NCBI GenBank assembly: GCA_963681505.1
Contig: OY811984.1
Location: 6,048,435-6,112,434 of the forward strand
DNA length: 64,000 nt
Direction: 5' to 3'
Source: Eunapius fragilis
Taxonomy: Eukaryota; Porifera; Demospongiae; Spongillida; Spongillidae
The notes under the pieces are model-generated. The model did no database searches. It worked only from the letters and a program-made list of their open reading frames with translations, and was not told the origin of the DNA. Positions 1 through 64,000 of the stretch are shown here, piece by piece; position 1 is the first letter of the stretch; every line of letters begins with the position of its first letter. The position numbers were made by a program, and so were the translations under genes.

Positions 1-640
1 GACAACAATTGTTGCGCGCACTGAAAATAAGACCCGCACCATTATTTTCAAATGGGACTATAATTATCGAGAAAATTGGATTTCAGCGATAATTGGGAGC
101 AAAATTATCGCTGACCAAATTTCCAGTGATTGTACAGCGTAAAACTTTCGCCTGTCCATTGACGGCGTACAATTACAATTGAGATCCGAGACATTCCAGA
201 GAAGAATTTTGAGGACGTGCCAGACCAGTGTAAAAGCTAATTCTACGTATTTCATAATTATTTCGCGGCAACATTTACATACAAGAATTCAGAAGTGTAG
301 TGTCAGGGACTGCTCTTCCTGGACGCAACTCACGCGCCATTGTGCATAAGCCAAGGAAGTGTGGATTTTTAAAATCCTACTCTCGCTATGAAGTGCATAA
401 CTCAATATAACTGGCCGGGTATATGCTATGCATAAATCTATATATGGAAGTGTCCAGCAAAATCACCCTTGTGAAGGACAAAAAAAAGAAAAGACTAATT
501 ACTATGCAGTGCGAAAGAGTATAGAGGACATAGTTGTCTCTTAGAAATGAAATAATTTGAAAACTTGAAGAAAAAAAAGCGCTATAGGTCCCTTTTCGCT
601 GCCTCGATCCCATGGGGTGGCTGCCTGCATTCATTTGTTG
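1..640. other. Left flank, no gene seen
   Basis: No coding segment with homology is visible. The only structure is a MITE-like repeat at about 443-613, annotated separately. The short open frames here have no recognisable domain. Confidence 0.5.
443..613. mobile_element. MITE-like element (GTGTCCAGC / CAGCGAAAAGGGACC ends)
   Basis: The left end carries GTGTCCAGCAAAATCACCC, as at 21165 and, with one change, near 46869. The right end carries GGTCCCTTTTCGCTGCCTCG, shared with the element ending at 22880. The interior has the same A/T-rich stretch (TTTGAAAACTTGAA) as the other copies. No coding capacity is visible. The two ends come from two related end types, so it may be a recombinant copy. 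Boundaries are approximate. Confidence 0.55.
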
Positions 641-647
641 TTCTTAC

Positions 648-1456
648 CTCTGGAAGGGAGCACTGACTGAGCTGCTGTGATCCACCAGTGCCCACTGAGA
701 ACTTCCCCAGTGGAGTACCACTGACAGAGCTTCTGGCTTAGATCAAAGAATCCTCTGAAGACTATACAGTCACGCATGAATCAGTGACTTATTTACCATA
801 GCATAGATAGTTTAGTATGCACTACACTATCTATACTGTGGTCTGAAATATCTTGTAGGGACAGATGCAAATTAACATGCAACGAACCCCTGCGTTCAAT
901 ATACACGATGAATATGCCTTATTTTTCGCTGTTGCCAGGTGTGGCTTTCCGTTGTTGCGAGTCGGTACTAGTCAAAAAATTCCAGCCCCGCCCCCATTCT
1001 TTCATTTTAAAATGCCTGGATGCATATGCAGTGTAGTAACTTATTTAACAACAATAAATAACAGCCTCTTGTAAAATGTACCGTCCTTCTTGTAATTGAT
1101 ATACCGGCTGTTACACAGAAGACGGCGCGGGGACTGAAGATTTACAGTGCCGTTGACTCAATTATAATGATTGAGTACACTTGCGTAAGAATGCTGCTCA
1201 ATCATATGATCATGCGGTGATTTTTACAAGTGATTTTAAAATCATTTGTAACTGAATTAAAAATTGATTCGAGGTCTTTTTTCTGTTTGTGTGCATGCTA
1301 CTTACGTGTATAGGTGTATCCGGGGGTCAGTGTATAGTAAATATTTCCTAACTGATTGTATTGGGGAGAGATGTCCAATACAAAGGGACTGGACTGAAGA
1401 TTCTCAGACATGCCGTTACGTCCCTCCGACAGGCTCGGGGTATAGTCCGCCGGCGT
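648..1456 (-). pseudogene. Decayed Reeler-receptor fragment (exon 1- and exon 2-like pieces)
   Basis: Two pieces match the first two coding exons of the Reeler-EGF genes at 23271 and 31763, on the same strand. The exon-1-like piece (about 1307-1456) keeps the segment around PFVLDIS and NQLGN and a GTAAGT donor. It carries a 10-bp insertion just after the YPE codons, which shifts frame, and I see no matching signal peptide upstream. The exon-2-like piece (about 648-755) keeps its GTAAGA donor but has an extra T before the QAR codons and, in the ancestral frame, a TAA stop there. The pieces are only about 550 bp apart, against 2.4-3.1 kb in the intact genes. No exon 3-8 homologues lie in bases 1-647. 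The fragment sits just 3' of CLPTM1L. Confidence 0.72.
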
Positions 1457-1603
1457 GCCTCATATTGAGAGCTGATGCTCTAACTCTAAAGGCTGATACA
1501 GCAATGTTTAATTCAGTGTTGGCGTTTGCTGCTAGCTTAATTCAACAGTATGGCATTTAATAAAGATGTGACTATACAGCCATGCCTCATACAGATCTGA
1601 TAG

Positions 1604-4600
1604 CTACTTATCCTTCTTGGCTTCAGTTGCAGCTTTTCTATCATCTTCAAAAGACTCCCCAAACTCATTTACACGTGTCTTATCAACAGGATACAGCCTG
1701 TGGGTGTGGAAATGTATTTCATGTACAATTAAGTAAGTGCTCCCTTATGGATAGTAATTATGAACTAACTAATAATAGAGTTAGTGAGACACACCATTTG
1801 TGTTTGTGTATTAAAAGGGATGTTAATTAATGAACTTAAATAAAAAATAAAAACTCAATTATAATGACACACCATTTGTGTTTGTGTAAGTGTGTATGAG
1901 CCCATACTGAGGAAGCCTACTTTTGAATCACTTGCTAAGCCCATACTGAGGAATGACACACCATTTGTGTTTGTGTATGTGTGTATGAGCCCATACTGAG
2001 GAAGCCTACTTTTGAATCGCTTGCTAAGCCCATACTGAGGAAGGTATGCATGAGGTGGCAGATATTTACTGCAAATGCTGTTGTCATTTCTACCCCAGTG
2101 TGATTTGAACCACTGACCTTGCGCTGTGAATTACACCGATGCAACCATTATGCCAATCTGACCACCCCCTACCCCCAGTTCATATTCTGTCAGTTTTCAT
2201 TGCCGGCTTGATCTTGTTTAAGGGTATTACCATCAATGGGTCTTGATTTGCATTTCGACACTAATGAGCTTCAAGTGGTGATAAGGTCTCGGACTTCTAA
2301 GATTTTGAGTTTCTGCCTGTTATTTTGAGATGTACCATATCCTCCCCAACTACTCCACACCCTCCCCAACTTCTCCGCACACTTCCCAACTTCTCCACAC
2401 CCTTCCCAATTTCTCCACACCCTTCCCAACACCTCCAAACCCTCCCCAACTACTCCATACCCTCCCCAACTACTCCATACCCTCCCCAACACCTCCATAC
2501 CCTCCCCAACACCTCATACCCTCCCCAACACCTCCATACCCTCCCCAACACCTCCATACCCTCTCCAACACCTCCACACCATCCCAACACCTCCATACCC
2601 TCCCCAACACGCCCATACCCTCCCCAACACGCCCATACCCTCCCCAACACGCCCATACCCTCCCCAACACCTCATACCTTCCCCAACACCTCCATACCTT
2701 CCCCAACACCTCCATACTCTCCCCAACACCTCCATACCTTCCCCAACACCTCCATACCCTCCCCAACACCTCCATACCCTCCCCAACACGCCCATACCCT
2801 CCCCAACACCTCCATACCCTCCCCAACACCTCCATACCCTCCCCAACCAACACCTCCATACCCTCTCCAACACCTCCACACCATCCCAACACCTCCATAC
2901 CCTCCCCAACACGCCCATACCCTCCCCAACACGCCCATACCGTCCCCAACACCTCCATACCCTCCCCAACACCTCCATACCTTCCCCAACACCTCCATAC
3001 CTTCCCCAACACCTCCATACCCTCCCCAACACCTCCATACCCTCCCCAACCAACACCTCCATACCCTCTCCAACACCTCCACACCATCCCAACACCTCCA
3101 TACCCTCCCCAACACGCCCATACCCTCCCCAACACCTCCATACCCTCCCCAACACCTCCATACCTTCCCCAACACCTCCATACCCTCCCCAACACCTCCA
3201 TACCCTCCCCAACACCTCCATACCCTCCCCAACACCTCCATACCCTCCCCAACACCTCCATACCCTCCCCAACACCTCCATACCCTCTCCAACACCTCCA
3301 TACCCTCTCCAACACCTCCACACCATCCCAACACCTCCATACCCTCCATACCACCTTCTGCAATTGACCCCTCCATACTTACCATCTCTGATACAGGTAT
3401 ACAAGGAAGACCAAATCATCCCGAAATACAGCAATGCGATGGGACGTTGGCATGACAATCAGGAATGCAAACACGTCATCGATAAACGTATTGAAAGCCT
3501 TAAGGTATGAAGAAACCATAGGGTTAAAACATCAGACAATGCAGACAGGATGCTAACTTTGTACATAAAAGCCCTCCAGGGAAGATGAGCAACAGACTTC
3601 ATCTTTGGTCACATGTTAGGTATGGAGAATGAATGAAGAGAGGAGGAGGTGGTGGTGGAGGAGGAGGAGGGGCAAGAGACGGAGGAGGTGGGGGAGGAGG
3701 GAGAAGGGAGGACATAGTTAACAATGAGTATGGAGTACGAAGAGGAGGGGGAAGGGGAGGAAAAGATGGTTCAAATGCAGACGTCGTCATTTCTTCTATA
3801 CAACACCTTATAATTCACAAAAAGCTGTGGGAGCATGAAGATGAAGCCAAATGCGTAAACACCTACACACATCCACCAAAGAATGAAAAAAACCACATCA
3901 TATGGGGAGCCAATATATCTGGCCGTGGGCTCCTAACCGTTGACTAGCATATGAATGATCCATGAGTACCAGCTGCAGACAGTGAAGGAATGCCGTAAGT
4001 GAAAGCAGTAACACTACACCAGTATACTCCAACATGCACTGCTGGAGCCATGGATGATAAGGTTAGCTGTGTAACGTTATTCCAGGCCTTCCCCAAGTAG
4101 GACCCACTGCTGACCTCTTGAACGAGGAGTAGAAGAGAGAGTACACCCCTCCCACCAGCACAAGAGGGTAGAGTGCGTAAGAGAGATACTTCATGGCTTG
4201 GGAGTCATACTGCTCTGTCTCCTGTTCTACCTTGAGGAGCTCACCCAGCTTAGGGAGGGGGGGGGGAGGAGGGAGGGAAGGAGGGAGGAGGGGGAGGGAG
4301 GGAAGGAGGGAAGGAGGAGGGAGGGAGGGAGAGGAGAGAGATGCAGTGTAAGGAGATGGAAGGCAATATGGGGGGAGGGGAACTCTCAAATGAGTGAGGC
4401 TCAAAGGAAGGTAGGAGGAATTGGAATGATAAGGTGGTAGTCACTAAGTCATATCCCCAACTTTTAGAGACAGCAAACTACGTGCAGGTATTCATGGGTG
4501 GTGGGGGGAGGGAGGGGGGGGGAGGGGGTGAAAATGCATTCTCCTGGTGCATGGAGCAGAGATGTGATCTAGCCTCGCTAGTACAGTGCGTAATTATTCT

Positions 4601-7600
4601 AAATGGTTATAGCACAACGCTGTGTTTACCATCTGTGTAATGCAAACGATGGTTAATGATGACGTTACGGTCACGTTAAAACCTGGTCGTGTAGATATTG
4701 TCACCAACCTTGATTCGTGGTATAATACCATTCCAGTGAAGCTGAATCTTAAGAGCCTTTCGCACTTTCCAAAACTGAAGGTGATTCAATATTCAGCACA
4801 ATATAATGCCTGTATGTATGTACATGTATATGACCGTACATATGTATGGCACACGTGTATGCATGGTACACATGTGCATACATATGTAAGGTACACGTGT
4901 GCACACATATGTACGGTACACGTGTGCATAAATATGTATGGTACACATGTGCATACATATGTACGGTACACGTGTGCACACATATGTACGGTACACGTGT
5001 GCACACATATGTACGGTACACGTGTGCATACATATGTACGGTACACGTGTGCATACATATGTATGGTACACATGTCCATACATATGTACGGTACACATGT
5101 GCATACATATGTACGGTACACGTGTGCACACATATGTACGGTACACGTGTGCACACATATGTACGGTACACGTGTGCATACATATGTACGGTACACGTGT
5201 GCATACATATGACATATGTACAGTACACGTGTGCATACATATGTACGGTACACGTGTGCATAAATATGTACGGTACACATGTGCATACATATGTACGGTA
5301 CACGTGTGCACACATATGTACGGTACACGTGTGCACACATATGTACGGTACACGTGTGCATACATATGTACGGTACACGTGTGCATACATATGACATATG
5401 TACAGTACACGTGTGCATACATATGTACGGTACACGTGTGCATACATATGTACGGTACACGTGTGCATACATATGTACGGTACACGTGTGCATACATATG
5501 TACGGTACACATGTGCATACATATGTACGGTACACATGTGCATACATATGTACGGTACACGTGTGCACACATCTGTACGGTACACGTGTGCACACATATG
5601 TACGGTACAGGTGTGCACACATCTGTACGGTACACGTGTGCACACATCTGTACGGTACAGGTGAGCATACATATGTACGGTACAGGTGTGCACACATCTG
5701 TACGGTACACGTGTGCACACATCTGTACGGTACAGGTGAGCATACATATGTACGGTACAGGTGTGCATACATTAGCTACCTCAATGACAGTAGCCACACC
5801 AGCAGGGGCCAACACCAGAAGGCTTGTTTTCTCATCCATCAGGTAAAGAAAGATCACAGCTTGACTGAAGCAGCGCCAGAGGACTGCAAAGATTATGTAG
5901 GCGTGATTATGGAGGTGTATGGGTATGTATGTGTGCGTGCATGATTATGGAGGTGTGTGGGTGTGTGAGTGTGTGCATGATTATGGAGGTGTGTGGTGTG
6001 TGAGGTGTGAGTGTGTGCATGATTATGGAGGTATGTGGGTGTGTAAGTGTGCATGATTATGGAGGTGTATGGGTATGTGTGTGTGCATGATTATGGAGGT
6101 ATGTGGGTGTGTGAGTGTGCATGATTATGGAGGTGTGCGTTGTGTGCATGAATATTGGGGTATGTGGGTGTGTGTGTGTGCATGATTATGGAGGTATGTG
6201 GGTGTGTGAGTGTGGTGTGTGCATGGTTATGGAGGTGTATAAATAACCACACCTGCCCTTGTTGAGAGCCCAACCATGTTGCGTCTTTTTCTCCAGTAGC
6301 TAATGTCATTTTTGAAGGCCAAGAAATCAAACAGTAGCTGGAGAGACAATGATAAGAAAGGGGGTGGAGCAATTGGAGGAGGGGAGGAAGGGAGGAGGGG
6401 AGGAAGGGAGGATGATGAAGGTGTGATGCAAAGCACAAATGGTGACCTTTTTCACCCACATGGAAAGTTGAGACAAATACAGTGAGACCAAGAAGGTAGG
6501 GACTGCCCAGGAAGATACCCTTGATATCATCAAACTCCCGGTCCGAGAACCCTGGGGACTCGACAGACACATATGCAGTATATCAACCAGCTAGTCACAA
6601 TTCCTATGCTCCCCAGCTGAACTATCCTCACAAGTCATCCTGTAGTGCACGCCCTTAATGTGACTTAGCGGCTGGGGGAGGCTTAACCAGGCCATTTGTT
6701 GTACAGACAGAACACACCTACTTATATAAACCCACAATCTAAGCACGCACTCCCCTTGACAGACACACACTCCACTTCACCAGTTCACTGATGCACACTC
6801 CAATTCACCCCTTTCACAAACACCTAGTCCTCTTCACAAACACTCAGTCTCTTCACATATACACACCCTTCACAAACACACACTCTCTTCACCAACACAT
6901 ACTCTTCTTCACACACACACTCCTATTCACACCTAATGTCTCCATCTGCTTCATAGCATTACTGAAGACAAGCCATAGCCTCAGCTGTCCAATGCCCACA
7001 GGATTATAGGAGACCTCCAATGGCATCTCCTTTGATAAAGGGAACTGGCACAGAGAAAATGGTAACACACGCACACCTCATCCCCCCTCCCCACCTTCAG
7101 GTCTGCAGTGGTGGTCTTCATGCGGTCCACATACAGTATTGGGAGGTACTGAGACGTGCCTGGGACAAGGCTAAGATAGGAGATAGGCAAATGAAGAAAG
7201 AAGAGCTGAAAAAAAAAAAGGTGTGGGGGGGGGGGCAGGGGTAATTGGAAGAGAACCTTACAAGATAGACCTCCAAAGGTCCCCAGGAAGCAACATCCTA
7301 TCAAACTTCCAGTCCTCTGAGAGGCTATGGATGCTGAGAGTAGGGATCCAGTGCGTCATAGGCTGCCCCTGGCTGGAGTTCTGGTCACAACAAGAGAACA
7401 GTGCGTGCTGTCAATATCTGCTGGATATGCGGGCTATGTGTGCTGTCAATATCTGCTGGATATGCGGGCTATGTGTGCTGTCAATATCTGCTGGATATGC
7501 GGGCTATGTGTGCTGTCAATATCTGCTGGATATGCGGGCTATGCGTGCTGTCAATATCTGCTGGATATGCGGGCTATGTGTGCTGTCAATATCTGCTGGA

Positions 7601-9289
7601 TATGCGGGCTATGTGTGCTGTCAATATCTGCTGGATATGCGGGCTATGTGTGCTGTCAATATCTGCTGGATATGCGGGCTATGTTCCAACTACAACAACA
7701 CAACATTCAGTAAACAATAACTAATATGTCCTTGAAGCACTTTTGAAAGTCTCATGACCCAAAATTTCTATTTCCAGAATGGATTGGCATAACACTGTAA
7801 GTTCTGGTGATTTTGCAGGTGACAATCAAGAGGCACAGTCCCATGTCAAGAGGCACAGTCCCATGTCAAGAGGCACAGTCCCATGTCAAGAGGCACAGTC
7901 CCATGTCAAGAGACACAGTCCCACGTCTCAGAGCTAATAAATACATGTATTGAGGCCAAGGCGTTGCTTGAATAATACTGATGATTTGGTTTCACTGTTT
8001 TTATTGAGTAATCGTACACTGTGGGTAAGTTTATTACTCACATGTGCACTGCGCTGATCCCCCTCCCCCCCCCCCCCCCCCCCCACCAATCTCTGGGTGC
8101 ACATGCATATGCAATGTTGGTGTGTGGTGAAGAACTGTATATAGGGCCATTATCACATGCGATTCCAACCAAACACTGAGAGTGTGGGTACACAGGGAGT
8201 GTGCATGGAACAGCCAGGGTTGAATTTTGGCAGCTTGATCCAATAGACCTGGCACACACATTCCATATCCACCTCCTGCAGTACTTAACCCATAGTGTTC
8301 TAAGTATATCCTAATCAGTTTAACACGCGGTTTACGACAGATGCGGGGAAATATTGGGGAATATATAATATTCATAATTCCCTCCTATAGATTTTTTTCT
8401 AAGCTAAACATGTTTAATAATACTCCAATCATTATAGATGAAATTGGAAAAATAATGAATCAGCAGGCATATACAATTGTCGTATTGTAACCTTTAAAAG
8501 CCAGCTCATTATAGTTTTAACGATGTGCCTCAGCATTCAAGGTACAGTTCCGATATACACTATAGCCTATACTTAATAAATGGATGCAAAAGCGAATGTT
8601 ATAAGAAACAATTTTATACACCGAAAACCAATACAGTGGTATAAGTAGTGCGATCGATCAGGAATTACACAGAAAAACAAAGGGCACATGGCGCAGCATG
8701 TTTGCGGAATTGTCCGACAATACGAGCCTGTATATAACTCCATAGGGCAGTCGCAAATGCGTACTGAGTTTTAAATATGAAAAACTGCAAAAATGATCAT
8801 TCAAACGACTAGGAGGGAATTATTCCCCAAAATAATCAAGATTTCCCCGCGTCTGTCGTAAACCGCGGGTTAAAGACTATAAACCACTATGTCAAAACAA
8901 TTGGGTGTCCCCCAATAGGTGCAGCAGCTTGTATGGCTCTACTTTACCTGGTTCTCTCCCGAGAGCAGGTTGAATGCCGTAATCTCTGGCACCGAATACC
9001 GCGTCATGGGAACAGAGGCAGCTGCCACATACTGCTGGTTTTGTAGTGGGGACTTTCCCTTGGGCCCTAGATACACATGGGCATAAAGAGTACCATTCTG
9101 AAGAACCTTTGAAGAAAGTGTCACATTGAGTTGCCTATGAGAGAAGGAAAACTTTAACGCTAGATTAAAATGCCACATGCATATGTGTGTGTTTGTGTGC
9201 GTGTGTGCATGTGTTTGTGTGTGCATGTGTGTGTGCATGTGTTTGTGTGTGCATGTGTGTGTGTGCATGTGTGTGTGTGTGTGTGTGTG

Positions 9290-9338
<49 letters not shown>

Positions 9339-9765
9339 CTGTCACCAACAGCCATTATATAATTCATACCTACGACCAAGGTCAATTCAATCACACGTGC
9401 GTACACAGATAGGTCGGCTTGCAGCTACGCACTTACTCGGTGAAATTATCATATCGACGCAGCGATTTGCGGAGCAGAAGATCCATTTCCCTCTGGTGAT
9501 AGTTGGGTGCCAGTTTATGCGATGCATACACCCAGAGCTAAAGGAAGGAATTAAGAGCAAGTGCATCTAAGGTTAGTTGTTTATTTATTTATTTTACCTC
9601 CAGTTCCCGCGCGTTTTCATAAGCCGGAACCAGACATTGCTGGTTCCCGTTCGAGCTGCACTGACTGGGGTTCAATATCGAATAAATGTTGTAGCAGCTG
9701 TAGCAAAGAAACCCGATCAGAATAACAGTAACCAGCTGAGAGAATGAGATGGATAACAGCCCCAT
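1604..9765 (-). CDS. clptm1l: CLPTM1L-like multipass ER membrane protein (lipid scramblase family)
   Basis: The family (CLPTM1/CLPTM1L) consists of multipass ER proteins; CLPTM1L is known as a scramblase for an early GPI-anchor intermediate. Sixteen exons join in frame to 529 aa (human protein about 538): 9765-9598, 9537-9437, 9134-8948, 7380-7262, 7170-7095, 7044-6933, 6551-6460, 6337-6253, 5883-5780, 4774-4709, 4248-4115, 3972-3938, 3862-3807, 3602-3558, 3498-3383, 1697-1604. Exon 1 encodes an N-terminal membrane anchor (SQLVTVILIGFLCYSCY). Exon 3 has the luminal NGTLYAHVYL segment. Family signatures include LLFDFLAFKNDIS, DEKTSLLVLAPAG, SQAMKYLSYALYPL, QLFVNYK, KSVAHLPW, NTFIDDVFAF and the C-terminal LYPVDKTRVNEFGE. 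The acceptor of exon 5 (7170) is the least certain, chosen to keep frame. Introns 3, 8, 9 and 15 are swollen by repeats. Confidence 0.95.
2330..3358. repeat. 20-bp minisatellite in last intron of CLPTM1L
   Basis: About 50 tandem copies of a 20-bp unit, consensus CCATACCCTCCCCAACACCT, with scattered length and base variants. The plus strand is almost free of G. The sense (minus) strand is therefore G-rich, with GGGGAGGG in each unit, so the pre-mRNA could form G-quadruplexes. It lies wholly within the intron between the exons ending at 3383 and starting at 1697. Confidence 0.95.
3630..3760. repeat. Purine-rich GGA/GGT low-complexity tract
   Basis: Irregular GGA/GGT repeats in the CLPTM1L intron between the exons at 3807-3862 and 3558-3602. 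Similar GGGA-rich tracts occur at 4250-4335, 4497-4530 and 6359-6415 in other introns of the gene. Glycine- or proline-rich frames across them are not coding. Confidence 0.8.
4855..5770. repeat. 25-bp satellite rich in CACGTG and CATATG, CLPTM1L intron 9
   Basis: About 36 head-to-tail copies of a 25-bp unit, near GTACGGTACACGTGTGCATACATAT. The unit is built from overlapping short palindromes (GTAC, CATATG, ACACGTGT) and alternating purine-pyrimidine steps, features favouring cruciform or Z-DNA. Many units carry the E-box core CACGTG. The right end (from about 5570) has drifted variants (ATCTG, ACAGGTG). A partial CATATGACATATG junction repeats at about 5208 and 5390, so a block of about 180 bp was itself duplicated. 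Confidence 0.93.
5900..6240. repeat. Degenerate GTGTG / TGATTATGGAGG repeat, CLPTM1L intron 8
   Basis: About ten irregular units containing GCATGATTATGGAGGTGT followed by a GT-rich stretch of variable length. It occupies the intron between the exons at 6253-6337 and 5780-5883. Confidence 0.85.
7404..7684. repeat. 35-bp minisatellite, 8 near-identical copies, CLPTM1L intron 3
   Basis: Eight tandem copies of a 35-bp unit containing GCTGTCAATATCTGCTGGAT, almost without divergence, so recently amplified. The array begins about 20 bp from the acceptor of the exon at 7380, close to the branch-point region of that intron. Confidence 0.93.
7827..7926. repeat. 20-bp tandem repeat, 5 copies
   Basis: Five copies of CAAGAGGCACAGTCCCATGT with one or two changes in the last copy, in CLPTM1L intron 3. 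Confidence 0.93.
8324..8869. mobile_element. piggyBac-type MITE with TTAA target duplication
   Basis: A 546-bp non-coding element flanked on both sides by TTAA (8320-8323 and 8870-8873). Its ends are inverted repeats of about 65 bp, starting CACGCGGTTTACGACAGA on the left and CCCGCGGTTTACGACAGA on the right when read inward. The next 40 bp, including TTCCCTCCTA, are also inverted copies. TTAA duplication is the hallmark of the piggyBac superfamily. No transposase frame is present, so it would move only with help from an autonomous relative. Confidence 0.85.
9181..9340. repeat. (GT)n microsatellite
   Basis: GT repeat with GCATGT and TTTGT interruptions in the CLPTM1L intron between the exons at 9437-9537 and 8948-9134. 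Confidence 0.95.
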
Positions 9766-11702
9766 CTTTGCCTAATTATTTGGGTAATTAGAACTTGTGG
9801 CACATTTAATAGTCCCACAGCACGTGAAATACCTAGCGGTGATGTAATCCATCCGCTGCTGTGGCTATTAGTGGGCACCGAGCGTGCGTTGAGTTAACCT
9901 GGTCGTGCACCTGGACGACTCTAGGACAAGGGCATAGACAAAGAGTGGGGGAGGGGAGGGGGGAAGGCTATGGCTCCCAGATTTTTCCGCGATCATGAAT
10001 GATATCATTACAGTTCATAGGCTTTGCTCTTTTATTTATTCTTAAAAAAAAGATGTAAAATCGCTTTCTATATTTGTAGCGAGATGTGGATTCATAAGGT
10101 TCGCATCAAAATGAATCTAATTAGTGGTTAAGTTAGTCCACCCCCAGCCTGTTGTTATTAGTACATGTACATGTACCGTAAAAGCTGTGACCAACATGTA
10201 TCAATTTATATTGTATGTAGAATAAGGCAGATTTAAATACGGAGTAGTCACGTAAGACAAGAGAAAGGTCTATAACATTTTTTTGCGCATACATTTTCCA
10301 CAGGAGGAGAAGAAACCAACGATTGAAGGCAAGGCAACCGTTCCACTGGCCTATAAGTATTACTATTGATCAGTTATATCAGGTATGGGATTTCAAAACT
10401 TATATTTGATGAGCATAGAGATCCATAAGCAATGGCTGCTGCTTACAAGACAGCTAGCCCGAAACATTTTTTTTTGCTACACATAGCTGATTTTATGTCA
10501 CTATGTAGTTCATTAAAAAGGAAGTTATAAAAATGAGGTCAATGTTGATGCAAAGAATAGCCAAGGAGACATTTTAACCTTGAGAATAAGAATGCCATTT
10601 ACTGTTTGAATACCATTATGTCTATCGCACTCCACCAAACTCCCTGCCAGCATTAGTATTTACCCCATGGCTGTAGTGCAGTTGCTATTGATGATTTTAC
10701 ATGGAGTAGAGGTACTTTGAAATACTGGAACATAGTTAAAAGTTAAAGATAAGTGCCTGTGGGTTGTGGGGTGGCAGGAAGGAGCTGCATATTGGTTACC
10801 CTTTGTCAGTGAAATATCGTCCTTCCAGACCCTACATAGCTGCTAATTGGATGGAGCCATCTAAACCATTCTTCAACTTGACAACCTGCCCCTTCTCCCT
10901 CATCCTTGTGAACCAACCCCCCCCCCCCTACCCCTGTCCATGGTAACCATATTATCCCCTTCCTACAAATTGTCACCTGTCCCCACCTCTCCTCCACCTC
11001 TGAGAGACCTGAATACCTGAATCATGTGCACATGTGGATGTTAAAGGATATCAAGTGTTCAAAGGTACCTCCTCTGTTGTGTTTGTCAGCAAGCTGGGTA
11101 TTACAATTATAGATTATGGCGATCACCTGACACAGCCCAGCATTGAATCTCTTGAATTTTGATATTCGTCATGTGCTTCAAAATAGCAAGCCACTATGCC
11201 CATCTTCGTTCACTTGCTAACCTAAGTCACGACACGTGCAGAGACTTCCAGCTAATAACCTTTACATTGAGATTTTAGGTCCTCTTTTCTGCAATATAGT
11301 TGAACCCATATTGGAACTCCCTCCTCTAACATAGCTGTCACTGCATGTTAAACATGTTTGTCATTAAAGTTCTGCCTTTCTAACGTAGATATCTCAACTT
11401 AATAGGCAGTATTTAAGTGATTACTGGCTTTTCTTGTATTTGGTACGTATTTATGCAATCAACCATGCCCATTGGCAAACTACAAATTCTTATCATAAAA
11501 ACCCTTCATAGGTTAGCTGCTAAGTGCTCATGTCCACGGCATCCATAACCATCTTAACATATACCACGACAATCCCAATATTGGGTTCCTCTGAAGTGCC
11601 TACAGCATATACAATCAGTACACCTTCTAATGAGCATAGTATATACAAATAACACTGTAAACATAAACTACTAAACGCCCCGTACATAGTTCAGTGCCAA
11701 CA
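9766..11702. other. Intergenic: CLPTM1L upstream region and gene A 3' flank
   Basis: No coding exon was recognised. About 11510-11702 resembles 23835-23976 downstream of gene B (shared GTTAGCTGCTAAGTGC-like, ACACCTTCT and GAGCATAG blocks), so the 3' UTR and flank were copied with the gene. The CLPTM1L promoter should lie just above 9765. Short frames at 10764-10997 are unsupported. Confidence 0.6.
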
Positions 11703-14700
11703 CTACCCTATGTCTACAGTAGCGCAGGAACTGGTTGTGATGATAACTTCATCAGGGACCATTGCATCGATTTTGGTGTTCTCTTGCATGTATGCTGGGT
11801 ACAAGTAGACGTCCTTGAATGATCCCTGGTCATTTAATTCCACCACTTCTTTCAAATGTGGTGGGGAGATGAGAAGTTTCCTCTTATCTTTAAAATGAAC
11901 AGCTACACAGACTCCACAAAGGACACACATAAATACCACCAGTACCACCCCTGCTGAGATTCCTATGATCACACCTTTCCAGAATGAGGGAAGAATGACA
12001 TCAGTCTCCATAGATGCTGCAATGGTGGGAGAGACTAGAGAAATGGAATGTTAATATTACATTTAAAAACTCATCTATTTTATATATGCTAAATCAGTTA
12101 GCAATCATAAAATTAAAATTCTAACTTCTTTCCTCACCATTTTAAGGATATTGCAATAGGATGAGCGAAGTTAAATTATCACCTCAAGTGTATCGATGAT
12201 TTAGGCAGCCCAAGTCTATTGATGACAAGTAAATAAAAACATTCTCTATGAGAAAGTTGGTGGCATATAGGATTTGAAGGCAATGGTGGTGTAAAAAGGA
12301 AGGAAACAAGGGTCTAGTAATAAGGAAAAATGGAATAGTCCTATATTTAGCACACGAACAACATACTATATCCTACATATAGAAATGTGCTAAATATAGG
12401 ACTATTCCATTTTTCCTTATTACTAGACCCTTGTTTCCTTCCTTTTTACACCACCATTGCCTTCAAATCCTATATGCCACCAACTTTCTCATAGAGAATG
12501 TTTTTATTTACTTGTTTCATTGATTTTTATTCATACCCGATTATGAGCCGTATAGCATATTAAGTAATCCATCTTGATATGAGAGGGAGGTTGTAAAGGT
12601 ACGACATACCATTGAGTGACCTTAACTCTTTTCGCCGAGCGAGATGCACGTTCAGGACTATGGCAATATCGCTGTCTTTTTTCAAGATCTGCTCGATACC
12701 TTGCACGTCGAGAGGTCCGTTCCTTTTCAGGATCTGAGGGGGCTTTTAAGGGGCGGCCGAAATAGAAGAGAGGTTATTAATTGTTGCCCCAGCGCGATGA
12801 ACCCACAAACGCATTTTGTATCGGGCCAGAAGCAGACAGCACCCTCTCCTCCCCCCTACTAATCGCATCTCGATACCTTGCGCGTCGAGAGATCCGTTTC
12901 TTTTCAGGCTCTGCTCGATAGTTTTCACGTTTGAGAGGCCCGCTTCTTTTCAGGCTGTGCTTTGTAGTTCCGCTTGGGCTGAATCTAATACGTCGTCTCT
13001 AGTTTTGAGGTACTATGCTCGTCGTTTGGCTTTCTTCTTATCCTGACGTGCATGAAGGCATTTTGAGGAAAAAAAACTTCACTAAGTTACAAAGAGCGTC
13101 AAACCTACAACGATCGAATAACAAGAATGATTATAGTACGCACGTGCACGTTATTAAAAATACATAACCGCCAAAGTTAATTACCACTATGTGTAGTGCC
13201 CAGACCGTACACATTTGATGTATACTGCTAGTACTTCGTATAAAGAGCGACGTAGGACCTATCCGAGTCGTGTCAGTGCAGTAAGCTATACGTGATTTGC
13301 TAACACAACCACCGATAATGTCATGTAGCCTCGAGACGTTTTGACCACAGAAGCGAAAATGCCAGTGAATTCTGAAGCCATTGGTGTGATTCTCATTTCT
13401 TAAAAGTGTTCCTATCCCGAGTTATGCGTGGTCAAGAACAAGAACAAGAAGAAGAAGAAGAAGAAGAACGAGAAATACGTGGGACTGGGTACGAGTTTCA
13501 AAAATTGTTTTGTTCTCTACAACCACGCGGTTTTGTGACATCAAACAAACACGAAACTGCTTGTTGTTGCCTTCTTGTACGACGACGATAACAAGGTAAG
13601 CCATCCGCTCGTCGGGAGTCTTGTTAGAAGCGGGTCGCGTTTTTTTAATGACATTCATAATCGGGGTCAAATCCTATATGAGAGTTACTAACGTAACTCT
13701 CGATTTAGGCAGCCCAAGTCTCAGTTATTGTGTCTTGTGGCATTAAAATGTGCACAAACTGCAATCCATTAGTACATTTATGAGTGGACATTTCAACTCC
13801 ATTGCATATCAATCTACAAAGTCTATGTTATAGTGCACCAAAAATCCTATTATTACTGTGATGCACTTAGGATTTCTTGGCACCATGTGTGTATGATGCA
13901 AACAAACAAGGTGAGTATAGAAATCACTCAATCAGGGAACTTATGAATATTTCAGCCTATATTTATCAAATCTATCATGGTGTGCATTATTCCTCACTAC
14001 TACATTACATGCGACAATGTGTCTGTGACATTGATCAATTCCTGATTACCCAATTGCAAAATTTCTTTTTGTTTACTTTTAACACTAATGATGCTTGAAA
14101 TCCTACAGCCACATCACTCTTTTTACATCTTGCTTCATGCATTTACATATAAATTGAAATCATGTAACAAATGAACAACATCAGCATTGAATCAATGCAA
14201 CGCAAAATCATAAGTTGTACCAGTCAGTAGTGATCTCAGCAAGAATCAATGGGTTTGCACAGTGCTCTAGTGTTTTAACATACCGGCCTTGCAAGAAGAG
14301 AATGTTACTATTATATGGAGCACCATCAGTACAACAAAACAAATAGGCCAGTATAATTGCATGCTCTGTCGCCTTTGCATGACTGCAAACACATGCATCA
14401 TGACGAAACCTCTCTTAAACAGATGAAAATTTAACTTTTCACAAGTGGAAGGAGGGGAGGAAATAATTTCTCAGTGTTGCCAGCGCATGAGCAGTACCAG
14501 CTTTTTATTGCGGGTAATAATTACATGCCCTCTCCAGAAAGGTGATAATGATATCATCCATTTTGCTAATGTTAATTACATTGCATTCTTATCCATTGCA
14601 GTGCTTACCTGAGAAGGTACATAATGATCCACTGAAGCCAGGTGCACAAATACAAGTTGTCAGAGTACCATATCCATCAACACAGGTGCCTCCATTTAGA

Positions 14701-17700
14701 CAGGTGGTTGGGGTGCAGTAGTTGTTGTCAATGGAGCAGTTTGATCCACTGAAGCCTGGTGCACAAGTACAATTGGTGTAGGTTCCATATCCATCATAAC
14801 AGGTGCCTCCATTTAGACAGGTGGTTGAGGTACAGTAGTTGTTGTCAATGGAGCAGTTTGATCCACTGAAGCCTGTCACACAATTACAAGTTGTCAGAGC
14901 ACCATATCCCTCAACACAGGTGCCTCCATTTAGACAGATGGTTGGGGTGCAGTAGTTGTTGTCAATGGAGCAGTTTGATCCCCTGAAGCCTGGTGCACAA
15001 GTACAATTGGTGTAGGTTCCATATCCATCATAACAGGTGCCTCCATTTAGACAGGTGGTTGGGGTACAGTAGTTGTTGTCAATGGAGCAGTTTGATCCAC
15101 TGAACCCTGGTGCACATATACAATTGGTGTAGGTTCCATATCCATCATAACAGGTGCCTCCATTTAGACAGATGGTTGGGGTGCAGTAGTTGTTGTCAAT
15201 GGAGCAGTTTGATCCCCTGAAGCCTGGTGCACAAGTACAATTGGTGTAGGTACCATATCCATCAACACAGGTGCTTCCATTTAGACAGGTGGTTGAGGTA
15301 CAGTAGTTGTTGTCAATGGCGCAGTTTGATCCACTGAAGCCTGGTGCACAAGTACAATTGGTGTAGGTTCCATATCCATCATAACAGGTGCCTCCATTTA
15401 GGCAGGTGGTTGGGGTACAGTAGTTGTTGTCAATGGAGCAGTTTGATCCACTGAAGCCTGTCACACAATTACAAGTTGTCAGAGTACCATAATCCTCACC
15501 ACAGGTGCCTCCATTTAGACAGGTTGTTGATATACAAAATGGAAGGTCAATGCTACAGTTATTTCCAGCAAAGCCTAAAACGCAATTGCAAGATGTCAGA
15601 GTACCATATCCCTCAACACATGTGCCTCCATTTAGACAGGTGGTTGAAATGCAGTAGTTGTTGTCAATGGAGCAGTTTGATCCACTGAAGCCTGGTGCAC
15701 ATGTGCAATTGGTGAAGGTACCGTAGCCCTCAACACAGGTGCCTCCATTTAGACAGGTGGTTGGGGTACAAAATGGAAGGTCAATGCTACAGTTATTTCC
15801 AGCAAAACCTAGGACACAATTACACGCTGTCAGAGTACCATATCCCTCAACACAGGTGCCTCCATTTAGACAGGTGGTTGAGGTACAGTGGTTGATGTCA
15901 TTGGAACAGTTTGATTCACTGAAGCCTGTCACACAATTGCAAAATGTCAGAGTACCATATCCCTCAACACATGTGCCTCCATTTAGACAAGTGGTTGAGG
16001 TACAGTAGTTGTTGTCAATGGAGCAGTTTGATCCACTGAAGCCTGGTGCACAAGTACAATTGGTGTAGGTTCCATATCCATCATAACAGGTGCCTCCATT
16101 TAGACAGGTGGTTGAGGTACAGTAGTTGTTGTCAATGGAGCAGTTCGATCCACTGAAGCCTGGTGCACAAGTACAGTTGGTGTAGGTTCCATATCCATCA
16201 TAACAGGTGCCTCCATTTAGACAGGTGGTTGAGGTACAGTAGTTGTTGTCAATGGAGCAGTTTGATCCACTGAAGCCTGATGCACAAGTACAATTGGTGT
16301 AGGTTCCATATCCATCATAACAGGTGCCTCCATTTAGACAGGTGGTTGAAGTACAGTAGTTGTTGTCAATGGAGCAGTTCGATCCACTGAAGCCTGGTGC
16401 ACAAGTACAGTTGGTGTAGGTTCCATTTCCATCATAACAGGTGCCTCCATTTAGACAGGTGGTTGAGTTACAGTAGTTGTTGTCAATGGAGCAGTTTGAT
16501 CCCCTGAAGCCTGGTGCACAAGTACAATTGGTGTAGGTTTCATATCCATCATAACAGGTGCCTCCATTTAGACAGGTGGTTGAAGTACAGTAGTTGTTGT
16601 CAATGGAGCAGTTCGATCCACTGAAGCCTGGTGCACAAGTACAGTTGGTGTAGGTTCCATATCCATCATAACAGGTGCCTCCATTTTGACAGGTGGTTGA
16701 GTTACAGTAGTTGTTGTCAATGGAGCAGTTTGATCCACTGAAGCCTGGTGCACAAGTACAATTGGTGTAGGTACCATATCCATCATAACAGGTGCCTCCG
16801 TTTAGACAGGTGGTTGAGGTACAGTAGTTGTTGTCAATGGAGCAGTTTGATCCACTGAAGCCTGGTGCACAAGTACAATTGGTGTAAGTTCCATATCCAT
16901 CATAACAGGTGCCACCATTTAGACAGGTGGTTGAGTTACAGTAGTTGTTGTCAATGGAGCAGTTTGATCCACTGAAGCCTGGTGCACAAGTACAATTGGT
17001 GTAGGTTCCATATCCATCATAACAAGTGCCTCCATTTAGACAGGTGGTTGAGTTACAGTAATTGTTGTCAATGGAGCAGTTTGACCCACTGAAGCCTGGT
17101 GCACAAGTACAATTGGTGTAGATACCGTATCCATCATAACAGGTGCCTCCATTTAGACAGGTGGTTGAGGTACAGTAGTTGATGTCAATGGAGCAGTTTG
17201 ATCCCCTTAAGCCTGGTGCACAAGTACAATTGGTGTAGGTACCATATCCATCATAACAGGTGCCTCCATTTAGACAGGTGGTTGACGTACAGTAGTTGTT
17301 GTCAATGGAGCAGTTTGATCCACTGAAGCCTGGTGCACAACTACAATTGGTGTAGGTTCCATATCCATCATAACAGGTGCCTCCATTTAGACAGGTGGTT
17401 GAGGTACAGTAGTTGTTGTCAATGGAGCAGTTTGATCCACTGAAGCCTGGTGCACAAGTACAATTGGTGTAGGTTCCATATCCATCATAACAGGTGCCTC
17501 CATTTAGACAGGTTGAGTTGCAGTAGTTGTTGTCAATGGAGCAGTTTGATCCACTGAAGCCTGGTGCACAAGTACAATTGGTGTAGATACCGTATCCATC
17601 ATAACAGGTGCCTCCATTTAGACAGGTGGTTGAGGTACAGTAGTTGTTGTCAATGGAGCAGTTTGATCCACTGAAGCCTGGTGCACAAGTACAATTGGTG

Positions 17701-20700
17701 TAGATACCATATCCATCATAACAGGTGCCTCCATTTAGACAGGTGGTTGAGGTACAGTAGTTGTTGTCAATGGAGCAGTTTGATCCACTGAAGTCTGGTG
17801 CACAAGTACAATTGGTGTAGATACCATATCCATCATAACAGGTGCCTCCATTTAGACAGGTGGTTGAGGTACAGTAGTTGTTGTCAATGGAGCAGTCTGA
17901 TCCACTGAAGCCTGGTGCACAAGTACAATTGGTGTAGGTACCATATCCATCATAACAGGTGCCTCCATTTAGACAGGTGGTTGAGGTACAGTAGTTGTTG
18001 TCAATGGAGCAGTTTGATCCACTGAAGCCTGGTGCACAAGTACAATTGGTGTAGGTTCCATATCCATCATAACAGGTGCCTCCATTTAGACAGTTGGTTG
18101 AGGTACAGTAGTTGTTGTCAATGGAGCAGTTTGATCCACTGAAGCCTGGTGCACAAGTACAATTGGTGTAGGTTCCATATCCATCATAACAGGTGCCTCC
18201 ATTTAGACAGGTGGTTGAGGTACAGTAGTTGTTGTCAATGGAGCAGTTTGATCCACTGAAGCCTGGTGCACAAGTACAATTGGTGTAGGTTCCATATCCA
18301 TCATAACAGGTACCTCCATTTAGACAGTTGGTTGAGGTACAGTAGTTGTTGTCAATGGAGCAGTTTGATCCACTGAAGCCTGGTGCACAAGTACAATTGG
18401 TGTAGGTTCCATATCCATCATAACAGGTGCCTCCATTTAGACAGGTGGTTGAGGTACAGTAGTTGTTGTCAATGGAGCAGTTTGATCCACTGAAGCCTGG
18501 TGCACAAGTACAATTGGTGTAGGTTCCATATCCATCATAACAGGTGCCTCCATTTAGACAGGTGGTTGAGGTACAGTAGTTGTTGTCAATGGAGCAGTTT
18601 GATCCACTGAAGCCTGGTGCACAATTGCATATTTTTGTAGAATATTTATCATACACACATGTTCCTCCATTGTAACATTGATCATTTTGACATATATCTG
18701 TGTATGCAAAATATTTCATGTCATTCCAACACTGACAATCATATATATTAGAATCACTCACCAATGATTGTGACACCAACGTTTTTGTCACCAATAATAT
18801 ATAACGAAGGGACCAAGGTTTGGAGATTAAAATTGAATGAAGTTGTTGAGCTTTGACCCTTGCGGACCAAACGATCCGTTACAATGTAGTCTTTTAGCGT
18901 TGCAATATGATGAGTATAAAAGTAATCATTAGCAGAATCAAATTGAAACAAGTCTGCAACTGCTGCTGCACTATCAAAACTGCTTGTAATGAAAAGCAAG
19001 ATGTTTGTACCTAGTGGTACTCTCATTGGATTAATATAGAGAGTGAAGGTAAGTAATGTTGTCCCGACTGGAGTAGTGTTAAGGAATCTTACTTCATAGA
19101 AGGTGGCATTGAAGAGTGCTGTATATCCATTGGGTACTGTTGATGTGGAGTTTGGAAAGGCCAGGAATTAGCATTGTAGCATAAACTGCCTAGTTAAACT
19201 CACATGGAAGACACAGTCTGGATGTGTAGTTTCCATAGTAATAAGGTGGGCAGGAAGTTACACAGGTGCTTCCGTTCAAGTACAGAGGATCAGCACATCC
19301 TGGGGAGGAGGCAGTCAGTTATGCCACACCTTAACATTCAACTCTTTACCTTCTGGTATGGTAGTGGTGTTTAAGGTTGCATAGAAAGTACTGACCCCAT
19401 CATAGAACTGGACCACCACTGCATAGCTTCAATATAGGATGACACTATAACTAATAATTGGTCTACATCTACATCTTGGAATGCAGTATAACATTTAATA
19501 ACCTTGCAACCACCATTGTGGATGAGGTGCCATTTCAGACAGTTTATATTTAAAGTTATAAATATATCTATATGATTCCTATAACAGCATGGATTCTTTT
19601 AACAACATAGAAAAATACTACCTAAGAAATAGTGGCTGTGGTCAGGAGAGTTCAAGGACCCATCCAGCAGACATTCTAGTCACCAATTGGGACAACGGCA
19701 TCTCAGCAGCATTCGATATCACTGTTGCATCTCCACTCAATTCTAGTACCATTACGGAAGTGGGCATGTACTCAGGTGCTGCGGCAAGAGCAGCTGAGCT
19801 CAGAAAGCACACTCAAAATGACTCTAAATGTGCTGAACTAAGTTGGAAATGTATTCCACTGGCGGTAGAGTGTTATGGTGCATGGGGTCCAGAGGCTTTA
19901 AAGGCCTTCTCACAAGTAGCCACTCGTTTAGCCATTTGTGGGAATAACTCTAAATCTATGGCATTGACTGACCTCTTTGGTCGCCTCAGTCACTCACTAA
20001 TTAGAGCTAATGCTCATGCCATTCTGAGTCGTTCCTACTCCCACCTTGTGCAGCAGGTGGATGAACTTTGTGTGTAATTGTTTGTATTGTGTGTGGTTAT
20101 ATATAAGTTTAATACATTAATGTGTACAAAATCTAATCTTGAATAACTTTGTATACATGTACATATATTATATTATTCATTAATGTGTACAATATTATTG
20201 TTTTTATTTATTAAATTGAGAAATAGGAGGGTTTTATATTAGCACAGCTCATTAGACTGATATAGATAATGATAAGGCCACTGACTATAAGCCTATGTTG
20301 ATGAAATGATACGATGCATCATTGTGTATCAATATATGAAAAAAGTAAAAGTGCACTCACAGTAAGACTATAGGTCCACTCCCTGCAGCTGGTGCAGTCC
20401 ATCTTAAGGTAACATTGTTCTTCACACTGTTATCTGTATGTGTGACTGCACTCTACAGAAGAGTTAGCCTGGATTGGTGTCTGCATTCATTTTTTGTTCT
20501 TACCTCTGGAGGGGAGCACTGACTGAGCTGCTGTGATCCATTAGTGCCCACTGAGAACTTCCCCAGTGGAGTACCACTGACAGAGCTTCTGGCTTGGATC
20601 AAGAACCCATGGATGTCCTCACCAATCAGGTTTACTGAAATTTAATATATCCGAGTTATGTGCCTCATGCTATAGATGGCAATGAATATACGGAATACAC

Positions 20701-23271
20701 CTAGGCAATATTGATCATGCCCTATTTAAATGTTTACAATTACGTCCCCTGATGAAAATTAATGAGCCGGTTTTATGCATATGCCTTCGTGCCATTATAT
20801 TTCGAGCAATTTACAGCTGGCCACCAATCAAAGCATGTGCTTTCAACCTATCACAGTCATTGACGCCTGTGGCATGCAGCATAAGTTGAGTTATACTCGG
20901 GTGTGTATTTCTGGGTCATGACCCTAGCCTGTGAAGGTTGGGTTTTTTAAGAGTAAGCAGGATTCTTAGCATACTAGCACATGTATTGCAATCTGCAGTA
21001 AGTTCCATTTAGTCTCGTGGAGCATGACTTTATCGATTTTACCGGTGGCAAGTGATTGACCACTTACATTTTGATACTGACCTTGATATGGGCTGTATAA
21101 TATCAGAATGTGGGCGTTCAGTCATTTGGTGTCGGTATTAATAGATGATACATTATTTGGAACAGTGTCCAGCAAAATCACCCTTATGATACTATATCAA
21201 ATTTTCCAGGACAAGCAAAAGAACAGTAACGCTCGCACTGAAATGTATGGCTAATTATAAATTCAGTGCCTAATAACTTTATGATGGATAGTCCAATTCA
21301 GGATGCGTAAGGACCATTTGATAAAAGCTCTTTGGAGTTCTCGGAAAATGAAAAATTTTGAAAACTTGAAAAACTATCCAGAAGGGTGATTTTGCTGGAC
21401 ACCGTCCCATTTTTATTTTACTGTGTATATTATAAATAACAGTCTGTAGGTGTGATGGGAACTCTCTGTTGTTCTGCTATGCAATGAACCAATATGTTGG
21501 AATGTAAAATGGATGGAATAGCCATACACACCTGCAAAGGAAGGGTATCTATTACAGCTGGCAGCAGCTCGTCCATTATTTTATGTGGCCTGGCAGGGCC
21601 AATGTGTGATGCTACAAATAGCTTAATTTGAAGTGGGGAAGGGCACTGCCAACTGGCAGTCCGTGATTTAAACCATGCATGGCCATGCAGAGTGACTAGG
21701 AGGATGGAGGCTTGGCTTACATAACAGCTCGGAAGATTTGAGGCAAGTCGCTTTTCATTAAAACGTAGCCTGTTTAAAAAGCGTATTATATGCAAGTAGT
21801 ACTGCTAGACAATATACGTGACACTATGTGCGAGCATGTATACATATATTCGTTGTGTTGGATATTTTAAAGACAAGTCATCAATCGATATGTTATCAAT
21901 CGATGTATTTCCCAAAGGCCTTTCTGCATGCATGCATGCATACATATAAATATAAACACATGCACAACGGGGAAAACATCGCATGCATGGCGCTATGTTG
22001 CCGAGCATACCGCAGAGTCGTTCAAGCGTACATGCGCTTTACCTGCAGGGCCCGCATATCGTGAATATTACAATGCAGATGTATGCACATGCATATGCAT
22101 GCATGCCCGTGCGTGTTAAGCGCATACCGATGGTACCTGGGCTCACCTACAGCATGCATCCAAGTGAATTCTGGTATATCCATAGCATACGTGTGATATC
22201 ACGGGGTTCATGTTGTAATTGCGTAGCTCAATCCACGTTTGGGCATGCATTCTGGCCGCAATATATTTATATACATAATATTATATGCCGGTACACATGC
22301 CTGCAGGGTATGGCACATGATTACACTGATGACTACATGCAATAACTGACCGGGCTTGTAATTTTCAAGATAAGCAATTTAAAGAAGACGACCTAACCAT
22401 TGAAATGTATATTAATCCGTAAGTAAAAATTAAAATCAATAACTATATACAGGGACCCTCTACGTTCAAACCTCACGGGGTATCGGACCTTGTAATGTCG
22501 GCACGGGTGCAGTGCAAGCTAGCCCCCAGAATACATTTTCCCGTAGAGAAATGGTGCATGTAGTATGAAGTGATGTCGATTGCGTTAATCGCTGGGAAGT
22601 TATAGCGCTTCAAACGTGATGCAGTTGTATAACAGCGAAAGGGGACCTACAGCAATTAACCCTATAGCGCATATATTATTTTTTTAATTTTCCAGGGAAG
22701 GAGCATTAAAGTTGACGCATGCAATTAAAATGTACACGTAATTAAAAATTCAGGCCACTGTAACTCCGCCATGATGTATGGACAGACTAATTTCCAGTGT
22801 GTAAGAAAGATAGAATATGAAATAATGTTGAAAACTTGAAAAAATATTCGCGAGGTCCCTTTTCGCTGCCTCGATCCCATAAATTTTCAAGAGAAGTTGG
22901 CCGTTACGATTGAAATTTATGTCGAATAAAAAATTCAGCTAGAGCTTTATACCTCCGCGACGATGGTCCAGCTTTAAATGTGTAGGTATTTTGTCATTAT
23001 ACATCCTACATACGTGCATACATGTACGTACATATACACATATACCCTTACGTGTGTAAGTATATCCAGGGGTGTAGTAGATATTTCCTAACTGATTGTA
23101 CAGAGGAGAGATGTCCAACACAAAGGGACTGGACTGAAGATCCTCAGACGTCCCGTTATGTCCCTCGGGGTATATCCTCGCACAGGCTGCTGCCGGCGCT
23201 CCCGTCGAACTAGCTCTTACCGCTGTCGCTATGCATGCTAGCAAACAGGCTACTAACAGCGGGCCTCCCAT
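11703..23271 (-). CDS. Reeler-EGF repeat transmembrane receptor, gene A (about 35 EGF domains)
   Basis: Eight exons join in frame to about 1803 aa: 23271-23052, 20634-20504, 20452-20361, 19426-19350, 19299-19204, 19136-18762, 18697-14609, 12034-11703. Order: signal peptide (1-20, LLVACLLACIATA), Reeler domain (about 30-173; CARIYPEGHNG, SPF, GFLIQARSS, SAVTHTD, LRWTAPAAGSGPIV), Cys-rich link (174-205; STCVTSCPPYYYG), an unrecognised domain (206-330), about 35 EGF units of 39 aa (331-1693), a transmembrane helix (about 1715-1739; GVVLVVFMCVLCGVCVAV) and a 65-aa tail. Nearly every EGF unit has CLNGGTC and CAPGFSGSNC, matching the O-fucose (Cx4[ST]C) and O-GlcNAc (CxxG[FY][ST]Gxx C) consensus known from Notch. 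The whole EGF array is one 4089-bp exon. A cell-surface adhesion or recognition role is inferred. No kinase or SH2-type tail domain is seen. Confidence 0.88.
12226..12514. mobile_element. Perfect 129-bp inverted repeat (hairpin / foldback element)
   Basis: Arms 12226-12354 and 12386-12514 are exact reverse complements over all 129 bases by eye, with a 31-base loop. Nothing is coded. It lies in the last intron of gene A, so the pre-mRNA would carry a 129-bp RNA duplex. It may be a foldback transposon or MITE, a hairpin-RNA locus, or an inversion-type assembly artefact. Confidence 0.85.
13437..13470. repeat. (GAA)n tract
   Basis: GAAGAAGAAG microsatellite within the gene A last intron. The short acidic frame over it is not supported as a gene. 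Confidence 0.85.
19427..20360 (+). mobile_element. Retroelement-type C-terminal domain remnant antisense in gene A intron 3
   Basis: An open frame at 19589-20077 encodes 162 aa on the strand opposite to the host gene. It contains HPADILVTNWDNG, AAFDITVASPL, GAAARAAELRKHTQND and CIPLAVECYGAWG. From memory of the family, such a segment closes many reverse-transcriptase-type open frames in sponge and cnidarian genomes, and the spaced D...FDITV pattern resembles a PD-(D/E)XK nuclease core; this was not checked by search. No reverse transcriptase domain is present, so it is a 5'-truncated piece or a captured domain. The frame is intact to its stop codon, which suggests a fairly recent insertion. 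Confidence 0.55.
21154..21410. mobile_element. MITE with GTGTCCAGCAAAATCACCC terminal inverted repeats
   Basis: Left end at 21165 reads GTGTCCAGCAAAATCACCCTT; the right end at 21382-21402 is its reverse complement, AAGGGTGATTTTGCTGGACAC. The interior is A/T-rich without coding capacity and has TTTGAAAACTTGAAAAA near the right end, as in the elements at 443 and 22620. It lies in intron 1 of gene A. No clear target duplication is seen. Confidence 0.8.
22620..22880. mobile_element. MITE with CAGCGAAAAGGGACCT terminal inverted repeats
   Basis: The left end carries CAGCGAAAGGGGACCT (22633) and the right end AGGTCCCTTTTCGCTG (22852-22867), near-perfect inverted copies. The right flank CCTCGATCCCAT also follows the end at 595-613. 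The interior has the TTGAAAACTTGAAAAA block shared with the GTGTCCAGC-ended element, so the two families probably share an origin. Located in gene A intron 1. Confidence 0.65.
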
Positions 23272-23976
23272 ATCGAGGTGAATGCTGGTGGAGATTACGT
23301 CATGCATTCAATACCGTGCAGTTCACGCATGCATGTCAATCGTGTATGCAGAAATTTGAGGTTGCATGCCGGAAGTGGTCAGTGACGCAATCGCTCAAAC
23401 TACCCTTCGTTCATTGCACTCCACCAAACGCCCCAAAAGCCCTGGGAACTGGAATATATGGCATGCAACCTTATCGGATCGGAAAGGAAGTTTAGTTTTA
23501 ATTTTGGCAGAGGAACGGCATGTGACGTCACGCGCGCTTTACATCATGTGTATTGTTGCCATAATGCTGGGCACGAGAAAGCAACAAGAGGACGAGAGCA
23601 AACGACGGAGGGAAGAAGGCGGGGATCCATCTCACGTGGTACATATTTAGATAACTTCATTACGTATTGCTCTTATAACCAGTCCTCACCTCTCCTCCAT
23701 GCATGGCTCCTTCATCTACCAGTATCTCAGCATACATGTCTAATGACACCATTAGTAGACAAACGCATGGGTCAAGATAATTGCATACCTTTTCACAACC
23801 AATTAAAGCCCATAAACCATTATGATACCCTGAGGCTAGCTGCTAAGTGCAGATAACTCTATCCAATGGTTACCTCGTGATTCTACAGCATATATATCAA
23901 TACACCTTCTGGTGAGCATAGCAACAACAAACTAGCTACAATGGTTGTACACCCATTACATAGAGCAGTGCCAACA

Positions 23977-26900
23977 CTACCCTATGTCTGCAGGAGCACT
24001 GGAACTGGTTGTGGTGATGACTTCATCAGGGACCATTGCATCAACGCTGGTGTTCTCTTGCACGTATGCTGTGTACCAGACACTCCTGAATGGTTCCTGG
24101 TTGTTTAATTTCAAATGCAGTGGGGAGATATGTTTCCTCCTATGTTTAAAATAAACAGCTATGCAGACTCCACAAAAAATACACACTAATAACACCAGCA
24201 CCATCCCTGCTGCAATTCCTATGATCACAACTTTCCAGAATGAGAGAAGCACAAAATCATTCTCCGTAGATGCTGCAATGGTGGGAGGGAGGAATGTACT
24301 AGCAGTAACTATTTGTATCTTAGCACTTAGCAATGTATGGTGAAACTAAATTGTAACGCCCACCACTTCATTTTTCTAACATAAAAGGTAGACATCTACA
24401 TTTTAATACACATAGTAATCAAAAGCTGTAGACCATTCAGTGCATGGTGCATCCATATGAACCTATATGAGGTAAGCTGGTGTGCACAAATGAGTGAAGT
24501 TAGATTAACCCGCACAAGTCGAGAGCACAACATCTTAGTATTGTGCGTATTGTAGCCTACTAATTAAATAGGAAATTGTGCACACGCTACTTAGCTGCAA
24601 TACGTAACTACATATATAAGCAGTTGCTGCCAAACACCATGGTAATTTTTGAATGAAAAACTGCAACACATGCCAGACACATGTTTAAACAAAGCGGTAT
24701 GTTAGTTGATGTATCACTGGTACACCAAAACTGGCATTTCAATTCATAATTAATAAGGAACTGTCCATCTGACAGATTGAATATTAACATTCCAAATTGT
24801 ACACCTCATTCCCTGCATTGCTTTGCATCAGTATATTGATTTACTTACCGAGGGAAGCACATAGAGATCCATTGAAGCCTGGAGTACACATACATGTGGT
24901 TAAGATACCATATCCCTCAACACAGGTGCCTCCATTTAGACAGGTGGTTGGGGTACAGTAGTTGTTGTCAATGGAGCAGTTTGATCCACTGAAGCCTGGA
25001 GCACAATTACAAGTTGTCAGAGTATCATATCCATCATAACAGATGCCTCCATTTAGACAGGTGGTTGGGGTACAGTAGTTGATGTCTTCTGAGCAGTTTG
25101 ATCCACTGAAGCCTGGTGCACATGTACAATTGGTGTAGGTACCATATCCCTCAACACAGGTGCCGCCATTTTGACAGGTGATTGGGATACAGTAGCTGAT
25201 GTCTTCTGAGCAGTTTGATCCACTGAAGCCTGTCACACAATTACAAGTTGTCAGAGTACCATATCCCTCAACACAGGTGCCTCCATTTAGACAGGTGGTT
25301 GAGGTACAGTAGTTGATGTCTTCAGAGCAGTTTGATCCACTGAAGCCTGTCACACAATTGCAGGTTGTCAGAGTACCATATTCCTCAACACAGGTGCCTC
25401 CATTTAGACAGGTGGTTGGGGTACAGTAGTTGTTGTCAATGGAGCAGTTTGATCCACTGAAGCCTGTTGCACATGTACAATTGGTGTAGGTACCATATCC
25501 CTCAACACAGGTGCCTCCATTTAGACAGGTGGTTAGGGTACAGTAGTTGATGTCTTCAGAGCAGTTTGATCCACTGAAGCCTGGTGCACATGTACAATTG
25601 GTGTAGGTACCATATCCCTCAACACAGGTGCCTCCATTTAGACAGGTGGTTAGGGTACAGTAGTTGATGTCTTCAGAGCAGTTTGATCCACTGAAGCCTG
25701 GTGCACAATTACAAGATGTCAGAGTACCATATCCCTCAACACAGGTGCCTCCATTTAGACAGGTGGTTGGGGTACAGTAGTTGATGTCTTCTGAGCAGTT
25801 TGATCCACTGAAGCCTGGTGCACAATTACAAGATGTCAGAGTACCATATCCCTCAACACAGGTGCCTCCATTTAGACAGGTGGTTAGGGTACAGTAGTTG
25901 ATGTCTTCAGAGCAGTTTGATCCACTGAAGCCTGGTGCACATGTACAATTGGTGTAGGTACCATATCCCTCAACACAGGTGCCTCCATTTAGACAGGTGG
26001 TTAGGGTACAGTAGTTGATGTCTTCAGAGCAGTTTGATCCACTGAAGCCTGGTGCACAATTACAAGATGTCAGAGTACCATATCCCTCAACACAGGTGCC
26101 TCCATTTAGACAGGTGGTTAGGGTACAGTAGTTGATGTCTTCAGAGCAGTTTGATCCACTGAAGCCTGGTGCACATGTACAATTGGTGTAGGTACCATAT
26201 CCCTCAACACAGGTGCCTCCATTTAGACAGGTGGTTAGGGTACAGTAGTTGATGTCTTCAGAGCAGTTTGATCCACTGAAGCCTGGTGCACAATTACAAG
26301 ATGTCAGAGTACCATATCCCTCAACACAGGTGCCTCCATTTAGACAGGTGGTTAGGGTACAGTAGTTGATGTCTTCAGAGCAGTTTGATCCACTGAAGCC
26401 TGGTGCACAATTACAAGATGTCAGAGTACCATATCCCTCAACACAGGTGCCTCCATTTAGACAGGTGGTTGGGGTACAGTAGTTGATGTCTTCTGAGCAG
26501 TTTGATCCACTGAAGCCTGGTGCACAATTACAAGATGTCAGAGTACCATATCCCTCAACACAGGTGCCTCCATTTAGACAGGTGGTTAGGGTACAGTAGT
26601 TGATGTCTTCTGAGCAGTTTGATCCACTGAAGCCTGGTGCACAATTACAAGATGTCAGAGTACCATATCCCTCAACACAGGTGCCTCCATTTAGACAGGT
26701 GGTTAGGGTACAGTAGTTGATGTCTTCAGAGCAGTTTGATCCACTGAAGCCTGGTGCACAATTACAAGATGTCAGAGTACCATATCCCTCAACACAGGTG
26801 CCTCCATTTAGACAGGTGGTTGGGGTACAGTAGTTGTTGTCAATGGAGCAGTTTGATCCACTGAAGCCTGTTGCACATGTACAATTGGTGTAGGTGCCAT

Positions 26901-29900
26901 ATCCCTCAACACAGGTGCCTCCATTTAGACAAGTGGTTGGGGTACAGAAGTTGATGTCATTGGAACAGCGTGGTCCATTGAAGCCTGGTGCACAGTTGCA
27001 TGTTGTATTGGAACCTCCAATGTACACACAAGTTCCTCCATTGTCACATGGGTTAGCTTGGCATATGTCTAGGTGGAAGAAGCATTTCATGTATATCATT
27101 CACTCCACTGAATTTCAAATGAAGATCACTCACCGATGACTGTTACACCAACATTGTTATCACCTACAAGCTGATATGGAGGTATAAGGTTTTGAAGATT
27201 GAAAGTGAATGCTGTCAGGGTTGTTTGTGCCTTGTAATAGATTTGGTCTGTTATGATATAGTCACTTGCACTTGAAATGGGACGGAGATAGACATAGGTG
27301 TGAGCAGAGAGAAATGCAAAGTAATCAGATGCAAATGATGATGGACCAATATTGCCAGTAATGCTGACTATTATACCAGACCCCAATGACACTGTAGCGT
27401 TATTGACATAAATAGTGAAACTGAAAAGTGTTGTCCCAACAGGAGTGGTGTTGAGATACTTCAGGTCGTAGAAGGTGGCATTGAAGGCAGCAGCATAACG
27501 ACCAGTTACTGTATGTAGGGAAGGAAGGCTTAATGATATCTTGTGCATCATGTCTGTACACTCACATGGAAGGCACAGTCTGGATCTGTAGTTTCCATAG
27601 TAATAAGGTGGGCAGGAAGTTACACAGGTGCTTCCATTCAAGTACAGAGGATCAGCACATCCTGGGGAGGAGGCAGTCAGCTATGCCACACCTTAACAGT
27701 CAACTCTTTACCTTCTGGTATGGTAGTGGTGTTTAAGGTGGCATAGAAAGTACTGACCCCAGCAGAGTACTGGACCACCACTTCATAGCTGTGTGAACGA
27801 GGACGTATTTTTTTGTAACCCATGCAATCTAATGTACCCACACCTCACATCATGTACTAATGTACCCACACCTCACATCATGTACTAATGTACCCACACC
27901 TCACATCCTGTACTAATGTACCCACACCTCACATCCTGTACTAATGTACCTACACCTCACATCCTGTACTAATGTACCCACACCTCACATCCTGTACTAA
28001 TGTACCCACACCTCACATCCTCTACTAATGTACCCACACCTCACATCATGTACTAATGTACCCACACCTCACATCCTGTACTAATGTACCCACACCGCAC
28101 ATCCTGTACTACTTTTCACATGATGGATGTATGCTATCTCCAACACATGCAATATCCACTCACAGGAAGACTATAGGTCCACTCCCTGCAGCTGGAGCAG
28201 TCCATCTCAAGGTAACATTGTTCTTCACACTGCTATCTGTATGTGTGACTGCACTCTACAGAAGAGTTAATTCGTATACATGGGTTGGCTGTCTGTTCTT
28301 ACCTCTGGAGGGGAGCACTGACTGAGCTGCTGTGATCCATTAGTGCCCACTGAGAACTTCCCCAGTGGAGTACCACTGACAGAGCTTCTGGCTTGGACCA
28401 GAAACCCCCTGAAGTTACCTCCATTCAAGTTTACTGGGAAATTAAAGAAGGCAATAATTAAAATACCAATCAGAACTAATGGAAGAAAGTTGTGCAGCCC
28501 TCATATTGAGTTTGTTATTAAAGTTGAGATGGCTCTTCTGTATCATAACCCCGTGAAGGTTAGGAAATAAAGCGTTTTTATGAAATGGGGTTCTTAACAG
28601 AGTGGCACTGAATATCATTCAGTCTCATGCATCGCCATGCAAAGTATTGGTGTGATTTGGTACTCGACTATCCAACTAGTATTACTTTTGTGAAAAATGG
28701 AACCGATTTTTCGAATAGGAAGGTATAGGTTTAAAAGCGTACAATAGGTGTGTTTGATGTACCAGCTCAGACAACAGATTTTGACATCAGACCACAGAAA
28801 TTGTGATGTGAAACTCACCTTGCATACTTTAAGAAAAAATTGCCCAACAATTCAATGGAACCCAAACTGTATTAAATCTGGTGACTTAAGTAAAAATCAT
28901 GTCAAATGATCTGTACTACCAATCTCTCAAGAAAAAAGCTGGTGTGCTTGGTACTTGTCTTTGGAAAGATTTACCGGAGTATGTCGTGATCTCCCAAGCC
29001 ACAAATTGATTATCTGTTGACCACTCATTTCACCATGTGCTAATGATAGGGTTGGATGGAGCAAAGGGAAAATACCTATTAGAACTTGCAGCAACTCATC
29101 CATTATTGCGCTTGGCTCGGGAGTGGTTAAGAACACTGATATGGCTGGCATTGGCTCATCATGGATTTTAATTTTGATCTGTCCTTGTGGTGGAATTCCT
29201 TCAATTCATCACAATGAGTTATGGTTATGGGATATCACAACAGCATCGCTACTCACCAAGGTATGTCATGAAGTGGAAACAGAACCTAGCCTACAACCTT
29301 TATCAGGAGACCACCTCAAATACAAAACAGTCAATGGTGGAAGTTGTGACTGAAAACTTTTGGTGTAAGAAAAAACAGGAGGCTTTTTTTGGCGTTAAAG
29401 TGTTCAATCCCTCTTCAAAGTCTTACATCAGTACACCTCACAGTTATGATTGCCTTGAATGCATATGAAATTAGTAGTTGAGTATGGTTGCTTCTCACTC
29501 CTTGTCTTTTCAACCTCTGATCGACTTGATCCTGCTGCAACAGTTAAGTAGTTGATGGAGGTTACCCATTTGGGGGGGGGGGGGGGGTATTCCTTGGGGA
29601 TGAGGGATAGTATCTAAATCTCCACGGGGACTATTACCTGACAATAACACTCCTCTTACCTCCTTGCATGACACAATCAGCAAACATCCATCAGCACGTT
29701 TACAATCCCTGCCGGGATTGGAGTTATGGGTATTCATAACCCCACAGACCTAGCCAGAATTACATCTCGGAGAGGCATAGTAAATACAGTATATACAATC
29801 AAGTGGAGGAAATCATTCAACTTCTTGGAGCATGAAGAGCAAACTCAGTTCTAGCTACCCTGGATATAAAGCAACACATGCAGCACACAAAGGCAGTAGA

Positions 29901-31763
29901 TTTTATAACATCGTCTTGCCTAACAGCTATACCAACTGCTTGTCACCATTTTGACTATTCTTCAAATGAATTCAGTGACTCCCTAGCAATGCGATACTGG
30001 CAAGTTACTACTTGAGATGGCTGTGGAGACAGTCTTAGCTGTGAACATGCCTTAGAATTCTTGGCAATCTAGCTTCTTTAGTATGCAAGAACATTGCTAG
30101 AAAATCTGTAGTGCAAGAGGCCAATGACATTGCCAACACTTCCTGGATCCACCACTGATATTGCTTATACGTACTTAAATAAGTGATATTCAATCCAAGA
30201 CTTCCAAAGCTGGCCCCATGGATCACTTGTAATATTACATGGGACTCAAAGTTTAACCACTTCTTAACCCCATTCATGCACTCAGTGTCCTGTGCAAAGG
30301 ACATTTGTCCCTTAAATACAAACGCTGTACCAGCAATTTTAGTATGGAAAGCTTCAAAATTATCTGCAATAATTATGATTAGGTGTAATGACATAGTGTG
30401 TCCTCTGAAATGATTGTAAAACTGATCAGAACCAATCGAAAAGGTAGGAGGAGGGGGTGGAGAGGAAATAACGTGGTATATGGAAATCATTTATTTTTGT
30501 TTATATGAACAAATTTATATGTTGATGATTGATCTTCAATTTGATTCTTGCGCATCATGAATATGATTTACCGGCCTGCATGAGTTGTTCATAACCGGTG
30601 CATTTTGGTCCAAATCTTGTCCAAATTTTGAAAAACAAAAATTATATTTCATTTGTTATCTTCGTACAGTAAAAGTCATTCACATCTAATGTTGGCCATG
30701 CAAGCATACCCTGTGACCAATAGATAACTATTAACGAATTCACACAACCATGTTCTTATTAGGGAAAAACCCACATCCCTTAACCAGGACAATAGTGTGA
30801 GTGGATAGAGGTTAAGTCTACTGAACATCCAATATTAATAAGTACATGCGCTTTTGCGCGAGTGGAAAAAAAAACACTCTATAATGATATGGTGTAGTAA
30901 GAACTTAATTTTGCGTGGAATCTGCATGCCTCTATGTGGGCAAACAATAACTGCCGGTACGCATCGAAGCCAAAAAGTTGACCACAAATTGAAAGTTGCC
31001 TGCTATTGTTGGTACTCTGTTTGTACGTGCGGTATTCCTTACGGTTGCTTAATACCAAGGCCACACAGCTCATATGGAAAAAGAAAAATTTAAATGGTGT
31101 GGCTGCCTGGAAAATATATACCGGTTCGATAATTGACTTATAGCTTGCATAATCGATGTAATAATCGATCTACTGTAATGTCTATTGTCATGGCTGCCAT
31201 CTTGTGGTGTACAATTGCACACCCGCGGGTGCACAACAAATAAATTTTTTAATATTATACATAAGATTGTATATCGCCTTTATTATGCCTCTTTTTTTCA
31301 TAACATGAGTTGATAGCAGTCTTGTGTTGTGATCCACTACTGTATCCGCGCAACCCATTGCAAGAAAACATGCATGTACCATGCAGCATGCTAGTATAGT
31401 ATTATATGTGCATGTATAATTATGCAGGTTTATGTAATGTGTACGTGTGCATGGTCTGCTCATATATGCATAGACTTTACACGCAAGAACCCGGGCTGCC
31501 CATGCATACAGTCCCCATGCATTGATACCGCGTACATCCTCACATGTATAGGCATATCCAGGGGTGTAGTAGATTTTCCCTAACTGATTGTACAGAGGAG
31601 AGATGGCCAGCACAAAGGGACTGGTCTGAAGATCCCCAGACGTGCCGTTATGTCCCTCGGGGTATATCCTCGCACAGGCTGCTGCCGGCACTCCCGTCGA
31701 ACTTGCTCTTACCGATGTCGCTATGCATGATAGCAAACAAGCTACTAACAGCGGGCCTTCCAT
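23977..31763 (-). CDS. Reeler-EGF repeat transmembrane receptor, gene B (about 19 EGF domains)
   Basis: Tandem paralogue of gene A with the same eight-exon plan: 31763-31544, 28433-28303, 28255-28164, 27788-27712, 27661-27566, 27508-27134, 27068-24849, 24308-23977; about 1180 aa. Order: signal peptide (MEGPLLVACLLSCIATSVRA), Reeler domain (to about 173; LNLNGGNFRGFLVQARSS, GPIVFLYEVVVQY), Cys-rich link, the same unrecognised domain (206-330), about 19 EGF units (331-1070), transmembrane helix (about 1097-1121) and cytoplasmic tail. EGF units are mostly the EDINYC / VEGYGTLTSCNC type, whereas gene A is mostly IDNNYC / YDGYGTYTNCTC. The tail keeps QENT and DAMVPDEVI in common with gene A, so it probably has a conserved partner. 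Seven exons match gene A exactly in length. Head-to-head with the ankyrin gene at 32617. Confidence 0.88.
27826..28110. repeat. 28-bp minisatellite in gene B intron 3
   Basis: About ten tandem copies of TAATGTACCCACACCTCACA followed by TCCTGTAC, with few changes. It sits in the intron between exons 3 and 4, the same intron that in gene A holds the retroelement remnant. Confidence 0.93.
29123..29468 (+). mobile_element. Retroelement-type protein remnant, antisense in gene B intron 1
   Basis: Two overlapping plus-strand frames read as one broken protein. The first has IPSIHHNELWLWDITTASL and KVCHEVETEPSLQPLSGDH; the second, after a frameshift, has ENFWCKKKQEAFFGVKVFNP and SKSYIST. From memory, such CHEVETEP...LQPLSGE and VFNP motifs are typical of the C-terminal part of reverse-transcriptase-type frames in sponges and corals. 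The frame break marks it as dead. Same kind of element as at 19589, but a different member. Confidence 0.55.
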
Positions 31764-32616
31764 ATCGAGGCGAATGCTGGTGGAAATTACGTCATGCAAG
31801 TGCTGCAATGCACATGCATGTATATATACATAGATAGCATGCAAAGTTATACATGGAAATATTTTTTAATGCAGTCATAGGGAATCGAAAGCCATATAAT
31901 TGGAGAAATACGCGGAGTCAGGCTGAGGAATTAATTTGCAGTTTGTGATACATTTCCGTAAATCTATCCAAAGACAAAGACCGTGGAATATTGTAATGAG
32001 AAACTCGATTCATTGACCTCGCGCACATTAGAAAAATGGTCTCACGGTCTCAGTTTTGTACCAAAACCTTGAGATAATCGCGTGAGTCTCTAAGCAGCCT
32101 GTCCATCTCAGGAAATCCGGCAAAGCGTTATTTCTGGTTCTCTCCCTCCCTCCCTCTCTCTTCCTCCCTCTCTCCCTACCTTGCTACCCACATGCAGTAC
32201 AAAACAAGTGTATGGGACAGAGCCATGCAACCCCACCCTTCTGCATGGGGTTTTAATTTTATCAGCTCAGTATTGAGGTTATCACAACGGTACAACTTTT
32301 TCCTTTCTACTTTCGTACACAAAACGTCTTCCCAAATCTTTTCTCTTCGTGGAAATAGATTTCGGTGCAAGTTCTACTTGTTTTCCACTCCATTTATATA
32401 ACCAAACGGGTTTGTGTAAAAATAGTACGCATTTTTTTTGCATAAAACTTGGAATAATGAGAAAGAGTTTGGAGATGTTGTGGATATAGATGGGGCGCGT
32501 GCGATGAATTAATTAGTAAACCAATTAGTTCAGAATCACTAATATCTGCAGGATCTCGTCCCAGTCCGATGTATATTTGGGGTTGGGGACGAGACCACTC
32601 GATCGCGTGTTTAGAG
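31764..32616. promoter_or_regulatory. Divergent intergenic region between gene B and the ankyrin/SOCS gene
   Basis: An 853-bp head-to-head gap that must hold both promoters. It contains a CT-rich run (32142-32180) and no recognised exon. I see no confident TATA box or defined factor site. Confidence 0.5.
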
Positions 32617-35600
32617 ATGGATGCGAGGGATGCTAATGCGATCCAAGAAGAGAAGGGTCGCGCATACCTGCAAAGGCTCACCCACAGGAAAAACCGCTAC
32701 GAACATTACCTTCGGCACGGGACGACGGAGAAGTACAAAAAGCCGATGTCCTACAAAATGGAGAAGCTGGCGCGAATGGGGAAGTACAAAGACTTTGAAG
32801 ATCTCGAACACGGCAGGTACTCGGAGAAAATGAAGTACCTCATGATGCATAAGGGATACCACCACCATAAGGGAGACTACTACGCCATGATGATGGAAGA
32901 GATGTATCGCGAAGGGGAAAATGGGGAGGACGTCTCTTCAGACGAGGAGGAGATAAGCCAGCAGACCGAGGAGAAGTTCAAGGAACTGGAGGAAGAGAGG
33001 AACAAGTGGCACGTCGATATGGATAGGACCCGGTACAGCACTGTGTACCATACAAAGGACATTGTTTCCAACTACATCCTACTGGGTAATGACTACAGTA
33101 CAGAGAGGATAATCGCCATGACGGACTTCTTGAAAGAGCCCGTCTTTCTCACAAAGATGTGCCACCTAGCGGTCAGGTGGAGGCAGCCTTCCACGTTAAA
33201 GGTGCTGATAAAATATGGTAGGTACACATGTGGTTGTATGTACCCAGCGCTCATATGTGGTCACATACACATGTGGTTGTATGTACCCTGTGCTCATATG
33301 TGGTCACATACACATGTGGTTGTATGTACCCAGCGCTCATATGTGGTCACATACACATGTGGTTGTATGTACCCAGTGCTCATATGTGGTCACATACACA
33401 TGTGGTTGTATGTACCCAGCGCTCATATGTGGTCACATACACATGTGGTTGTATGTACCCAGCGCTCATATGTGGTCACATACACATGTGGTTGTATGTA
33501 CCCAGTGCTCATATGTGGTCACATACACATGTGGTTGTATGTACCCTGTGCTCATATGTGGTCACATACACATGTGGTTGTATGTACCCAGTGCTCATAT
33601 GTGGTCACATACACATGTGGTTGTACGTACCCAGTGCTTTTGGCTCTCAAATGGTTGGGGGCATGGGCATTCATCACACCTCCTCCCCAGTTGTACGTCT
33701 CACCTCCTCCCCAGTAGATATACAAATGGTCTGATCTATTTTGGCAGGTGCCTGGGTGAATGTAAGAATATCGTCGGACAAGAAGAAGCGAACGCCACTT
33801 CATGCAGCATGTTCCCTTGCTGACTATCCTTGCATTGAACTCTTATTATTCTCCCGTACGACACACGCCTTCTCTATTTGTATTGGTTGTCTCCTCCTCC
33901 CTTAATCCTCCCCTCCTCCTCCTCCCTTAAACCTCCCCTCCTCCCTTAATTCTCCCCTCCTCCCTTAATCCTCCCCTCCTCCTCCCTTAAACCTCCCCTC
34001 CTCCTCCCTTAATCCTCCCCTCCTCCTCCCTTAATCCTCCCCACCTCCTCCCTTAATCCTCCCCTCCTCCTCCCTTAATCCTCCACTCCTCCTCCTCCTC
34101 CCTTAATCCTCCCCTCCTCCCTTAATCCTCTCCTCCTCCTCCCTTAATCCTCCCTCCTCCCTTAATCCTCCCCTCCTCCTCCCTTAATCCTCCACTCCTC
34201 CTCCTCCCTTAATCCTCCCCTCCTCCCTTAATCCTCTCCTCCTCCCTTAATCCTCCCCTCCTCCCTTAATCCTCCCCTCCTCCCTTAATCCTCCCCTCCT
34301 CCCTTAATCCTCCCCTCCTCCTCCCTTAATCCTCCCCTCCTCCTCCCTTAATCCTCCCTCCTCCCTTAATCTTCCCACCTCCTCCCTTAATCCTCCCTCC
34401 TCCTCCTCCCTTAATCCTCCCACCTCCTCCCTTAATCCTCCACTCCTCCTCCTCCCTTAATCCTCCACTCCTCCTCCTCCCTTAATCCTCCCCTCCTCCC
34501 TTAATCCTCCCCTCCTCCCTTAATCCTTCCTCCTCCCTTAATCCTCCCCTCCTCCTCCCTTAATCCTCCCTCCTCCTCCTCCCTTAATCCTCCCTCCTCA
34601 CTTAACCCTCCCCTCCTCCTTTCTCCTCCTCCTTCCCTTCTGCTTCCATCCATCTCGTATGAGAACCTTGTACCCTCACTTCCATACTTCCATATCCACC
34701 CTCACCTCTACACCTCCATACCACCCTCATATCTCCATACCTACCCTCACCACACCCTCACCTCCACACCTCTATACCCACCCTCACCTCCACACCTCCA
34801 TACCCACCCCTCACCTCCATACTCACCCTCACCTCCACACCTCCATACACTTCCATACCCACCCTCACCCTCATCTCCACACCTCCATACCCACCCCTCA
34901 CCTCCATACCCACCCTCACCTCCACACCTCCATACCCACCCTCACCTCCACACCTCCATACCCACCCTCACCTCCACACCTCCATACCCACCCTCACCTC
35001 CACACCTCCATACCACTCTCACCCTCATCTCCACACCTCCATACCACCCTCTCACCTCCACACCTCCATACCCACCCCTCATCTCCACATCTCCATACCC
35101 ACCCCTCATCTCCACATCTCCATACCCACCCCTCACCTCCACACCTCCCTACCCACCCCCTCACCTCCACACCTCCATACCACTCTCACCCTCACCTCCA
35201 CACCTCCATACCCACCCCCTCAGGTTCTAACCCAGACCTAAGGGACAGCGCAGACAACACAGCGGTTCTCCTGGCCATGCACGCAGGGTGCAATGAGGCC
35301 GCCATGAAGCTCCTCCTCTACCACTCCAAGACTAAACTTAGTGATCACGTGAACAACGAGGGGGCGGGGCTTCTCCATCGCTGTGGTCCCTTCATGGAGG
35401 AGAAGAAGGGAGGCGGGGAGAGCAGCAGGACGCCTGTCTACAGGGACAACGACATCACGTACAAACTGGTGCTGGAGAGGGCTAAGACTAGTGGAGAGGT
35501 AGGCGTGGCTTGGTGGGAGTGTGGCCTGAAGTGTGGGTGAGTTGGAGGGGGGGGCAGGCTGGGGAGGAGGTAGAAGTGAGATGGGTACGGCAGGGGTTGG

Positions 35601-37536
35601 GTGTGGGTGTGACAGGATTATGATTGGTGTTTTTCCTTTAGCTGGTAACCATGGTAAACCTGAAGGACAAAGAGGGAAACACGCCTCTGTATGATGCTGT
35701 AAAGCCGGGCTCTAACAAGAATATACAGCTTCTTCTGAGCTATGGTGAGGGTCCTGTGGTATGTGAGGTACATGTTGTGAGGACCTCCCTGTGAGATGAG
35801 GACCTCTCTGTGAGGTGAGGGTACCTCCCTGTGAGGTGTAGGGTACCCCCCTGTGAGGTGAGGGTACTTCCCTGTGAGGTGAGGACCTCTCTGTGAGGTG
35901 AGGACCTCCCTGTGAGGTTTGGACCTCCCTGTGAGGTGAGGACCTCTCTGTGAGGTGAGGGTCTATCAAGTATCATGCTTAGCTTATCACATAGAATGGA
36001 TGTTATTTCTGTATTAATGCAAGGAAATGTTCATTTATTGGCTCCTGCTGTTTCTATTTAGAGCACCCACATATACTATGATGGTTTGTTTGACTCATAC
36101 TTGACAGTATACTCTGTGTGCACAGGTGCTGATGTCAATATAGTTTACTCCAAAGGAAACAGCATCGTCCACCATGCTATTAAAAGCGGGCATGTCGAGT
36201 CCCTTCGACTGCTTCTAGAAGCTGGTGGGTTGGGCTTAGAAGCCGGTGGGTGGGTGTTTTGTCTCTTCGTTGTGTTTTGATTCTTCACAAGTCATTATTA
36301 TTGCCTTCAGCACCCCAATGTGTGTACTTTGCACGTGTCACTGATCATGTGACTGATCATGTGACTGTAATATGATTGTAATGTGACTTACCATTTCAAC
36401 CATAAGATGTGGCTATGGAAGTCCTTAAACCATGAACTGTGCACGTGATCATTAAATTGTGTCCTATGTACACAGGGAAAAAAAGTTTTTCAGGGTACTT
36501 TTTAACAAAAAATAAGCCACCCTGGGATTCAATGTCTATCGTGGGAATAGCGTTAAAAAAAAAAACCATCCTGGGATTAAGTGACCAGGGTGGGAATGGC
36601 CGAAAAAACCATGTGGTCTTGTTCTGGTTTTGTCAAACAAAAGATATGCACCTGGTTTATGTTTGGCAAAACCAGGACAAGACCATATGGTTTTTACGCT
36701 ACTCCCACCCTGGTCACTTAATCCTAGGATGGTTCTTATGGTATTCCAACGTTTGACATTCAATCCCAGGGTGTTTTTTTTTTTTTTTTTTGTGTGTGTT
36801 AAAAACCACTCTGGAAAACAATGTCGTTTCTAACTTTTTCTTGTGATTAGGTTACCCTAAGTAACCTTTGTCCTCACCCTTAGGGTTATGGTAGGGGGGT
36901 ACTTTTTAGGAGTGTGAGGGGTTAAGCAACTTAGTGGACAAAAAAGAACCCTTTGAGTTATGTTCTACTTTTTAGGAGCGTTTGGGGTTTAGCAACTTAC
37001 CGACAAAAAGAGCCCTGTCGGTGTGGTGTACTTTTTAAGAGTGTGAGGGGTTAAGCAACTTAGTGGTCAAAAAAAGAACCTGTGGGTGTATTGGCAGTTT
37101 AGAACAACACTGATGCCTGGACATGTATAGTCCCATGATATTGCATTACATAACCATGTGAACACATACACACAGGAGCTCCTGTGAATGTCTACAATGA
37201 TGATAAGCATCAACCGATGCGCATTGCTACAGAAAAGTTTGTCGAATGTTCAGTGAAGAAGACAGATGACAAGAATAGTTATAGCGAGATGATTGTACTC
37301 CTGTTGGAGTACGGCGCATCCATAAACGTCATTGTCACTGACAACGACAGCAGAGATACAGCATTCCATGCTTTGGTGAGAGTGTTCCCTCCTGCGTATG
37401 ACCTTGTATCTACTTGTTTGGAGTATGGTGCCAGCGTGACAAGGGTGAACAGCCTAGGGGAGAAGGCACGTGACATCAAGGTCGTGTCTAAGAGATTAGA
37501 GTCACTTCTGAAAGAAAAGTCCAGTGAGTCTTGGGT

Positions 37537-37601
<65 letters not shown>

Positions 37602-38126
37602 GCTTGTCTGTTGGGGGGGGGGGGGGGGGGGGTAAGCTTTTAAATATGCAGTTTCCTCAAAAAATGTAGCAGTTATTAAAAATGATTACTCATAGCTGCA
37701 ATTGAAACCGAGCATTAAAGGGGAAATTGTTTGGCCCCTGAATGAGCAATTATGATATTGTCATGCCTACTTAGTGGACAAAAAAGAACCCCATAAACAG
37801 CCTTGTAAACATGTACAAATCATACACACATGCCTCTGGTTCCCTTTTCAGATCGACTAAGGAGCCTATCTGAGGTGTGCAAGTGGGAGATCCGCGATGC
37901 CCTGGCGTCGTCGCGGGACCCTAGACCCCTCCAGGAGGCCATACGCATACTGACTTGCCTACCACCACACCTCCAATCCTATCTGCTCTCCAAGGGCTTC
38001 TCCCAGCCGAGCTATGACTTACGCGAGGACGAGAGAATGGACCTGCAAACGCTTCCACCAAATACAAGGGAACAGGGGGAGGAGGCAGGGGGGACAACCA
38101 AGATACAGTCAGACATTGTCTCGTAA
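32617..38126 (+). CDS. Ankyrin-repeat protein with C-terminal SOCS box (ASB-like)
   Basis: ASB proteins recruit substrates to Cullin-5 ubiquitin ligases through Elongin B/C. Seven exons join in frame to 602 aa: 32617-33217, 33748-33855, 35224-35498, 35642-35744, 36126-36224, 37176-37523, 37852-38126. The N-terminal 200 aa are charged, with a His-Tyr-Met-rich patch (MMHKGYHHHKGDYYAMMMEE) and an acidic stretch, unlike typical ASBs. Ankyrin units follow (KRTPLHAACSLADYPCIELL, GNTPLYDAVKPGS, NSIVHHAIKSGHVESLRLLL, GASINVI). The last exon begins LRSLSEVCKWEIRDAL and has PHLQSYLLSKG, matching the SOCS-box pattern (Leu-rich BC-box then a short C-terminal helix). The start was set at the Met of MDARDAN; an in-frame Met lies 16 codons upstream. 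The SOCS call rests on pattern only. Introns 1, 2, 4 and 5 carry repeats. Confidence 0.82.
33222..33640. repeat. 43-bp minisatellite, ASB-like gene intron 1
   Basis: About nine copies of a 43-bp unit containing CGCTCATATGTGGTCACATA and CACATGTGGTTGTATGTACC, each built of short near-palindromes. Repeat-coded frames across it are not real exons. Confidence 0.93.
33890..34640. repeat. CTCCTCCCTTAATCC minisatellite, ASB-like gene intron 2
   Basis: About 35-40 irregular units of 16-22 bp built on CTCCTCCCTTAATCCTCCCC. The sense strand is almost pure pyrimidine apart from TTAA steps. Confidence 0.93.
34680..35215. repeat. CACCTCCATACCCACCCTCA minisatellite, ASB-like gene intron 2
   Basis: Pyrimidine-rich units of about 18-30 bp (CACCTCCACACCTCCATACC, CACCCTCA). 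The array ends right at the acceptor of the exon at 35224, so the repeat itself supplies the polypyrimidine tract of that 3' splice site. Confidence 0.92.
35775..35960. repeat. GTGAGGTGAGGACCTCCCT 19-bp minisatellite, ASB-like gene intron 4
   Basis: About ten copies of a 19-bp unit with GAGGACCTC palindromic cores, beginning about 30 bp after the donor at 35745. Every unit contains GTGAGG, a donor-like sequence on the sense strand. Confidence 0.9.
36485..36824. mobile_element. Foldback MITE in ASB-like gene intron 5
   Basis: The inner palindrome 36518-36773 has ends CACCCTGGGATTCAATGTC and GACATTCAATCCCAGGGTG. Its arms of about 115 bp are roughly 85 % identical when inverted (matching GATTAAGTGACCAGGGTGGG). 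A weaker outer pair, TTTTCAGGGTACTTTTTAAC and, inverted, TTTTCCAGAGTGGTTTTTAA, extends it to about 36485-36824. Nothing is coded. Confidence 0.75.
36895..37095. repeat. Three tandem copies of about 65 bp
   Basis: Units start TACTTTTTAGGAGTGTGAGG and contain TTAAGCAACTTAGTGGACAA and AAAAGAACCC. A solo piece (CTTAGTGGACAAAAAAGAAC) recurs at 37769 in the next intron. Possibly debris of the neighbouring foldback element. Confidence 0.75.
37540..37632. repeat. (GT)n followed by poly-G tract
   Basis: GT microsatellite (37540-37599) starting 16 bp after the donor at 37524, then a G run of about 20 at 37613-37632, in intron 6 of the ASB-like gene. Confidence 0.93.
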
Positions 38127-38199
38127 ACAGCACAGGCACAAAATCACTAGTCACTGGAACACACAATTTTTTTTTTTTCCATGTAGGCCTGGGGTGCAT

Positions 38200-41100
38200 T
38201 CACTTGGTGTATCTTTGGACAAAGCTTGTGTGAAACTGTGTAAACTTCTGCAACAGTGATTTGATGTCTTCTTCAGGTGGTAAAATGGTGGTCCTGTGTC
38301 ATGTGATAGTCACATGAGGGAAGGAGAGTAGTATAAGTGTGAACTACATGTGTCATAGCTGTGGTACCTAAAATGCCATGTTCCTGGGAGCTGTCTAAAC
38401 CCACTTCCAGGCACCACACACACGCCTGTCTCTCTCAAGAATGTTAAACAGTAGTACTCATCCAGCTGCATATTGTTGGCCTGTGTGTGCATGTGTGTGT
38501 GCATGTACGTGTGTGTGAACAATTCATAGAGCATAGCACCCCCTATCCATAAGTTCGGCAAAAGCAATAAACTCCCCTCACCTCTGCGTCTGCCCGAGCA
38601 GCTTCTGGGATCGTGATCCTCGGGAACGCGTACATGGCTCCCTGCACCTCATTGCAGTGCACACCTGGGACCGCGTTGAACCCTTCAGTCACCATCTTGG
38701 CCTTCCTGCGAAGGGCGCTGAGGACTGCTCCACGCTCCTGTGATGGGGGGGGGGGGGGGGGGGGGGGGGGGGAGGGGGGAATATCCCTCGCATAGCATTG
38801 ATGTAGCACTTGTATAGTCCCAGCTGAGCCCTAATAAATACCTGGTGTTCTGCTAATGTGGTTACACTATTGTGTTGTGTGCTGCTACTAGGAACTCGGG
38901 GTTCTTTCCATTGTGTTTGCCCATTTTGGCTCTATTATGGTCAGACCCTCCCCACACAAGTACCTCTTGAAAGGTTGCGTAAGATGGCTCTCCAGGTCGT
39001 GGTGGGTTGACCAGTACATCAGTAACAGTCTGTGGAGGAATACTAGGGTAAGGGGGTGGGGCTGGTATATGGAGGACACTAGGGGGTGGGGCTGGTACAT
39101 GGAGGGACACTAGGGCAAGGGGGTGGGGCTGGTACATGGAGGGACACTAGGGTAAGGGGTGTGGCTAGTAAGTGGAGGGGGTTAGCATGGACGTGCATTA
39201 GGGCATGGGGGTGGGGCTGGTACGTGGAGGGACATTAGGTAAAGGGGGGGCAGGTACATGCATATGCATTGCACCAGACCTGTCCAGCAGACGTGGAACA
39301 CAACATGGCTGAGAACATCTTGTATATTTGTCCCATCATGGCGCTATCAAATCCAATGAGCTCCATGTACCCTCCTCTGAGGCCACACCTACAAAATAAA
39401 ACAATTTGCTCACACTTGCTCATGTGATGCATGTTGAGCCACACCCCTTCCATATGCATGTCATACCACACCTCACATGATGCAAGCTGTGCCTCCCATA
39501 TGCACAACTTACTCTCCTAGGTATCCTTTGGAAATAGAATTGAATGACACCAGTTGGAACTTGTCGTACTCTGGTCCCATAGACTTGAGCACCTTACGGA
39601 ATGAGACAAACTTCGCCCCTTCCTTGTACACATTCTCCTGATACACCTGGGGGGGGGGGGGGGAGGGGTTGCTGAATCAAACGGACATGCATGTCTTTGC
39701 CCTAACTTCCTCACCTCATCAGCTAGCAGAACCAACTGTTCCTCATGGCAGAACTGGATGATCTGTCGTATGTTCTCTTCGTTCAGGAGCTGGCCTAATG
39801 GAGGCAACAGGTTGTGGGGGGGGGGGGGGGAGGGTGGATTAAGTCTTGCCCAACCTTCCACCCATTTGCCCCGCCTCCTTCCACCTCCCTTGCTTTGCTC
39901 CACCTCCTTTCCCTTTGCCCCACCTCCCTTCCCTTTGCCCCACCTCCCTTCCCTTTGCCCCACCTCCCTCCCTTTGCCCCACCTCCCTTCCCTTTGCCCC
40001 ACCTCCCTTCCCTTTGCCCCACCTCCCTCCCTTTGCCCCACCTCCCTTCCCTTTGCCCCACCTCCCTTCCCTTTGCCCCACCTCCCTTCCCTTTGCCCCA
40101 CCTCCCTTCCCTTTGCCCCACCTCCCTTCCCTTTGCCCCACCTCCCTCCCTTTGCCCCACCTCCCTTCCCTTTGCCCCACCTCCCTTCCCTTTGCCCCAC
40201 CTCCCTCCCTTTGCCCCACCTCCCTTCCCTTTGCCCCACCTCCCTTCCCTTTGCCCCACCTCCCTTCCCTTTGCCCCACCTCCCTTCCCTTTGCCCCACC
40301 TCCCTTCCCTTTGCCCCACCTCCCTCCCTTTGCCTCACCTCCCTTTCTTTGCCCCACCTCCCTTCCCTTTGCCCCACCTCCCTTCCCCCACCTCCCTTCC
40401 CTTTGCCCCACCTCCCTTCCCTTTGCCCCACCTCCCTTTCCTTTGCCCCACCTCCCTTCCCTTTGCCCCACCTCCCTTCCCTTTGCCCCACCTCCCTTCC
40501 CTTTGCCCCACCTCCCTCCCTTTGCCTCACCTCCCTTTCTTTGCCCCACCTCCTTCCATTTGCCTCCCTTTGCCCCCCTTTACGACACCTCCCTTCCCAT
40601 ATCCCAAGCAGCTAAATGTCATAAAGTCTCACCAGTGGGGTTCCCAGGGTTAATGCAAATCATCATGGTTGGGTCACAGTGCTTCCGACCCTCTGCTATG
40701 GCCTTCCGAAGGGTCTCCACATTGATTGCCCAGTTGTGATCTTCGTCCAGGTAGTAAGGGACCTGCGTTGGACACATACCGTGACACACCATCACTTGGA
40801 ATATGGATTAATGCATAGTTAGGGGAACTTGTACGGCACCACTAAAAGCCTCCATTGAGAGCTGTTTGCATGCAGGATATGTCTATCCTCCTCTGCCTAA
40901 CCCTGTCATCTGCTGGCCCTATGGTGCCTCCTCTGCCTAAACCCTATCCTCTGCTGGCCCTATGGTGCCTCCTCTGCCTAACCCTATCCTCTGCTGGCCC
41001 TATGGTGCCTCCTCTGCCTAACCCTGTCATCTGCTGGCCTATGGTGCCTCCTCTGCCTAACCCTGTCATCTGCTGGCCTATGGTACCCTCCTCTGCCTAA

Positions 41101-42616
41101 CCCTGTCATCTGCTGGCCTATGGTACCCTCCTCTGCCTAACCCTGTCATCTGCTGGCCTATGGTACCTCCTCTGCCTAACCCTATCCTCTGCTGGCCCTA
41201 TGGTGCCTCCTCTGCCTAACCCTATCCTCTGCTGGCCTATGGTGCCTCCTCTGCCTAACCCTGTCTTCTGCTGGCCTATGGTGCCTCCTCTGCCTAACCC
41301 TGTTCTCTGCTGGCCCTATGGTGCCCACCCTGCCTAACCCTGTCCTCTGCTGGCTCTATGGTGCCCACCCTGCCCCCATGTATCCAACAGTCACCAGATC
41401 TATCCTGGAGTAGCCAACTGTTGCTTAACCCACCCCCAACTCTCTCTCTCACCACATCAGCATTGTTCTCTGCAATGCAGGCAGTGTAGAGTGGGTACTG
41501 AGGAATGGGCAGCAAGAACCCTGCTCTCTTGTCATGTTGAACAGCCAGCTTCATGACCTGCTTGATACCTTCACTGGCTCCATTGATTAAGTAGATGCAT
41601 TCCACATCTGCTGGAGGAAAGCCATCTCTCCTTTCGAGGAATTCGGCAACGTGTGTCCTGACCACATGTAGACCCCTGGAATCGGTGTAAGAACCTGCAC
41701 ACAATGATTTTAATTAAAAATTAAAAATAATGGATGAAAAGAAAAATAAGGCCCTGACCGGATTCGAACCGGTGATCTCCTGTTTACTAGACAGGCGCTA
41801 TAACCAACTAAGCCACAGGGCCACGGTGTTACACACTGAGGCGCTAATGGATCATAACCGAAGAATACATAAGACGGGGAGAAAAAAATGAATAGAAATT
41901 TTTAAAAATAAGGCCCTGACCGGATTCGAACCGGTGATCTCCTGTTTACTAGACAGGCGCTATAACCAACTAAGCCACAGGGCCAACACATTCTTTCAGA
42001 CACTGTAACTTGTAACAAACCTAAGCTTTGTCCACTAGCACTTCCAAGCACGGCTCGGGCTCTCTCGATAACGTCGCTAGGAAATAAGTCCTTGCTCATC
42101 AATTCAGGGAGTACACCTGCTGCCAAAACTTGGCGAACAAAGGTTATAGGTCTCTGTCCCATTGCATGGCAATCGCCTATGTTGGCGAAGAGAACTTTCT
42201 TGAAGGGGTAACTGGTCGAACCCTGAGACATGCATGTGTGCATACATATGTCAGTGCAAAGAAAGTAGGAAAGAATTTAGCCACCACGTACAAAGTGGAG
42301 ACTTATTTTTAATCAACAAGCGATAGTCCCCGAAATGAGCTTGAAATGGGTTGGAGCACTACAGATTTCTTCAACGCGCACGTGTTGATCTACTATGCCC
42401 ATTCACCTGTTCCAATTCCTTTTTGATCTTCATCGCCTCTAAGGGTACCTTTCCCCGTACGGCGTATTCCATCACTCGCACGTTAGGGTTCATGGTATCT
42501 ACGCAAAGCAGCTTCGTTCTTCCTGCAGCTCCTGCCATGGTTCGCGAATAGAAGACACCAGACGCCGTTTCTTTGGCGACAGACAGCAAAGGCAACCGGA
42601 ACACGGTATTCATCAC
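38200..42616 (-). CDS. gpt: Alanine aminotransferase (GPT/ALT family)
   Basis: A PLP enzyme interconverting alanine + 2-oxoglutarate and pyruvate + glutamate. Eleven exons join in frame to 511 aa (family about 490-525): 42616-42407, 42222-42021, 41694-41453, 40762-40633, 39794-39715, 39646-39513, 39388-39280, 39029-38964, 38737-38582, 38480-38368, 38293-38200. Motifs: [91 protein letters not shown] (PLP lysine in SKGY), [21 protein letters not shown] and the C-terminal LPPEED. The first 30 residues ([16 protein letters not shown]) are basic and hydroxylated, compatible with a mitochondrial presequence, with a second Met at MAGAAG for a possible cytosolic form. An intron hosts two tRNA genes. 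Its 3' end faces the ASB-like gene, with 73 bp between the stop codons. Confidence 0.95.
38745..38774. repeat. Poly-G tract abutting an ALT 3' splice site
   Basis: A run of G with one A. On the sense (minus) strand it is poly-C just upstream of the acceptor at 38737, serving as its polypyrimidine tract. Confidence 0.9.
39040..39250. repeat. GGGGGTGGGGCTGGTACATGGAGGGACACTAGG repeat
   Basis: About five irregular copies of a unit of about 40 bp containing GGGTGGGGCTGGTACATGGA, in the ALT intron between the exons at 39280-39388 and 38964-39029. Confidence 0.88.
39900..40565. repeat. 20-bp minisatellite CCTTTGCCCCACCTCCCTTC in ALT intron
   Basis: About 33 copies of a 20-bp unit with 18- and 19-bp variants, in the intron between the exons at 40633-40762 and 39715-39794. 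The sense strand is G-rich. Long frames on both strands across it are repeat artefacts. Confidence 0.95.
40880..41370. repeat. Minisatellite CCTCTGCCTAACCCTGTCATCTGCTGG
   Basis: About 13 copies of a unit of about 37-40 bp containing TGCCTAACCCTGTCATCTGC and TGGCCTATGGTGCC, in the ALT intron between the exons at 41453-41694 and 40633-40762. Confidence 0.93.
41749..41822 (-). tRNA. trnT-AGU: tRNA-Thr (anticodon AGU)
   Basis: A 74-nt cloverleaf on the minus strand. Acceptor stem GGCCCTG pairs with CAGGGCC, with T as discriminator. The anticodon arm CCTGT-CTAGTAA-ACAGG carries AGT, and the T arm is ACCGG-TTCGAAT-CCGGT. The A box (TGGCTTAGTTGG) and B box (GGTTCGAATCC) are intact, and a T5 pol III terminator lies just downstream (41742-41746, complement). 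It has no intron. It lies inside an ALT intron on the same strand. Confidence 0.97.
41911..41984 (-). tRNA. trnT-AGU: tRNA-Thr (anticodon AGU), second identical copy
   Basis: Identical over 74 nt to the copy at 41749-41822, 162 bp away, with its own T-run terminator immediately downstream (complement of AAAAATAAGG). The sequence between the copies is not similar beyond the short A/T-rich 3' flank, so this is a small local duplication. Both lie between the ALT exons at 42021-42222 and 41453-41694. Confidence 0.97.
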
Positions 42617-42956
42617 AAAAGATAAACGACTAAGGTAGTGGGCGTGCCTTAATAGTGGCGTGATAGCAACGTAGCGATGCTTCGATTACGCACTTCAGAA
42701 ATCAATAAACGTACGCTATTAGAGGTGTTAAAATAATGCCATCACTTACACAATCCCATGGACGCAATTTTAAAAATAGCGACATCACATGCAAATGTTC
42801 TCCATTGTTCACACCATCTTCCAACCCAATGCAGTGACAAGAGACAGCAGTAAAATAACACAGTTCAATCTCCTTGCACTTCTCCAAACAGCTGGGATTC
42901 AGTTGCTTACTTGTGGCTGAATGGACAGGCAACACTAAGGTACATGTACAGAATCA
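42617..42956. promoter_or_regulatory. Intergenic: ALT promoter region / DDX27 3' end
   Basis: A 340-bp gap between two minus-strand genes. It must contain the ALT promoter and the DDX27 3' UTR. No motif was recognised with confidence. Confidence 0.45.
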
Positions 42957-45900
42957 TCATACTCCAAAATACCTCGGTTTCCACTTTTTTCCTCCAGATT
43001 TTTTCCCACCAACAAACTTCTTTCCACCTCCACTCTTACGACCACTGGGCTTCTCCACCCCCATGGATTTCTTCCCTGTATTAGATTTCTTCCCTCCAGT
43101 GAATTTAAACCCTGCACTAGACTTTTTTCCTGCACCAGACTTCTTCACTCCAACTTGCCCTTTTGTTGCAGAACTGCAGAGAGCAAATCACCACGACATG
43201 AGGAGGGTAACTGGGCACAACTGCACGCACCTCCTGAACTCCTTTAAGGCTCTGTTGGTCGTATCAGTTAGCTCCCTGTCAAACGCCTTAATAACTGGAC
43301 GCTTCTGTTGCTTTCCTGGAAGAGAACACACAAAAGATGGCTGAGGTAACTAATATCCCTTTCTCCCCATCACACCTGCATCACCTCCTCCCTTATAACA
43401 CCAGATTACATTTCACCTCCTCCCCCCACACACACACACACCTACCTTTCTTGGGTTTGCCCTGCCGGACAGGAGCAACAACGTTCATCTTCTTGCTCCT
43501 GCGGTCTCTTTTGGCTACCCTCGCATGATACTCCATCTCCAACCGGGCAGCCCTCTCTTCTGGCTACAACAGAAAGCCACGCCCCCTATAATAACTCGAC
43601 ACCGCTACACTAACACCCTCACTCTACCTGCTCTTCCTTCCGGGCCTTCTCATGCTTAGCCTTCTTACTTGCAGGTTGGGCTATCTGTCCTCCCTCTGGT
43701 AATCACCACATTTGCCACATGAAAAGTCACCACCTCCCCCCCCCCCCCTCCCCAGTACCTGCGGGCCTCTTGGTTCCAGCAGTCTTCTGTATCCATGTCC
43801 TGGCGGGTCGACTGAAGATCTCACCCTGGTGTTCAATCATGTTACACGCTTTCTTCACTTCCATTTCAGATATGCGGAGCTAAGCACAAGTGTGTAAGGA
43901 GCACACATGACTGCAAGCATTTTCAACCTCCTTGCGAGGACAGCGTCCAAACCATACCCCTTGCACCCACACACCTGTTTCTCTTCCTCTTCAACCTTCA
44001 GTATTTCATGGATTTCCTGCTCCAACTTCCTGATTCTGTCTCGGTATCTCGCTATCACTTCTACAACACAAGAACACACACATACATACATACCACACAT
44101 ACACACACACAAACACACAAACACACATACATACATACCCACATACATACACACACACAGCCAGTTGTAGCAGCCGTCAATTGGCAGTTGGTAAAGGAGC
44201 TCACCAGACGAGATCACTCTGCTTTTCACAGGACACTTGGCTGACTTGATGACATCTTTCAACAACTTACGCTCTTTCTCTCCAACAAGCGTTATTGACC
44301 TGCAAAAACACACAATAAGGTCAGGTCATTCATACAACTTTCCATTACTCACCTGCCACTACGCCCAGCCCTTGCAGTCCTACCAACTCTGTGTATGTAC
44401 TGCTTGACTGTAGCCGGCATGGCAAAGTTAATAACCTTAATAAACAACAACCAACACAGTTTTGAATAGAACCACTCCCTTCTCCAGGGTACCATACAGT
44501 TTTCACATGTTCGATGTCCAGACCTCTGGCAGCTAGGTCAGTGGCCAACAGGAAGTCAACTTCACTGTCCTTGAACTGCTTCAAGGCTTCCATTCTCTGC
44601 GGCACAAAAGTAAAGTGTGCAACATCACGTCACACCATTACATCACACCATTACATCATACCACCACTACACCATCACATCACACCATCACATCATACCA
44701 TTACATCATACCACCACTACACCATCACATCACACCATCACATCATACCATTACATCATACCACCACTACACCATCACATCACACCATTACATCATACCA
44801 CCACTACACCATCACATCACACCATCACATCATACCATTACATCATACCATTACATCATACCACCACTACACCATCACATCACACCATCACATCATACCA
44901 TTACATCATACCACCACTACACCATCACATCACACCATTACATCATACCACCACTACACCATCTCACCTCACATCATACCATCACCACACCACCAATCAA
45001 ATCACCACACCATCACATCATACCATCACCACACCATCACATCACCATGCCATCAGATCATACCGTCAACAACACAGAGAAGCAGAAGGTTCTACACCTC
45101 CACACTACTGCTACCAGCACACCTGCATCTGGGAGAGGCTTCCATGGAGCTCAGCTGCCTTCTTCCCCAACAGCCCCAGCACCACCCTCAGGCGATGGGC
45201 TAGCTTCTTTGTGGGCAGGAACACCAGACAGTGGTCAGTGAACGTCCTACAGCAGAGTGCTGGACAAAGTATGTCACCATATATGCAAGGTATGCCCATA
45301 AACCATCGACGTAAACACAAGGTATGCCCGTAAAACACAAGCAGAGTGATGATGGTGGTTGGGGGGAGAGGGAGTCAGGTTGTTAAGAGTGTGGAATACC
45401 TGACAAGATTGCTTCTCTTTCGTCTTCCTTCTTCGATTTGACTCGCACAAACTCCTGGCTCAAGTTATCCGCAGTGTCTGTGTTGCTGTCCACGAATATC
45501 CTCACTGGATGGTTTAAGCTTACTTGCACCAGGTCTTGCACCTACACCAAGGTAATGGTTACTTACAGCAGAGATACAAGAGCCATCCAATTGATACTAC
45601 TCAGGTGAAGAGCTTTTATTACAGTATCATTGGTGCAATGGTAAAAGATCATCGCGGTACAGTGATGATAAAAGATGGGCCAAATGTCACTACTATTGCC
45701 AATTTGCACCTAAAAGAATGCAAACAGCAGCGCATCACGAGGCTATGATTACCGGCGCGTGTTTGGCAGGTGATAAAAAATGGGCCAAATCAAATGTCAC
45801 TATTATTGCCAATTTGCAACAGCGCATCACGAGGCTATGATTACTGGCGCGTGGTTTGGCCGCGGCTGACTACGCTGATAGCAGACAATGATTATATTCC

Positions 45901-46294
45901 CCTGCAAGCAAATCGAATTGTTCGCCGCAGTGGAACCCTGTGAATTTAGTTAGCATGACGTAACGAGTGCTAATAACTTACGCCAATCACCACAACCGTG
46001 ACATAAACACTGCGCGCGCACTTGCGGCTCATCTATCGAGAATCGATCATGCGGCTATCGGACCGGCCTTTACCATAAACTATATCACTATAGACTTTTA
46101 TAAACCAAATTCAATAATCCATTATAACTAAGTCACGTCCGTGCGCCCTCTTGATTAAAAACTGAAAGCAGCGTCGGAAAGAGATCCCCTCCTCCTCAAC
46201 CGTTAGCTCACAGTTTGTGTAACATGTCATTGGAGCAGGAAAAACATATCTCATTAGTATTTTAAAGCACTGGAACTTCAGTGGTGACACTGCT

Positions 46295-46360
<66 letters not shown>

Positions 46361-47674
46361 ACACAACAGCACTACAATGGCTTAGCTTGTCAAACAGTAC
46401 TTGCTGCAAGAATGTATGTTGTACATAACTAAACAGTTCCAGTTATATTTGAGATAAAACAACGAATATTCAATTGAAACCCCAATTAATGTGCAACACT
46501 GCACTGTAAAGGACCAGGCTATAGAATCACCCGTCCAATCCCGGGAAGGCCTAGTAAATAGGTGCCACGTTCAATCTGCAGTTGTTCTATATTACAAATG
46601 ACCAACAGTACTTACTAGAAAGTGAGATCTATTACAAAGTGACCTCCTACAAAGCATATGGCTGGACTGTTATATGACGGAGCTTCCACAGGTCTGGTCA
46701 CATGCTTATGCATAAAGTAATGGTACCTTACCTACAGGTTTTTGTTAAGGAATAAGTGTTGACCTACACATGTGAGAGCACTGATGTGCACTTTACTCAT
46801 GACAATGCATGGTACCATTTCATAACCAAAAGATCCACACAAACTAAAAACATTTCCATACATGGGACAGTGCCCAGCAAAATCACCCATCTGGGTTTCT
46901 GTGAACTGCAAAGAACCTTAAACAATGTCGTAGTTGATTAAACAGAAACATAAGCACTGCCATGCCCAGATGGATTTTAAAATGCAGAAGTGAAAGTCGT
47001 CCAATAACAGTGTCCTGTTACAGTGAAGCCTTACTTAAGGATGTTGCTCATATCATGGATTTGGTGTAGTACGGTACCCAGGTTGTCATGGCAATGCAAC
47101 TAGGTTATCATGACGATGCCATGGCAATGCAGCTGTCATGGCTACATACCTGGTCTGTCATGGTTGCAGAGAACAACATTGTTTGCCTCTTCTTGGGACA
47201 AGACTGGATGATCTCGTTCATCTGGTCAGCAAAGTGTTCATCCAACATTCTGTGGAGATAACACACACACCAGAGTCCTCAACCAACCACAGGTTAATCA
47301 GTACGATGTTACTTAAGTTACACGTGATGTTTACTTAAGTACGCACCCCCGCAGTCAACTGTTTCATCCTTACTGAACTATTTCCCACAGGTTCAACGCA
47401 TCACCACTTATACGACATCACGACAGTATGCTTTTCCCATATAAGGTGTGACCTTGACACATTGAAAATAACTATGCGCGCAAAAATAACACATTTCATT
47501 TTATGATAATTTTAATGAGAGAGTTTATTATCACACGCTCTACTTAGGTAGTCCTGTGTATGGTCATACAGGTTAGCAACAGATGACTGCTAAAACAATG
47601 CATACACACAAAGTCATGCATATAGTACCCAGACCTATACTTAGTACATTATGATGCAATGTTAGTATTCATTA

Positions 47675-47706
<32 letters not shown>

Positions 47707-50700
47707 CATTGTTTTACCCTTTTTGCTGTAACGATCCCATATGTGGGCTCTGGAAGTATTTAGGTTAACACCTGATCAATCCATGGTTAAGCACATCACA
47801 CACACCCACACCTCACCCCAGTCATAACCAAGAATGCCTCACACCTCACAGCTTGCACATAAGTGCTGACCAGTAATGCAAGCAACACCATTAATTATCA
47901 CATGACCTGGCATTTCCTTATAAACTATCTGACCCCCCACCCGTGAAAATTATATTGTAAGGTACCAGTTTTATTTTTTCTTATGATATATATGGTGTTA
48001 ACATAACCCACCTGTGCCTCACACACCCACCTGTGCCTCACCCCCACCCACCTCCACTTGCCTACCACCCATGATAAATAAAAGCCCCTGAAACCAACAC
48101 CTGGCAGTGTTCTTTTAGTGTTTCTTTATCTGTGCTGAGCCAGCTATATAATTAGACCAGTGATTCACCCAAATGCATGCAATACATACTTACAATAAGA
48201 ACTCCACCCTCCTCCCTCCCTTTCCCCCCCCCCCCCCAACCAGGTAATTGAAAAGCTGACAAGGTACACAAACCTGTCTGCCTCATCCAGCACTAATATC
48301 TCAATGTTCTGGAGATTGAAGGAAGGTGTGTTGCGAATGTGGTCCACCAGACGCCCAGGTGTGGCAATAATGATGTCAGGGTTCTTCCGCAGGGCTACTT
48401 CCTGTCCTTTGTTCTCCAGACCACCTGAAACCAAAGCACAATACAGCCATGTGTAGTTTGATTCCTTGTGTATTCATGTTATGTTAATCAATAATGTTTA
48501 TCGCTAGATAATTAATAATAATTATAATAATTTTACTTGAAAAAGCAAGGATCAGGTTATTGGCAATGGTTATTAGCAATGTCTGGATAGAGACGATTAA
48601 ATGGACCGCCAGATTATTTTAATGTTTGAAAATGTTTGCAATGGGAACACATGAACAGAGGAATTCAGGACGGTCTAAATGGGTTCATGTGTTGGCCAGA
48701 GCAGAGCAGTGTGCGGCACACAAAGATGTTTCTTTCTCACCTGCTGCTAGACATATCTCCACTTTGGTGTGCTTGGAAAGTGACTTCGCAACAGAGAAAA
48801 CCTGCATGACAACATGATAACAAGCGTGCATGCGAAAAAGGTAAACACACGGTAATTACTGTGAAAAATGAAACTGAATGCCAAAGTAGACATTACTGGC
48901 ACACAGGTCTACATCAAAAGATCAGCCACATACCTGAATAGCTAGTTCCCTGGTTGGTACCACAACAAGTACACGTGTTACCCTCACACGGGTTGGTCGA
49001 TACAACAGTCTCTCCAGAATAGGAAGCATAAAAGCTGCTGTCTTACCTGCAAGATGGCAAACGCATGCAAACAACCCCACACAGGGGAAAGGGGGAGGGG
49101 GGGGGGGGGAATGGAAGATAGTAGTCAAGATGGGTGTGGCATGCCACGCCCACCTGTTCCAGTGGCTGCGCAGGCACATATGTCCTTGCCCACCAGAGCG
49201 ACAGGGATGGTGTTGGCTTGGATCGGGGTGGGAGACGTGAAGCCAAGGCTGTTCACGGCCTTCAGGAGGGGTCTGGACAGGTTCATGTCCGTAAAGTCAA
49301 CGTCAGACACTTGTGGGATGGACTCGTCAAAGAAAGTGCTTTTGTCCTCCTGCTAAAGTAACAGCAGTCAACAATACTGGTCAGCGCAGCATCATGCAAC
49401 AAACCTCTCCACCATCACTGGTTTCTGATTCAGTATCACCCTCCTCATCCTCTACCCCATCCTTGTCCTCCTCCCCATCCCGATCCTCTTCCCCATCCCG
49501 GTCCTTCTGATCACCATTGCTGTCCTTTCTGGAGGATGCAACCCTCTTCTCCCTCCTCTCCTCGGCCTACACACGTGATGTGGACATGTGAAATTAGTTC
49601 TCTTTCTTGTTAGGGGGCCCTTTCAAAATTTTGATTTGAAGACCCCTGCTCCCCTACAACACAACTCCTCCCCCTCGTCTATATGCTAGCTTACTTTTAA
49701 TCTCCTCATCTCCCGAGCTCTCGCTATCTTGACATCAAGAGATGTGAACTGTGACGGCTGTTGATAGGTTTATGTGATGGTGGAACACCCAGGTAAGAGG
49801 GAGATGTGGTGGGTCTTCATGTGGGGAGGTAAGAGGGAGGGTGTGGTGGGGCTTCATGTGGGGAGGTAAGAGGGAGGGTGGGGTGGGGCCTCATGTGGGG
49901 AGGTAAGAGGGAGGATGTGGTGGGTCTTCATGTGGGGAGGTAAGAGGGAGGGTGTGGTGGGGCTTCATGTGGGGAGGTAAGAGGGAGGGTGGGGTGGGGC
50001 CTCATGTGGGGAGGTAAGAGGGAGGATGTGGTGGGTCTTCATGTGGGGAGGTAAGAGGGAGGGTGTGGTGGGGCTTCATGTGGGGAGGTAAGAGGGAGGG
50101 TGGGGTGGGGCCTCATGTGGGGAGGTAAGAGGGAGGATGTGGTGGGGCCTCATGTGGGGAGGTAAGAGGGAGGGTGTGGTGGGGCTTCATGTGGGGAGGT
50201 AAGAGGGAGGGTGTGGTGGGGCTTCATGTGGGGAGGTAAGAGGGAGGTTGTGGTGGGCTTCATGTGGGGAGGTAAGAGGGAGGGTGTGGTGAGGCCTCAT
50301 GTGGGGAGGTAAGAGGGAGGGTGTGGTGGGGCTTCATGTGAGGAGGTAAGAGGGAGGGTGAGGTGGGGCTTCATGTGGGGAGGTAAGAGGGAGGGTGGGG
50401 CGGGGCCTCGTGTGGGGAGGTAAGAGGGAGGGTGTGGTGGGGCCCATGTGGGAGGTAAGAGGAAGGGTGTGGTGGGCCTCATGTGGGGAGGTAAGAGGGA
50501 GGGTGTGGTGGGGCCTCATGTGGGGAGGTAAGAAGGAGGGTGTGGTGGGGCTTCATGTGGGGAGGGTGTGGTGGGGCCTCAAGTGGGGAGGTAAGAGGAA
50601 GGGTGTGGTGGGCCTCATGTGGGGGGTAAGAGGAAGGGTGTGGTGGGCCTCATGTGGGAGGTAAGAGGGAGGGTGTGGTGGGGCCTCAAGTGGGGAGGTA

Positions 50701-51513
50701 AGAGGAAGGATGTGGTGGGGCCTCATGTAGGGAGATAAGAGGAAGGGTGTGGTGGGCCTCATGTGGGGAGGTAAGAGGGAGGGTGTGGTGGGGCCTCATG
50801 TGGGGAGGTGAGAGGGAGGGTGTGGTGGGGCTTCATGTGGGGAGGTAAGAGGGAGGGTGTGGTGGGCCTCATGTAGGGAGATAAGAGGGAGGGTGTGGTG
50901 GGCCTCATGTGGGAAGGTAAGAGGGAGGATGTGGTGGGGCCTCATGTGGGGAGGTGAGAGGGAGGGTGTGGTGGGGCTTCATGTGGGGAGGTAAGAGGGA
51001 GGGTGTGGTGGGCCTCATGTAGGGAGATAAGAGGGAGGGTGTGGTGGGCCTCATGTGGGAAGGTAAGAGGGAGGATGTGGTGGGGCCTCATGTGGGGAGG
51101 TGAGAGGGAGGGTGTGGTGGGGCTTCATGTGGGGAGGTAAGAGGGAGGGTGTGGTGGGGCCTCATGTGAGGGAGGATGTGGTGGGGCTTCATGTGGGGAG
51201 GTAAGAGGGAGGGTGTGGTGGGGCCTCATGTGGGAGGTGAGAGGGAGGGTGGACATACCTGGCCTTTGATGGCCATGTCCATCGCATCATTCATGTCCCA
51301 CGTAATACGCTCCCCGCCATCCACAGGAAACTCGAAGCCTTCGGCAAACTCTATGGACTTCTGGCTCTTGCGCACCGCCTGTAAACTCACGCTGAACCAA
51401 CTCGCTAGGCCAGTTATTCATACCATTTCGGTTTCAGAGTCGGAGCCTGCATCTTCTATTCCATTGACAACATCATCATCTTCGATCGTTGGAACGAAGT
51501 CAAGCGTAGCCAT
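42957..51513 (-). CDS. ddx27: DEAD-box RNA helicase DDX27 (Drs1 family)
   Basis: A nucleolar helicase for 60S ribosome assembly. Twenty exons join in frame to 765 aa: 51513-51424, 51378-51259, 49748-49695, 49566-49405, 49349-49154, 49046-48934, 48801-48741, 48424-48274, 47249-47150, 45541-45400, 45259-45123, 44596-44498, 44435-44353, 44299-44205, 44060-43975, 43879-43759, 43695-43628, 43563-43446, 43315-43231, 43173-42957. Motifs: Q ([10 protein letters not shown]), I (AATGTGKTAAF), Ia (PTRELAIQ), Ib (TPGRLVDH), II (LDEADRMLDE), III (LFSATM), IV (LVFLPTKK), V ([17 protein letters not shown]), VI ([13 protein letters not shown]). The N-terminus [14 protein letters not shown] and [13 protein letters not shown] are DDX27-specific; the tail is Lys/Gly-rich ([10 protein letters not shown]), fitting the nucleolus. 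It starts 174 bp from the divergent coiled-coil gene. Introns carry large repeats. Confidence 0.96.
44630..45065. repeat. CATCATACCATTACATCA-type repeat, DDX27 intron
   Basis: Nested repeats built from ACCATCACATCA, ACCATTACATCAT and ACCACCACTACACC, with higher-order blocks of about 57 bp. The repeat begins about 30 bp upstream of the exon at 44596. His/Thr-rich frames across it are artefacts. Confidence 0.93.
45542..47149. other. Large DDX27 intron with tandem block and A/T-rich sequence
   Basis: It contains two adjacent copies of a block of about 100 bp (about 45670-45775 and 45776-45866) sharing TGGGCCAAAT, ATTGCCAATTTGCA and CGCATCACGAGGCTATGATT. A (CA)n tract lies at 46297-46354. A solo MITE end, GTGCCCAGCAAAATCACCC, lies near 46871. 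No gene was recognised. Confidence 0.75.
49790..51245. repeat. 37-bp minisatellite in DDX27 intron 2
   Basis: About 39 copies of a 37-bp unit containing GTGGGGAGGTAAGAGGGAGG and GTGTGGTGGGGCTTCAT, with higher-order repetition (blocks of three units near 49800-50130 and a block of about 125 bp near 50770-51130). The plus strand is G-rich. Units carry AGGTAAGAG, a strong donor-like sequence, but on the strand opposite to DDX27. Confidence 0.95.
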
Positions 51514-51687
51514 CTCATTGATCAGTACAGTTTAATTATTTGTGCATGTACATGTTGGCAACGTGTACCACGTGTGTGATATTCTAAAGTCACGTGCGCT
51601 TACGTCAGACGCACGAAATTTGAATTTCGAAATCGTTGACAGTCGTTAGGACGGTACATGATTACTAGTGCTTGCTAACTGAAACAT
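51514..51687. promoter_or_regulatory. 174-bp bidirectional promoter, DDX27 / coiled-coil gene
   Basis: The start codons of DDX27 (minus, 51513) and the coiled-coil gene (plus, 51688) are separated by only 174 bp, so one core region must drive both. It contains ACCACGTG and TCACGTGCG near 51570-51600. Factor binding is not shown. Confidence 0.6.
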
Positions 51688-52138
51688 ATGGCTACAACCT
51701 CAAGGCAAGCGTTTGAGAGACTCCAAGATGAGAACAGGGGGATTTGCCAGAAGTTGGCGGACACGGAGAATGAACTGGCGAGGAAGGAAAACGAATTGAA
51801 AGCGGCTAATGCAAGGTATTATGGGTGCTGCAAGTAAAACTATGGATCTAATGTACCCTTCCCCCCCCCCCCCCCCCCCCCCCTTTCTCCTCCGCAACCC
51901 TTTCAGAAAGACAGAGCTTCTTAACGACTTGTGTGAACTGCAGCGGAAGATTAAAGACCTGAAGGCGCAGCTGGAAAAGGCAGAAAACCTAGAAATGGAG
52001 GCAAGAGCAGCGGCCCACGATTCGCAACAAGTGCTGGAGCATCTGCAGGCCAGCGTGAGGGACCAGACAGCCTCGTCCAAGTCCTCCATCGCAGCCCTTC
52101 AGCAAGAAATCAGGTCGCTGAAAACAAAGTGAGTCAAC

Positions 52139-52174
<36 letters not shown>

Positions 52175-55006
52175 CACACACACACGCATCCACATGCACG
52201 CACACAAACACGTACACAGCACACACACACAACACACACACACACACTTACCCCACTACCTGCATCTTATGTACTTCACAGACTCACAGAGAAGGAGGAG
52301 CAGTATGACAGCATGCAGGCCAAACTCCACCAGAGGGAGGAGCGGCTCCACGACTTGGAGATGGACAAGAACAAGCAGGGCAGGGAGGGATCGTCAAAGA
52401 TCACCAACCTCACAGAGTCCCTGGCACAATCCAAACACGCAAATGCTCAGCTGTTGGAGGAAAATGCAGCACTGAAGCGCAACGAGCAGGAGCTGGTTAA
52501 AAAGTGCGAGCTCTTGGAGCAGAGGTACAACGAACTCAGCAGCAGCAGTAGCTACAACAAGGCCAAACCCTGCCAGAGGTGTGCGGACAGGGAGCTGCAC
52601 CAAACGCCCGCACGAATAAGGTCGTGCTCCACCCCCGTGAAGGTCGTACCCGAGCAGTCCCAGGTCGACACCCTGCAGCTCGAGAACGCCCAGCTGAAGC
52701 AGGACCTCCAGTGCATCCAGGTCAACTTCCAGCTCACCTGCCAGAAGTCCACGCAGTTCAAGCAGGAGCTCAAGGAAGCCCAACAGGTCCTGTCCGACCT
52801 CCAGGCGGACCTGGAACGGGCCCTCTCTTCCAAAGAGGAAGCCGAGCACAAGGTCGAAGAGATGCGACTGGCCCTGCTGAACAAGTCCGAGTCTGACCTT
52901 GGCGGGAAGCAGAGGTCAGCCCAGGTGCAAAAGGAGATGGCGGCCCTCAGGGACCAGCTAGACAACTTTGAGCAGCAGAACCGCGACCTTCAGTCCAAGT
53001 TGAAGAGCGAGTCGTCGCAAGGCTTGCAGGCAAAGGACCAGCTGCTGAGGTTGGAAGCAAGAATCAAGACCCTCACCAACGACAAGGTGAAGGTCGAGAG
53101 TGATCTGGTGGTGGCGCAGAGTCAGCTGATCCAGCTGAACGAACAGCTGTCACTACAGCTGGCGTCCAGCACCAATCAGGGCAGGCTCCAGAGACAGGCG
53201 GTTGAGAGCATAGAGGCGTACGAACAGAAACTGTTGGCAGCGAGGACGGCACAAGAGAGCTGCCAGCAGCAGATGGATGGCTTGCAAAGAGTCATTGAAG
53301 ACTTGCAGTCTCAACTTGATTTGTTGACTGAGCTCAATAAGTCACAGGAAGCCAAGATTAGTGCCTTGGAAGCGTCCAATCAGATGCTAAGTAATGCCAG
53401 GAAGGAGAAGGATCCACTGTTTTTAAAAGAGATTGATGAACTTAAATGCAAATTGGCTGAACTAACTGATGAAAAGCAGGCCATCGAAACTGAGCAGGCA
53501 AATCTAACTGATGCCCAACAAAAATCAGAACTACACATTCAGGACTTGACCAAGGCCAACAAGAAGCTCCAGCGAGAAACAAACCACAACTGGGAGCTGT
53601 CCAAGAAACTCCAAAAGGAACTTGAAAAGTACGAGTCCAACTATCTGAAGTCAGAGGAGGACTGCCAGGAGAAGAGCCAGCAGTTGGCGAGGGCCTCGAG
53701 GGAGGCTGAAGATGCCAAGCTTGAGCTGGTGAACGTCAAGAAGGCCAAAGAGGTGTACGAGGAGCAGGTCAGCAAGCTGATGAGGCACGTTGAGGAGCTG
53801 GAGCAAACAGACTTTGTGCTGAATTCAAAGCTAAATGATGTCCAGCTTGAGGCCAATGGCGCTAAGGTAGCCCAGTCGGAAGCCCAGAGGAAGCTTGAGG
53901 AAGCACTGAAGAAGTACCAGACCATGGAGACCACATACCTGGAGAATGCAGCTCAGGTGAAGAGGCTCCAGGTTGAAACGGAGCTGATGGAGCAAGAGAA
54001 CACGACACTTCTCTCCCAGATCAACTCTCTATCCGAGATGCTGGCCACCAGGAATGCGAAGACGGAAGAGCTGCAGGCCCAGATCACCAGGTATGAGATG
54101 GAGAGCAAGGATATTGTGGTGAGGGTGTGTGAGCTGGAGGAGGAGCACGGACGGTGCAAGGATGTCAGAGAGCAGCTGCAGAACCAGGTCAACGACCTCA
54201 AGGATGCCCTGGCAGCTGCACAAGAACGCTCTAGGGTAGGTGACAGCGCTGTCTCTTCAGCTAAGTTGGACGTGAAGCAAGTGCAGGAGTACAACGCTGC
54301 CCTTGAGGCAGTGAACAGCGACCTGCAGCAGAAGATCCAGAACCAGTACGCCAAAATGGAAGAGCTGACTTCGACCAATGAGTTGCAAGAGAAAAAGCTT
54401 CGTGATGCAGAGCAGTTGTTGAAAGTGAAGGAGTCGCTGCTGAAGGATGCACTGGATGATGCAAAGTTTGCCGCAAACAATGCACAAGATACCCAGGCAT
54501 TGTTGAGAAACAGACTGGACACAATGGAATCTAAGCTTTATGAGCTGAAGAAGACCTTTGATGATGCAGAGAGGGACAAGAAGGACCTCTGTGATGAGCT
54601 GTTGCAGATCCAAGCAGAGCTCAAGGAAGAGAGGCACTCCAGCAAGACCGTGCAGAGTGAGAGGGATGCTTTGGTAGAGAAGTGGGAACGTGCAAAGGTT
54701 GAGGTTGACACGCTGAAGGATAAGTTGTCACTTTCACAGCAGAGCTTGGATGAGGCCAAGAGAGATCTGGCACAGGAGAAGGAGCACCTGGCAGAGACAG
54801 AGCGTGACAAGTGTCTGTATTCAACCAAAGTGAGTCAGCTTGAAGAGCAGTATCAGCAGCTTAAGGACAAAACATTAACCCTTTTGGATGACAGTGATGA
54901 GAATAGAGCACCAAAGAGAGTCAAAAGAGACATTACGGGACACGCCAAGGGTCCTCTTAAATCCAAACCTAAGAGTGCTCTAAAACCTATTCAGAACGTC
55001 AAATAA
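51688..55006 (+). CDS. Large coiled-coil protein, 1024 aa, family uncertain
   Basis: Three exons: 51688-51815, 51907-52128, 52282-55006. Nearly the whole length is heptad-rich Glu/Gln/Leu/Lys coiled coil. A break at about residue 200-230 holds CQRCADRELHQTPARIR and TPVK motifs. The C-terminus is basic and non-coiled (APKRVKRD, KSKPKSALKPIQNVK), with KRVKR a possible nuclear localisation signal. The TP sites and basic tail would fit a cell-cycle, kinetochore or spindle coiled-coil protein (CENP-F-like layout), but no signature domain supports a specific family, and low-complexity coils mimic each other. The start ATG fits the reading frame just after the shared promoter. The big third exon (2725 bp) is uninterrupted. 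A (CA)n tract fills intron 2 and a poly-C tract intron 1. Confidence 0.85.
51859..51884. repeat. Poly-C tract upstream of a 3' splice site
   Basis: About 25 consecutive C in the 91-bp intron 1 of the coiled-coil gene, ending about 22 bp before the acceptor at 51907, followed by TTTCTCCTCC. It forms the polypyrimidine tract. Confidence 0.93.
52139..52250. repeat. (CA)n microsatellite
   Basis: CA repeat with CG and TC interruptions filling most of the 153-bp intron 2 of the coiled-coil gene. Confidence 0.95.
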
Positions 55007-55243
55007 ACCTAAACCTACCTACACACAAACACATACACATTGAAACAATTTTTTAATATTACTTTTTTTTCCCCCCCATGCAATGAGTGATACAAGGGCA
55101 CTCGATCCATCTTGTTTGTTATACAGCATGGCTACTGTGTATCCCAGGTGTATGTTAACAGTCAGCAAAAAAATACATAATATTTGATTTTTGTGAAAAA
55201 TTGACAAGTTGTTCAAGGCACATGGCAAGCACAGCAGACGTGT

Positions 55244-56563
55244 TCATCGCAGCTGCACTCTCAGCTGCTTCACCACACCATCCCTCACATTGTTCTGCAG
55301 CTGGTTTATCTCCTCATTGGTGACGGTGCTATCCATGGAGCGGTACATGATACGATAGCAGTGACTGTCCTGTTTTGTCTTTGGGTGGGTGAATTTATCC
55401 ACCAGTTGCACTCGTTCCACCAGGTCCCCTCCAATGGACCGCACCACATCATAGAAGTCATTGCAGCTGAACTCGCTGGGGACCCAGAAGGAGATGTCTT
55501 TGTAGCACGCCGGGTACTTGCTGAACGGTGCAAAGGTTACGTTGGTCTTGGGATCGACGCCCACAGACTGAAACTGCTGCAGGAACCTTGGGTCATGGCT
55601 CCATAGCAGCCTAATGTCTTGGATTCCAAAGAGCAGCATTGCCAGGCGGTCCAGGCCCAGCCCGAAGGCCCAGCCGATCTTATTGGCTGCTCCCCCGCTG
55701 GCTAAAATGTGGTGTCTCATGATCCCTGAACCCAGTATTTCCATCCACTCGCCTTGGAACTTTATCTCCATTTCGTAAGACGGGTGGGTGAACGGGAAAT
55801 AGCACGGGTTCCATCGAGACTCGATGTTCGGTCCGAAAAGGTCTCTCACGAGAGCTTCAACCGTGCTCTTCAGGCTGAACTCCGCCAGCTTAACAGCGTC
55901 GATGGTGTGTTCCATTTGCCTGTCCGCAGTTTCTGCATCGCCGGACTGATCGAACAGCTGCAGTTCCGCGCGCCCGCCGTTCTGTCCCGCGAAGAGTTCG
56001 TCTCGCGTAAAAAGTCGTACTCCCTCCATCTGGTGGAAAACAGGATAGTGTGTGGAGTCGATTTCGTCTCGTCTGTACACGTCGCCGGTGACAAGAAACC
56101 GGTCGAGACCGGACTTGATGAGGTCCCGCTGGTGTGCGGACGTGTGTGAGCGTAGAAGCGTGGTGGCGTTTATGTAGTAGTTGTCCGCTTTGCTCCTGGC
56201 TGGGTGGTCGCGTGGAGTGAGGAGGCTGTCAAAGTTTTGCTCCGTGGTCACCACGGGACTGATGTTGTCAACGTGGGTGAACATGGCGCTCCCGGTGCGA
56301 GCGACGTGCTTCTTGTGGAAGTGGTGCACCACGCGGTCCTTAATTATCTTAACGGGATGGTGCGGGATATGGTGGAGCCTCCGTTCCACTTTGCTGAGGA
56401 TGGAAGCTGGGACGTTCGACATTGAATCCTTGGAATAGGTACTGCTGAGAACTTCCAGTGTATCGGACGCACTGCTGGAGTATGCGGATGGCAGGTGTCT
56501 TGAAGGAAATTTCCTTCTTGTCAATGCGAGCATCGCTGACTGTAAATTTTTAATCTGGATCAT
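55244..56563 (-). CDS. fars2: Mitochondrial phenylalanyl-tRNA synthetase alpha/FARS2 type
   Basis: A monomeric class II synthetase that charges mitochondrial tRNA-Phe. A single uninterrupted frame of 439 aa (human protein about 451). The N-terminus (MIQIKNLQSAMLALTRRKFP) is basic without acidic residues, as expected for a mitochondrial presequence. The catalytic core has HHPVKIIKDRV, FTHVDNISPVVTTEQNFDSL, LRSHTSAHQRDLI, GDVYRRDEIDSTHYPVFHQM, a motif-2-like FPFTHPSYEMEI, GSGIMRHHIL and motif 3 GWAFGLGLDRLAMLLFGIQD. The C-terminal 95 residues (KYPACYKDISFWVP onward) form the anticodon-binding FDX-ACB domain. It is intronless among intron-rich neighbours, so it may descend from a retrocopy or have lost its introns. 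It converges on the coiled-coil gene (237 bp between stops). Confidence 0.97.
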   Translation of the reverse strand: MIQIKNLQSAMLALTRRKFPSRHLPSAYSSSASDTLEVLSSTYSKDSMSNVPASILSKVERRLHHIPHHPVKIIKDRVVHHFHKKHVARTGSAMFTHVDNISPVVTTEQNFDSLLTPRDHPARSKADNYYINATTLLRSHTSAHQRDLIKSGLDRFLVTGDVYRRDEIDSTHYPVFHQMEGVRLFTRDELFAGQNGGRAELQLFDQSGDAETADRQMEHTIDAVKLAEFSLKSTVEALVRDLFGPNIESRWNPCYFPFTHPSYEMEIKFQGEWMEILGSGIMRHHILASGGAANKIGWAFGLGLDRLAMLLFGIQDIRLLWSHDPRFLQQFQSVGVDPKTNVTFAPFSKYPACYKDISFWVPSEFSCNDFYDVVRSIGGDLVERVQLVDKFTHPKTKQDSHCYRIMYRSMDSTVTNEEINQLQNNVRDGVVKQLRVQLR

Positions 56564-57223
56564 TGCTATAGCGCTATTTGTGTATCGTTATTGGGAACGC
56601 TTTCTATTTGAAGCTCCCGGTGGTAGTTAATTAATAAGTTTCATTTTATAAATTAAAAAAAAAAGAAGATATAGTACGCATGCGTGTTGCATTTTTGTGA
56701 CGAGACAACGTTGGGTAGGTGAGGATGGTGTAGTTTTAACAACTCTTAAAAGTGTTCGGTGTTTTGTAGTGAAAATGGGAGCGTTCTTTGCGTGTTTGTA
56801 TGTGCGTGGCATTACTGGACGCGTAGTTGTATTAAGATGGTGTGTGTGTGTTCGTACACCTGGGCTTTAGAAATTGTGTCTAGCACAGCATGAAGGGCAT
56901 AGATGTAGATATGCGATCCCACTGTAGTTATGTGTAAAGGCGTAGATGGATTACCATTTTAACTATGGGTATAGAAACATAGATCGGATCGCCATGTCCT
57001 CGTAGATTGGATTGATGGGTATAGGCGTAGATTGGATTGAGTTGTAGAGATGGGTATAGGCGTAGATTGGATTGAGTTGTAGAGATGGGTATAGGCGTAG
57101 ATTGGATCCCGTACGGATGAGTTACCCTTGGGTACCGTGAAACGGGACTTTTTGTGAATAGCTCACACTCTGACAAGGACTCTTGTTTCAGACACAAACT
57201 CAAAACACCCCCCCAAATAAAAA
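56564..57223. promoter_or_regulatory. Divergent intergenic region FARS2 / RRM gene
   Basis: A 660-bp head-to-head gap. It includes three copies of a 35-bp unit (GGGTATAGGCGTAGATTGGA, 57017-57121) shortly before the RRM start codon. No TATA box is identified. Confidence 0.5.
57017..57121. repeat. 35-bp tandem repeat, 3 copies
   Basis: Starts at 57017, 57052 and 57087; the copies are nearly identical. Related half-units (TAGATTGG, TAGATCGG) extend upstream to 56940. It sits about 100 bp from the start codon at 57224, in the likely promoter or 5' UTR. Confidence 0.9.
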
Positions 57224-58552
57224 ATGTCCAAATACGGCCACGCAGTTCTCTTAAAGGGGCTACCTTTCTCTGTTAAGGAAGAAGATATCAAAACTTTTTT
57301 CAAGTCCATATCGCTTCCAACCACATCCATTCACATCATACGTTACACTGATGGAAAGGGCTGTGGCATCGGCTTTGTGGAACTTAAGAGCCAAGAAGAA
57401 GTTGACTTGGCCCTCTTGGCCGACCGTAACCACATTGGGGCTAGGTACGTGGAGGTATCGGCGGCATCCCTAGCTGATCTCCAGTTGATCAGGAGGTCGG
57501 CCGCAGCGGGGCACACGCCAAACGAGCTGTACAAACTGGCCAGCCAAAAGCCCTCGAGGGGTGGCGGCGGCAGGACAAACGGGCGCGAACGGTCTCCCGT
57601 TAGACCCCCAAAATCTCGGTTTGTTTATATCCAGGGGATACCCAACGATCATAATTACAAGGAAGTCAGGAAGTTTTTTTCTGGGTGCATTATCGGAAAG
57701 AATTGTGTTAGCCTGGTGCGAGGGCCGAATGGTGTATTTCGCGGTGACGGATTTGTCGAATTTCTGAGCGTTGAGGCTGCCCAGAAGGCTTTGGAGAGAG
57801 ATGGGTGCGTGATGAACGGTCATCCAATCAAAGTGAGGCCCTCGTCGGAGGAAGAAGCCCTGCAGGTCCTTGGAGACTCCTGGAGTCCCGCGCACTCCTC
57901 ACCGTCCGGAAGGCACAGGGATGACTATGGTAATACCTACCAGGATGAGGATAGTTATTTGTCTCGTCAGGATAGATGGGAGGGCAGGTTGGGTCCAGCG
58001 GACAGGAGAAACTACGACTCCCTTCACTCCGACACCCGACCCTATCCGCTATTGGAGTCACCTATACCCCTCTTCCCCCCCACCGAATCCATCAGGCCGC
58101 TCCTCTCTCCCCCCGCAGAGGAATATTCTTACGGTGGGCCACGCCCACTTGAGCTGTACCAGGGGATCACCGAGTCCCGCGATGGATATCGCACCCCTTC
58201 CTTCATCGCGCAACGTGAAGCCCTGCAGATCAACCACCACTCCCTTTTGAGCAGCAGGCTTCGTCCCCGCGACGACATCGGCGTGGCCCAACCCTCGCGG
58301 GGGCGGAGGGAGGCCTCGGTGGTTGTTCGTCTTGAGGGGCTTCCCTATAGTGCTACCATCACTGACATTGTCAATTTTTTCAACGGGTTTGATGTTACGT
58401 ACGATGATGTGAGAATCCATTGCAGAGAAGATGGGAGCCCAAGTGGGAAGGCTTTTGTGACCATGAGGTCGGATTGGTTGGCCAAGTCTGCCATTCATGA
58501 ATTAGACAGGCACTACATCATGGGACGATACATTGAGCTGTACTTGGTTTGA
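57224..58552 (+). CDS. Three-RRM RNA-binding protein (RBM12 / hnRNP H-F-like quasi-RRMs)
   Basis: An intronless frame of 442 aa. RRM1 (about 5-85) has LLKGLPFSVKEEDIKTFF, GCGIGFVELKSQEEVDLAL and DRNHIGARYVEV. RRM2 (about 130-210) has VYIQGIPNDHNYKEVRKFF and GDGFVEFLSVEAAQKAL. RRM3 (about 365-442) has VVRLEGLPYSATITDIVNFF, GKAFVTMRSDWLAKSA and the terminal RYIELYLV. The GLP[FY] RNP2 and RYVEV/RYIEL ends are typical of the hnRNP H/F, ESRP and RBM12 group, which regulate splicing. The 150-aa linker is Arg/Pro/Tyr-rich (RPPKSRF, RYD-like repeats) without SR runs. Which subfamily it belongs to cannot be decided from motifs alone. Stops of this gene and CIBAR1 are 197 bp apart. Confidence 0.9.
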   Translation: MSKYGHAVLLKGLPFSVKEEDIKTFFKSISLPTTSIHIIRYTDGKGCGIGFVELKSQEEVDLALLADRNHIGARYVEVSAASLADLQLIRRSAAAGHTPNELYKLASQKPSRGGGGRTNGRERSPVRPPKSRFVYIQGIPNDHNYKEVRKFFSGCIIGKNCVSLVRGPNGVFRGDGFVEFLSVEAAQKALERDGCVMNGHPIKVRPSSEEEALQVLGDSWSPAHSSPSGRHRDDYGNTYQDEDSYLSRQDRWEGRLGPADRRNYDSLHSDTRPYPLLESPIPLFPPTESIRPLLSPPAEEYSYGGPRPLELYQGITESRDGYRTPSFIAQREALQINHHSLLSSRLRPRDDIGVAQPSRGRREASVVVRLEGLPYSATITDIVNFFNGFDVTYDDVRIHCREDGSPSGKAFVTMRSDWLAKSAIHELDRHYIMGRYIELYLV

Positions 58553-58749
58553 AGAGTTATGTGTAGAGCATATCACTAAAAACTGGGACATTTGTCTTTG
58601 TGTTTTACCTTCCATTTGTAAATTTTACATTTAAAGCAAACAATTTATGTGAAGGCATTTGAGTGGCAGGCAATCAAATTGTATAACAGGTGTGAAGAGA
58701 TGGAGGGGAAGGGGGCGAAGAGTTATGATGGTGGGAAGGGGGTAAAGAG

Positions 58750-59079
58750 TTATGGTGGTGGGGAAGGGGATCTTCTGGTGAGGGTGCCTGACTCTTCACC
58801 TTGCCCTTGGTCACGACTGCTCTGCTTTCGTGGGTCAAAACCCTTGTGGAAAAGCTATTGTGAGGGGAGGATAAGCAAGTGGTAAATTACCATGGTGATA
58901 GGTATTTAGTTATTAACATCACGGCATGAAACATCTGGTCAGTATTAGGAAATGTAAATCATACCTCAACCACTTCATCCTCATTCATGGATTGAATATG
59001 CTGAAATGCAACTGTGAACAGCTCCAACGCTTTGGCGTGAAATGCCATATTGGCATAAACATATTCACCAAGTACAACC

Positions 59080-59123
<44 letters not shown>

Positions 59124-59991
59124 TGTGTGTGCATGTACGTGTGTGTGTGTGTGTGTGTGTGTGTATTTTGTGTATTGAGATAAGGATCAAGTTGTGTATT
59201 TCGATAACGCTACACTTACCTTCATGTCTTGTGTCCTTTTCTTCTCAAAGGCTTCGATGGCTTCCTCGGCTGTCTTTGAAGACCTTAGACGCTGTATTCT
59301 AAGCTTCTGCAGCTCTGTGTCAAATTGAGCCTTGAAAAGAGAGGCACACGTGTGTAACACTTGTCGGCTGATGAATGGGAGGGGCATACCATCCGTCTTC
59401 TGTTGGTAGGGTCTCGGATTCGCACGCGCTCCAATGTTCTTTGCTTGTCGACTTCCTTCTCCCGGATATCGTGGCTCGCGTGTAGCTCCTCCTACTAGCA
59501 CAGACGAGGGTGATGTGTCATCGCGAAAAGCAGCGAGCTACCCAAACCTTGGCCCTCCTGCATAAGCCGTCGTATTCCAGCAAAGGTTTAACTACTTTAG
59601 CCTCCATACGGTCAATCTATGGATAGTGAAGTGTAATTTTTTGACATCGACATTTAAAACGATTTTACCTTCAATTGTTGGCAGTTCTCAATAGCGGTCA
59701 GACACTCGGCCAACCCTTCAAGGCCCGTCTTAAGTGTTCCGCTTTCTGAGCACGCAAAATCTTGAATTGCCTTCACCAGTTTATCGCCCTTGTCCCGTAG
59801 CAGTGCCATTTTGCGCACGGCGCCGCCTACATCAGCTGCTAGCGCTGCGAAGTGTCTTTCCACATGTTCTACGCGATCCTTGAGATACTTCTCTTCTGAT
59901 ACGAGTCTGTGAATGATGGAAGGATCGATGTGAGTATTATCTCCTCGGCCGGCGGAACGTACTGTACTTTGAGTTCTTCCGCCGAGGCCAT
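58750..59991 (-). CDS. cibar1: CIBAR1/FAM92-like BAR-domain protein
   Basis: FAM92/CIBAR proteins have a BAR-like coiled membrane-binding domain and work with Chibby at the ciliary base and in mitochondria. Seven exons join in frame to 255 aa (human CIBAR1 about 289): 59991-59963, 59906-59669, 59616-59548, 59491-59390, 59330-59220, 59078-58965, 58854-58750. Motifs: VERHFAALAADVGGAVRKMA, LRDKGDKLVKAIQDFA, LKTGLEGLAECLTAIENCQQ, RMEAKVVKPLLEYDGLC, a Lys/Arg-rich helix (REKEVDKQRTLERVRIRD), TAEEAIEAFEKKRTQDMK and YVYANMAFHAKALELFTVAF. The last exon gives a short basic Ser/Pro tail (LTRRSPSPPP). The exon 1 donor was chosen as CA|GTACGT to keep frame. Start codon 149 bp from divergent PGLS. Confidence 0.93.
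59083..59165. repeat. (GT)n microsatellite in CIBAR1 intron
   Basis: GT repeat with GCATGTAC interruption, starting 5 bp from the acceptor of the exon at 59078. On the sense strand it is (AC)n. Confidence 0.95.
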
Positions 59992-60140
59992 TTGTGTATG
60001 TTAGTATATTGTGGCTTTGCAGTTGCCTAGCGCCGAATTAATATTACGCTCGTCACGTGCGCGATCAGATGTGTGCATGCGACGACTTCCTGTTTTTAGA
60101 ATATATTTATACGTATCACCCCCAGTGTGTACAAACTTTC
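59992..60140. promoter_or_regulatory. 149-bp bidirectional promoter, CIBAR1 / PGLS
   Basis: Only 149 bp separate the start codons of two divergent genes. It contains TCACGTGCGCG near 60054, similar to the CACGTGCG site in the DDX27 shared promoter. Function is inferred from position. Confidence 0.55.
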
Positions 60141-60881
60141 ATGGAGCAGGAGAAACTGAAGCTGCACATTTATTCCAGCGCTCACGAGCTGCAAACTAAG
60201 GTATGCGACTTCGTCATAGCTGCCGCGAACAGGGCCGTGAGCGATCACGGGCACTTTTCGGTGGGGCTGTCTGGCGGGAGCGTAGCCACCATGGTCTCCC
60301 AGGGCCTCCGCGGTCGCAAGGACGTCGATTGGAGCAGGTGGCACATACTCTACTGCGACGAACGTCACGTGCCCTTCACCAGCGAGGACAGCACACACGC
60401 GTACGTCAAGAAGGAACTGCTCGACCACGTGACGGTGCCGAAGAGCAACGTGTACACCATCGACCCGTCTCTGGACGTAACCGAAGCGGCGGAAGACTAC
60501 ATTGCCAAGCTTCGCAAGCTGTATCCTGGGGACGAGCACCCCTCGTTCGACCTTCTGCTGCTCGGTATAGGACCCGACGGTCACACGTGCTCCCTCTTCC
60601 CGGGTCACCCCGCCTTGCATGAGAAAACCAAGTCTGTCGTACCTATTCACGACAGCCCGAAGCCACCGCCCGCGCGGATCACCCTCACGTTCCCGGTTCT
60701 CAACCGCGCCAAAACAGTGGTCGTCATAGCTACGGGGAGCGGCAAGGCCGACGCCGTTAAAGGTTGTTTGGAGCCCGAGAGCGAAGACGATACTCTTCCT
60801 GGAGGGCGGGTAAAGCCAGCCGAAGGAGAACTCCATTGGTTCATGGACGAAGGCGCGTCTGCGAAACTTAAACGCAAATAG
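60141..60881 (+). CDS. pgls: 6-phosphogluconolactonase
   Basis: Hydrolyses 6-phosphogluconolactone in the oxidative pentose phosphate pathway, in the cytosol. An intronless 246-aa frame (family about 240-260). Motifs: HFSVGLSGGSVATMVSQGL (phosphate-binding loop), WHILYCDERHVPFTSEDS, YVKKELLDHV, FDLLLLGIGPDGHTCSLFPG (catalytic His in PDGHT), RITLTFPVLNRAKTVVVIATG and GELHWFMDEGA. The start was set at MEQEKLKLHIYSS, which gives the family's usual N-terminus; an in-frame Met 28 codons upstream (60057) adds a Cys-rich stretch with no counterpart. Its stop lies only 49 bp from the HEATR3 stop. Confidence 0.97.
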   Translation: MEQEKLKLHIYSSAHELQTKVCDFVIAAANRAVSDHGHFSVGLSGGSVATMVSQGLRGRKDVDWSRWHILYCDERHVPFTSEDSTHAYVKKELLDHVTVPKSNVYTIDPSLDVTEAAEDYIAKLRKLYPGDEHPSFDLLLLGIGPDGHTCSLFPGHPALHEKTKSVVPIHDSPKPPPARITLTFPVLNRAKTVVVIATGSGKADAVKGCLEPESEDDTLPGGRVKPAEGELHWFMDEGASAKLKRK

Positions 60882-60930
60882 TGTGGACGAATCTTGATAA
60901 GTGTGAGCTTTTTAAATTGTGTGAATGCAC

Positions 60931-63765
60931 TCAATGTTTGCATTTGATTTTAGCTGTCATATATTGAATGAATGCTGGCAAGTTTGATTGAGCAGATTGC
61001 ACGATTTTCCGGTGGGATTTGATGTCGTTGCGTTCCGAAACCGTCTATAAGGTGATAGAAAGAAAACACCATGCGAATAAGTCACACGCATCCAACTCAC
61101 CACCACATGTCTGCAAAAATGTAATGCATTTTCCCCCCTCAATTTAAAAAAAAAATTACTTTTGGAAGTCTGCTATGCACTCTACAAATGCCTGTTACGG
61201 AGCCCATACAAGAGCATTGCCATTCTTTTGCTTGTTTAAAATGGTACGACAGTATGGTTATATATTCCTGCTGTTTGGAAATGCCCACCCATTCATTACT
61301 GCCCACCACCTCACTGCCCTCACCACCTTACTGCCTCCACCACCTCACTGCCCTCTCACTGACCCCCACATACCCGATGTATGAATGTTGCAGCCGTAGT
61401 CTTAAGTACAGAAGCCATGCCCAATGATTGGTAGAGGTCAAGAGGACAGTTGTCCTCACCAAAGACATCAAAGACCGCGTCCAACGCTTGGGCCACCACC
61501 CACAGGTGGGGGTCTTGTGACACCGAATTCCTCAGTGTGGTACCAATGGCCTTGGTAGTAAAACAGAAAAAAGGGAGGGGGGGGGGTTAGTCAAATCCTT
61601 CGAGATGCACAGGGTAACGCCCTTACATTTAACACGCCCTCACTAGCCGGTGAGCTGATGTTCATGGCGGTCATCTTGCCCAGCACCCCCAGCTGCTGCA
61701 TTATGCCAGAACGCACATGTGGGGATGGGGACTGGAGCCCTAGCTCACAGAGGAACTGAAGGTCCTCAACCATAATGCCCTGTGTGGTGTGATGTGATTA
61801 GAGCTGCCAGCTGTACGCAGCAAACACTGCACACAATGCCACACAACAGACAAATATGTACTGCACAGTAACCCCTCTGTCCCCACCAGACGAGGGAAAA
61901 TGTGGCTCATGTTTAAACTAGCCCATCTCCGTTAACTCTTCCGCAACCTATTTCAATGTTTAATGTCTTGAGGTCTGTAACGGGGCTAAAGCCGAAAATT
62001 ATGAGTTAACCCCGTAGATTTTTAAATGTCAGAATCCACAGTCCATTTTCGTACTAAACAATTGTCGGAGCAAACAGCCAACCTATTTCAACCACTTATC
62101 ATCAAAGAATACTTCACTTTTATTAAAACCAAAGTTTTGTGCCAACCAGAGTTAATCACCAAACAGGGAGGTACATTAGCACTGATATTACTTTGCACTA
62201 AAAGATATATGTTATGAAATACAGTACTTCCCTTAGGCAAAGGTAGATAAACATAGTTTAATAGTATCACACATGTGGACAACACACAGCCATATTTGGT
62301 TTTGAAGTGCCACACACTGCTCTGCCTTGCCTACTACTTCTAGTGCACACCAATTCTGACCAGCTTGCAGCATTTAACCCTTCACAAGCTGCATTTCAAT
62401 AGACAGGGCATAAGGGCCTTAAGTTTTGCTCTTCTACATCAACAAATCTCAAAGCTGCAAAATATAACACTGTCCTGATCCTTCTGATGTCCTTGCCTCT
62501 AACAGCCACTACCTCTTGAGGCAACATGTAACACACACACACACACCCAAACACACACACTCAAACACACACATACACACCCACACACACCAAACACATG
62601 CACAACCTGCTAACATACCACAGAGCCATATGCACTAAGCTTTTCAAGGAGCACACCCAGCACGCCCACCAATGCATCGGCATGAAGGAAGCGACCTTCC
62701 TGCTGCAGGAGCTCAAGCAACGTGTGCCACACACCCCACACCTGGTCCTTCCCTCCAAGCGAGTCTTGTGGGAGGAGCGTAAGGAGGTTCTGTAGTGCAT
62801 ACAGTGACCGACCCTGAAGGACATTCATTCTGTGGCAATTGAAGTGTAGCTGGTTGTCATGACAGCATGCCCCCCTCCCCGTCACATACATCTTGGCTAT
62901 TTCTTCTCCGCCCTCTGCTGCCTCACAGAGCTCATAGGTGCGTCTGTTGACGCTACAGCAAATCTTCCACACCTAATGATGGTGTGAGCGTTACATTTTT
63001 TTAAAAAGGCCCACCCGATTATTACATGGTAATGCTGTCACCTTTGTGAACAGCCCGAATTCAGCCAAGCTGTGGACAACTAGAGACTGAAGGGTTGAAC
63101 CCTGTGCAAGGAAGGAGGAGCAACTGAACTAAATAACTGCACACAACAGTGGATGATAATGGCACTACCAAATATGGTGGTCTTAGGAAGGCACTACCAA
63201 ATCTGGTGCGCAGACTACTTACGTGAGGAGTAGTGTCTGTTTCATCGACTTCCATATCAGCCCCACCTTCCTCCCCTTCAACGTCATCCCACTGGTCTTC
63301 ATCTGCAATCCCCCATCACAACCAACAAAAGAGAGAACACCCATTAGCTTGAGTTACCACTCCAATTACAGCCCACTTGCCCTCCATGGAGCAAAGATTG
63401 ACCACTAGCTCAAGAGCAAGCTGTTGTGAGCTTAATACGGTTTCAACTTCAGACAACTGGATAAGAACCAAAAGAACCGTAACTATACCACTGTGTGAAG
63501 GCATGCGGTAAGCCACGCCCACCATGTGGAGGCACGCCCACCTTCTTTGCAGGCGTCGGTGGTGTGCTCAGCGTGATAATGCTACTGGAGCCCCCAGCAC
63601 TCACTTCCTGCACACCAAGCACTGCAGCACCATCACCATTCTCACCACCACACTGCAAACCGCTGCTCCCAGAGTTGGGAGGAGCGTTGTACCCTACGCT
63701 GCCGTTTTGGGCAGCAGTCAACTGTGGGTTAAGTAGGCATTAAAACAACATAATCACAATCTCCA

Positions 63766-63797
<32 letters not shown>

Positions 63798-63972
63798 TCC
63801 GTTACTTGTTCCTCTTGCTGCTCCTTCTGGTCGTCAGAAGGTGTAATGGGAAGTTGAAGGAGGAGGGGCACTATCTCCACATCCAGCACTGTCACCAGTA
63901 CAGAGAGCATAGCCCTCAGTGTGGTGGTGTACACAGGTTCTTGGAGCAATGGGAGCATGTTATAAAGCACAC
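60931..63972 (-). CDS. heatr3: HEATR3 / Syo1-like HEAT-repeat protein, C-terminal part (runs off right edge)
   Basis: HEATR3/Syo1 escorts newly made ribosomal proteins uL5 and uL18 into the nucleus for the 5S RNP. Ten exons join in frame to 432 C-terminal residues: 63972-63806, 63721-63542, 63456-63381, 63302-63223, 63101-63042, 62972-62890, 62829-62619, 61779-61627, 61550-61374, 61044-60931. Motifs: LALELVVNLCSME continuing EDQWDDVEGEE (helical repeat then acidic insert, as in the family), GRSLYALQNLLTLLPQ, HTLLELLQQEG, SPHVRSGIMQQLGVLG, LWVVAQALDAVFDVFGED and NLPAFIQYMTAKIK near the end. The junction between the last two exons is the least certain. The intron after 63381 uses a GC donor (GG|GCAAGT). 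The N-terminal half, about 250 residues in human, lies beyond 64000. Confidence 0.9.
61780..62618. other. HEATR3 intron, nothing coding seen
   Basis: An 839-bp intron with a (CA)n tract at 62529-62597 close to the donor end. No recognised element or exon. Confidence 0.6.
63765..63793. repeat. Poly-C tract near HEATR3 exon
   Basis: About 28 consecutive C, 12 bp from the donor at 63805. On the sense strand it is a poly-G run within the first 45 bases of the intron. Confidence 0.93.
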
Positions 63973-64000
63973 CTGTGGCGGGTGCAGAGAATGAACCCAA

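Follow-up and report, generated by a model that had tools for sequence, protein, structure and literature searches.

The window, a 64,000-nucleotide stretch of DNA from the sponge Eunapius fragilis, carries two intact genes in tandem on the minus strand, gene 2 (23977-31763) with eight exons and gene 1 (11703-23271), whose eight-exon plan matches that of gene 2. In both genes a signal peptide is followed by a Reeler domain, a four-cysteine link, a domain of about 125 aa, an array of EGF repeats, one membrane helix and a short tail. In the spliced model of gene 2, the signal peptide and the start of the Reeler domain are encoded by exon 1 (31544..31763), the remainder of the Reeler domain by exons 2 (28303..28433), 3 (28164..28255) and 4 (27712..27788), and the link by exon 5 (27566..27661). 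The ~125-aa domain, of no known family, occupies exon 6 (27134..27508), the EGF repeats exon 7 (24849..27068), and the helix, tail and stop exon 8 (23977..24272). The corresponding exons of gene 1 lie at 23052..23271, 20504..20634, 20361..20452, 19350..19426, 19204..19299, 18762..19136, 14609..18697 and 11703..12034, and its exon 6 is 48% identical to that of gene 2.

The spliced models each form a single open frame, of 1168 aa in gene 2 and 1803 aa in gene 1, with seven GT-AG introns of equal phase in the two genes. Since the exon borders were set by hand from GT-AG, frame and comparison with the other copy, this agreement is not independent proof of the models. The splice acceptor of exon 4 in gene 1 is weak (TATATTGAAG), and the two models place the start of exon 8 differently, gene 1 accommodating either AG. 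The Reeler domain (PF02014) scores above its 21-bit cut-off in both genes, with 78 bits (E 1.3e-21) in gene 2 and 70 bits (E 3.4e-19) in gene 1. By cysteine pattern the EGF arrays contain 19 repeats in gene 2 and 35 in gene 1; the Pfam EGF model (PF00008) finds 19 stretches in gene 2 but separates only 10 in gene 1, for which 14 matches to the EGF_TEN model were counted. The last exons, 68% identical between the genes, contain one strongly hydrophobic segment. A match of DUF7167 to the EGF exon of gene 2, at 25.6 against a cut-off of 24.4 bits, was taken as spurious. Ten copies repeat the exon order and other sponges the domain order, which excludes chance. The predicted Reeler-EGF-helix anatomy, as the first-pass annotation described it from signal peptide to short tail with 19 or 35 EGF repeats, is confirmed in both genes by the spliced models, Pfam and the cysteine counts. 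The broken third fragment of that annotation also exists, as parts of exon 1 (1307..1459) and exon 2 (633..746, with an internal stop) on the minus strand; at 633-1459, it lies outside the 11703-31763 interval to which it had been assigned.

The exon-6 domain and the cluster of ten genes

In the domain search of the translated models, Reeler and EGF domains scored above cut-off, and the link and exon 6 gave no Pfam match at E <= 1. At E <= 5, one of 12 related sequences had a single chance-level match. A profile of exon 6 retrieved nothing from the PDB sequences at E <= 5. The AlphaFold model of the domain has low to middling confidence (68.5), and fold comparison with this model gave no clear match, so that a cadherin-like fold, a first impression by eye, is unsupported.

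The genome contains ten matches to the exon-6 domain at E <= 0.001, all within 243 kb of one contig (C14). Each is preceded by exons 1-5 and followed by an EGF array, which ranges from 7 to 45 repeats among the ten genes by cysteine pattern. Six of the genes end in a single helix, three in an adhesion-GPCR seven-transmembrane (7TM) region and one in a region that is lectin-like by eye. The annotation's pair of tandem receptor genes is thus part of a tandem family, but one of ten members, three of which run into a 7TM end. Same-strand exons downstream of copies c2, c4 and c5 match the 7TM end of the Ephydatia proteins P0072 and P0071 by tblastn, which for c2 and c4 is the only assignment; the joined exons of c5 also match 7tm_2 (E 9.5e-23), with no GPS in them at E <= 0.1. 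The exon for TM5-7 of c5 has 12 relatives at 65-72% identity, seven on contig C22, three on C1 and two on C2; one of the 12 contains a stop. None of these three contigs gave an exon-6 match at E <= 0.001, and the one outside 7TM locus of the 12 that was read has no module exons in about 8 kb upstream.

Copy c3 is broken: its frame is interrupted, and its second terminal exon has decayed. Pfam gave no lectin-type match on c8, the copy with the lectin-like end; the related protein P0004 matches Laminin_G_3 at E 0.001, below the cut-off. The helix exon of c6 is weakly similar to the gene 1 helix (E 6e-4, against a small database of the cluster), so there may be fewer than the apparent three kinds of single-helix end. 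A query with exon 1 matched the genome at 24 places, 12 of them on the cluster contig and 12, with lower scores, elsewhere, and three of the ten matches listed in a genome search with the Reeler family are on the cluster contig.

Divergence and selection within the cluster

Comparison of gene 1 with gene 2 shows gene 1 to be a mosaic, its exon 6 having diverged much further than its exons 1-5. Synonymous divergence (pS) is 0.05-0.16 in exons 1-5, whereas it reaches 0.67, near saturation, in exon 6; identity is 96% in intron 4-5, 51% in intron 5-6 and 58% in intron 6-7. The mosaic reading derives from these intron and synonymous differences and not from trees. The exon-6 tree (16 rows, 1 of 13 inner branches well supported) and the Reeler tree (15 rows, 3 of 12) are consistent with it but are no proof, and Geodia forms a very long branch.

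Selection on exons 1-6 is purifying on average, with pooled dN/dS of 0.29-0.43. For exon 6 the averaged NG86 values are 0.43 over ten copies, 0.50 over the eight close copies and 0.25 between gene 1 and gene 2, and do not show diversifying selection on this exon. The variable recognition family of the first-pass annotation is backed in part, by the unequal repeat numbers and the very divergent exon 6 of gene 1, but not by the averaged dN/dS of exons 1-6. Exon 4 gave 1.30 between gene 1 and gene 2, a small comparison of 26 codons, and the last exon 2.12 between gene 1 and the broken c3, on few changes. For the last exon, comprising helix and tail, gene 2 gave 0.82 against gene 1 and 0.86 against c3, values that point to a tail without strong average constraint, unlike what is expected of a signalling tail.

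Relatives in other sponges and known families

The closest named relatives of the window genes are Ephydatia muelleri proteins. P0071 and P0072 (Em0006g42a and Em0006g43a) and P0002 (Em0018g240a) contain the same module; P0002, which is not in the exon-6 profile, matches it at E 1.1e-20, and P0071 and P0072 were part of the profile. P0072 unites the link, exon-6 domain, EGF repeats and 7tm_2, and P0071 has the Reeler domain in addition, together with a GPS below cut-off (E 0.0011). Both 7TM and single-helix ends thus occur among the Ephydatia models, P0002 being of the single-helix type. These models differ from the window genes in that they are gene predictions, made with AUGUSTUS (PMC7385117), in which parts are absent or fused; P0071 resembles a fusion of two genes. 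Judged by gene numbers, P0071/P0072 and P0002 probably lie on different chromosomes and not in one cluster.

The 867-aa protein P0074 of Geodia barretti shares with the window genes the signal helix, the Reeler domain (E 1.3e-21), the four-cysteine link, the EGF repeats, one helix and a tail, as well as a beta-rich region at the position of exon 6 (AlphaFold, whole-protein confidence 61.2). It differs in that its exon-6 region is only marginally similar (E 0.011), its EGF repeats are fewer, its tail is another one and its helix lacks GxxxG. Halichondria P0075 and Dysidea P0026, with only the Reeler domain in common by Pfam, were excluded from the count of architectures, as was Ephydatia P0073, which begins with a Reeler domain followed by retroelement domains and was kept in the Reeler tree. 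With helix and 7TM models in Ephydatia and the full single-helix order in Geodia, the predicted domain combination is already in the databases under automatic names. Hence the same domain order does occur in other sponges, and the earlier impression of an unseen combination fails on the Geodia protein, whose order runs from the Reeler domain and link through a divergent domain and the EGF array to the helix and tail. We found neither a named and characterised family of this order nor a printed description of it, the latter being weak evidence as subscription journals lay mostly outside the search.

By their Reeler domains the window genes belong with the Reeler-domain proteins. The Reeler domain is followed by reelin repeats in reelin, by Spondin_N and TSP1 in F-spondin, and by DOMON and cytochrome b561 in FRRS1. 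Pfam over all exons of both genes yielded above cut-off only Reeler, EGF-type and DUF7167 matches, and hence none of these companions. Notch, which has a long EGF array and one helix like the window genes, is marked by an LNR/NOD region and ankyrin repeats; the window genes match no LNR, NOD or ankyrin models in Pfam and carry an N-terminal Reeler domain. Teneurins are marked by a YD-repeat body after the EGF part, and of them only the EGF_TEN model matches both genes, over the EGF arrays. Genes 1 and 2, with one helix and a short tail, have no 7tm_2 match and are not adhesion GPCRs, a class to which c2, c4 and c5 are assigned by their 7TM end. Like the CD97-type receptors, these three copies have EGF repeats before 7tm_2, but they carry the Reeler and exon-6 domains in front, and no GPS was found in c5.

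Possible roles of the cluster

We favour, with somewhat better than even confidence, a sponge receptor cluster in which a shared ectodomain module (Reeler domain, four-cysteine link, unrecognised domain and variable EGF stalk) is set on alternative membrane stems. This reading builds on features that the sequence shows, namely the anatomy, the ten clustered copies, the single-helix and 7TM-followed members, the same joins in Ephydatia and the mosaic of gene 1. The family would probably serve recognition or adhesion. The Reeler/exon-6 tip may bind a partner on another cell, on matrix or on a microbe, and the EGF array would keep the tip off the membrane at a distance set by repeat number. The 7TM members may convert binding or pull into G-protein signalling; the tails of the single-helix members match no signalling domain, and these members could be tethers for adhesion, co-receptors or counter-ligands. 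Precedents are the EGF adhesion GPCR CD97 with CD55 (PMC8191316) and a proposal that single-pass membrane proteins may be bound by adhesion GPCRs of sponges (PMC4302439). New members would arise by tandem duplication, repeat gain or loss, and exchange of exon 6 and the terminal exons as blocks. Points that tell against this reading are the predicted nature of the Ephydatia models, the GPS that is below cut-off in P0071 and not found in c5, the dN/dS of the last exon, the marginal similarity of the Geodia exon-6 region and the damage in c3. The ligand side of this model is one that we wholly infer.

Immune or symbiont receptors, whose tips would bind microbes or microbial molecules that the sponge takes in by filter feeding and whose 7TM members would signal, are a possible but clearly less probable reading. 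Clustered, unequal gene copies are usual for such receptors, although the average purifying selection on exons 1-6 speaks against them. A Reeler gene of Aplysina aerophoba responds to microbial molecules, and the authors liken it to insect defence proteins (PMC6208332). That same selection would suit ordinary cell-cell or cell-matrix proteins multiplied by unequal crossing-over without any recognition code, to which we give a modest probability, and Ephydatia is described in the genome paper as having numerous tandem clusters whose exon structure is identical (PMC7385117). Structural adhesion alone, however, does not account for the 7TM members or for the old block in gene 1 that holds exon 6.

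An allorecognition locus, at which allelic differences in tip and stalk set fusion or rejection between individuals, appears improbable. Its clustered genes, unequal repeat numbers and the block exchange in gene 1 would be in keeping with the locus, but the averaged dN/dS gives no sign of diversification, five of the ten exon-6 copies are letter-identical to same-species records on other contigs (possibly from the same individual), and the terms Reeler, EGF and GPCR do not occur in the main text of an Amphimedon graft study (PMC5450542). That the models fuse exons of separate genes, or that the locus is mostly pseudogenes, we regard as very improbable: the damage in c3 and the weak exon-4 acceptor of gene 1 would fit, yet the 1168- and 1803-aa open frames, the same order in the Geodia protein and the Ephydatia models, and purifying selection on exons 1-6 argue otherwise.

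It is conceivable, if quite unlikely, that single-helix and adhesion-GPCR members with their shared ectodomain form a built-in partner system, in which each recognises the other, or copies like itself, on adjacent cells, exon-6 type and stalk length encoding who signals to whom. Were such a partner system true, self/non-self recognition in sponges would have a candidate locus in this cluster.

How sponges distinguish cells, individuals and microbes is poorly known at the gene level. One ectodomain is found here in two demosponge orders, with single-pass and 7TM stems in one cluster, a tangible example of how an adhesion-GPCR ectodomain is shuffled between anchors. With its stalks of 7-45 EGF units and its traces of block exchange, the cluster is a compact locus at which surface recognition in sponges could be tested. 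Public records of the Reeler-EGF family are misleadingly auto-named, the Geodia protein being entered under 'Neurogenic locus notch homolog protein 1'.

Gene structure in the window

The two single-helix genes, gene 2 (31763 down to 23977, minus strand; 1168 aa, 19 EGF repeats) and gene 1 (23271 down to 11703, minus strand; 1803 aa, 35 EGF repeats), share an eight-exon plan, with GT-AG introns and matching phases at each exon. In both genes, exons 1–4 encode the signal peptide and the Reeler domain (PF02014; E = 1.3e-21 for gene 2 and 3.4e-19 for gene 1), followed by a link with four cysteines in exon 5, a domain of about 125 aa in exon 6 that found no match in a Pfam search, the complete EGF array in exon 7, and a single helix and tail in exon 8. 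A decayed fragment at 633–1459 retains pieces of exons 1 and 2 and contains a stop. A 171-aa open frame at 19562–20077 (plus strand), opposite in strand to gene 1 and lying in its third intron close to the weak acceptor of exon 4, is perhaps a mobile-element remnant.

A ten-copy cluster with several C-terminal anchors

Exon 6 of gene 2 has ten matches in the 219-Mb genome (E <= 0.001), all on contig C14 between 5,923,962 and 6,166,463. We read C14 at 5,888,435–6,048,434, across the window and over 26 kb around three plus-strand copies. Gene 1, gene 2 and the eight further copies (c1–c8) all contain exons 1–6 in order and then an EGF array (10/10), seven in one orientation and three in the opposite one. 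The exon 2–3 unit of c1 is tandemly triplicated, with exon 2 incomplete in two of the units (C14:5925702–5927496), and a solitary exon 1 lies on the plus strand amid minus-strand copies (C14:5979638–5979850).

We take this locus as a receptor cluster in which one ectodomain is carried on several anchors, and the novelty lies mostly in this clustering and in the exchange of anchors rather than in the window's two genes alone. The type-A helix exon occurs three times, in gene 1, gene 2 and c3. A second type is found in c1 and c7 (c1 to c7, E = 9e-7; c7 matches the tail of the Ephydatia muelleri protein P0002 at E = 0.8 only), and a third, with weak likeness to type A, in c6. The GxxxG motif, which favours helix dimers, is present in the helix of five of the six single-helix copies, the exception being c6. 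The end of c8 is lectin-like by eye, not confirmed by a Pfam search. In c3, a decayed c1-type helix exon with internal stops (C14:5982289–5982636) precedes the intact type-A exon, indicating two successive terminal exons.

The downstream exons of c2, c4 and c5 match the terminal part of P0072 and P0071 from Ephydatia, reaching as far as a 7TM unit; the joined c5 exons match 7tm_2 (9.5e-23) and gave no match to GPS. A 7TM-end fragment with stops also occurs at C14:5958402–5959033, with no EGF array nearby. The TM5–7 exon of c5 has 66 matches in the genome, including 12 outside C14 at 65–72% identity (seven on contig C22, three on C1 and two on C2). Exon 6 was not found on these three contigs (genome search, E <= 0.001), and about 8 kb read upstream of one C22 7TM locus, with one stretch masked, contains none of the exons of the Reeler-to-EGF module. 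The module and this 7TM type are thus found both joined and apart; the join is also present in Ephydatia gene models.

Relatives in other sponges

A first protein search returned 63 matches, mostly EGF models alone, and yielded Ephydatia P0001 and P0002. A second search yielded eight exon-6 frames. Five agree letter for letter with cluster copies, and the contigs of these five are therefore from the same species. A third search, which scored the 7995 candidates with most shared words, gave five matches: Ephydatia P0071, P0072 (both 7TM) and P0073, Geodia barretti P0074 and Halichondria P0075. P0074, filed as a Notch 1 homolog, has the complete single-helix domain order of the window genes. Since Geodia (Tetractinellida) and Ephydatia (Spongillida) belong to different orders, both within Heteroscleromorpha, two orders of demosponges have the Reeler domain, link, EGF array and helix in common. 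We constructed a profile of exon 6 from all ten copies plus five related sequences. Among proteins outside the profile, it gave E = 1.1e-20 for P0002, 2.5e-5 for P0003, a protein with EGF repeats plus a helix, and 0.011 for P0074, with 0.93 as the best of 1000 shuffles. Predicted protein P0073 has a Reeler start followed by retroelement domains, a join reflecting either a prediction error or an insertion.

Probable exchange, selection and EGF arrays

Between gene 1 and gene 2, exons 1–5 show synonymous differences of 0.05–0.16 and intron 4–5 is 96% identical. By comparison, identity is 51% in intron 5–6 and 58% in intron 6–7, and the proportion of synonymous differences (pS) reaches 0.67 in exon 6. 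The contrast most likely arose through recombination or gene conversion whose breakpoint adjoins exon 5. At synonymous sites, gene 1 exon 6 is closest within the genome to c7 (0.50), and a weakly supported tree groups it with c7 and Ephydatia types. Pooled dN/dS is 0.29–0.43 for exons 1–6; the last exon is less constrained (0.82–0.86 when gene 2 is compared with gene 1 and with c3).

The ten arrays hold 204 complete EGF units (c1 20, c2 12, c4 7, c5 11, c6 14, c7 7, c8 45, gene 1 35, gene 2 19, and c3 34 ahead of a frame break); the pattern for O-fucose is matched by 198 of them and that for EOGT by 163. The best match lies within the same array for 119 of the 204 units (ranging from 10/11 in c5 to 8/19 in gene 2 and 0/7 in c7), as expected for repeat turnover plus exchange. 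In such receptors, the tip would bind, stalk length would follow EGF repeat number, and the 7TM members would signal; recognition of other cells or microbes is plausible.

Elsewhere in the window, minisatellite-like arrays that are open in more than one reading frame on both strands lie at 2301–3510 and 4613–5944, and two open frames resemble, by eye, phenylalanyl-tRNA synthetase (55244–56587, minus strand) and 6-phosphogluconolactonase (60042–60881, plus strand), respectively.
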